DNA of 39,974 nucleotides from assembly GCA_022616515.1 (NCBI GenBank), contig JAKEEQ010000478.1, forward strand, positions 1 to 39,974, given 5' to 3'. Shown here piece by piece: positions 1 through 39,974 of this stretch. Positions within the stretch are counted from its first letter, which is position 1. The number at the start of each line of letters is the position of its first letter. The translations under genes were made by a program, and so were the position numbers. Under the pieces are notes generated by a model. It saw only the letters and a list, made by a program, of their open reading frames with translations, had not been told where the DNA came from and did not search any database. The stretch comes from Chloroflexota bacterium (GTDB lineage Bacteria > Chloroflexota > Anaerolineae > Aggregatilineales > J027).

Positions 1-2
1 AC

Positions 3-278
3 CAGCCGCTCTACGGCGAACTGAGCAAGACCTACATCATTCACGGTGAGGAACAACAGGCCATCCAGCGCCTGGGTTATCACATTCACCAACTGCTGCC
101 CATTCCGGTGCGGAGTGAGTGGTACCCCTACCTGTGGCAGCGTGGCTCAATCGACAGCCTTGTCACCCGCTGTGACAGTCGGGGTGGCATCAGCCTGTAT
201 GCCATCAACCTCGACCAACAAGCCTGGACGCTGATCATCCAGCAGGGCTTGCGCAACAACATTCTTCACTTGCAATAA
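3..278 (+). CDS. C-terminal part of an unrecognised protein (5' end outside window)
   Basis: An open frame runs from the left edge to a TAA at 276-278 and gives 91 residues ending in NNILHLQ. I do not recognise the family. The tail is rich in aromatic and basic residues, with no membrane segment and no obvious catalytic motif. It ends 44 bases before the methyltransferase/helicase gene on the same strand, so the two are probably co-transcribed. The overlapping frame at 46-234 has a start codon but no good ribosome site, and it reads as low-complexity Cys/Thr/Ser sequence typical of a shadow frame. I therefore prefer the frame given here. No function is assigned. Confidence 0.6.
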   Translation, partial: QPLYGELSKTYIIHGEEQQAIQRLGYHIHQLLPIPVRSEWYPYLWQRGSIDSLVTRCDSRGGISLYAINLDQQAWTLIIQQGLRNNILHLQ

Positions 279-322
279 GTTCTCCACATCTATTTCTATC
301 CACAGAAAGGCAGGAATTTATC

Positions 323-3300
323 ATGGCACGAGTCCAGGCTGATCTCAAAGCCGGGTATTATCCTATCAACACTGACCATCTACCCCACATCGCACGTCTT
401 TTCACGCCGGGAGCAGGCAAAATACTTGACCCGTGTGCGGGGGAAGGCGCAGCACTGGCGTATCTGGCGCAGGCATGGGGCATGACACCCTATGCCAATG
501 AACTCAATCAGGAGCGCTATGCGCAGTGCCGGGAACGGTTCGGGGCGCTGCAAGCCGTGCAGGGGGATCTGCGCCAACTGCGGGCATCACGTAATGCCTT
601 CGGGGTGGTCTACTGCAATCCACCCTATTCACTGGATGCTACTGCCGATAAGGCGCACAAGAGGACCGAGTTCCAGATGCTGGGGCTAAGCTGGAAGTGG
701 GTGCAGCCCGGTGGCATATGTCTCTGGGTGGTGTACGATTACCATCTCAGCCAGAATCCACATGCGCTGGACTTCCTGACCTATCACGCCGCCCAGGTCG
801 ATGTCTATCGCCTGCCCGGATTACATCTGAAGCAGTACCAACAGATCCTGGTGGTGGCCCGCAAACGACTGGCGAAACTTGATCCATCCGCCGATATGCG
901 TGAGGCGCTGGCCGAGTTGACCGTCAAGGCGGAAAATCCACGCCCCATCACGGAAGTTACCAAGCCGCTGTATGAACTGCCTACCCCACCCGATCATAGT
1001 CGCTTCCAATTCGCGCCCGCCACACTCACCCCTGACTTTGCCCTGCAAGCTGTCGAGCAAGCGGGTGTCCATCTCCAGAATCGGTTTCAGAAGAGCATCG
1101 CGCCGCCGCCACCCGAAACGCTGGAACGGCCCATCACGCTGCCCAAAGCCGCTCAGGTCCTGATGCTGATCGTGTCGGGGTTTACCAATGGTATTGTGCT
1201 GGAGCTAGGCGATGGGCGAACCGTCATGGTACGCGGCACCATTCAACGCCAGCGGGCACTCACCCAGCAGGATGAGATTGTAGAACCGGGCAGCGGGCAG
1301 ATCATCGGGCGCAAGCAGACCTTCACGACACGACCTAAGTCAGTGGTGGCTCTGCTGGACGACGCGGGTCGTATTGAACTGCTCAAGGACGAAGCCGACA
1401 TCGTGAACTTTGTGGAGACCCACCGCGAGCAGCTCTTTGATTACGTCAAGACCCATCATCCACCGCTGTATGAGTTTGATTACGGTGGTATTCGCGAGCT
1501 GGTCGATGGCGTACGCCTGCCCCTCAAGGATGAGAAAAGCGGGCTGACCGAACTCAAGCCACTGTTTACGACCCAGCGGCACATGATCGCTGCTGCTTAC
1601 ACCGCCTTACAAGCGCGTCATCGCGTCCTGATTTCAGCCGAACCGGGGATCGGAAAGAGCATCCTCGGCGTGACACTGGCGGCAGCGGTGGGCAAGGATC
1701 GCCAGCCGGGTCAGGTGGTGATGGTGATGTGTCCACCCCAGCTCACGGGCAAATGGAAGCGCGAGATTGAACGGGCACACGGTTTACCGGATCGTTACGC
1801 CGAAATCCTGAGCCGGGTCGATGAGGTGCGTGATTTCATGGCGCGGGCCGAAGCGCATCCCGATGTCCTGCATATCGGGGTCATGTCGCGTGAGATGGCG
1901 AAACTGGGGTCAGGCTGGCAGCACGCCCTGCACTGGCAAGCCGTGCGTCAGGCACTGTGGCCCATTAACACACCGCCACCGGATGAACTAAAGGGCCGGG
2001 AACGCATCGCCACGGTCTATATCCCCTGCTGCCCGACCTGTGCCGAACCGGTGCGCAAAGCCGCCACCGGTGATCTCCTCTCGCCGGGACACTTTGGCTA
2101 TGATCCAAAGACCGGCACCTACGACAACCAGAAACGCACGCGTACCCAGTATCACTGCCGGAACTGTGGCGGTGCCCTGTACCAGATCACCCGCCTCAAG
2201 GGCAGCCAGCCTGGACCGGGTGAGAAGTTCCCCAGGCACAATCCACGCATGCCGCTGGCCGAGTTCATCGCGCGGGTGTATCCGGGGCGCGTCGCACTGA
2301 GCATTATTGACGAGGTTCACCAGTGCAAATCCTTAAGTGCCGATCAGGGGCGGGCCATGACCCATCTGGTCAACTGCTCAGAGAAGAGTGTGGGATTATC
2401 CGGCACAATTTTTGGCGGGCTGGCGTCGTCATTGTATCTACTGCTGTTCATGTTCTCGCATCACGTCCGGACCACGTATCCCTTCGGCAGCGGCGGCCAG
2501 CAGCGTTTCGTGGAAAACATGGGGGTTCTTGAGGAGGTGATCGAAGACCGTCCGCAGTACGAAAACGGCGTCTACAGCGGCACCAAACGTTATGACAGCG
2601 GCGTGCGCGAGAGTCCAGGCTGCTCCCCGCGTTTGGTGGTCGAGACGCTGCCGTGTACGGTGTTTGCCGGATTACACGACATCGGCCTCGACATGCCCGA
2701 ACTGATCGAGACGCCGGTGGCGATTACCCCGGATGTGGACCTGCGCCGCGCCTATGATCTGGGTGAGCAAAAACTCAAGGATTATCTGGCCGGACTGCGT
2801 TACACGGGCAAGCAGTGGACCTTCATGGGCGCTTACTTGCAGGCGTTGATGAATTATCCCGATGCCTGCGCCGACGCTTACCCCGTCTACCACAAAGAGT
2901 TCGACGAGACGGTATGGACCTTTCCCGGTCTGGGCGAGGACCAGCTTTACGCCAAAGAAGAAAAACTCATCGACATCGTCCGCCAGGAACTTGAGGAAGG
3001 CCGCAAAGTGACGGTCTTTGTGCGCCAAACGGGCAAGCGTGATGTGCAGCGGCGGTTGGCAAAACTGCTTACCGAACACGTACCCGGCGCAAAACCGTAT
3101 ATCATGTACGGGGGCAATAACGGCGGGGGTAGTGCGGAGGATGGCCTTCCCTCGGCCAGTGTGCCCACGCAGCAGCGTGAAAAGGCGCTCGATGACATGC
3201 TGGCCAAAGGCCGAAACGTGTTGATTTGTAATCCAATGTTGGTCGAAACAGGGCTTGACTTAATAAAGCTGCCTACCATTATCTTTTATGAACTGCTGTT

Positions 3301-3374
3301 TTCGCTGTACCCGATTGATCAGGCGTCGCGCCGTCACTGGCGCATCATCCAGCAGCAAGAGTGCCGCACATACT
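323..3374 (+). CDS. DNA methyltransferase-like / SNF2-type helicase fusion, exon 1 (DUF6094-like N-terminus)
   Basis: First exon of a gene split by a group II intron; exon 2 is 5808-6268 and the spliced product is 1170 residues. The N-terminal ~200 residues hold an AdoMet-binding motif (DPCAGEGAA, near residue 37) and an NPPY catalytic motif near residue 98, as in DUF6094/N6-adenine methyltransferase folds. A superfamily 2 helicase follows: Walker A EPGIGKS near 440, a C-x2-C...C-x2-C zinc-finger-like insert at about 569-615, a DEVH box near 661, a motif III-like SGT, and motif VI (QASRRHWRI) near 1000. The role is probably DNA processing or modification for the mobile element, which is inference. 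The unspliced frame stops at 3385 after CRTYCAP, just inside the intron. Start choice: ATG at 323 after a weak AGGCAGGA site. Confidence 0.8.
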
Positions 3375-3648
3375 GTGCGCCGTAAGACGGCATGTTGGAT
3401 TGTGCTTGAAGCACCGCAGGTTGAAGGAAAACACCTGTGAGGTCAGCCAACTTACCTGAGTGGGAAACCAGGAGGGGACAAAAGCATGTTGGCAAAGGGG
3501 TGAACTGTGAAGTCGTTTAGCAGAGTTTGCAACCCCAAGACCTGAATGTATGGGCAAAGCTGAATTGCTTGAAATCTAGTAGCAAGTTGGAAATCCGGCT
3601 TCCCTTGACACAACGACTAAAGTCAAGCCTCAGAGACAGCATTTTAGT

Positions 3649-3654
3649 AGTATG
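3649..3654 (+). other. Candidate EBS1 of the group II intron
   Basis: AGTATG is the exact reverse complement of the six exon bases before the intron (3369-3374, CATACT). It lies in domain I, where exon-binding site 1 is expected. I could not identify EBS2 with confidence. Confidence 0.7.
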
Positions 3655-3900
3655 GAAATGTGAAACCTTCTCTCTGAGAACAGGGTTAATGAAACCCCTC
3701 AAGCTACGAACGGATGCCCTAACCATTCTAAACGTCTAGCATGACTGTACTACGGGATTGCCTACAAGCCGCGAGGCTCATGGCAACGGAAACCCCATAG
3801 TAGTCGTGGGAGTAACGCCCCACCAAGGCAGTTGGGTAACGCCAACTACAGGGCGAAGGGGGTTAGGAATTCAAGCTGAAGATTTGGAAAGGTATGCGCA

Positions 3901-5709
3901 ATGCAAACAGCTCAACAAATTCTCACAGCTATACGCAAAATGGGAGAGAAGGATATACCGCTAACCAGGGTGTATCGAAGCTTGTACAGTGAGGATCTAT
4001 TCCTCACTGCCTACAGTCACCTTTATAGTAAGTCGGGCGCACTGACACCGGGCACAATCGATGATACCGTCGATGGAATGAACCTGGAACGTATTCGTGC
4101 CATCATTGAAGCGTTACGCCACGAACAATTCCATTTTCAACCAGTACGACGGACCTACATCGACAAACCCAACGGTGGACAACGCCCTCTCGGTATCCCG
4201 AATTTCAGTGATAAGCTTGTGCAAGAGGCACTTCGTATGCTGCTGGAAGCCTACTATGAACCACGCTTCCGCGAGAGTTCACACAGCTTCCGTCCTAAGC
4301 GAGGTTGTCACACCGCACTCAAGCATATCAAGCAGAAGTTTCCGGGTACAGTATGGTTCATTGAAGGCGATATTCGTGCCTGTTTCGACCACATTGACCA
4401 TGACATCCTGTTAGCTATATTGGCGCGGGACATTCATGACGGACGTGTGTTGGAACTCGTGCGACGTTGCCTCAAAGCGGGAGTGTTGGAAGACTGGAAA
4501 TATCACGCGACCCACAGTGGTACACCACAGGGAGGCGTGCTCAGTCCATTACTCGCCAACATTTATCTGCATGAACTAGACACTTTCGTTGAGGATACGC
4601 TCATTCCTCAGTACACAAAAGGTAAAATGCGAGCAGGAAATCCTGACTACCAGCGTATACACAGCCGGTTATGGAAGGCACGCCAACGTCAGCAAACGGA
4701 CCGGGTGCGTGAACTGCAAGCTCAGGTCCGCGAGTTGCCATCGGGTGATCCGCATGACCCTAACTATCGCCGACTAAAATATGTGCGCTATGCCGACGAT
4801 TTTCTGCTGGGGTTCCTTGGCAGTAAAGCGGAAGCAGAAGCCATTAAGACGGCACTTGCTGGATTTCTACACGACCAGTTGGGATTAGAGCTAAACACTG
4901 ACAAAACCCTGATCACCCATGCTCGCACCCAACAGGCCCATTTTCTGAATTATGCCATTAGTACTCAACATGAGAATTCCAAGATAACGCGAAACAGCAA
5001 GGGATTTAAAGGGCGAAGTGCTAATGGCAACATTCGACTTGGGCTGCCTCAAAACCTCATGCAACAACAGGCGAAACGGTATCTGCGCGATGGCAAAATC
5101 GTTGGTGATGGGACTTTGCTGCATTACTCAGATGCCCATATCATTGAAACCTATCAACAGCGTTTCAGTGGTATAGCAGAATACTACAAATACGCGACCA
5201 ACCGAAGCCAATTGAATCGTTTGCAGTACATAATGCAACAATCATTGGTGAAAACGCTTGCCAGCAAATTCAAACTCTCAGCAAAACAAGTCTATAAGAA
5301 GTACTCTGGTCGTAAAGTCGTTGACCATCACCTGTATCGAACGCTCCAGGTGGAAATTCCTACTGGTGAAGCTTCACGTCTTATTTACTGGGGTGCAATA
5401 CCCTTGAGAGTTGTGCCGATCGGGATGAAAACCATCAACGATCAGCCGAAGTTTGAAGGCGCGTTGGCTAAAACTGATCTTATTCAGCGTCTACAAGCTA
5501 ACAGATGTGAACTATGTGGTTCCACAACTGATGTGGAGGTTCATCATATTCGTAAGCTCGCAGACCTGAAAAGACGGTGGGCAGGTCGCAAAGAAAAACC
5601 CGCATGGGTAACCAAGATGATTGCCATTCAGCGAAAATCACTGATCGTCTGTCGGTCATGTCATCTGGCAATTCATGCTGGACAACCAACTCCCAATTTG
5701 CATGAATGA
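3901..5709 (+). CDS. ltrA: Group II intron reverse transcriptase/maturase with HNH endonuclease domain
   Basis: The intron-encoded protein (602 residues) promotes splicing and retrohoming. The N-terminal reverse transcriptase domain carries FRP, GDI and QGGVLSPLLANIYL-type blocks and the catalytic YADD (about residues 298-301). A long charged linker of about 60 residues precedes YADD, as in many organellar-like intron proteins. A maturase (X) domain follows. The C-terminus has an HNH-type zinc-binding endonuclease: CELC, then the EVHH core, then CRSC and HLAIH. The ATG at 3901 follows GGAAAGG eight bases upstream. The full length and intact YADD and HNH motifs suggest an active protein. The stop at 5707-5709 lies nine bases before domain V. 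Confidence 0.95.
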   Translation: MQTAQQILTAIRKMGEKDIPLTRVYRSLYSEDLFLTAYSHLYSKSGALTPGTIDDTVDGMNLERIRAIIEALRHEQFHFQPVRRTYIDKPNGGQRPLGIPNFSDKLVQEALRMLLEAYYEPRFRESSHSFRPKRGCHTALKHIKQKFPGTVWFIEGDIRACFDHIDHDILLAILARDIHDGRVLELVRRCLKAGVLEDWKYHATHSGTPQGGVLSPLLANIYLHELDTFVEDTLIPQYTKGKMRAGNPDYQRIHSRLWKARQRQQTDRVRELQAQVRELPSGDPHDPNYRRLKYVRYADDFLLGFLGSKAEAEAIKTALAGFLHDQLGLELNTDKTLITHARTQQAHFLNYAISTQHENSKITRNSKGFKGRSANGNIRLGLPQNLMQQQAKRYLRDGKIVGDGTLLHYSDAHIIETYQQRFSGIAEYYKYATNRSQLNRLQYIMQQSLVKTLASKFKLSAKQVYKKYSGRKVVDHHLYRTLQVEIPTGEASRLIYWGAIPLRVVPIGMKTINDQPKFEGALAKTDLIQRLQANRCELCGSTTDVEVHHIRKLADLKRRWAGRKEKPAWVTKMIAIQRKSLIVCRSCHLAIHAGQPTPNLHE

Positions 5710-5717
5710 ATTCTGGA

Positions 5718-5751
5718 GAGCCGTGTGATGTGAAAGCATCAAGCACGGTTC
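5718..5751 (+). ncRNA. Group II intron domain V catalytic hairpin
   Basis: A 34-base hairpin with lower stem GAGCCGTG/CACGGTTC (one G-U pair), an AG bulge, upper stem GATGT/GCATC and GAAA loop. This is the canonical length and layout of domain V. The AGC triad is at 5719-5721. Confidence 0.92.
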
Positions 5752-5807
5752 GGAGAGGGGCGGATAGAAAAGTGTCTACACGATAACTCGCTAGCCGCCT
5801 ACTCTAC

Positions 5808-6268
5808 ATCTCTACTATCAGGAGACGATGGAGGAGCGGGCGCTGGAGATGCTTGCCAAAAAGCGGGATGCCGCGCAGATCCTATACGGTGACATGAGTG
5901 CCACCGGACTGGCCGCGCTGACCGGGGAAGGCGGCATTGCCAATGATCTGGTCAAGGCGCTGGAGCAAGCTTTGCACACGGAAGACAACCCGGACACGGA
6001 GCGTGAGGATGCCGATTTACAGACGTTGTTTGAGCGCACCTCGCTGGCCCATTACGCAAGTCCGTGGACGCTGGCCGTGCAGGCCGAGGGTGTCCAGGCT
6101 GAAGGTGAAGTGCTAGCGGCACCAGCCATCCAGCCAGCGCCAGTACCCGTCAAGACCCCACCGGTCGTCAGGCCGCTTCCACCACGTCCCATCCGTCAGC
6201 CGCAGTTGCCCAGATACCAGCCTGTGCCCATCCGGGCCGAGGATGCCGTCCAGCCCCGTCTGTTCTAA
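5808..6268 (+). CDS. Methyltransferase/helicase fusion, exon 2
   Basis: The second exon starts exactly after the intron. Joined to 3374, codon T|AT reads Tyr, and the junction reads CRTY-YLYYQETMEERALEMLAKK. That is the usual segment after helicase motif VI, where a tyrosine-rich strand is followed by a TMEERAL-type helix. The exon adds about 153 residues: a helical end of the helicase domain and then a Pro-rich tail (about 6118-6265) ending in QPRLF. Taken alone, the ATG at 5828 would give an apparent 146-residue protein. It lacks its own ribosome site and should not be annotated as a separate gene. Total coding length 3052 + 461 = 3513 bases, exactly 1171 codons. Confidence 0.9.
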
Positions 6269-6277
6269 TTCAACCCT

Positions 6278-6305
6278 GCGCTGCCTGAAAAGGTGGCGCT
6301 TTTTT
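6278..6305 (+). terminator. Rho-independent terminator after the helicase gene
   Basis: Stem GCGCTGCC/GGTGGCGC (eight pairs, two of them G-U) with a six-base TGAAAA loop, followed by six T. It lies 10 bases after the helicase stop and overlaps the false early start at 6293 of the next frame. Confidence 0.65.
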
Positions 6306-6331
6306 ATCTCTCTCCTGAAAGGATTTCCCAC

Positions 6332-6883
6332 ATGTCTCGCGAAGCCCTGGATCGTTATCATGCCCGTTACGACCAAAAGCAGTACATGGCGCTGCAAAAA
6401 GACATCGCCCACGCCCTGCGCCGGTCGCCGGACGACAAACTCACCAGTGTGGTCATGAATCGCATAACGGACACCGCGCTTGAGCTATGCAATCACCCGG
6501 CGCATGAAGGCGCACACCTGGAACTGGCGATTGTCTGTCAGGCGTATCATCTGCCGCTGCCCATCATTGACGGGATGCATGAGTACTTGCAGGGCTACAC
6601 CACCGGTCAGGACATCCGGCTGACCGATTTCCGGGCCATTGCTAAAGCATTACACACCGCCACCAATGCGTTTGATGATCTACGCGCCAGTAGTCTCTGT
6701 GCCAGTGCTATCCACAGTTGGCAGGGTCGTTGTGCCCATCACCTCCTGGTGGCGGCTGAACACCTGACCCTGGCTGCCCGGCATCTGTTAATGGGTAAAC
6801 ATGATGGCTATGTCAAAGAGAAACTGACGCTGGCCGAGGAACGAGTGACCATGGCGCAGCAGGAAGGACCTGCTAATGATTAG
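6332..6883 (+). CDS. Unrecognised soluble helical protein
   Basis: The protein has 183 residues when started at ATG 6332, which has GAAAGGA eight bases upstream. An in-frame ATG at 6293 lies inside the preceding terminator hairpin and is rejected. The sequence is mostly alpha-helical in appearance and rich in Ala, His and Leu, with several His (GAHLEL, HSWQGRCAHHLLVAAEHL) but no motif I can tie to a family. There is no signal peptide or membrane span. It stands between two terminators, so it may be an independent transcript or receive read-through from the helicase gene. It is probably an element-specific accessory gene; I assign no function. Confidence 0.7.
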   Translation: MSREALDRYHARYDQKQYMALQKDIAHALRRSPDDKLTSVVMNRITDTALELCNHPAHEGAHLELAIVCQAYHLPLPIIDGMHEYLQGYTTGQDIRLTDFRAIAKALHTATNAFDDLRASSLCASAIHSWQGRCAHHLLVAAEHLTLAARHLLMGKHDGYVKEKLTLAEERVTMAQQEGPAND

Positions 6884-6895
6884 GTGATAACCATG

Positions 6896-6927
6896 AGGCC
6901 CTGCTCATCAACAAGCAGGGCCTATTT
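6896..6927 (+). terminator. Rho-independent terminator
   Basis: A perfect 10-base stem AGGCCCTGCT/AGCAGGGCCT with an eight-base loop, followed by ATTTTC. It lies 12 bases after the stop of the 183-residue gene. It faces the end of the minus-strand kinase/NACHT gene (stop at 7001), and the symmetric stem could work in both directions. Confidence 0.85.
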
Positions 6928-7000
6928 TCAAATTGTCGCGATTCCTCGCCTGCGGCGCTCTCAGAAAAACAGAACTTCAGAATTTAGGAAACAGAGTGTA

Positions 7001-10000
7001 TTAATAAGAGCGAGCACAGCGAAACCCGATGTCGTGGCTCCTGCTGAACGGATAGAACCCGGGACGATCCGACGCACGGAAGATGTCCGTACCGGTATCG
7101 TCCCACGAGCTGCCCCGCAACATGCGGCGAACATATGTGCTGAAATTTTCGTCGCTGATGACCACTTGTGGGTTCTCATAGTCGGTCAGGCACCATTCCC
7201 ACACATTGCCGCTCATGTCCATAATGCCATACGGTGATTTGCCCGCCGGGAAAATACCCGGGGCGCTGGTCTGGTTGATACCCGTTTCTGGGGTGTTGCT
7301 GACCGTAGGGTCAAAGGTGTTGCCATACGGGAATTTCAGCCCGGTCAGACCGCGTGCTGCTTTTTCCCATTCAAACTCAGTGGGCAGGCGTACCCCCCAG
7401 TTTTGTACATCAGCCAACGCAGGAATTGCAGCGCCTTCGCCGGATAATTTCCAGCTCAACCAGCGGCAAAAGGCCATGGCCTGATACCAGTTGACCGACT
7501 CACGCGGGTGATTCCAGTATTTGAAATACTGGTTTTCCCTTACCTTATCAGCTTCATCGGCTGCCATCCCGGCCAACCAGTCGATGTCCGGGTTGTCATA
7601 GCCATCGTCGGCATCCAGAAAGGCTTGAAACTGGCGATAAGTCACTGGATAGCGAGTCAGATAAAAAGCTGGCAGGGGGTCATGTTCAACACCCTGATAA
7701 ATCCATTTCTTCTTTTCATTCGGGATGCGTACCCAGCCAAAATCAGGCAAACCGTCGACGTTGAGGCCAAGGCCGGGACGATCATCGGCGTCAAATAGAC
7801 CCAGTACGCGATAGGCCGCGGCCCTTCCGACTGGATTTTTCTCGCCTGTTTTTGTTTGTGCGCTCTGGATGAGGACAGTGCGCGTGTTTTCACTGATGGT
7901 TTCCAGCGTAGCATCGTCCCGTATCCGCTGTAGAGTCTGTGTACCCAGTTCGGGGCTGGCCTGCCCCAGCCAGCGGGCCACCCCTTCCACATCTTTGGTA
8001 AATTCGGCTAACATCAGAGCTGTTTCGCGCCAGGTGGATAGATCCCACCACGTTTCACCGATTACCGATGTTGGATCTTCACCGGCATACATTTGCACAG
8101 CCAGTGTCTCCGCCGAAAAATATTCCTGCAATAACTGGTGGGCAAAACGTATGTCATCGCCATTCAGGACGAGAATGCTGGCATCCAGCCCGGCCTGCAT
8201 CAGCCCATCATCACTCACATCCCCGATCTTGAGGACGGTGGTGGTGGCAGTCTGCATCTGACGTGCCAGACCCGTCAGGAAGTTTTTCAGTTCATCAAAG
8301 TCCGGGAAAGGCTGACCGCGTTTTTCGGCGTGCTCCTTTTCGCGCTCATACAAATCACTCACAAATGCCATGTACAATTCGGCGCGATTGTCCGGCATCT
8401 GCTCTTTCTGATGAAGGGTACAGATGACCCGCGCCAGATAGGGATTACGGGCCAGTGGTATGAGCTTCGCCCCCTCCCACATCAGTTGCCAGGCACGACG
8501 TCCACTCCAATCTCCAGTTGAATAGGAAAACTTAGTGTCTTGCTTCCAGAAACGCTGTGGTTCGCTTTCTGCTTGAACGACCTGCCAAAATTTCATCAAT
8601 TCCTGACTCCCTCCCATACGCTGCCACAGTTCCTCATCGTCGTACTTTAGTAGTTGTTTATAGCGCCGCACAAATTCGCGGATGGCGGGCAGTTCAAGAT
8701 CACGTACTTCGAGCCGTTCCAGTTTCAGGCTGTCCAGGTCGTTGTCGTAATCCCGAATGCGGCAGGACACCACAAACAGGGGCACCTCAGCTAATGTGTC
8801 GCGCACGTCGGGCAGGAGTTCGCGCTGGTCCTCAGTGGTTGACACGCGCGGCATTTCGTTGAGCGCATCGCAGATCAAGACCAGCCGCTCATCTTTCAGC
8901 AGTTGGGTGTAGTAGGGAGCCAGCTCGCGCATTTGCTGCCTGATGTATGCCTCAAACGAGACGTCGCCCTTGAAGGCGTTGAGTGGCACATAGACGGGCA
9001 CCCGCTGCAAATCTGCGTAGCGGTTGATATAGTGCATCGCCAGCCGTTCCAGTGTAAATGTCTTACCGGAACCGGGTTCACCGACCAATACCACCCGCTG
9101 GCTGTGTGTCAGCGTTTCGAGGATATCCTCAACATAGCTGGGCTCAGATGTTTCTGGCTGGCGCAGCAAGCGCATATTCTCAATATCTGTAGGGTCAGAT
9201 CGTGTGGGCTGGTGGAGATCAGCGTCCAGCTCGACAAGGAACTGGTCAATGACATCCTCAAATTCGGTCAGGAAGGGGTCATCATAAACATCTTCAGGCG
9301 CTTCACGCGATTTGGGCTGGAATACGCTGCGAATGTCGCCTTCCAGATCAACGAACAGCTTCTCGAACACAACCAACTTGCGCCGGATGCGCAGGTCATC
9401 CAAGTATTTGTTTATCTTGGTGGCGACATTTTCCGGGTCTGCCCTCCAGTGAACAAGATCGGTAATGAAGTCGCTGGCAGTTGGATAGCGTTCATCGGCT
9501 TTTTTGGCAGTGGCCCGGTGTAATATGCTGAGAATTTCATCCGGCAGCGTGGGATGAGCGGGCAGCAGATCATCCATATGCTGCTGGAGCAAGCGAGCAT
9601 GGCTGGAGGCGTCGTACGGAAACTCGCCGGTCAACATTTCATAGGCGATAATCGCCAGCGCATAAACATCGGTCTGCGGCGACACCGGCTGATTGTACCA
9701 CTGCTCCGGGGCCATATACTTCTTGGTGCCCACCCATTCGCCTGAATCGGTCAGGCTCATGTCCTCTTCCGGGCTAACCGCCAACCCAAAATCACCCAGA
9801 TACAAATTGCCTTCGCGCATCAGAATATTTTCCGGTTTCACATCACGATGGACAATGCCCTGCTGGTGAGCGAAGTGCAGAGCTTCAGCAATCTGCTGCA
9901 AGTAGTGAACCGTTTCTTTGTCGCTGAAGACGCGCCCCTGCATAAAGTCACGCAGGGTTTCGCCTTTCACATAATCCATCACGGCATAAAATTGTGCTCC

Positions 10001-10768
10001 GATGTGATCCCAGTGAGTGGTGCGGATGATGTGGGGATTATTGAGACGTCTGGCGACACCAATCTCATGCTCGAAGCGTTTGATACGCTTCGGATTATCA
10101 CTCACCTCACGCTTCAAAATCTTAATGGCAACATCAAAGGTACCGCCACAGGGCAGCGGATCAGTGGCTTGCCAGACTTCGCCGTTGCCACCCTGCCCCA
10201 ACTTCCTGACAAAGGTATAGCGCCCGGCGAGCACTTCACCCACACGCGGCTCAAAATCGCTCTCATCGCCACCGGCCTCCTTGAATTGTTGGACACACTC
10301 ATCCGCGCTCAGGGCCAGCAGGACCTTCTTCTCAAGATCGTCAATGGAGTCGAAAAACACGATCTTGTCTTCAAGCACTTCCTTGCGAAAGGCGGTGAGT
10401 TCGTCATAAACCAGTTCCGGCCTGAATCTGTCATCCAACAAGAAGACCAGCACACACGCCTGACCGCGTGCAGATCGTTCTTTGGCCCGGCGGTATTCCA
10501 GGTGAGTCATGGACAGGCCATCGGGATTGCGTGGATCGTCGGGTTTATACCCATAGCGAAAACCGAGCAGCAAAACATAGATTTCTGCCTCATTAACGAG
10601 ATCCAAGGAGTAACTCAGGCCATCTTTGCTCATGGCTGAGTCGTTGTCCATCATACGCGGCACCATCTGCAAAGAGGAGATGATGCTGCTCAAGCGCTTA
10701 CGGTGCTCGCCAAGATCGTTGGTGGTGCTGCTGACCATGACATCAATACGAGGTTTCTTCGAGGACAT
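7001..10768 (-). CDS. DUF4062 / Ser-Thr kinase / NACHT / FGE-fold multidomain protein
   Basis: A 1255-residue cytoplasmic protein with four parts. (1) Residues 1-165 are DUF4062-like (VMVSSTTNDLGEHR; LLLGFRYG). (2) A Hanks-type kinase spans about 184-450, with glycine loop GQGGNGEV, Lys216 in VAIKIL, HRD at 307-309, DFG at 326-328 and APE at 353-355, so it looks active. (3) A NACHT/STAND ATPase has Walker A GEPGSGKT at 563-570, Walker B LVLICDALNE and a helical arm. (4) A formylglycine-generating-enzyme/C-type-lectin-like fold fills the last ~230 residues (RLPTEFEWEKAARG, GNVWEWC, LRGSSW, IGFRCAR). The Cys pair used by true FGE enzymes is not visible, so this end is likely a binding module. 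Start: ATG 10768, giving the usual short lead into DUF4062; GAAAGG lies rather far upstream. Inference: ligand-sensing signalling or defence protein. Confidence 0.85.
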   Translation of the reverse strand: MSSKKPRIDVMVSSTTNDLGEHRKRLSSIISSLQMVPRMMDNDSAMSKDGLSYSLDLVNEAEIYVLLLGFRYGYKPDDPRNPDGLSMTHLEYRRAKERSARGQACVLVFLLDDRFRPELVYDELTAFRKEVLEDKIVFFDSIDDLEKKVLLALSADECVQQFKEAGGDESDFEPRVGEVLAGRYTFVRKLGQGGNGEVWQATDPLPCGGTFDVAIKILKREVSDNPKRIKRFEHEIGVARRLNNPHIIRTTHWDHIGAQFYAVMDYVKGETLRDFMQGRVFSDKETVHYLQQIAEALHFAHQQGIVHRDVKPENILMREGNLYLGDFGLAVSPEEDMSLTDSGEWVGTKKYMAPEQWYNQPVSPQTDVYALAIIAYEMLTGEFPYDASSHARLLQQHMDDLLPAHPTLPDEILSILHRATAKKADERYPTASDFITDLVHWRADPENVATKINKYLDDLRIRRKLVVFEKLFVDLEGDIRSVFQPKSREAPEDVYDDPFLTEFEDVIDQFLVELDADLHQPTRSDPTDIENMRLLRQPETSEPSYVEDILETLTHSQRVVLVGEPGSGKTFTLERLAMHYINRYADLQRVPVYVPLNAFKGDVSFEAYIRQQMRELAPYYTQLLKDERLVLICDALNEMPRVSTTEDQRELLPDVRDTLAEVPLFVVSCRIRDYDNDLDSLKLERLEVRDLELPAIREFVRRYKQLLKYDDEELWQRMGGSQELMKFWQVVQAESEPQRFWKQDTKFSYSTGDWSGRRAWQLMWEGAKLIPLARNPYLARVICTLHQKEQMPDNRAELYMAFVSDLYEREKEHAEKRGQPFPDFDELKNFLTGLARQMQTATTTVLKIGDVSDDGLMQAGLDASILVLNGDDIRFAHQLLQEYFSAETLAVQMYAGEDPTSVIGETWWDLSTWRETALMLAEFTKDVEGVARWLGQASPELGTQTLQRIRDDATLETISENTRTVLIQSAQTKTGEKNPVGRAAAYRVLGLFDADDRPGLGLNVDGLPDFGWVRIPNEKKKWIYQGVEHDPLPAFYLTRYPVTYRQFQAFLDADDGYDNPDIDWLAGMAADEADKVRENQYFKYWNHPRESVNWYQAMAFCRWLSWKLSGEGAAIPALADVQNWGVRLPTEFEWEKAARGLTGLKFPYGNTFDPTVSNTPETGINQTSAPGIFPAGKSPYGIMDMSGNVWEWCLTDYENPQVVISDENFSTYVRRMLRGSSWDDTGTDIFRASDRPGFYPFSRSHDIGFRCARSY

Positions 10769-11147
10769 TGTTTAAAGCGATACCTTTCAAGAAGTTTATT
10801 TTTCGTGCCATTTGTGTTCGATTGCTCAGAACTGCTTTGGCTGCTGTACTAATGTTCGGGCAGGTCTAGTTGCACCCAAGTATACTCAGTGCCGTTTACT
10901 TCTGCTAACACAAACAGCGCCAACCTATAAATCGATTCTTCTCGCTCGAAAAACCGACCATTCTGTCCAAACCAACCACACCCACCACTCACGAGACCTG
11001 GTTATCTTGCCATGCCCCATCCCTAAATGGCAGTTGCTGAGATTTAATCTTCATTATACGCGCACAAAAACCTACCACCCACATTGACCTATCTCATCCT
11101 ACGCTCTAACCAGTAAGTTTTTACCATCCTACACAGGAGTTTTCGCC
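10769..11147. other. Divergent intergenic region between the kinase/NACHT gene and the relaxase cluster
   Basis: A 379-base gap, AT-richer than its surroundings. It holds the shared transfer motif at 11063-11083 for the plus-strand cluster. A TATAAT in minus orientation (11052-11057) could be a -10 element for the minus-strand gene, but its -35 is poor and the leader would be about 285 bases. The open frame at 10812-11087 has no ribosome site and reads as biased Thr/His/Cys sequence, so I do not call it a gene. Confidence 0.5.
11063..11083 (+). promoter_or_regulatory. Shared transfer-regulon motif, copy A
   Basis: CACAAAAACCTAC-N2-CCCACA, 64 bases before the ATG at 11148. The same 19 of 21 bases recur on the minus strand at 26217-26237, 72 bases before the first gene of the VirB operon. 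Same orientation relative to the gene and similar spacing argue for a promoter element or activator site. Confidence 0.55.
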
Positions 11148-11474
11148 ATGCGCTTCAAATTGTCCAGCAAATTTGTCTTGTTGTTGTTCGCCTGTTTGCT
11201 GTTGACGACGATTCCATTTTTGTTCGGTGTGCTTAATCAGCCTGACAAGGAACCAGCACCGGCTGTTCAGGAGACTATTCCAGTCACCGCCACCGAGCAT
11301 TACACCCCACCTGCTCCTATTATTATCGAAGTGGGGACTGTCGAGGCCACTGAGATCGTGGATACGGAAGGAACCTCTGTCGCATCAACGCTGGTCATTG
11401 AGGCCACCTGGACTCGTCAGGCCATGTTGTCCGCAACTCAAACGATGTATTCCACGTTGGTCCCTCATGATTAA
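11148..11474 (+). CDS. Small membrane-anchored or secreted protein
   Basis: The 108-residue protein starts at an ATG with AGGAG nine bases upstream. The N-terminus is a basic stretch (MRFKLSSK) followed by a strong hydrophobic helix (about residues 9-29), which is either an uncleaved anchor or a signal peptide. No lipobox Cys is correctly placed. The remainder is Thr/Pro/Glu-rich and probably extracytoplasmic and disordered. It is the first gene before the RHH/relaxase pair and follows the shared transfer motif, so it may belong to the transfer regulon. No known family is recognised. Confidence 0.7.
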   Translation: MRFKLSSKFVLLLFACLLLTTIPFLFGVLNQPDKEPAPAVQETIPVTATEHYTPPAPIIIEVGTVEATEIVDTEGTSVASTLVIEATWTRQAMLSATQTMYSTLVPHD

Positions 11475-11764
11475 GCGAATCTGGTTGCGTCACCCGACCT
11501 ATGCCCGCTGCGCGGCTGCCGCCAGAATGGCGAACATCACACTTGCTCCAAGGGGGGCGGCAGTAGGTCGCCAGCTAAACGCTGGCTCCGCGCTGGCGCG
11601 AGGAGAGGTGACGACGGCCCGTGGTGCCGCCGCCACCGGTCGCTGCCCGCATCGACCAAACCGGACACCCCGTCATCACGGGGTGTCGTGCCGCCTCCGG
11701 CCCCAAAATGGCGTCCCTGCCACCATTTTGTCAGCCATTCGTCTACTCACTGAAAGGAGCCAGA
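11475..11764. other. Hairpin-rich GC-rich region, candidate origin of transfer
   Basis: This 290-base non-coding gap lies directly before the RHH and relaxase genes, where an oriT is often found. It contains CCAGC/GCTGG and CGCCAGC/GCTGGCG inverted repeats around 11569-11600. A perfect 10-base stem GACACCCCGT/ACGGGGTGTC with a 4-base loop lies at 11664-11687, and a CAAAATGG/CCATTTTG hairpin at 11704-11730. No known nic consensus was recognised. Frames crossing this stretch (11227-11793, and the upstream extension of the RHH gene) read as low-complexity and are rejected. Confidence 0.35.
11664..11687. repeat. Perfect 10-base inverted repeat, 4-base loop
   Basis: GACACCCCGT-CATC-ACGGGGTGTC. 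It is a very stable hairpin on either strand and lacks a following T-run on the plus strand, so it is not an obvious terminator. It may be an oriT stem or an element of the RHH-gene leader. Confidence 0.75.
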
Positions 11765-12205
11765 ATGTCACCCGAAAATCGCCAGAAATCTGAGCGGATT
11801 ATGGCCTGGATTTCGCCCGAACTTAAAGACCACCTCGATCAAGTCATCAGCCAACGGCGCAAGAAAAATCCGCGTTACCGGATGTCGGATTTGATCCGCG
11901 AGGCCGTACGCCATGTGATCGATAACGACTCACAAATCATGGGCAGCAAAGCCCATCAGGTGCGCACCTTCCAGCGGCAGGCGGATCGTCTCGCGGCAAA
12001 TATTCAGACCGCTGAGCAAACCGTTGCCCTGCTGCAAAACGTGAATCTGCAACTCCTTGCAATCGTGTCTGCCCTGAGTCTCAAACAACAGGGGCGTGAC
12101 ATTGAGCCACAGCAGCTCATTGACCTTGCCATTAAGTCCGCGCAGGGTGACAAGGCACGCCAAACACTACAACATCTCAAGTCAATGACGACCAAGGACA
12201 AATAG
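11765..12205 (+). CDS. Ribbon-helix-helix relaxosome accessory protein (MobC/TraY-like)
   Basis: The protein has 146 residues from ATG 11765, which follows GAAAGGAG at a good distance. The first ~55 residues fit a ribbon-helix-helix DNA-binding domain: a strand (RIMAWISPEL), then helix LKDHLDQVISQ, then a second helix SDLIREAVRHVID. The rest is a helical, coiled-coil-like tail (QADRLAANIQTAEQTVALLQNVN). Position three bases before a relaxase supports a role in binding oriT and recruiting the relaxase, as MobC/TraY-type proteins do. A longer in-frame start at 11621 would run through the hairpin region and is not favoured. Confidence 0.75.
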   Translation: MSPENRQKSERIMAWISPELKDHLDQVISQRRKKNPRYRMSDLIREAVRHVIDNDSQIMGSKAHQVRTFQRQADRLAANIQTAEQTVALLQNVNLQLLAIVSALSLKQQGRDIEPQQLIDLAIKSAQGDKARQTLQHLKSMTTKDK

Positions 12206-12208
12206 CTG

Positions 12209-12817
12209 TTGCCTGATCAGACGCTGATCATCACCAATCTGGCCTTCAAAAGCCCTAAACGCTGGCAGCGTGGTCAGGGAAACCGGGGTCTACAAGCCAC
12301 CCTCAAATATATCCAATTTCGCGATGATCGTGAGACGGCAGCCCCACCCGATAAGGGAGATCGCTGGGTAGACTGTGGGCTGGGCGATAACTACCGTTCC
12401 ATTTTCCAGCAGTGCAAAGCGTTGAAGACCGACAAAGTATTGGCCTGGACCTGGGTCATCAGCCCGGAACCATCGGTGATGAACTTGTTGCCCGCCGAGA
12501 AGCGTGTCGAGTTGATGAAATCACTGACGGAGACGATTGTGGATCGTTACCATGATGAGCGCGGCTTCGAGCCAAACTACAGTTATGTGGTCCATGATGC
12601 TCTGACGACCGATGGACGACCGCATACCCACAGCCATGTTATCCTGCCGGGCACGGTGCAGGAGCATCTGGGCGGGCAGACGCCGTTTGTGAATTATGCC
12701 AGTCGCGGTCATCTGCAACTGCTCGATAACATCGCCCATCAGGAGTTGGAGAGATTGCTGGAGCGGGAAGTAGGGCGGGAGTGGCGACACAATCCTGAAT
12801 TCAATATCAACCCGTAA
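12209..12817 (+). CDS. Putative compact conjugative relaxase (HxHxH)
   Basis: A 202-residue protein with a TTG start three bases after the RHH stop, so it is probably translationally coupled; no closer ATG fits the conserved N-terminus. The central motif GRPHTHSHVILPG gives a His cluster at 139, 141 and 143, typical of the metal-binding triad of HUH relaxases. An upstream VVHD His lies at 129. Tyr34 in TLKYIQFRDD is the best candidate nicking tyrosine. The enzyme would nick one strand at oriT and stay covalently attached for transfer. It is much shorter than MOBP or MOBF proteins and lacks a helicase or primase end. The relaxase call is from motif and neighbours; the exact MOB class is not clear. 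Confidence 0.68.
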   Translation: MPDQTLIITNLAFKSPKRWQRGQGNRGLQATLKYIQFRDDRETAAPPDKGDRWVDCGLGDNYRSIFQQCKALKTDKVLAWTWVISPEPSVMNLLPAEKRVELMKSLTETIVDRYHDERGFEPNYSYVVHDALTTDGRPHTHSHVILPGTVQEHLGGQTPFVNYASRGHLQLLDNIAHQELERLLEREVGREWRHNPEFNINP

Positions 12818-12852
12818 CAACGACCCTTTGCTTGCCAGATCAATATTGCATG

Positions 12853-12906
12853 CCCCTTTGGTGACCCCTCGAAATTCGGGTAGAATTGGAGGGGTTACCA
12901 AAGGGG
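12853..12906. repeat. 18-base inverted repeat over a promoter and ribosome site
   Basis: Arms CCCCTTTGGTGACCCCTC (12853-12870) and GAGGGGTTACCAAAGGGG (12889-12906) differ at one position, which is a G-U pair in RNA. The loop is 18 bases. The right arm contains the AGGGG ribosome site of the gene at 12913. Confidence 0.9.
12858..12886 (+). promoter_or_regulatory. Candidate promoter of the CoiA/GIY-YIG/HTH gene
   Basis: TTGGTG (12858-12863), a 17-base gap, then TAGAAT (12881-12886). The -35 box lies in the left arm and the -10 box in the loop of the 18-base inverted repeat, so a protein bound to the repeat would cover the promoter. Confidence 0.5.
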
Positions 12907-12912
12907 TGTTAA

Positions 12913-14142
12913 ATGTCTGATATATCTTTGCCCTATGGCATTGATGCCGCTGGGCGTTATGTACACATCTCCCAAGTCAACCGCGGGACCACTGATTTGC
13001 GTTGCCCGTACTGTGAAGGACTCCTGACGGCGCGAAAGGGCAGGCAGCTTGCCCACCATTTCGCACATACCGTTGAGACGTGTCTGGGGGTTAGCAGCCG
13101 CGAATTCGATGATTTGATGGTTCCTCACTATGACCGGTTCAACCTGTATATTGATGCCAGGGCATGGGGTGAATTACAGGCGTGGCATGACACGGATGGC
13201 AGAGATGGTATTCCTCGTATTTTAATGGACCATGACCCTCAATTATTGATGGAAGGCTATGGACGCCGCGCCTACCAGCTTACGCATGAGGGTAAAATAC
13301 CATTTGGCGAAGCAACGCTCAGCAAGTTTGCTGAGTTTCAAAACGATAGCGTTCATACCCGCCACCGAAATCTGAGTGAAACGGTGTCACGGGCTTACGA
13401 TGGTTATGGCAGAGTCGCACAACCAGTCATGTCTGCTTATCACCAGGCACTCGTTGACCTCAACATCTACCGTGCTCAGGTCGCCCGCCTTTTTGGACTA
13501 CATCTGTATCTGCTGGAGATTACGCATGATGCGGGCGTGCTGTACAAGATTGGCGTGACAGCCAGAGAGACAGACGTCCGCATTGCCGAAATTAGACGCG
13601 ATCTGGCTCCTTTCTTCAATTTCACAGAACTAAAGGTTGACCGGCTGTGCAAAAACAGGGGTGCTGTCGAGCGGTACGCGCTGCATCGCTATCGTGAGTA
13701 CAGCACCGGGGTAGGTGATCTAACCGAATACTTCATGTTCGATAAGCAAACCCTGCGCAACGTCAGGCGAGATTTTACCGCTCTGGGGGATTTGCATTAT
13801 GAAAAGGACGACCACCTTTTTTCATCCACCCGATTGAAAGGCAGATATACGATCTCTGGTCTGATCGCCGAGATTCTCGCCGGGGAGTCGTCTTACATCG
13901 AGGTTGTCACTCGCCGGGACATCCTCCAGAAGCGTCATGCGGAAGCGACAAAGGCCGGGATGGAAGAAGCCAAACAGCGTGGTATCCATGTTGGCAGACC
14001 CGCCGAGTCAGACCGAGAGGTGCTGGATAAATATCCTGAGATTGTTGAAGCGTTAAGTATGGGGCAGGCTATCAAGCAAATCGCCAGAGAGCATAACATT
14101 TCACGCAATACTGTGCGTAAGGTGCGCGATGCCATGAAGTGA
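12913..14142 (+). CDS. CoiA-like zinc domain / GIY-YIG-like nuclease / resolvase-type HTH fusion
   Basis: A 409-residue protein with three recognisable parts. Residues ~25-55 hold CPYC...ARKGRQLAHHFAH, the pattern of CoiA-like competence/nuclease N-termini. Residues ~195-280 (LYLLEITHDAGVLYKIGVTAR...RYALHRYRE...TEYF) match the T5orf172/GIY-YIG-like nuclease pattern, with YKIG as the second half-motif and Glu in the RGAVERYALHRY helix. Residues ~335-409 (RHAEATKAGMEEAKQRGIHVGRP...IKQIAREHNISRNTVRKVRDAMK) resemble the C-terminal linker and helix-turn-helix of serine resolvases, without the catalytic domain. ATG 12913 has AGGGG eight bases upstream, inside a long inverted repeat. It may be a site-directed nuclease regulated by its own HTH, which is inference. 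Confidence 0.7.
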   Translation: MSDISLPYGIDAAGRYVHISQVNRGTTDLRCPYCEGLLTARKGRQLAHHFAHTVETCLGVSSREFDDLMVPHYDRFNLYIDARAWGELQAWHDTDGRDGIPRILMDHDPQLLMEGYGRRAYQLTHEGKIPFGEATLSKFAEFQNDSVHTRHRNLSETVSRAYDGYGRVAQPVMSAYHQALVDLNIYRAQVARLFGLHLYLLEITHDAGVLYKIGVTARETDVRIAEIRRDLAPFFNFTELKVDRLCKNRGAVERYALHRYREYSTGVGDLTEYFMFDKQTLRNVRRDFTALGDLHYEKDDHLFSSTRLKGRYTISGLIAEILAGESSYIEVVTRRDILQKRHAEATKAGMEEAKQRGIHVGRPAESDREVLDKYPEIVEALSMGQAIKQIAREHNISRNTVRKVRDAMK

Positions 14143-14294
14143 TGCATGGTGAGCTGGAGCACCAATGCTTATCTTACTTGCCGTTGAACGATATCAATAT
14201 CGTCTAGCATTTAGATTTATCTAGCCAGTGTTATTAATCGCTGGCATTGTGGTTATCTTCCATCAATCGTTGGTGTGATGGCTGTCCTGCATCC

Positions 14295-17200
14295 TCATTC
14301 GGAAGCAAACTGTGGACAGGTCGGCTCATCATCAGGAATGCCGTACTGTTGGCGTTCTGCTTCGGTAAAATCCCGGAAAACCCGTGTACAAGCGTAGGTA
14401 ATAAAATCATGGTAGTCGGTATCCCACAGGCGGGCGGTCCCATCTCCACTCCCTGTTAGCACGTAGCGTCCGTCGGGACTGAAGGCCACGCTCGACACCC
14501 AATCCGTATGCCCTGTGAACTGGCGGAGTTCTTCGCCCGTCTTAACATTCCACAGGCGGGCGGTCCCATCCTCATTACCTGTCAGCAAATACCGCCCATC
14601 GGAGCTGAAGGCGACGCTAGTTGCGGGATCTGTATGTCCGACGAACCTTTGGAACTCTTCGCCTGTCACGACATCCCTCAGGAGGGCAGTGGCATCATGA
14701 CTACCGATCAGTACATACTGTCCATCCGGGCTGAAAACTACCCTGAACGCAGGACCGCCGAACTGGCGGAGTTCCTCACCTGTCTCAACATCCCACAGGC
14801 GGGCGGTCCAATCCGTACCTCCTGTCAGCACATATTGTCCATCCGGGCTGAAGGCCACACTGGTTACAGGGTCTGTATGTGGGATGAACTGGCGGAGTTC
14901 CTTGCCTGTCTCAACATCCCACAGCCGCGCGGTGCTATCATCACTACCCGTCAGCACATAGCGCCTATCGGGACTGAAGGCTACGCTTCTCACCCAACTG
15001 GTATGCCCGGTGAACTGGCGCAGTTCCTGACCTGTCGCCGCATCCCACAGGCGGGCAGTGGTATCCCAACTGCCTGTTAGCACATAGCGTCCATCCGGGC
15101 TGAAGGCCACGCTCGTCACCTCATACGTATGCCCGGTGAACTGCCGCAGTTCCTCACCGGTTGCAGCATCCCATAGGCGGGCGGTGCTATCATAACTGCC
15201 CGTCAGCACAGTGCGCCCATCGTGGCTGAAGGCGACGCTTTGCACATCATCCGCGTGCTCGGTGAACCGACGCAGTTCTTCAGATGTTTCGACATCCCAC
15301 AGGCGGACGGTACCATCCCCACTACCTGTCAGCACGTAGTGTCCATTGGGACTGAAGGCGACACTGTACACACCAGCAGTATGTCCGGTGAACTGACGGA
15401 CTTCCTCACCTGTCTCGACATCCCACAGCCGAGCGGTGGCATCCTGACCACCTGATAACTCCCCGCTACCCGTCAGCACGTACCGCCCCTCCGGGCTGAA
15501 GGCCACGCTGGTTATAGGGTCCGTATGCCCGACGAACTGATGCAGTTCCTCGCCTGTCTCGGCATCCCACAGCCAAGCGTTGCCATCGCTGGTGCCTGTC
15601 AGCACATACCGTCCATCAGGACTGAAGACAACGCTAGTTACCCACCAATGCGTGTATCCGCCGAACTGGCGCAGTTGCACACGTTTCTCGACATCCCAAA
15701 GCCGGGTGGCGTTATCCCAACTGCCAGTCAGTACGTACCGCCCATCTGAACTGAAAGCCACGCTGGTTACTGCTAAATAATGCCCTAAAAACTGACGCAG
15801 TTCCTCACCTGTCTCGACATCCCATAATCGAGCAGTGTTATCAAGTTCAACCGATCTAGTTGACATATTGCCACCGCCGGTCAGGACAAACCGTCCGTCG
15901 GGACTGAAGGCGACGCTGGTCACCACATCGGTATGCCCGATAAACTGACGCAGTTCCTCGCCTGTCTCGACATCCCATAGGCGGGCGGTGCTATCCCAAC
16001 TTCCGGTCAGGACAAACCGTCCGTCGGGACTGAAGGCGACGCTGGTCACCACATCGGTATGCCCGATAAACTGACGCAGTTCCTCGCCTGTCTTGACATC
16101 CCACAGGCGGGCGGTGTAATGACTGCCCGTCAGCATATAACGCCCATCAATGCTAAAATCCACGCTCAACACCGAACCTATATTCCTTAAAATCTGGCGC
16201 GTATATGACCGATCCATTGCCCATACTAAAGCAGTATCGGCTTGGGTAGTGTAAGCGGTCTTCAACGCCCGAATCGCCAGCAGAGCAGCAGTTTCGACGT
16301 TCCCCGCTGGCTCATTCAAGATATTGCTAGCCAGCGCCGCTAATCGTAGCGATTCGATTTTGGCTTCGCCTTCAACAACCTCCTGTTGCACAAGAGCTAA
16401 CTCAGCCTGCTCTGTACCAATCTGCTCAGCTACCACAGTCAAAGTCACTGGAATTGGTGTCAAAGTCAGGGGAATCGGAGTTAATGTTTCCTGCGCCGCC
16501 ACTGCCTGAGTATTGGCAGCTTCGACCCGAAGTTGCGAATCAGCAATCTGTGTTTCCCCGGCGGCTAAGGTTGCCCCAACAGGTGTCAGCGTACTAGGAA
16601 TCGGGGTCAGGGTTTCCCCTGCTTCGAAAACCTGTGTATTGGCCTGATTCGCCGCTCGATTTGCCTCATTGCGTTCCTGATTGGCATCGGTTGCAAGAAC
16701 TCCAGCAAAGATCGCGGCAGCAATCGCCATCACCACAAAGATTGCCAAGCCTGCCGAGGCGCGTTGAAAGGTGCGGATGCGTTTTTCGCGGGCGAGTTCC
16801 TGTGCTTTGCGGGTCTCTTCGGCCTGGCGGCTGGACAAGATGTAAGTACGGTGGAGTTCTGTTGGTTGCGGGTCTTTCTGTTCCTGATCGGCGGTCTGCA
16901 ACCACTGCTCGGCAAAGGCCAGATCATCGCCACCCATCAGAAAGCTGGGGTTCTGACCACTGCGCTCCCACTCCAGCGCACGAATCTGATAGCGGGTATG
17001 GGCTTTGATGTGTGGCTGGTCTTCTTCGAGCGCCTTGAGTAAAGCATTAAATTCTTTTTTAAACTTTGGATCATCATCAAAGAAAATCCAGTTCAGTTGG
17101 CGGATATGCTCCCAGTTGTCGCGGGCCATCTGCTCATAGGGCGAATCCATCCACCGCCCCTTAACCCGCATTTCAACATCATCTTCAATGCGCTGGCGAA

Positions 17201-17465
17201 TCAAGGGAAAGACCCGCTTGTTATTCTGGCGGGCGTATGCGAGTTCTTTATGGCAGATTTCACTGGTTAACCAGTGTTCGCTAATGACGCAGATGAAGGA
17301 TTCGCTGTTTTCAATGCCGAGTTCAATTTCGCGTTCCCAGGCTTCGCCACGTGGAATATCCTGCCAGTCCACCCAGACGACGCGATTGACGTCGACAAGG
17401 GCATTGCTCAAATGTTGGGCAAAGGCTCCGTCGCGTCGTGAATAGGAGATAAAGACATCGCTCAT
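14295..17465 (-). CDS. TIR / transmembrane / 14-blade WD40 protein
   Basis: The protein has 1056 residues from the Met with AAGG upstream (an in-frame ATG at 17480 lacks one). Residues 1-~100 are a TIR domain (DVFISYSRRD; WQDIPRGEAW; CHKELAYA), with Glu74 at the position of the NADase catalytic Glu. A helical segment (~140-230) follows, then one transmembrane helix at ~236-257 with a basic cytoplasmic side. A Thr/Pro/Gln/Ala linker with repeated LTPIP units spans ~280-345, followed by 14 WD40 repeats from ~425, enough for two seven-bladed propellers. The predicted topology puts TIR inside and the propellers outside. It is single-gene, convergent with the GIY-YIG gene. Inference: a sensor whose TIR end acts on NAD+ or signals when the propeller detects a ligand. 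Confidence 0.85.
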   Translation of the reverse strand: MSDVFISYSRRDGAFAQHLSNALVDVNRVVWVDWQDIPRGEAWEREIELGIENSESFICVISEHWLTSEICHKELAYARQNNKRVFPLIRQRIEDDVEMRVKGRWMDSPYEQMARDNWEHIRQLNWIFFDDDPKFKKEFNALLKALEEDQPHIKAHTRYQIRALEWERSGQNPSFLMGGDDLAFAEQWLQTADQEQKDPQPTELHRTYILSSRQAEETRKAQELAREKRIRTFQRASAGLAIFVVMAIAAAIFAGVLATDANQERNEANRAANQANTQVFEAGETLTPIPSTLTPVGATLAAGETQIADSQLRVEAANTQAVAAQETLTPIPLTLTPIPVTLTVVAEQIGTEQAELALVQQEVVEGEAKIESLRLAALASNILNEPAGNVETAALLAIRALKTAYTTQADTALVWAMDRSYTRQILRNIGSVLSVDFSIDGRYMLTGSHYTARLWDVKTGEELRQFIGHTDVVTSVAFSPDGRFVLTGSWDSTARLWDVETGEELRQFIGHTDVVTSVAFSPDGRFVLTGGGNMSTRSVELDNTARLWDVETGEELRQFLGHYLAVTSVAFSSDGRYVLTGSWDNATRLWDVEKRVQLRQFGGYTHWWVTSVVFSPDGRYVLTGTSDGNAWLWDAETGEELHQFVGHTDPITSVAFSPEGRYVLTGSGELSGGQDATARLWDVETGEEVRQFTGHTAGVYSVAFSPNGHYVLTGSGDGTVRLWDVETSEELRRFTEHADDVQSVAFSHDGRTVLTGSYDSTARLWDAATGEELRQFTGHTYEVTSVAFSPDGRYVLTGSWDTTARLWDAATGQELRQFTGHTSWVRSVAFSPDRRYVLTGSDDSTARLWDVETGKELRQFIPHTDPVTSVAFSPDGQYVLTGGTDWTARLWDVETGEELRQFGGPAFRVVFSPDGQYVLIGSHDATALLRDVVTGEEFQRFVGHTDPATSVAFSSDGRYLLTGNEDGTARLWNVKTGEELRQFTGHTDWVSSVAFSPDGRYVLTGSGDGTARLWDTDYHDFITYACTRVFRDFTEAERQQYGIPDDEPTCPQFASE
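15877..16093. repeat. 91-base exact direct repeat inside the WD40 region, period 126 bases
   Basis: Bases 15877-15967 are identical to 16003-16093. The 126-base period is exactly one 42-residue WD40 blade (GHTDVVTSVAFSPDGRF...). The identity at DNA level points to very recent blade duplication or gene conversion. Confidence 0.9.
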
Positions 17466-17503
17466 CGTTGCTGCCTTCATTGATTGTCATTGCATTATGA
17501 TGA

Positions 17504-17531
17504 ATTATGACATAAATACTCAGGGAGGCAA
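17504..17531 (-). promoter_or_regulatory. Weak candidate promoter of the TIR/WD40 gene
   Basis: On the minus strand, TTGCCT (17531-17526), a 16-base gap, then CATAAT (17509-17504), about 39 bases before the preferred start. The match is moderate only. Confidence 0.35.
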
Positions 17532-17689
17532 GAATAAGAAGATGCAAGATAGGGTGATATAGTACACTACAGCCAAACAGTCCATGTGCCATCGAGTCGT
17601 GTTGGTAGCACAAATCGCAGAGAACATGAACAATGAATAGGTTCGACTACGATCAGCCTTCAAAAAGACAAAAAATACGAAGCATTCAC

Positions 17690-17983
17690 TTATTTTTTCA
17701 ACTTCCTACGTAGGGTAAGTCCTGGTCTGACAAGTAATCGCTTATGTATCCGGGGGGCAGGCACTAATTCGCCATTTCGTAGCAGGTGGCCTGCTTGCTC
17801 CTGCGGACGATAGATTTCCCGCACTTCGAGAATAAAGAAGTTATCAATCGCAATCTTCTCACCATTTGCCAGCGCTTCGGACCACACCTCAATCAGAGCG
17901 GATACTGCCAGTTCAGCCTGCTTATATGTCAGTCCGCTGCGCCGAGATATTTCACGCACAGTAACTTTCTTCGTAACCGTCAT
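17690..17983 (-). CDS. HU/IHF-family DNA-bending protein
   Basis: A 97-residue protein of the usual HU length. The N-terminus (VTVREISRRSGLTYKQAELAVSALIEVWSEAL) is the helix-turn-helix dimerisation body. GEKIAIDNFFILEVREI then fits the GxxV-x-I-x2-FG-x-F strand region of HU, though FG is replaced by NF. The C-terminal arm is basic (RIHKRLLVRPGLTLRRKLKK). It binds and bends DNA and may help organise the oriT complex or replication of the element. Its ATG overlaps the stop of the coupling-protein gene (ATGA), so it is the last gene of the transfer operon. Confidence 0.85.
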   Translation of the reverse strand: MTVTKKVTVREISRRSGLTYKQAELAVSALIEVWSEALANGEKIAIDNFFILEVREIYRPQEQAGHLLRNGELVPAPRIHKRLLVRPGLTLRRKLKK

Positions 17984-19905
17984 TGCTGCTGCCTTCCCCG
18001 TATGGTTTTGCGTAACTCAGAAACAGGCATCTGTTTTACCTGACGTGCCTGTTTATCCAGTGTTTTTACCGCTTGTTCGGCGCTGTAATCGGTAGCAAGG
18101 CCAAGATCCAGTCCGCGTTCCAGCAGGAGCGGTTCGCGATCACCCGTCTGCCGCAAACGCTGCTGCCAGTCACGGCGCTCATAAAAGCGCGTCAGACGGG
18201 CATGCAGCACGACCTGGGTGGCAAAGCCCGCCTCCACATAGCGGGCAAAGATCGTGCAGTTGCCGCGCTGGGGCGTCATGATCTCATCGACGGTCAAGAG
18301 CGGGCGCTGGCGCACAGTTTTTTCCTCCGCGACGGTGGTTTGCCCGGCAGTTCCGGAATAGTAACTCGCCGTCTCGCCGTCACAGCCGCCGTAGATGATC
18401 TGGGTCGCCAGTCCCGCCAGCAGGGCCTGAGTGCCCGCCTGCCCATAAATCATATGGAACTGCCCCTTGGTCTGGGCCCCAATGAGGATCGAGATGCGGC
18501 GCTTGCGCACCAGATTAACATCCGCCACCAGACTATCGAGCTTACCCAAGGTAGGAAATTCATCAAGGATGACACCCACCGGTACCGGCAGCGGCCCACC
18601 GTTGGCCTCGCCTAATGTGTCGAGATCCATCATGAGCTTGCGCAGGGTCGCCCCCAGATAGGGGGCATAAACGGCCCGCATACGGCCCGGACAGGTCAAC
18701 ACGATGACGGTCGGCTGCTGGATAAGTAAGTCAGCGGTGAAATCACAGGCCGCGGTATTGCCCCGCACCTGCTGTGACGCCCAGCCGGTCAGCGCGGTGC
18801 CCAGCGTGGCGATGACATTGGCGGCAACCTTGCCATCCGAGCGCGTGCTGGCGACAAAGGCATTGGCGAGCAGGGCAGCATCATCGGCCTGGCTACTCAG
18901 CGTTTCAGCTAGTTTGGCGGCATCATTCATGGCGGCATAGATATCCCCCAAATTGGCAAAGCGCAACAGACAGGCGGCCAGCAGGGCGGTAGCACTATCG
19001 GACCAGAAGCGGTTATCGCCGGTGGCGGCAGGCACCAGCACATCCGCGATGGCTCGCGCATCCGAGACGTTGTGAATGCCTTCGGCCAGATTAAAACGCG
19101 GTCCGGTGGCCCGCGTCGGATCGTGGATGATCAGCATATGCCCGGTGATTCTCGCAAAATCCAGAATATGGGGCTGGAGTTCGCCCTGTGGGTCGGCGAT
19201 GATCAGACTGTGGCCGGACTGCATGCGGTCGGCAATAGCAGGCAGGATGACCCCCTGCGACTTGCCACTGCCTGCCGCGCCAATGGTCAGTACGCCGCGT
19301 GCGGCATCTTCCCCGCTGAGGCGCAGGACGCCGGTGTTCCAATCCAGACGGCGCTGCTCATGGCCCCAGAACGCCCCATAGAGTGACATGCCATCCGGAT
19401 CAACCCGGCGGAAGCGGTGAAACTCACGCATGGTGCACAGGTGCGATGAGCCAAGCGCACCACGCACGGTACGCGGCACTCGCCACCGGTCGACCTGTTC
19501 GCGCATGTGACCGCCCTGGCGCAGCCCTTCTTGCAGGACCATATTCAGCCCAAAGACCAGCAGCAGACCGCCCAGACCGGTGAGCAACAGGAGCGCTTGA
19601 TTCACGGTGGGCGGTCCACCGGCGATGGCCTTCAGGACGGGGGAGCTGATCATTGTTTCTGAGGCAAGCTGGACGGCGACACTGCGCATGAGTTGCAGGT
19701 AGACCAGCAGCCCCATTAGTGACATGAGACTATGCACGATGCCGCGCAGCCAACGATCCCGTCCGGAGACGCCGTCACGCATACCGTCACGGCGGATACT
19801 CGGTCCCATCAAGTAGGCAACTAGCCAGGGCAGCGGCAGCGCCAGACACAGCAGGGGCAGCAAACACCACCCCACACTTAACTCCGTCAGCAGCCAATAC
19901 ATCAT
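17980..19905 (-). CDS. virD4: VirD4/TraG-type coupling ATPase
   Basis: A 641-residue membrane ATPase that would bring the relaxosome to the transfer channel. The N-terminal ~125 residues have several hydrophobic segments (about 10-34, 55-75 and 102-122). Walker A GAAGSGKS is at 209-216, followed by ADPQGEL. Walker B is in VGVILDEFPTLGKL, followed by the conserved LIGAQTKGQ. The start is the first of two adjacent ATGs (MMYW), with GAGGG ten bases upstream. It overlaps the preceding 57-residue gene by ATGA. A longer in-frame reading back to 20151 is rejected because it runs through that gene and the SLOG gene in a biased frame. Its stop overlaps the HU start. Confidence 0.93.
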   Translation of the reverse strand: MMYWLLTELSVGWCLLPLLCLALPLPWLVAYLMGPSIRRDGMRDGVSGRDRWLRGIVHSLMSLMGLLVYLQLMRSVAVQLASETMISSPVLKAIAGGPPTVNQALLLLTGLGGLLLVFGLNMVLQEGLRQGGHMREQVDRWRVPRTVRGALGSSHLCTMREFHRFRRVDPDGMSLYGAFWGHEQRRLDWNTGVLRLSGEDAARGVLTIGAAGSGKSQGVILPAIADRMQSGHSLIIADPQGELQPHILDFARITGHMLIIHDPTRATGPRFNLAEGIHNVSDARAIADVLVPAATGDNRFWSDSATALLAACLLRFANLGDIYAAMNDAAKLAETLSSQADDAALLANAFVASTRSDGKVAANVIATLGTALTGWASQQVRGNTAACDFTADLLIQQPTVIVLTCPGRMRAVYAPYLGATLRKLMMDLDTLGEANGGPLPVPVGVILDEFPTLGKLDSLVADVNLVRKRRISILIGAQTKGQFHMIYGQAGTQALLAGLATQIIYGGCDGETASYYSGTAGQTTVAEEKTVRQRPLLTVDEIMTPQRGNCTIFARYVEAGFATQVVLHARLTRFYERRDWQQRLRQTGDREPLLLERGLDLGLATDYSAEQAVKTLDKQARQVKQMPVSELRKTIRGRQQQ

Positions 19906-20075
19906 GTGCGGCGCACCCTCAGTTGGAATACACCGGACAAACCCACACCCACGATCAGCGAGGCCAGCCACAGGCTGCCCACAACCGACGTACCAGCCAC
20001 GTGATGCAGGACCAGCATCAGCAGATTGACCAGGCTGCCGATAGTCAGCAGCCCGGTCAGTATCGCTCGCCTCAC
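19902..20075 (-). CDS. Small two-helix membrane protein between SLOG and VirD4 genes
   Basis: A 57-residue frame with a GTG start that overlaps the SLOG-gene stop (GTGA), and a TGA stop that overlaps the VirD4 ATG (ATGA). Two hydrophobic stretches are visible (about residues 5-24 and 31-50), with arginines at both ends (MRRAIL... and ...LRVRRT). The precise double overlap in a chain of coupled genes is strong evidence that it is real, although it is short and has no ATG. It may be a small partner of the coupling protein, in the way small membrane subunits assist VirD4/TraG proteins; that is inferred from position. Confidence 0.72.
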   Translation of the reverse strand: MRRAILTGLLTIGSLVNLLMLVLHHVAGTSVVGSLWLASLIVGVGLSGVFQLRVRRT

Positions 20076-21352
20076 AGGTCGATGTCCCAGGCGAGCTGCT
20101 GATCAACATGATCCGCCAGGTCATGGGCGGTGTCTTTGTCGATGGTTTCACCGACGTACGGCAGGTGATGGGCCCGCGCCATGCCTTCCACTACGCCCAG
20201 AAAATGATCCAGATCATTGTTGCGGTGCAGGGAATCGACCAACTGCTCACCACATTCCAGTGCCTGGGCAAAGTCGCCCTCATAACAGGGCGTGATATAC
20301 GCCTGCGGGTGGTTGGTCTGCACATCCTGCACGGCCAGCACACAGGTTCGGGCGCGTTTGTCATCAACGTCATCGCGCACGACCCCAATCCACAGCGCGG
20401 TATCTGACTCAAAATCATAATGCGGCAGGCTGTCCAGCGACGGCTGGTCGAAATCGGCATCCAGCTCCAGACCAAATTCGGTCAGGTCGAAGGCATGGAA
20501 GGCGAGCGACTCCGCCAAGTCTCGCTCCAGCTGCGCCGGGTCAACCCCGCACCATTCACAGATTTCCTCCAGACTCGTCCCATGATAGTCGGACGGCTCG
20601 GGCAAGTTGGTCATCGCTGCTACCTCCTTGAGAAAGGCGTCGTAGGCCGGATCGTTCGCCAGTTCAACGTCCGGCACTGGCTCAGGTTGCTCCACGTGGC
20701 GCACTGGCGGAGCGGGTTCCAGATCAGGATCGTAGGTGCGCTCGACGATGCGCATGCGACCACGCTCCATCACCGCCAGATCCGCGTCTTTCCCCTGACT
20801 GGCGGCATAATCAAAGGCGTGTTTGGTGCCGGGTGACCGCCCATTCCAGATCGCTAGCACCCGGTCGGCATTCTCGACCATGCGTTCGTCACGCTCGGGA
20901 TAACCCAGCCGCTTAAGGACCCGCTTGTGTTCCGGTTCATGATAGAGGCCACCCGGATGGATTTCCTGCACCTCCTCGCGCATGGTCTGCACATAGCGGC
21001 AGTGCTGGCTGTCCAGCACCAGCGGGTTGCGCGGGCTGCGGTCCACGCCATATACCAGACAATCCACCCCCTGCACATGGCAGGCTTGCACGACGGCATG
21101 ATCTACCCCCTGCGGGTTGTCGCCGACGATGATGCGCATGTCCTGCTGGTCAGCCCGCTGCACCACCCGGCTGACATAATCCGTCATATGCTGAAGCTGG
21201 TTGATTTCCCACTCACGGCTGCCGGTGATGAGTAGAGCCGGTTTGGCTACCGCATCAATGTCCGGCTGTGGGCCGCGATAGCCGCGCGGATCATTGGGGG
21301 GCGGGGGTTCTTCGGGCTTGATATAGGCGGTATCATAGGTTTTATAGGGCAT
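20072..21352 (-). CDS. SLOG-superfamily (YspA/DUF2493-like) protein with long acidic C-terminus
   Basis: A 426-residue protein. Residues ~38-190 show a Rossmann-like SLOG pattern: LLITGSREW, then IIVGDNPQGVDHAVVQAC, then ADRVLAIWNGRSPGTKHAFDYAASQGK. In related families this fold binds nucleotides or nucleotide-derived ligands. Residues ~200-426 are acidic and helical, with an inner segment (TALWIGVVRDDVDDKRARTCVLAV) that looks like a separate alpha/beta domain I cannot name. The gene begins at the stop of the topoisomerase gene (TGATG) and ends overlapping the 57-residue gene. Its place within the transfer operon suggests a role in the mobile element and not in defence alone. The biochemical role is unknown. 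Confidence 0.7.
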   Translation of the reverse strand: MPYKTYDTAYIKPEEPPPPNDPRGYRGPQPDIDAVAKPALLITGSREWEINQLQHMTDYVSRVVQRADQQDMRIIVGDNPQGVDHAVVQACHVQGVDCLVYGVDRSPRNPLVLDSQHCRYVQTMREEVQEIHPGGLYHEPEHKRVLKRLGYPERDERMVENADRVLAIWNGRSPGTKHAFDYAASQGKDADLAVMERGRMRIVERTYDPDLEPAPPVRHVEQPEPVPDVELANDPAYDAFLKEVAAMTNLPEPSDYHGTSLEEICEWCGVDPAQLERDLAESLAFHAFDLTEFGLELDADFDQPSLDSLPHYDFESDTALWIGVVRDDVDDKRARTCVLAVQDVQTNHPQAYITPCYEGDFAQALECGEQLVDSLHRNNDLDHFLGVVEGMARAHHLPYVGETIDKDTAHDLADHVDQQLAWDIDL

Positions 21353-23121
21353 CAGAGCACCTCACTGGAGAGCGGTTGCAGCACGAGCGGGCGGCGCTTG
21401 TGATAATAGGTGTAGGGACAGGCCGGACGCGCCAGACACACCACGGCGTCCCTGATCTGCACCAGCGGCTGCTGGCACTGCGGGCAGGTCTCATCCAAAA
21501 GCGTCCCGCCGAGCTGGTCAAAGCGAAAAGCAGCGGTGGAAAAAGCCTTGAGTTCAGGCAGGTAGACCTCCCAGAACTGGTTTAGCAGTGTTGGTCGGTC
21601 GGTCTGACCGCGGGCGAGGTGGTGGATGGACTGCCGCCAGCCCCACTGCGCATCCGGCGACAGACTGTCCTTAAAGTAAATGCCCAGCAGTCGGGCAAGG
21701 AATCGTCCCCGCTCGGTCAAGCGCACTTGCCGGGCCGACAAGTCAATCAGTCCCCGCTTTTTGAGCTGCGGTAAGATCTGCGCGATCTGCCGGGGTGGGA
21801 CATATGCCCCCAGCTCGTCCAGCAGGGCGGCGGGTGAGGTCATGGCTTCATCACCGGTCACGGGCACCACCGTCCAGTTATTGAGCACGACCTGATCACC
21901 TTTGTGCAGGCGCGGCGGGAAGTCCGCGCCGGATAACTGCTGGAGTTCCAGCGTAATGCAGTGATTATCCGGACTGGACAAGCGGGCGGTCTGGCGGGTC
22001 AGGCAGTCCGCCGCCAACTGGCTGTCGGCAAACCTGCGCCAGATGAGCCGGTACAGGCGCTGCTGGACACTGCTTAGGTCCTGCGGCATCCCGGCAATGC
22101 GGGTGGGCAGGATGGCATACGCCGATGGCATGCCCGCCTCGGGCAGACTGTGCGCCAGCGGGATGGCCGCCAGGTGACTGTCAGTATGGTCGCGCAGGAA
22201 GTCGCGCATGGCTTTTTCCAGTGCAGCAGGCACCCCGTCGCTGCCGGTCAGCGGATAGGTGATGTGTCCGCCTTCATAGAGCCGCCGCAACTCACGCAGC
22301 GCTTTGGTCGGCGTGAGACCAAGCAGTTGCACCGCCTCCGCCAGCAGAGAGCTGGTGGTATAGGCCGGAGCCGGATAATCCAGCCAGGTGGTGGATTTGG
22401 CCTTTTCGACAGTATAGGTCGTGTCTTCTTGCAATTTGCCAACGGCATCGGCTAACGATTGGTGGGACGCAAACACCGCACCACTCGTATTGCCCACATC
22501 GTGTAACTGAGCCTGAAAGGCAGGCCCATCCGGCAGTACCTGCCAGTGGCCCATGACCGTCCACGCCGGGGTTTTGGGCTGTCCGTCATCGTCATCCGCC
22601 AACTTGTGCAGCGCCACCGCCAGGGCAGGCGTCAGCGTGACCGGCTCATCCATAAATACCGACAGCCCCGGTGACAGGGTATCCTGCACCAGTTGGTCGA
22701 GTGTCACGCGGGCCAGCTCCGCCTCGCTACGCCGCTCGTCCAGCGGACGCGGTTTTTGGAAGGCATCCCGGATCGAGGCCGGGTCCAGCGCCGTCAGCCA
22801 CACGCGGTTCACCGTAGCCTGGACGTCCCCGGCCAGCTCCAGGGCGTGTGCCCCCAGCAGTTCGCCCGGTGTATCTGGCGCAGTGGCAATGTAAATGGCG
22901 TCCGCTTCCGCCACCGCTTCACGAAGCTGCTGAATTTCCTCCTTTTTGGTGGGCAGCGGCTCCCAGTTCAGGGCAAAATCTTGCCGGACATCGACGCCCA
23001 GTGGCTCGTGGGTCAGTTGCATCAGACGCGCCCCCAGCGGCAGTATCTGCCAGTCCGGTCTCAATGCTTCGCGCAGTGGCCCGGCGCAGCGCGGGTTGTC
23101 AATGAGGATCAGGTTGTGCAT
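21352..23121 (-). CDS. Degenerate type IA topoisomerase-like protein
   Basis: A 589-residue protein, shorter than TopA. The N-terminal toprim region is present but altered. The first acidic residue (normally Glu in VIVESP) is Asp8, and the ATDPDREGE block reads ATAPDTPGE (~79-87), so one acidic metal ligand is missing. The central part is clearly topoisomerase IA: AYTTSSLLAEA...TPTKALRELRRLYEGGHITYPLTGSDG. The active tyrosine is at 289, but the MRTDS that normally follows is PLTGS, so the conserved Arg is lost. The C-terminus has a four-Cys zinc finger (CPQC...C...ACPYTYY). ATG 23121 follows GGAG. It may keep single-strand binding while losing strand passage. Such proteins occur in conjugative elements (TraE-like), where they act in DNA processing. 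Confidence 0.85.
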   Translation of the reverse strand: MHNLILIDNPRCAGPLREALRPDWQILPLGARLMQLTHEPLGVDVRQDFALNWEPLPTKKEEIQQLREAVAEADAIYIATAPDTPGELLGAHALELAGDVQATVNRVWLTALDPASIRDAFQKPRPLDERRSEAELARVTLDQLVQDTLSPGLSVFMDEPVTLTPALAVALHKLADDDDGQPKTPAWTVMGHWQVLPDGPAFQAQLHDVGNTSGAVFASHQSLADAVGKLQEDTTYTVEKAKSTTWLDYPAPAYTTSSLLAEAVQLLGLTPTKALRELRRLYEGGHITYPLTGSDGVPAALEKAMRDFLRDHTDSHLAAIPLAHSLPEAGMPSAYAILPTRIAGMPQDLSSVQQRLYRLIWRRFADSQLAADCLTRQTARLSSPDNHCITLELQQLSGADFPPRLHKGDQVVLNNWTVVPVTGDEAMTSPAALLDELGAYVPPRQIAQILPQLKKRGLIDLSARQVRLTERGRFLARLLGIYFKDSLSPDAQWGWRQSIHHLARGQTDRPTLLNQFWEVYLPELKAFSTAAFRFDQLGGTLLDETCPQCQQPLVQIRDAVVCLARPACPYTYYHKRRPLVLQPLSSEVL

Positions 23122-23296
23122 CGGCTTCTCCAGTGTCAGTCGGGATTAAATCTTCAAGTGTGTCGTCAGGTGGTCGGGTGAGGGCCGTGGCCTGCTCAAG
23201 CTGCCGCTGGCGCAGCACCAGCCACAGCGGCCACTCGCGGAAGGCGTCATAGGCTTCCTGCTCCACCTCGGCAAACACCTGCGTCGATGACGTCAT
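23099..23296 (-). CDS. Small unrecognised protein, translationally coupled to the topoisomerase gene
   Basis: A 65-residue frame with one of the best ribosome sites in the window (AAAGGAGG six bases before ATG 23296). It lies 12 bases after the VirB4 stop and overlaps the topoisomerase start by 23 bases. The product is acidic at the end (DDTLEDLIPTDTGEADAQPDPH), with an amphipathic helix (EQEAYDAFREWPLWLVLRQR) and no membrane span. The operon position and ribosome site support it as a real gene; family unknown. Confidence 0.7.
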   Translation of the reverse strand: MTSSTQVFAEVEQEAYDAFREWPLWLVLRQRQLEQATALTRPPDDTLEDLIPTDTGEADAQPDPH

Positions 23297-23308
23297 GCGT
23301 CTCCTCCT

Positions 23309-25426
23309 TTACGATGAGCCATACAGTTCCTTTTCCAGATCCATCGCCCGGTTAAAAAGCAGCCACGTACCCTCATTCTGCACATCAAACAGGAAATGGT
23401 AACGCGGTAGACTGCCGATCAGGCGGCGGTGTTGACTGTTGAGATGTCCAAAAGCCGGGTCATCGGCAAAGACATGCAGCCCCTGCCGCTGGTTGAAGAT
23501 GACCCGGATCGGGCAGTTCTCAAAGATCAGGCGGGCTTTGCCTTCCAAAAAGACGGATAGGTTCTGATCGACCATAATTGCTTTCTTGCGCTTGGTGCGG
23601 AAGGTCTTAGCCGCTTCAATGAGGAAATCCAGCAGCGCCGGGTGGCGCATCAGGCGATAGACTTCATCCACCGCAATAATGCGCGGCTGCTCATCCAGCA
23701 AACTATCGCGACGGATGGCAGATAGCACCTGTGTATAAGCCAGCGCCACCATCACCGGATCACTTTCCAGTTCATGGAAGGAGAAGACACGCGGGCCAAG
23801 CTGGCCCTGACGTCGCCCAAAATCCACCGTCGTTTGCCCATTGAGAAAGCGTGACCACGGCCCGGAGCCAATACACAGCGCCGCCAGCTCATCAGCCAGA
23901 TTACGCGCCAGCGTCTGGATACGCGGCTGCTCACCGAGGCCCGCGATGATGTCGCAGATAGTGTCACAGGTCGGTGACTGGTCGGGCGTGATTCCTTCCA
24001 GTGACGGATAACGCCCATACGCAAGCTCAAGGGCCTTCGCCAGCAAGCCACGCTCCAGATTGGACGGCTGGGTACCGGATAGACGACGACCCAGCACCGT
24101 CTCATAAATGCGAATGGTGTGTGAGGTCTGCTCCAGCAGCGTCGGGAACATGACATCCTGTGGATTGAGCCGGGTGGCCTGACTGAGAGCATACAGCGGC
24201 ACATCAAAGGCATCGGCAATGAGTTTGCCGTGGCCCATCGGCTCCAGCAGGTCAAAGGGCGTGCCCAGTTCAGCATATTCACGTGTCAGATAACTATTCA
24301 GCGCGAACGATTTCCCGAAACCAGTCATGCCCACCCAGACCTCATGGCTGGCGTGTTTGGTGGCCCGCCACGACTGGTAAAACACCGGATAAGCCCCCTC
24401 GACCGCTTCGCCGCGCATGACACCGTCGGTGTGCGACAGCTTGGGATAACCCAGCGGACCGAAGGCCAGCGCTGCTTCACTGGAGGTCACTGGCCATGTC
24501 CCATCCGGCAGACCAATCGTGCGCGTCTTGATGGGTGCAAAGAATCTGACAGACCGCGACAACAGCTCGCCGATCTCAGGCCGCATCCGTACCCAGGGAC
24601 GTAGATGATTAGCCACCGCCTGCACCCACTCCTTGAGGGTGGGCAGGTCATAAGCAGGCACGGCCACGATGAGCTGCATCTCATGCAGGGCATCGCCATC
24701 GTTGAGTTCTTGCAGCGTCCTCCGGCAGTCGTGAATACGCCGCACTGAGCGGCTGTCCTCACCGGACGCCGTCGCCAGATGGGTCTGGTAAGCCAGGATG
24801 ATGGATTCGATCTTGTCCGTGGCGGTATGGCGGTCATAGGTGCGCGGGATGTCCACACATAACGCCAGTGGTAGATTGAGGCGCAGCACATCGACCAGCG
24901 GCTCGAAGAAATTCCAGGTAGCAGGCATGAACTCATAACTGCTGAGCACCGCCCACACCGCTCGCCCGCCGGGACGCCCCACCGGATTCAGATGCCACAG
25001 CGGGCGCTCACACAACTCATAGCGTCCCGTGAGCAGTGGCGGAAATGGCGCGGGGATCACGGCTGTCTCAAAAGTCGCTGACAGGGTACCGGCCAGCGCT
25101 GCCGGGTTTTCATTGGACCACAGCGCCATGCTGTACAGGGTGCGCTGGTAATTGGCCGACTCCTGCAAACGCTCATAACTGCGGCGGTAGGCCATCAGGA
25201 GCTGCTGCCGACGTTCGCTGGCGGTTCGCGCCGCTTTGCTGACCTGACCAATTTTGTCGGCCAGATCGGCCGGTCTTTGCCAGCAGCACAGCCGGGCGGG
25301 TCCGGTTAAGCCACGCAGCCAGTTGGCAAAACGAAGCTGCATACTCTGCACGACCGACACGTCATCCTGGATCGCCATGTCAAAGGGCGCGATCTGGAAG
25401 GTATGCACGGGCAGCTCAACCGGCAT
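23309..25426 (-). CDS. virB4: VirB4/TraC-type secretion ATPase
   Basis: A 705-residue ATPase that powers assembly and operation of the transfer channel at the inner face of the membrane. Walker A GMTGFGKS is at 366-373, and Walker B lies in PRIIAVDEVYRLM about 220 residues later. It is followed by the typical RKKAIMVDQNLSVF and the FENCPIRVIFNQ region that precedes the C-terminal helices. The N-terminal ~300 residues are the less conserved VirB4 N-domain. The ATG at 25426 overlaps the previous stop (TGATG) and has GGAGG nine bases upstream. A GTG one codon earlier (25429) is also possible but is out of register with the ribosome site. Confidence 0.92.
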   Translation of the reverse strand: MPVELPVHTFQIAPFDMAIQDDVSVVQSMQLRFANWLRGLTGPARLCCWQRPADLADKIGQVSKAARTASERRQQLLMAYRRSYERLQESANYQRTLYSMALWSNENPAALAGTLSATFETAVIPAPFPPLLTGRYELCERPLWHLNPVGRPGGRAVWAVLSSYEFMPATWNFFEPLVDVLRLNLPLALCVDIPRTYDRHTATDKIESIILAYQTHLATASGEDSRSVRRIHDCRRTLQELNDGDALHEMQLIVAVPAYDLPTLKEWVQAVANHLRPWVRMRPEIGELLSRSVRFFAPIKTRTIGLPDGTWPVTSSEAALAFGPLGYPKLSHTDGVMRGEAVEGAYPVFYQSWRATKHASHEVWVGMTGFGKSFALNSYLTREYAELGTPFDLLEPMGHGKLIADAFDVPLYALSQATRLNPQDVMFPTLLEQTSHTIRIYETVLGRRLSGTQPSNLERGLLAKALELAYGRYPSLEGITPDQSPTCDTICDIIAGLGEQPRIQTLARNLADELAALCIGSGPWSRFLNGQTTVDFGRRQGQLGPRVFSFHELESDPVMVALAYTQVLSAIRRDSLLDEQPRIIAVDEVYRLMRHPALLDFLIEAAKTFRTKRKKAIMVDQNLSVFLEGKARLIFENCPIRVIFNQRQGLHVFADDPAFGHLNSQHRRLIGSLPRYHFLFDVQNEGTWLLFNRAMDLEKELYGSS

Positions 25427-25902
25427 CACGACACCTCCAGCAGGTGGTCATCCAGCGGCCCTTCGACGAAGACCAGATCATCGTCGCTGAGCGCCTCCGG
25501 ACGTGACACCCACTGGCTAGCGGGTGTCAGCGTCGGGTGATCTGGTGGGGCGAACAATGCATCCCCATCAATAACGGTGATCGCGCTTACGGGCAAATCC
25601 AGTGTCTCACTCAGCCGCGCTGCCAGTCCATCCGGCTGCCGGGCTGCCAGCAGAATGAGGCGACCGCGCAGGCCCAGCGACCAGCGCAGCCACAGCGGCA
25701 TACCGTGCCGCTGCCCGGTCAGGATGAGTACACTCATGGCAACGCCGACCGCGACCACGACGGTAAACCCGCCCATGAAGATGCCGCCCAGCGCGAAGCA
25801 CAGACCCCCGGTCACGCCGCTCAGCAGCCAGCGTTTGAAGGGAATGCCCAGCAACCCTTTTTCGTCGCGCCGCAGCACATGCGATTTGAAGTCGGCGGCC
25901 AT
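25426..25902 (-). CDS. VirB3/PrgI-like membrane component
   Basis: A 158-residue protein with a basic N-terminus (FKSHVLRRDEKGLLGIPFKRW). A hydrophobic hairpin follows (about residues 26-62), then another weakly hydrophobic segment and a soluble acidic tail. Size, membrane hairpin, and position between the pilin-like gene and virB4 match VirB3/PrgI-type subunits, which anchor the VirB4 ATPase to the membrane. Sequence motifs alone would not prove it. The gene starts inside the stop of the preceding gene (TGATG), and its own stop overlaps the virB4 start. Confidence 0.65.
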   Translation of the reverse strand: MAADFKSHVLRRDEKGLLGIPFKRWLLSGVTGGLCFALGGIFMGGFTVVVAVGVAMSVLILTGQRHGMPLWLRWSLGLRGRLILLAARQPDGLAARLSETLDLPVSAITVIDGDALFAPPDHPTLTPASQWVSRPEALSDDDLVFVEGPLDDHLLEVS

Positions 25903-26144
25903 CAGGTGAAGGAGATGAAGCTGGCGACGGACGAGGCGATGAGCACGAAGATGAGACCCATCACCACCTGGCTGGATGCCTGCGGATTATTGCGCTTCCA
26001 GTCGGCGATAATGGGCAAGCTGGAGCCGAGGTACATGACGCCCAGCCCGATAAAACCTAAGAAAGCGATCATCGGGGCGATGACTTGCGCCAGCGATTGT
26101 AGATCGGTGAAAAAGGCTTCAATTTCAGTGGTGAGATTTTGCAT
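25902..26144 (-). CDS. Pilin-like (VirB2/TrbC-type) two-helix membrane protein
   Basis: The protein has 80 residues from the ATG that follows GGAGG six bases upstream. An earlier in-frame ATG at 26156 overlaps that ribosome site and is not favoured. Two hydrophobic helices (about residues 20-47 and 60-78) are joined by a short basic loop (DWKRNNPQ). This matches VirB2/TrbC-family pilin subunits in size, topology and position at the head of the VirB operon. It lacks a clear long signal peptide. If it is a pilin it may be inserted directly, as in some Gram-positive systems. Confidence 0.65.
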   Translation of the reverse strand: MQNLTTEIEAFFTDLQSLAQVIAPMIAFLGFIGLGVMYLGSSLPIIADWKRNNPQASSQVVMGLIFVLIASSVASFISFT

Positions 26145-26172
26145 AAGAACCTCCATAAACTGGTCAACAAAG

Positions 26173-26189
26173 TCACACAGTGGTGTGTG
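26173..26189. repeat. Palindromic element CACACA-GTGG-TGTGTG in the VirB operon leader
   Basis: An imperfect-spacer palindrome, 29 bases before the preferred start of the pilin-like gene. The same two blocks (TCACACA and TGGTGTGTG), with a longer spacer, recur at 31619-31641 on the far side of the AT-rich cargo. It could be an operator or part of a cargo boundary. Confidence 0.5.
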
Positions 26190-26216
26190 TCTCCAGCCTA
26201 GCGGAGGTTCTGAGGT

Positions 26217-26237
26217 TGTGGGGTGTAGGTTTTTGTG
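26217..26237 (-). promoter_or_regulatory. Shared transfer-regulon motif, copy B
   Basis: Read on the minus strand: CACAAAAACCTAC-N2-CCCACA, 72 bases before the pilin-like gene. It matches copy A (11063-11083) at 19 of 21 positions and in orientation relative to the downstream gene. Probably a shared promoter or activator element of the transfer operons. Confidence 0.55.
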
Positions 26238-26360
26238 GCAGTGGGTGGAATTTTACATGAGGATTTTTGAACTGCTTGAAGAACGGAAGAGTTATGTTGC
26301 TATGTTTCAAACAGAATTTCGCGTACGCAATACCAATAAGTCACAAAGAAATACCGGGCA

Positions 26361-29300
26361 TCATCTGCTCGTACGTTCCTTATCGTCTAATCCGGTCAAC
26401 ACTTGATATATTGGTGTCCAATCAGGCATAGACCAAGTGGCAATACCTATTATGTCTTCAAAGAAGGGGGCAGACTCGAAATCCGCACGAAGCTGCGTCC
26501 AATTGACTACAGATAGAAGGAATTGTTCCATAGACTGACCATCTAAAATATTGAAAGCCAAGCAGTATTGCCCAAAGTCAGCTTTTAGATATGCAATGCC
26601 CCCAAGTGCACTACCGCGTGAAGATCCAAATGGAATCGAATTTGCTACCTGAACGGCCTCGTCATAATGATCTAACTTAGCTAGCAGTACAGATATTTTA
26701 TGAAGTAGATCATTTAGTTCTATCAGGCTCAAGAAGCAATAATCTCTCGCGAGAAATAGTACTTCTAGTGCTTTTTCATTATTTTTTAATTGGATTTGCT
26801 TTTCGGCAATACCTACTAGAACCATTGCACGAGCTTGTTCCATTCTGATGTGCCGATTTCCCTGGATTGACGGGACAAAGGTTAACATGTGATCCAGAAT
26901 TTCCTCAGTCTTTTTCTTAAGACCAAGACTGAGTAAGCGGTCTGAAATAGTGTCAAGAAGATAACTTTGGTAGCTAAAATCTCCAATTGCTTTCCAAAAA
27001 TCTATACTCATATCGATTTCATTTGCATCTATTAGTTTTTCTATAATATTGTTGAAGTGATTACTATCAATTGTAACCTCCCCAAAAACTTCTGCGGTAT
27101 GTTGTACCGTGTTAAATATCTGCTTTACAAGGTTAATATTAGAATGTTGTAGCAGCTGTGCTGTAAACTGTATAATCAACCTTGATTGTTGGCCAAGTTG
27201 AATTCTTTCGATGAATTTATTAAGTAAATTGGTAGCTTCACCATGTCTACCAAGTTTCGATAGAGTAGTTAAAACACAGACCATTATTTCGCACTTCGTC
27301 CATGTAAAATCCGTATATGTTTGGAACTGATCTACTGAAACTAATGCCATTACTTCATCCAGAACAAGAGTTGCTTCTTCACTCAGACCTACAGCAGCAA
27401 GTTGTCTACAAACTTTTGCAAGAGTTTCGTGATTAATATCAGTATTATCACCTGTGATATGCACATCTTGCACCAAAATAAGACGTGCTTCCTCCTGTTG
27501 ACCTAGTTTCAGAAGTGCGTCAATTATCTCAGCTAGTAAATAATCGCGATTAGCGTGATCTTCTAAAGCAGTTGTTAAACTGATAGCTTGTCCATGCTGA
27601 GAACTAACCACAAGTTGTTTGACTATGAGTGAAAGTGTATAAATTTGATCGCTAGTATGCATAAGCGAAACTAAGAAGTCTACGATACTATTAAAATTAT
27701 TTTCTTTTAAGGCATGGTAGATAATATGCTCTACTAGTGTTTCGTAGTTAGTTAACCCCTTAAGAGATAATTGGCTTAATATATCGGTTACGATCTGCGT
27801 CAAAAGTACTTCGTCATCGATTTCGAAGGCGCGAAAAGCAACATACAGAGCTAAGCGAGTTTTATTTTTAAGATTATAAGAATGTTTTGCTATCGACAAG
27901 AGACTTTCTAAAGTATTTGAGCTTTCTGTGTTGACTGCAATCATAACTGAGATTTCACATAAGATCTCATCTGATTCTATGACTTTTAGTAATTCTAATG
28001 CGCTATGGATTTGATCCCGCTCAATGAAGTGAATACACATTAGATTAAGAATTTGATCGCGCATATTTGCTATATTGGTGGTAGGTGCCCCAAAAGAGTT
28101 GACAACTTCATTTAGTATCTCTGTGGCTTGGTCTAGCCACCCTCTATGAATCATATTGTTGGCGATAAAGCGGAGAATTTTTGCATAATTAGGGTCATTA
28201 TCTTTTATAGAATGGACAAATGATAGTGTACGATCTATGTCTATTTCTTGTTCCGAGTGCTCTATCAAACTACAGATTATTCTTTCTACATCTCCTACAT
28301 ACTCAATTTGGGCAGTCAAACCAAGGACTTGTTGTACTTGAGAAGTGTTTTGTAAAACCTGTGTAATACACTGTAAAGCATCCGTAAGAGATGCTTTATT
28401 ATCCCATTTCTCTATCATATCAAGAATCTGTTGGACGTGATCGCTATCTTTCAGATATTTGGCTATACCACATATTGTTTTCGATATTTCCCAAGTATAC
28501 AATTGATCTTGATTATTATTAAGTGATATTAGATGATCTAAAATTATTTGCATTTGTTCGGGCTTCTGTGAAATGCGAGCAATGATTGTAAGAGCTTGGC
28601 TTCTATGCAATGCATTTGTGCTTCGCTGGAAAAATTCTAAAGACGCATCGACAATTTCTTGGACCTCTTTTGATGTGGTAAGAGTTATACAGTTAACTAT
28701 ATCTTGTAAAGTATCGATGTATAAAAGGTCATCCTCTATAACCGCAATTTGTTCAAGTGCAAGTTGGAGTTCCCCGCGTTTTGCGAAGGCAATAGCAATC
28801 TTCGAGGCTATGATCGAACGTTTCAAACTGCTATCAAGAGATAGTTTAATAACATTTGCAGATTGATAGTTACCCTGTTCAACAAAAGATCCAGCGATCT
28901 CGGCTAGAGCATTATGGTATAAACTACGTTCTCCCGAAAAATCGTCTTCGCTAAGCAAGTCAACAATCTTTTGAGCTTCGGCAATCAAGCCATTTTGAGC
29001 TAAGGCGATTGAAATTTGGGCTAAGCGCTCTGCTTGGCTACGCCTAGAGTTTAGTTGTAACACAACATTTCTAGCCTTTTGAAAAAAAGGTAACGCTTGT
29101 GAGACGTCTTGTTTAGCCACCTCATTAGCGATTCCTAGGATTGTCGCACTCTGCTCCCATTTGTTTTGGCCTAAATCAAGTATATCCACTCCAACTGCAG
29201 GAAATCCTGTCTGACCAAATTTCTTAGCGATCATTTGAAGAAGAGGTTCAACAACGATTTTGTTAGAATTAATTGTTGCTAATATTTCATCTACGACTCG

Positions 29301-31106
29301 CTGAGATAGGTCCGAGAGATTGTGTTGATGTAAGTACTCTAAGAGTTGAAGTAATGAACCAATTTTAATTGGAGCAGATTCAATAGATTGGACAATCATG
29401 AAAGCTTTTTCAATAAGTTCCATTGGTGGCTTTCCTTGAATACTGGTTTTACCCTCAACCACCTGAAGAATTCCTTTGAACTGTTGTTGCAATGTAGACC
29501 TAAGAAGAGCGTGGTCGACTGCCTCACCCTCATGTCCTATCCTTACTAGAGTATCCAAATCTATATCATGATACATGTCGACCTGCTGGCTTATAACTTG
29601 GCGAACAGCCCATAACTTTGCGAGTTCTTCAAATTCTTGATTAGAAAGAGGATCTTGATAATGTTCTATTAGGAGCCCAAGATCAAATACAAATGGATTA
29701 TGAGTACCATGTACAAGAAGTTTAAGTTCCATCCATTTTGGGGAACCTGTAAACAACTTGATTAATTCAGTTTGGCGACCCGCTTCCAACATGTGGTAAG
29801 CAAAATGATCCCACATATAAAGTTCATCGTGGGCTAACTCGTACCAGTTGTTTGTGTTATAACTATCGAGTAAGCGCTCGTGAAGTTGAAGCTGTTTTGT
29901 TTGTGTGATTCGATAGTGCATATTTGTTTCATCATCAAGCAAAAAGTCTTGAAATGATTGATGAAACAGACGAAAAGGTCCATCTGGCAAATCGCCTACC
30001 AAATATTGGTTACATTTTCTCAAGGGTGCAACAAGATCTTGTCCTATAACCTGTTCTAGCCTCTGCCGAGTCAATCCTGCACCGCTTGAGATCGCAACTA
30101 GTCCCAACAATGGCTCATTAACTTGGAACCAATCATCTTCATTCCGTCCTATTTCACGGTTAATAAAGTCTAGATAAAGTCCACTCAGACCTTCGGGCAA
30201 CTCGAAATCTGCTAAATCTATACCAGCGGTCAAATTTGGTAATATGTTATCGATAACCATGTTGGCATATAGAAAGACCCCATCGGCTGCTTGGGTAATT
30301 CGTTCTACCAATTGTTCTTGGTCAGTATCTACAATCTGATACAATTTTTTGCGAGCATAACGTAAAATGTCTTCATTCTGTTGCGGAGCATCATTAACAA
30401 GGTCAATTGAAGGCGAGTTGCGGAACAGTTTTAGGATTCGCGGATCATTTCGTGATGTTGTAACGAAACGTACCTTTTCTGGAAAATCCTCGTGTACTCC
30501 GGCCAATAAATGAACTATGGTAGGGTTACCTGTGTAGGTGAAAGCTTCATCAAGCGAGTCGATTAACAATACAATTTGCTCATCAAATCCCTTAGAATAA
30601 AGTTCTAGTAGCGGGTCTCTGATAGTAAGGTTGAAGCTTTTTTCATCATCGATACTACCTAGGTCTAATTGTTCAATATAAACACCAGTTGCAGTACCAT
30701 ACAATTTGCCAATATGTTGAGAAACCTTGATTTCTGTCTTATCGCCCAAACGTGATACGAGAGCATCTGAATATCCTGGAATATTTTTTACTAGTTGCTC
30801 TGCTAGTTGTTTCGACATCGTCCGTGGTGAAACAGTTCCAGACCCGGCCACACAAAAATGAGCAGCACCGACCTTCTCACGAAATTGTTGTAACTGATGA
30901 GCTATATCAAATCTATCGGAAACAGGTCCATAGCCAGCGAGCCATGCACATATCATGCTCTTTCCAACGCCGGGCTTCCCTGTAAGTAAGAGTACCCTCT
31001 CGGTGCGCAAATTTACCCACTCGATAACTTGTTGGAGTAGCCATTCACGGCCAGTGAATTCGGAAAGGTTTTGGGAAATTCTGCGAGGAATTCGTGGATC
31101 AATCAT
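26361..31106 (-). CDS. Giant STAND/NACHT-like NTPase with ~1100-residue helical-repeat sensor
   Basis: A 1581-residue protein. Residues ~15-300 form a P-loop NTPase: Walker A GKPGVGKS at 43-50, Walker B VLLIDSLDEA at about 179-188, sensor FVTTSRNDPRIL near 214. A winged-helix-like region follows (PFRLFHQSFQDFLLDD). From ~430 to the end it consists of degenerate helical hairpin repeats of the TPR/HEAT type (many LLxxL, AxxL and ALxxxxxI patterns). There is no N-terminal effector domain: the protein starts 16 residues before the NTPase, so an effector would have to come from a partner. The obvious one is the membrane protein encoded 46 bases upstream. The gene is strongly AT-rich compared with its neighbours, which signals a separate origin. 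Likely role: defence or programmed-response switch (inference). Confidence 0.8.
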   Translation of the reverse strand: MIDPRIPRRISQNLSEFTGREWLLQQVIEWVNLRTERVLLLTGKPGVGKSMICAWLAGYGPVSDRFDIAHQLQQFREKVGAAHFCVAGSGTVSPRTMSKQLAEQLVKNIPGYSDALVSRLGDKTEIKVSQHIGKLYGTATGVYIEQLDLGSIDDEKSFNLTIRDPLLELYSKGFDEQIVLLIDSLDEAFTYTGNPTIVHLLAGVHEDFPEKVRFVTTSRNDPRILKLFRNSPSIDLVNDAPQQNEDILRYARKKLYQIVDTDQEQLVERITQAADGVFLYANMVIDNILPNLTAGIDLADFELPEGLSGLYLDFINREIGRNEDDWFQVNEPLLGLVAISSGAGLTRQRLEQVIGQDLVAPLRKCNQYLVGDLPDGPFRLFHQSFQDFLLDDETNMHYRITQTKQLQLHERLLDSYNTNNWYELAHDELYMWDHFAYHMLEAGRQTELIKLFTGSPKWMELKLLVHGTHNPFVFDLGLLIEHYQDPLSNQEFEELAKLWAVRQVISQQVDMYHDIDLDTLVRIGHEGEAVDHALLRSTLQQQFKGILQVVEGKTSIQGKPPMELIEKAFMIVQSIESAPIKIGSLLQLLEYLHQHNLSDLSQRVVDEILATINSNKIVVEPLLQMIAKKFGQTGFPAVGVDILDLGQNKWEQSATILGIANEVAKQDVSQALPFFQKARNVVLQLNSRRSQAERLAQISIALAQNGLIAEAQKIVDLLSEDDFSGERSLYHNALAEIAGSFVEQGNYQSANVIKLSLDSSLKRSIIASKIAIAFAKRGELQLALEQIAVIEDDLLYIDTLQDIVNCITLTTSKEVQEIVDASLEFFQRSTNALHRSQALTIIARISQKPEQMQIILDHLISLNNNQDQLYTWEISKTICGIAKYLKDSDHVQQILDMIEKWDNKASLTDALQCITQVLQNTSQVQQVLGLTAQIEYVGDVERIICSLIEHSEQEIDIDRTLSFVHSIKDNDPNYAKILRFIANNMIHRGWLDQATEILNEVVNSFGAPTTNIANMRDQILNLMCIHFIERDQIHSALELLKVIESDEILCEISVMIAVNTESSNTLESLLSIAKHSYNLKNKTRLALYVAFRAFEIDDEVLLTQIVTDILSQLSLKGLTNYETLVEHIIYHALKENNFNSIVDFLVSLMHTSDQIYTLSLIVKQLVVSSQHGQAISLTTALEDHANRDYLLAEIIDALLKLGQQEEARLILVQDVHITGDNTDINHETLAKVCRQLAAVGLSEEATLVLDEVMALVSVDQFQTYTDFTWTKCEIMVCVLTTLSKLGRHGEATNLLNKFIERIQLGQQSRLIIQFTAQLLQHSNINLVKQIFNTVQHTAEVFGEVTIDSNHFNNIIEKLIDANEIDMSIDFWKAIGDFSYQSYLLDTISDRLLSLGLKKKTEEILDHMLTFVPSIQGNRHIRMEQARAMVLVGIAEKQIQLKNNEKALEVLFLARDYCFLSLIELNDLLHKISVLLAKLDHYDEAVQVANSIPFGSSRGSALGGIAYLKADFGQYCLAFNILDGQSMEQFLLSVVNWTQLRADFESAPFFEDIIGIATWSMPDWTPIYQVLTGLDDKERTSR

Positions 31107-31152
31107 GTAATTCTTCCAAGATAAATAATGCGACCAATGGCGAATATGGTTG

Positions 31153-31530
31153 TTAGTCGTCGAGATCTAAGTTATCGATTTTGACACCGATAACTTGTCC
31201 ATCTTTCTTTACTTCATCAGCTTTCTGATCAACGCTGTATTTGCCGCCAGTTACCAAGTTAGCTTCGATACCAATAACGTTCCCTTTAACTTTTTTAATC
31301 CATTGCCGAGCGTTGACTGATAAACCGGTGTCTTCTGCATCGCTAGAAGTATCTAACTCAATTTTCAACGTAAGAAAGAGTAAAATAAGGAAAATGGTAA
31401 CAAACACAAACAGTACGTGTATGAAATGAATATTTTGGAACTGATTAAAGGCAACTAGTAAAAATGCAGCTAGTAAATTTAATAATAATGCGATGAGGGC
31501 ATCAACAATGACAACTACCCACGTTTTCAT
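31153..31530 (-). CDS. Two-helix membrane protein, possible effector partner of the STAND NTPase
   Basis: The protein has 125 residues from the ATG with AGGTGA six bases upstream; an in-frame ATG at 31560 has none. Two long hydrophobic helices (about residues 4-28 and 36-56) form a hairpin. A soluble domain of ~65 residues follows, containing twice the strand pattern G-x-VIG-(I/V)-x-x-(N/D): NVIGIEAN and QVIGVKIDN. The last residues are acidic (NLDLDD). It is AT-rich like the STAND gene, 46 bases upstream of it, on the same strand. A small membrane hairpin paired with an effector-less STAND NTPase fits a membrane-disrupting or membrane-anchoring effector, which is inference. No family name is claimed. 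Confidence 0.7.
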   Translation of the reverse strand: MKTWVVVIVDALIALLLNLLAAFLLVAFNQFQNIHFIHVLFVFVTIFLILLFLTLKIELDTSSDAEDTGLSVNARQWIKKVKGNVIGIEANLVTGGKYSVDQKADEVKKDGQVIGVKIDNLDLDD

Positions 31531-31964
31531 ACTTAGTTCACCTAGATATCTAGTTTGCACAGTTGAATTTTAACACAATAGCGGTTTCTTTTGCCTAAAG
31601 TCCTTGCCTTTGAAGATTTCACACATCGCATCTGGTGTGTGCCTTAATCAGAATCAATGTGAATATAGACAGGAATCCAGTCGGATTCACTATAATGGGT
31701 TAAATAGCTTGTGCGCTTTTATGTCCAGTTGCTACCCGTATGCTATCTTTCAGAAGGACTGTGAGCCAAGAGGCAATTAAGGGAGGTTTTGCAACTTTAG
31801 ACCACTCCATTCGAACGCATGCTTGTGTTTAAAAGAGACTTTTCTGTTGGGATGACAATCCATTTAACCGTAGAAAATCACTGTATCTATACATGGTTAT
31901 TGCTCTATCAGTTGTTAGAGTCAAACGGAAAGCATCCCAGCAAGCAACATCCGTCGCGACTGCA
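31531..31964. other. AT-rich intergenic region between the STAND module and the second transfer operon
   Basis: About 430 bases without a convincing gene. It contains the leader of the two-gene STAND module, the TCACACA...TGGTGTGTG element (31619-31641), a perfect palindrome GAATCC-AGTC-GGATTC (31673-31688) and a plus-strand TATAAT at 31691-31696 with no good -35. The plus-strand open frame from 31819 has no ribosome site and runs antisense into the next gene, so it is not called. The transition to GC-rich sequence is near 31960. Confidence 0.5.
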
Positions 31965-33338
31965 TCAATCAATGAGAGTTGTACTTATGAGACGCCCCAC
32001 CACTTGGAGTGCTGCAAAAGGCTCATTATGCCACGACCAGACCAATGTCACATCGACGGCCTGTTGGGGCATCAGCATCAATGGCTCAAGGCTATCTGCC
32101 ACCAACCATGGGCCGGGTGGGTTTTCGCTGTAACCCAGCGCCAGTTGGAAATCCTCGGGTTGCAGTGTCACCGGACTGGCACCGCTGTTGTAGAGACGCA
32201 GGTGAATGCGAATACTGCTCGTCGCCTCGTGAGTCTCGACACCTGGACCGATAAGGCTGACATGCAAAAACTGATGGAGATCAGGGGTTGGGGTGGGTGT
32301 CCAAATAGGTACTTGAGTCGGCACAGCCGTGGGCAAGCCCGCATCCAGATGCAGCACACCACCACGGCCCAGCTCCTGTTCGGCTAAATAGGTGGTGGTC
32401 ACCACCACACGTTCCCCGCTAGGCAAACCATCTTGGCCTTTTTCGCCAATCAACATCAGCACCAATCCTGGTCCGAACTGGCGGAAGTGCCCGGTATCGC
32501 TGCGGCGCACTGTTTCTTTAGTGGCGAAGGCAAAACGCAGTTCACCGCCGGTATTCAGGCGCAGCACAAACACGCCATTCTCATCCAGTTCCTCAAATAG
32601 AGCGGCATTTTCGGGAGTAAAGGGAATACCGATGACTTTGCGCACCGGCAGATCACTCAGGAAGGAAGCCGTGTCAGGATTGGAATCATACTGCCATTCC
32701 GCCAGCTCCACCCGCCGCCGCTGCACGATGAAGACCCGCGGCTGCTGGCCGTCATCCGGCAGGATTTGCAGGCCAATGGGGTAACTGAGTGCCCGGTCGC
32801 GGTCGCCCTCACGGATGACCTCATCCGACTGAAGCAGGGCAATCGGGCTGGGCGTGATGGTGTAGCGCAAGGTGGGCGTCGTCTCAACCACGGCGGTCAG
32901 ATCGTTGTTTGCTTCAGACCCACCACCGCGCAGCAGCAAAAAGCCAAACAGACAGACAAATATCAGCAGCCCGCCACCGATGAGCATAAGTGGTCCGGCA
33001 CTGAGGGATTGTCGGCTTAAGTCCTGCTCAGGTGGATTGAGCACTTCGCCAGTGCGGGCCGCCGCCTGTATGCGACGTGGGGCCTTCACCCAGCGGGCAC
33101 CGACCGGCACCAATGCCTCGGTCTGGTATTTGTCCAGCAGGACGGCGATAAGCTGCTGCTCGGCCTCATCCGAACCATGCGCCCCCTGGCGGCGCACTTC
33201 ATGATCCAGTCGATCACGAAAGCGTTTCTGGCGCTGGGTCGGTACCAGTTCCCACAGCGATTCTAGCTCGGCCAGCGTCAGAGATTGCAGTTCAGGGACA
33301 GCATGGTAGCTCAGGGTTTCAGTGGATGGATAAGTCAT
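31965..33338 (-). CDS. Bitopic membrane protein of the transfer operon
   Basis: A 457-residue protein. The cytoplasmic N-terminus (~1-115) includes a helical segment (LTLAELESLWELVPTQRQKRFRDRLDHEV). A single transmembrane helix (~116-137, LMLIGGGLLIFVCLFGFLLL) follows, then a large extracytoplasmic part. That part has two beta-rich domains joined by a TPTPTP linker; the last (~360-457) resembles DUF4352-type sandwiches (RLYNSGASPVTLQPEDFQLALG). Its place after the VirB6-like gene, three bases downstream, suggests a channel or envelope subunit analogous to VirB8 or VirB10, but no sequence motif supports a specific assignment. The gene ends at the border with AT-rich cargo. Confidence 0.75.
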   Translation of the reverse strand: MTYPSTETLSYHAVPELQSLTLAELESLWELVPTQRQKRFRDRLDHEVRRQGAHGSDEAEQQLIAVLLDKYQTEALVPVGARWVKAPRRIQAAARTGEVLNPPEQDLSRQSLSAGPLMLIGGGLLIFVCLFGFLLLRGGGSEANNDLTAVVETTPTLRYTITPSPIALLQSDEVIREGDRDRALSYPIGLQILPDDGQQPRVFIVQRRRVELAEWQYDSNPDTASFLSDLPVRKVIGIPFTPENAALFEELDENGVFVLRLNTGGELRFAFATKETVRRSDTGHFRQFGPGLVLMLIGEKGQDGLPSGERVVVTTTYLAEQELGRGGVLHLDAGLPTAVPTQVPIWTPTPTPDLHQFLHVSLIGPGVETHEATSSIRIHLRLYNSGASPVTLQPEDFQLALGYSENPPGPWLVADSLEPLMLMPQQAVDVTLVWSWHNEPFAALQVVGRLISTTLID

Positions 33339-33341
33339 GGC

Positions 33342-35555
33342 TTACTCGCCTTTCGTGGGCAATCGGTGGCTGCCTTGCAGAGCAGCAGCTTCACGGCGTT
33401 TGTGTTGGGTCTCAGAACTGGTAGCCGGAGCCTGCACGGTGACAGTGGGCTGCACAGTGACCATTGGTTTGACGGTAATGGATTGGCGGGCCGCCGCTGG
33501 CAGTGCCTGCGCCGTCTGAATGAAGGAATTTACCCGCTGCTGCGCCTGATCAGCAGGCATGTGGCGTCCGGCGTGGCGCAGCAGGACATTCAACTGCTGT
33601 GGCTGAAGTTGCCCCTGCGTATGGACTGCCCGCACCACCTGCTGCATCTGCGGTCGCGTCAGACCGAGGCTATGCCCCTGCTGGAGCAACGTTCGGAGCG
33701 CCGTAATATCCGGCAACGTGGATTGCTGCTGAGGACTAGCAGACGGCTTAGCGGCAGGTCGTGTTCCATGCCGGATTTCATCCTCCAGTTCTTCACCCAC
33801 ATCTTCAATCGTCTGGCGCAGCCGGGGCAGCGGAATGGGTTGTGTACGCTGGCTAACCTGTGTTGGTTCTGTAAGTGGATTGACTGGCGGTTTCATCGGC
33901 ACCGGTGATTCCGGCAGCGTGGACGGTCGCGGGTGTAGCGGCGGTTGAGGTGCATTACTCGCGCTAGGGACAGGATTATGCACAGGTCTGGGTTCGGTTG
34001 CAGGCTCCTGTGGTATCGTCAGCGTGGCCGGTGTGGTGTTCGCTGGTTGAGGTTGAGCAGCAGTAGGTGGAGTTGACATACTAGCCTGGGTGTGGTGCAG
34101 CATCATGCTAAAATGCCCAAGCTGGGCCAGGCGCTGGTTGCCCGTTCCGGCAGCAGCGGCGTAGACACTGGCGCGGAACATGCCACTTGACCCGCGCAGG
34201 GCGCGGCTGGCAAAGGTGCGCGGATCATCCGCAGCGGCGCGCTGTCCCATCTGGCTAAGGGCTGCCGCGCCGAGCAGTCCACCTCCAGCAGCAAGGAGCG
34301 TCCCACCGGCGGCTACCCCGGCTGCGCCAACGGCGGCCTGGGTGGGGGTAATAAAGCGCCCACCAGTCACGGCCCCGATGGATTGAAACAGGCCGTTGAT
34401 GCTGCCAAATACTGCCCGGACGCCTGACCACAGCAGGATGAGCATCAGGACCAGCGACAAACTCCCCATGCCCAGCAGCAGGAAGGGATTAGGCGTTGAC
34501 GCCGCGGCAAAGGTGACACCCATGATCAGGGATTGCAGCAGGGCAATCACCAGCGACTGCACGATAAGCTGCACCATCTGGTCGATGACTGACAGGGCAA
34601 TGATCTCAGTACGGCGGAAGTAGCTGAAGACGATGGCAATACCCGCCGATAAAAACACCATACCCTCGGCTAAGGTCAACAGCAGGTAGATGAGTGATTC
34701 GGTGATGCCCATCGCCACCAGCGGAATCGAGGCCACCAGCCGCCGCAGTCCCAGAAACGCATTTTCGATAGAATCGCGCCGCCCGTTCGGCCCATAATCA
34801 TCGAAGCTGCTGGAGTCGCGCTCGGCATAAAAGTAACCACCCAGCACCCACGGATTGTCCAGCCACCACTGCGGCAGCTCACGCTGGGTAAATGGTCCTA
34901 CGCCACACACCCCGCCCCCGGCGCTGGGATAAGGTGCTCCGTAACCCATCACGTCGTAGCCCTGTGCTCGCAAAAAAGCCAGCGCCACGTCGGTTCCCCG
35001 TACCCGGTTATGGACCGGTTCTGTCGGCGCGAAATATGGTCCATAGTTGTCGCACAAATCATAGGGCACCAGTGGATCAGTGTCATTGACCCCGGCAAAG
35101 GCGGTGAAGGGTGTATCTCCCTGATCACTGACCCCCGCTAGTCCTGATGCGAAAAAAGCGTAGGACATCTCGGTGCGCATGGTATGGAAACTCTGGTAGA
35201 TCTGCGGGCCAAGCTGAAAGAACAGTGAGCCTGCCAGAAACCACACAAATGCCTGGCGCGGGTTGACGACATCCAGCTTGATCCACACCGCCATCAGGTA
35301 GGTCAGGCCGACCAGCAGCAGCGCCACAAAAAACGTCAGTGAGGCAGCCAGCCGCGTACCGCTGTTGGCGGTTTCGATGAGCGGCGGGAACAGGGTGTCA
35401 CTGAGCCAGCTATCCAGCGTGAAGATCTGGTAGGCCAGCAGGATTGCGGCTTTAATCATCCACCACAGTGCTTCCGCCAGGAACTTGATGACGTCGTAGG
35501 TCAGGCCATCGGCGAATTTGGCGATGGCTTCGGTCAAATCATCGACAACGGGCAT
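33342..35555 (-). CDS. VirB6/TrbL-like polytopic channel protein
   Basis: A 737-residue protein. The first ~480 residues carry at least six hydrophobic segments (about 30-50, 70-92, 98-118, 275-300, 305-325 and 335-385), interrupted by an extracytoplasmic loop (~120-260) rich in Gly, Tyr and Cys. A glycine/alanine-rich helix region (AAVGAAGVAAGGTLLAAGGGLLGAAAL) follows. The C-terminal ~250 residues are a Pro/Gln/Thr-rich soluble tail. This layout is typical of VirB6/TrbL inner-membrane channel subunits of type IV secretion. It is 12 bases downstream of a lipoprotein gene and three bases upstream of the bitopic protein gene. Confidence 0.82.
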   Translation of the reverse strand: MPVVDDLTEAIAKFADGLTYDVIKFLAEALWWMIKAAILLAYQIFTLDSWLSDTLFPPLIETANSGTRLAASLTFFVALLLVGLTYLMAVWIKLDVVNPRQAFVWFLAGSLFFQLGPQIYQSFHTMRTEMSYAFFASGLAGVSDQGDTPFTAFAGVNDTDPLVPYDLCDNYGPYFAPTEPVHNRVRGTDVALAFLRAQGYDVMGYGAPYPSAGGGVCGVGPFTQRELPQWWLDNPWVLGGYFYAERDSSSFDDYGPNGRRDSIENAFLGLRRLVASIPLVAMGITESLIYLLLTLAEGMVFLSAGIAIVFSYFRRTEIIALSVIDQMVQLIVQSLVIALLQSLIMGVTFAAASTPNPFLLLGMGSLSLVLMLILLWSGVRAVFGSINGLFQSIGAVTGGRFITPTQAAVGAAGVAAGGTLLAAGGGLLGAAALSQMGQRAAADDPRTFASRALRGSSGMFRASVYAAAAGTGNQRLAQLGHFSMMLHHTQASMSTPPTAAQPQPANTTPATLTIPQEPATEPRPVHNPVPSASNAPQPPLHPRPSTLPESPVPMKPPVNPLTEPTQVSQRTQPIPLPRLRQTIEDVGEELEDEIRHGTRPAAKPSASPQQQSTLPDITALRTLLQQGHSLGLTRPQMQQVVRAVHTQGQLQPQQLNVLLRHAGRHMPADQAQQRVNSFIQTAQALPAAARQSITVKPMVTVQPTVTVQAPATSSETQHKRREAAALQGSHRLPTKGE

Positions 35556-35567
35556 GAAGGCTCCTTT

Positions 35568-36665
35568 CTAGGGCTGCTCTATTTCACCCTGGCAGATGGT
35601 GTTGACGGCATTGATCCACGACACGATGTTGGTGCCGGGTACGATGGTCGGGGCCAGCGGATCATCGCCGCGCTGGCTGCCGTCCAGCGCATAGCTGACT
35701 TTGTAGGCCGTACCCGGTGGGCCAAACGCGGCCAGCGTGAGGGTTATCTCCTGACCGGGCAGGATCTCTTGAAAATCCCAGGTCATGTAGTTAAAGTCCA
35801 GATCTGCGGCCTGCGCGGCGGCCAGGCTGGGTCCCCATACGCCGCTGGTCTCGGTTGCCCCGTCTTGCACCACGCTGACATACATTTGAGCGGGTGGGAA
35901 CAGGGTGTAAGGAATGTCGCCGATGTTGGAGATCTCGATGGTCCAGATGTGCAGCGCCTGTGGATCACTACCCGGCACTGGTGGTAGTGGCTCAGAGCGA
36001 ATGTTTAGCATCCGAAAGCCCAGTTGCAGCCCCGACGGTGACTCATCGGTGTAAACGATGTCGCCCACGAAATAGTCATTGGTGCGCACGTAAGGTGTCG
36101 GCGTGGGATAGGGGGTATTGGTCGGGCGCAGCGTCGGCTCAATGGGCGAGGGTGGGCAGCAGAGTGGCGGCTGTGCCGTTGAAAACGTGCTGGATTGGTA
36201 AGCCGTCAGCAAATGCAAGCCCGGTGCCTGCTGGCTGTACAGCGTGAAATCCACCCGGTACACGTCCGAGGGCACAAAGAGATACCAGTCCCCCGTACTC
36301 GGTAATGTGCTGGATGTGGCGATGGTGATGAATTGACCGTTGGTACCCTCCCAGACATACGGTGGGTTGAGGCGTGCGCCGCGATAACTGGCATAAATCG
36401 CCCCGGCATTTTGCATGGCAAGTTGGAGAGTAATGGGGCCGATGCTCTGGTAGTAGGTCGAGGCCAGATTTGCTTGAAAATAGGCTGGATAGGTCGGCGG
36501 ATCAGCCGGGGGCAGCGTATGGGTGGGACGCGGCGTGGCACTCGGACACACATACTGCGGCGCGTTCTCAATCTGTAGATTCTCTTGACCTGTCGCACAG
36601 GCCAGTATCGCCAGCAGCAGTAACAAGCCCGCCAACATAACGCGGAGTAATTGAGGATAATTCAT
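35568..36665 (-). CDS. Envelope lipoprotein of the transfer operon
   Basis: A 365-residue protein. The N-terminus has a signal peptide with a lipobox (LLLAILAC, Cys at ~23), so it is likely lipid-anchored outside the membrane. A short Pro/Thr-rich linker (PSATPRPTHTLPP) precedes two beta-rich domains separated by another PTNTPYPTPTPY linker. These linkers are common in Chloroflexota surface proteins. The beta domains show no catalytic motif. Position at 12-base spacing between another lipoprotein gene and the VirB6-like gene suggests a structural or mating-contact role. The family is unrecognised. Confidence 0.8.
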   Translation of the reverse strand: MNYPQLLRVMLAGLLLLLAILACATGQENLQIENAPQYVCPSATPRPTHTLPPADPPTYPAYFQANLASTYYQSIGPITLQLAMQNAGAIYASYRGARLNPPYVWEGTNGQFITIATSSTLPSTGDWYLFVPSDVYRVDFTLYSQQAPGLHLLTAYQSSTFSTAQPPLCCPPSPIEPTLRPTNTPYPTPTPYVRTNDYFVGDIVYTDESPSGLQLGFRMLNIRSEPLPPVPGSDPQALHIWTIEISNIGDIPYTLFPPAQMYVSVVQDGATETSGVWGPSLAAAQAADLDFNYMTWDFQEILPGQEITLTLAAFGPPGTAYKVSYALDGSQRGDDPLAPTIVPGTNIVSWINAVNTICQGEIEQP

Positions 36666-36677
36666 GAGTGATGTCTC

Positions 36678-37832
36678 CTAAGGAATAAGGCCGGGCTGGT
36701 GGCCGGGTGGCAGCAGTAAACTGAAGGATTGCAGTTGATTGGTGACCCGTACATCCCAGTAAGCTCCCAAGTAGGGCACCACCAGGCGCACCGACTGGTT
36801 GGTAACGGCTTCCAGCGTGGCAAAGCCTGCGCTGTCGGTGAATGCCTGGGTCAGCACCCGGTTCGTACCTACCTCGACCATGCGCACCGGCAGGCCCTGA
36901 ACACCTTCGGCCAGATCAATGACGCGGTTGGCATTTTCGTCATAAGCGATCACGACTGAGGCATTGACGACTATCGGCGGCTCAGCGGTGGTCGTCGGCT
37001 GGATGGTCGGTGCACCTTGTAGCAGCTCAATGTGCGCAGCGGGTTGCGGCGTGGTGGTGGGTGTCGTCGGCTGGGGTGTTTGGGGCACGGGCTGGTAGAC
37101 ATCAATCGCATCCAGCGCCACCATGTAATCCGTACTGGAGGGATTGGTTGTCTCAAGCATACGCACTTCCAATGTGTGCGGTCCATCAGCGAAGGTAAAG
37201 ATCTCCGTCATTCCAAAGTCTGCGGATGCGGAGTAGTTGTCGAACTCAGTCACCAGTTGTCCATCTATCCAGAGCTGCCACTGCCCGCCATTGCTGAAGG
37301 CTACGTACCGAAGGCGCACTGCTGACCCCTCAAACGAAAAGCGAATAAGTGACCCCGGTTCAACGCAGTAGTGATATTGGCCGCGGCTGGCCTGTCGCGA
37401 GGAAATCTTGGTCCACGCACCCTCGTAGACGATTGCCGGATGATCTGACTCATAGGTTTTCCAGCCATAGGTGGCTGGCGAGGCGCTGGTGGCATCCGGC
37501 AGAATCTGCACCGGAGGTGGGATCGTTGAGTGCGTAGAATCTGATGCCCGGTCCTGATAAAGACGAACGCCATCCATCACTGCCGTGACCACCAGGACCG
37601 GTTCCGCCAGCGTTGGCGTTACACTCGGCGTAGGGGTGGTTGATGATGTAGCGGTCAAGGTTGCCGTTACGGTTGGGCTAGTTGTTGGTGAAGGCGTTAC
37701 GGTGTGAGTTGCACTGACGGTTGCCGTGGCTGTCAGCGATAGTGACGCCGCAGCAATGGACGTTTTGTCGTCATCCTGGCAGGCTGTTACCAGCATAGCT
37801 GTCAACAAGATGACGAGGATTTGTCTGAACAT
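36678..37832 (-). CDS. Adhesin-like lipoprotein with carbohydrate-binding-like and SdrD_B-like domains
   Basis: The protein has 384 residues from ATG 37832, with AGGGG five bases upstream. An in-frame reading back to 38174 runs antisense to coding sequence in the LuxR gene and is rejected. A lipobox (MLVTAC, Cys at 18) follows the signal peptide. A long Thr/Ser/Pro stalk (~25-75) leads to a jelly-roll/galactose-binding-like domain (~120-245; IRFSFEGSAVRLRY... ending VALDAIDVYQP). After a second linker a Cna-B/SdrD_B-like domain follows (AYDENANRVIDLAEGVQGLPVRMVE...TDSAGFATLEAV). Such a build suits cell contact during mating. It heads the operon that includes the VirB6-like gene. Confidence 0.82.
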   Translation of the reverse strand: MFRQILVILLTAMLVTACQDDDKTSIAAASLSLTATATVSATHTVTPSPTTSPTVTATLTATSSTTPTPSVTPTLAEPVLVVTAVMDGVRLYQDRASDSTHSTIPPPVQILPDATSASPATYGWKTYESDHPAIVYEGAWTKISSRQASRGQYHYCVEPGSLIRFSFEGSAVRLRYVAFSNGGQWQLWIDGQLVTEFDNYSASADFGMTEIFTFADGPHTLEVRMLETTNPSSTDYMVALDAIDVYQPVPQTPQPTTPTTTPQPAAHIELLQGAPTIQPTTTAEPPIVVNASVVIAYDENANRVIDLAEGVQGLPVRMVEVGTNRVLTQAFTDSAGFATLEAVTNQSVRLVVPYLGAYWDVRVTNQLQSFSLLLPPGHQPGLIP

Positions 37833-37836
37833 AAAG

Positions 37837-37893
37837 ACCCCTGTTCGCGGCACAAACAACTCCAGCGTAGAGCCGTTCGCGCCGAACAGGGGT
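37837..37893. repeat. 11-base inverted repeat covering the ribosome site of the adhesin-like gene
   Basis: Arms ACCCCTGTTCG (37837-37847) and CGAACAGGGGT (37883-37893) are perfect, with a 35-base loop. On the minus-strand transcript the second arm contains the AGGGG ribosome site of the gene starting at 37832. No T-run follows, so it is more likely a translational or operator element than a terminator. Confidence 0.75.
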
Positions 37894-37921
37894 GTTGGTT
37901 TATGAGGCTGAGGACGGAATT

Positions 37922-38581
37922 CTACATAAACAGTCCCGCTTGACTGGCCTGCACCATCAGGGCCTCGGTGGTATTGACGCCCAGCAGGTAGCGCATCCGG
38001 TTGAGGACACAGTACACATGCCGCACCGATGTATCCGTCACCTCGGCCACCTTGGTGGGTTTCATGCCGAGTGCCATATGCTTGAGGATGGCAATCTCCA
38101 GCGGACCGAACTGACAGTTCGTCAGTCCCGCTTCCCGCGCCAGCCGCAGATGCTGGGCTGCTGTCGGGCTGCAATAGGGCTGGTGCTGGCGCAGCGCTTG
38201 CAAGGCTTGCGGCAGGTGAAAAGCCAGCTCATCGGCCCGGTGCAGGAAGCCATCAATATGACCTTCTTCAAACAGATACTCCACCAGCCAGCCCTGTGTG
38301 CCCGTGCCCAGATACAACAGCGGCATCGGGGTAAGCTGCCGGATATTTTGTAGGTGCTCGAATAAATCCTGGCCTGCTTGTCCCGGAAAGTCGTGTAGAA
38401 CCAATACCGGCCAGTGCGTGTTTGCCATCATCTGGCAGGCTTCAATTGCCATCCGCAGCTCATGCATGTCGCGGGCATGAATGGTCTGGTAGGGCATTCG
38501 CTCGTGGCGGAGGATATGTTTGACACTCAAGCACAGCATATCTCCCCGATCTGCCACAAAAATGCGCGTGGGTCGTGTCAT
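37922..38581 (-). CDS. LuxR-type response regulator with degenerate receiver
   Basis: A 219-residue protein. The N-terminal ~125 residues fold like a receiver: TRIFVADRGD, then PVLVLHDFPG with a possible phospho-Asp near 64. The conserved Lys is replaced (GFLHRAD where GYL-K is expected), and the usual acidic pair is reduced to D...D across ADRGD. The C-terminus is a LuxR/GerE helix-turn-helix (FGPLEIAILKHMALGMKPTKVAEVTDTSVRHVYCVLNRMRYLL). It probably binds DNA without classic phosphorelay control and may regulate the transfer operon that starts 89 bases downstream. A clear paralogue is encoded at 38651-39325. No histidine kinase is nearby. Confidence 0.8.
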   Translation of the reverse strand: MTRPTRIFVADRGDMLCLSVKHILRHERMPYQTIHARDMHELRMAIEACQMMANTHWPVLVLHDFPGQAGQDLFEHLQNIRQLTPMPLLYLGTGTQGWLVEYLFEEGHIDGFLHRADELAFHLPQALQALRQHQPYCSPTAAQHLRLAREAGLTNCQFGPLEIAILKHMALGMKPTKVAEVTDTSVRHVYCVLNRMRYLLGVNTTEALMVQASQAGLFM

Positions 38582-38605
38582 GGCACTACATTCCTTCCGG
38601 TGAAG

Positions 38606-38634
38606 CCAAAAACCCTCCGGACGATGCCGGAGGG
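38606..38634 (-). terminator. Rho-independent terminator after the second LuxR-type gene
   Basis: On the minus strand: stem CCCTCCGG/CCGGAGGG with a six-base loop (CATCGT), followed by TTTTTGG. It lies between the stop of the 224-residue regulator (38651) and the start of the 219-residue regulator (38581), so the two paralogues are probably separate transcripts. Confidence 0.85.
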
Positions 38635-38650
38635 AAGCTCGTGTTGTGCC

Positions 38651-39325
38651 TCAATCATCTTTATTTTTATGACAATAGATGCCACAGCGTTCTACCGCCG
38701 CCAGCAACCTGAATCGCTGGCTGGTCTCAAACAGATGACGAAGGCGATCCATCGTGCTATAAACGTTGCGAATTTCCATGCCGGTTTGCTCAGCAATTTC
38801 GCAGGCGGCCATATCTAAATACATGCCAGTTAATATTTGCAGTTCGCCAGCGGCAAAGCGCCGTTTGCGGGATTTGCTCTGTTTAGCAAGCTCAACCAGC
38901 GTGGCGGCGGTCGGACTAAGAAACGTCTGGTGTCGCCGTACGCGGTTGATGGCCTTGACCAGGTAAGCCTCCCAATGGTCTTCATTATGCAGATAGCCAC
39001 ATACATTGGGGCGTTGCAGTAACTCCTGGATAACCCAGCCCAGGTGGGCCGACCCAACCATGATGATCGGAATATGAGCGAAAGTGGCAAAATCTTTGAG
39101 GAGGGAAAACATCTCATGGTGTTGGTCCGAGCGGACGCGCCCCATTAAGATGACAGGCTGGCCGCCCCAAAAATCTCGACTTTGCAGCGACACCAGCAGT
39201 TGTTCGTAACTCGACAGATGAATGACGACATCATCACAATTGTTTTTGTGTAAAATCCGCTGAACGCATTGAAATACACAGTCTCCCTGATCCACAATGT
39301 ACACACGAGGACAATTGCGGTGCAT
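38651..39325 (-). CDS. LuxR-type regulator, paralogue with degenerate receiver
   Basis: A 224-residue protein with the same architecture and several shared motifs with the neighbour at 37922: (R/P)xxIVDxGD near the start, a GWxxxxLxxxxxxxGxLH segment, SPTAAxxxxLA linking the domains, and a C-terminal GerE-like HTH (FAAGELQILTGMYLDMAACEIAEQTGMEIRNVYSTMDRLRHLF). The phospho-Asp position is lost (VILMGRVRSD). It is therefore likely a phosphorylation-independent DNA-binding regulator. ATG 39325 has AAGGAG eleven bases upstream. It is followed by a strong terminator. Together with the neighbour it looks like a duplicated regulator pair governing the transfer genes (inference). Confidence 0.78.
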   Translation of the reverse strand: MHRNCPRVYIVDQGDCVFQCVQRILHKNNCDDVVIHLSSYEQLLVSLQSRDFWGGQPVILMGRVRSDQHHEMFSLLKDFATFAHIPIIMVGSAHLGWVIQELLQRPNVCGYLHNEDHWEAYLVKAINRVRRHQTFLSPTAATLVELAKQSKSRKRRFAAGELQILTGMYLDMAACEIAEQTGMEIRNVYSTMDRLRHLFETSQRFRLLAAVERCGIYCHKNKDD

Positions 39326-39620
39326 CTAACCATTTTCTCCTTGTAATGCTCCCACCGTTTACTGGTGTTTAAAAGTATTGAAAGTCCTGAAAGTCTATAC
39401 TAATACATCTGCGGGGATCATCGGCGGAATATTACATGGTTGATGAAATTCGCGTCGTGTCGTAGGTAATTAGTAAGCATTTCGTCGGTGGCTGTTACGC
39501 TTGCCCATGCGGTTTCAAGCCTGTGATTGGAAAATATGACAAATCAAAAGTTTTTACATTTTTCACGAAAGCGTCCCATACTGCGCATAAAATACAATTA
39601 TTTCCTACTCTTGTCACAGC

Positions 39621-39752
39621 CAGGGCAATTGCATATGGATTCAGATGAACCATAATAAGCCACAGAAAACCATTTTACCTATCACGAATAGCGTTTCTAA
39701 TGTTCGCAAGTGTTTAGACTATGCACTATTCCTGTCAAATGCAATTGCCCTG
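39621..39752. repeat. 14-base perfect inverted repeat pair, 104-base spacer
   Basis: CAGGGCAATTGCAT at 39621-39634 and its exact reverse complement at 39739-39752. Each arm also contains the internal palindrome GCAATTGC, so each could bind a dimer by itself. Confidence 0.8.
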
Positions 39753-39778
39753 CCACTCTTTATCTCTTTATCCTTCGT

Positions 39779-39807
39779 TTGACTGTGCATATGCACACGG
39801 CTATAAT
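39779..39807 (+). promoter_or_regulatory. Strong promoter with palindromic operator in the spacer
   Basis: TTGACT (39779-39784), 17 bases, TATAAT (39802-39807), close to the sigma-70 consensus. The spacer holds the perfect palindrome TGTGCATATGCACA (39784-39797). A dimeric repressor bound there would block the polymerase. The transcript would begin near 39814 and lead into the gene at 39848. Confidence 0.8.
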
Positions 39808-39847
39808 GATACGAAACGAACTGTCACAATTCCTCAGAATGGGCTTT

Positions 39848-39974
39848 ATGGAACAGGTGAGTCAACTTCTTCGTCTAGCCAGAGAACATAGATCTTCAGG
39901 TCAGATTAAAGATGCTGAAGAAAGGTTTGTCGCAGCTATTCTTCTTATGGAAAAGGATTTAAATAAGTATTGGC
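39848..39974 (+). CDS. N-terminal part of an unrecognised protein running off the right edge
   Basis: An open frame continues to the end of the window and gives 42 residues (MEQVSQLLRLAREHRS...). An in-frame ATG at 39839 would add MGF; neither start has a clear ribosome site. The sequence looks like one helical hairpin (LLRLAREHRSSGQIKDAEERFVAAILLMEK), reminiscent of a TPR unit. It is driven by the strong promoter with operator at 39779-39807, which suggests a regulated or immunity-type gene. Too little is present to name it. Confidence 0.6.
   Translation, partial: MEQVSQLLRLAREHRSSGQIKDAEERFVAAILLMEKDLNKYW

What the first reader, a model, noticed from the sequence alone, without database searches (positions are those of the whole stretch)
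3369..5827. Group II intron cleanly interrupts a conjugative-element helicase; the spliced protein can be rebuilt exactly
Removing 3375-5807 joins exon codon T|AT in frame, giving 1171 codons with stop and restoring the Tyr-rich strand expected right after helicase motif VI. IBS1 (CATACT, 3369-3374) matches AGTATG at 3649-3654. The host gene therefore needs splicing to yield a complete helicase, so transfer or maintenance of the element may depend on intron splicing. Automatic annotation would report a truncated helicase plus a spurious 146-residue protein.
Basis: partly seen in the sequence, partly recalled or inferred. Interest (0 to 1): 0.72.

Follow-up and report, generated by a model that had tools for sequence, protein, structure and literature searches.

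The report
Group II intron in conjugation helicase gene
A self-splicing mobile intron sits inside a DNA-helicase gene of a bacterial conjugative element and, if cut out of the RNA exactly where predicted, restores the normal protein; this is a well-supported new case of a known kind, with the added twist that related introns have invaded the same gene family at nine different places.

Summary
Window 3375-5807 is a complete group II intron (GTGCG 5' end, domains V and VI with bulged A, reverse transcriptase-maturase-HNH closest to LtrA). Removing it joins 323-3374 to 5808-6268 in frame (1170 aa). All 28 intron-free homologues aligned run across the junction without an indel there. So this is a new member of a known kind, like Ll.LtrB in relaxase genes and the introns in ICE helicases of Streptococcus suis. 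What goes beyond that: nine introns of this lineage interrupt the same methyltransferase-helicase family at nine different codons, including NPPY, Walker A and motifs III, V and VI; the eight sites tested lie in more conserved codons than chance. The intron tree forces at least seven changes of host type, so the invasions were mostly independent. That splicing happens in the cell, and that transfer depends on it, is inferred, not shown.

The parts
323..3374 (+). exon 1 of the DUF6094 methyltransferase-helicase gene
   Evidence: Pfam DUF6094 6.6e-15, Helicase_C 3.6e-5; homologues
3375..5807 (+). group II intron, 2433 nt, IIA/ML type
3363..3367 (+). IBS2 (GCCGC; 4 of 5 pair with EBS2)
   Evidence: covariation scan
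3369..3374 (+). IBS1 CATACT
3383..3385 (+). TAA stop in the host reading frame, three codons past the 5' splice site
3595..3599 (+). EBS2 CCGGC
   Evidence: scan maximum for IBS2; in a hairpin loop of domain I
3648..3648 (+). delta nucleotide (T) pairing with the first exon-2 base 5808 (A)
   Evidence: 28 of 31 introns pair, permuted mean 12.7
3649..3654 (+). EBS1 AGTATG
   Evidence: global maximum of scan, 6/6 Watson-Crick pairs
3901..5709 (+). intron-encoded reverse transcriptase-maturase-HNH, 602 aa, YADD intact
   Evidence: Pfam RVT_1, Intron_maturas2, AI2M-like_HNH; LtrA 2.8e-123
5716..5751 (+). domain V
5754..5805 (+). domain VI; bulged branch-point A at 5801, invariant in 14 introns
5808..6268 (+). 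exon 2 of the helicase gene (C-terminal 153 aa including the junction codon)
12209..12817 (+). relaxase-like protein of the element (motif HTHSHVILPGT; no Pfam or NCBIfam hit)
   Evidence: lies next to VirD4 in relatives
17980..20151 (-). VirD4/TraG coupling protein
   Evidence: Pfam T4SS-DNA_transf 1.3e-32
21352..23121 (-). type IA topoisomerase
23309..25429 (-). VirB4/TraC-like ATPase
   Evidence: NCBIfam TraC-F-type 6.9e-8

Best explanation
Window 3375-5807 is an intact, probably active IIA/ML-type mobile group II intron that retrohomed or retrotransposed into the methyltransferase-helicase gene of a Chloroflexota conjugative element, just after helicase motif VI. The host mRNA is transcribed through the intron; the ribosome leaves exon 1 at the TAA three codons into the intron; the intron-encoded protein is translated and helps the RNA fold; EBS1, EBS2 and delta hold the exons; branching at A5801 and exon ligation give an mRNA for the full 1170-aa protein. 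Shown: anatomy, boundaries, pairings, restored host protein. Inferred: splicing in the cell, ribosome release, dependence of the element on splicing.
For: Rfam domain V/VI hit. Junction restores the frame; all 28 intron-free homologues aligned cross it without an indel there, with 11-15 of the first 30 exon-2 residues identical. RT, maturase and HNH domains intact, full-length match to LtrA at 2.8e-123. Domain I consensus structure with 141 pairs, 85 with double-sided changes; DVI bulged A invariant in 14 introns. EBS1, EBS2 and delta recovered by a scan over 39 introns; the IBS1 gap is 1.61 against 0.25 for the best distant position; own exon beats all 20,000 permutations; delta pairs 28/31 against 12.7 permuted. 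Conjugation genes in the window and the same order in G019.
Against: No RNA data. Source is a metagenome-assembled genome (80.6% complete, 564 contigs) with one copy of the intron, so no empty allele with the same flanks. EBS2 pairs only 4 of 5. The relaxase assignment rests on a motif and gene order. Rfam's group II D1-D4 models gave no hit at gathering score, so domain I identity rests on the comparative fold.
Confidence: 0.93

Rival explanations
1. The intron is splicing-defective in this genome and the helicase gene is simply broken, leaving a 1020-aa truncated protein.
For: Most bacterial group II intron copies are truncated or inactive (review PMC4424553). One relative, G087, starts TTGCG instead of GTGCG, so decay occurs in the family.
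Against: Here every tested catalytic and recognition element is intact, both exons are open and exon 2 still resembles homologues.
Confidence: 0.06
2. The intron mainly acts as a brake: after splicing, the free intron re-targets the ligated helicase mRNA through the same EBS-IBS pairing and lowers helicase level and transfer, as Ll.LtrB does to its relaxase. Not exclusive with the best explanation.
For: Perfect IBS1-EBS1 pairing with the ligated exons; Ll.LtrB reopens ligated exons and cuts conjugation 3-4-fold (PMC6003770).
Against: Nothing tested here; the strength of the effect cannot be read from sequence.
Confidence: 0.3
3. Exon 2 is translated on its own from ATG 5828 and the two halves work as separate proteins without splicing.
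For: An ORF of 146 aa starts at 5828, with AGGAG just upstream.
Against: The spacing from AGGAG to ATG is only 3 nt and these letters are the codons of the conserved stretch around ETME; no intron-free homologue aligned is split here; the conserved block before the ATG would be lost.
Confidence: 0.02

Closest known systems
Ll.LtrB / Ef.PcfG group II introns in relaxase genes of Gram-positive conjugative elements (PMC5072309, PMC6003770, PMC4256276)
   Same: IIA/ML intron, LtrA-type protein, inside a conserved part of a conjugation gene, splicing needed for the full protein.
   Different: Host is a helicase, not a relaxase; Chloroflexota; the lineage here has many targets, whereas Ll.LtrB reuses one conserved relaxase motif.
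Group II introns in ICE helicase, virB4 and coupling-protein genes of Streptococcus suis (PMC12479173)
   Same: Introns in the helicase gene of ICEs, in the helicase domains, with splicing needed for the intact protein.
   Different: There each of four divergent intron families has one fixed site, two of them in the helicase; here one lineage occupies nine different codons of the helicase family, with matching changes of EBS1, EBS2 and delta.
Multiple group II introns in coding genes of Trichodesmium (PMC4649490)
   Same: [quoted passage not shown] G008 here carries two in one helicase gene.
   Different: In Trichodesmium most introns shown to splice lack an ORF and depend on factors supplied in trans; here both introns carry their own maturase and the host is a conjugative element.

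Membership tests
Group II intron | 5' GUGYG and 3' AY ends | tested here: met
   GTGCG at 3375, AC at 5806-5807
Group II intron | domain V and domain VI with bulged A | tested here: met
   RF00029 66.7 bits; bulged A5801, alignment of 14 introns
Group II intron | base-paired domain I with covariation | tested here: met
   141 pairs, 85 with double-sided changes in 11 introns; no separate control for the structure was run
Group II intron | match to Rfam D1-D4 models | tested here: not met
   no hit at gathering score; this is a library match, not a defining feature of group II introns, so it is not taken as excluding
Group II intron | EBS1-IBS1 and EBS2-IBS2 pairing | tested here: met
   covariation scan and permutations
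Group II intron | encoded RT with maturase domain | tested here: met
Group II intron | splicing activity | not testable with these tools
   needs RNA
Subgroup IIA / ML class | delta-delta' pairing next to EBS1 | tested here: met
   28/31 against permuted mean 12.7
Subgroup IIA / ML class | LtrA-like protein | tested here: met
   best and only full-length match among solved structures, 2.8e-123; no tree with reference classes was built
Conjugative-element helicase (DUF6094/SNF2-like) | methyltransferase plus helicase domains | tested here: met
Conjugative-element helicase (DUF6094/SNF2-like) | linkage to VirD4, VirB4 and a relaxase | tested here: met
   window, order conserved in G019; relaxase by motif only

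The most novel reading that the evidence does not exclude
This intron lineage specialises on the catalytic-motif codons of one conjugation gene, re-evolving EBS1, EBS2 and delta for each new site, and also adapts its 5' end so that a stop codon lies within about eight codons of the splice site in the host's reading frame, releasing ribosomes before they enter the ribozyme. Such a stop is reviewed for group I introns (PMC3073962); a frame-matched version in group II introns may be new.
Probability: 0.35. Interest if true: 0.55.

Novelty: new member of a known kind. Interest (0 to 1): 0.42.

Why it matters
It shows that a conjugation helicase can look broken in annotation and yet be whole after splicing, which matters for finding conjugative elements in uncultured bacteria. 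The set of related introns with matching exon-binding sites is a natural experiment on how a IIA intron acquires new target sites, and the nine separate invasions of one gene family make that gene a good place to ask why introns settle in conserved codons of mobile elements.

Tried and rejected
Viral-contig search with the helicase: no relatives. Second copy of the intron in the own genome: none; the 33-base match on C393 encodes an unrelated protein. Split helicases in G087 and G144 were first suspected to be split inteins or trans-spliced introns; they are interruptions by a 24-26 kb element with a large serine recombinase. G129 was first taken as an insertion at the same codon as the window; its helicase is uninterrupted there. 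Helicase copies truncated in L034-L036 have no related intron RT nearby and look decayed. The stop-codon idea was tested: 20 of 26 introns with supported hosts have a stop within 24 nt in the host frame against 16.5 when host phases are permuted (p 0.044); frame-1 stops occur in 5 of 6 phase-1 hosts against 3 of 20 others (p 0.0045). The threshold was set after looking and the introns are related, so it is only a hint. A tRNA check of other intron flanks (G588, G462, G344, G607, G744) gave none.

Full report
Observation. The intron lies at 3375-5807. It begins GTGCGCC and ends CCTACTCTAC, and Rfam finds the group II catalytic core at 5716-5807 with 66.7 bits. Joining 323-3374 to 5808-6268 gives 3513 nt, 1171 codons with one terminal stop, junction ECRTY|YLYYQETMEE.

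Host gene. The protein has an N-terminal DUF6094 methyltransferase domain and a helicase C-terminal domain. Of 151 genomes searched (the window's own and 150 relatives), 55 have a match. In an alignment of the spliced protein with 28 intron-free homologues, none has an indel at the junction (the more distant ones have one extra residue four positions upstream), and 11-15 of the first 30 exon-2 residues are identical. The window also holds VirD4, VirB4, a type IA topoisomerase and a relaxase-like protein. G019 keeps the order helicase, relaxase, VirD4, topoisomerase, VirB4. The helicase is therefore part of a conjugative element.

Intron type. The encoded protein has reverse transcriptase, maturase and HNH domains. 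Among solved structures its only full-length match is LtrA of Ll.LtrB (2.8e-123), which points to the IIA/ML type. Eleven related 5' regions give a common domain I fold with 141 pairs, 85 of them with double-sided changes; fourteen 3' ends share domain V and a domain VI with an invariant bulged A, 5801 in the window.

Exon recognition. Related introns were collected from the order, class and phylum and their ends placed from GTGCG and the Rfam hit. For 39 introns I asked, at every position of the 5' region, whether each intron pairs better with its own upstream exon than with the others' exons. For the last six exon bases the maximum falls at window 3648-3651, on the proposed EBS1, with a gap of 1.61 pairs; the best position elsewhere reaches 0.25. 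For exon bases -12 to -8 the maximum is at 3595 (EBS2). No permutation of 20,000 reached the observed value for either. The base before EBS1 pairs with the first base of exon 2 in 28 of 31 introns, against 12.7 expected, the delta pairing of subgroup IIA. This is strong comparative evidence that these introns recognise the exons they sit in.

Recurrent invasion. Nine introns of the lineage interrupt the same helicase family, at nine different codons: the window site after motif VI; NPPY of the methyltransferase domain (G008a); position 836 (G008b, same gene as G008a); Walker A (G114); motif V (G028); between V and VI (G176); after VI, four residues downstream of the window site (G438a); motif III (G280); before motif II (G776). 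For the eight sites that could be mapped, the four codons upstream are more conserved than random positions (p 0.0008). On a tree of 43 intron proteins the helicase introns do not group together: nine changes of the label, at least seven forced by well-supported branches. Other hosts identified by Pfam or motif include SSB (same codon in two genomes, and probably a third), ParA at its Walker A, ThiF, RadC, MazG, IstB, IstA, TnpB and a relaxase-like gene.

Mechanism. The most likely course is ordinary: transcription, ribosome release soon after the 5' splice site, maturase-assisted folding, branching at A5801, exon ligation and translation of full helicase. Whether conjugation depends on it is inference. 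In the closest tested system Ll.LtrB lowers relaxase expression and conjugation 3-4-fold by attacking the ligated exons; the same could happen here.

Known or new. Group II introns in conjugation genes are known (Ll.LtrB, Ef.PcfG), and in S. suis they sit in the ICE helicase itself, at two sites, as well as in virB4 and the coupling protein (PMC12479173). The finding is therefore a new member of a known kind. The part I did not find in the papers searched is one lineage occupying nine codons of one gene family with matching exon-binding sites. Literature search was limited to open full texts.

Limits. No RNA; metagenome assembly; the permutation tests treat introns as independent although they are related; hosts without homology support were kept out of the stop-codon test but not out of the EBS scan.

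Noticed in passing
L123 (G337:C26), intron 990-3399: An intron of the same lineage interrupts a tRNA-Arg(CCT) gene in the anticodon stem; joining the flanks gives a canonical 74-nt tRNA, none is found unspliced, and no other Arg-CCT gene was seen among 45 typed tRNAs of this 99%-complete genome. Bacterial tRNA genes split by group II introns did not turn up in the papers searched.
   Followed up: partly
L077, L043 (G144:C6) and L076, L042 (G087:C17); L038 3043-5148 in the window's own genome: A 24-26 kb element with a large serine recombinase at the junction and, in G144, an actin-like protein and relaxase-like gene, inserted in the same helicase family at codon ERLDRHE|D. It resembles the mobilizable elements in SNF2 helicase genes of S. 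suis ICEs (PMC12479173). The own genome's C540 has the N-half plus recombinase.
   Followed up: partly
window 3383-3385 and other introns of the set: Introns of this lineage tend to carry an early stop codon in the host frame; the window intron and G087 lack the usual codon-7 stop of frame 0 and have TAA in frame 1 instead. Suggestive only.
   Followed up: partly
L124, L130, L117: Introns at the same SSB codon RDPEMR|Y in G373 and G398; G212 seems to have it too, but that locus is gapped with N.
   Followed up: partly
L136 (G821:C2): An intron of this lineage inside the reverse-transcriptase frame of another group II intron, a nested arrangement.
   Followed up: no
L111 (G087:C62), 5' end near 6366: Relative with TTGCG instead of GTGCG at the 5' splice site, probably impaired.
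   Followed up: no
window 7001-10768, 14295-17480, 26361-31106: Large cargo proteins that by eye look like kinase-NTPase, TIR-WD40 and NTPase-repeat conflict-type proteins; not searched against any library.
   Followed up: no
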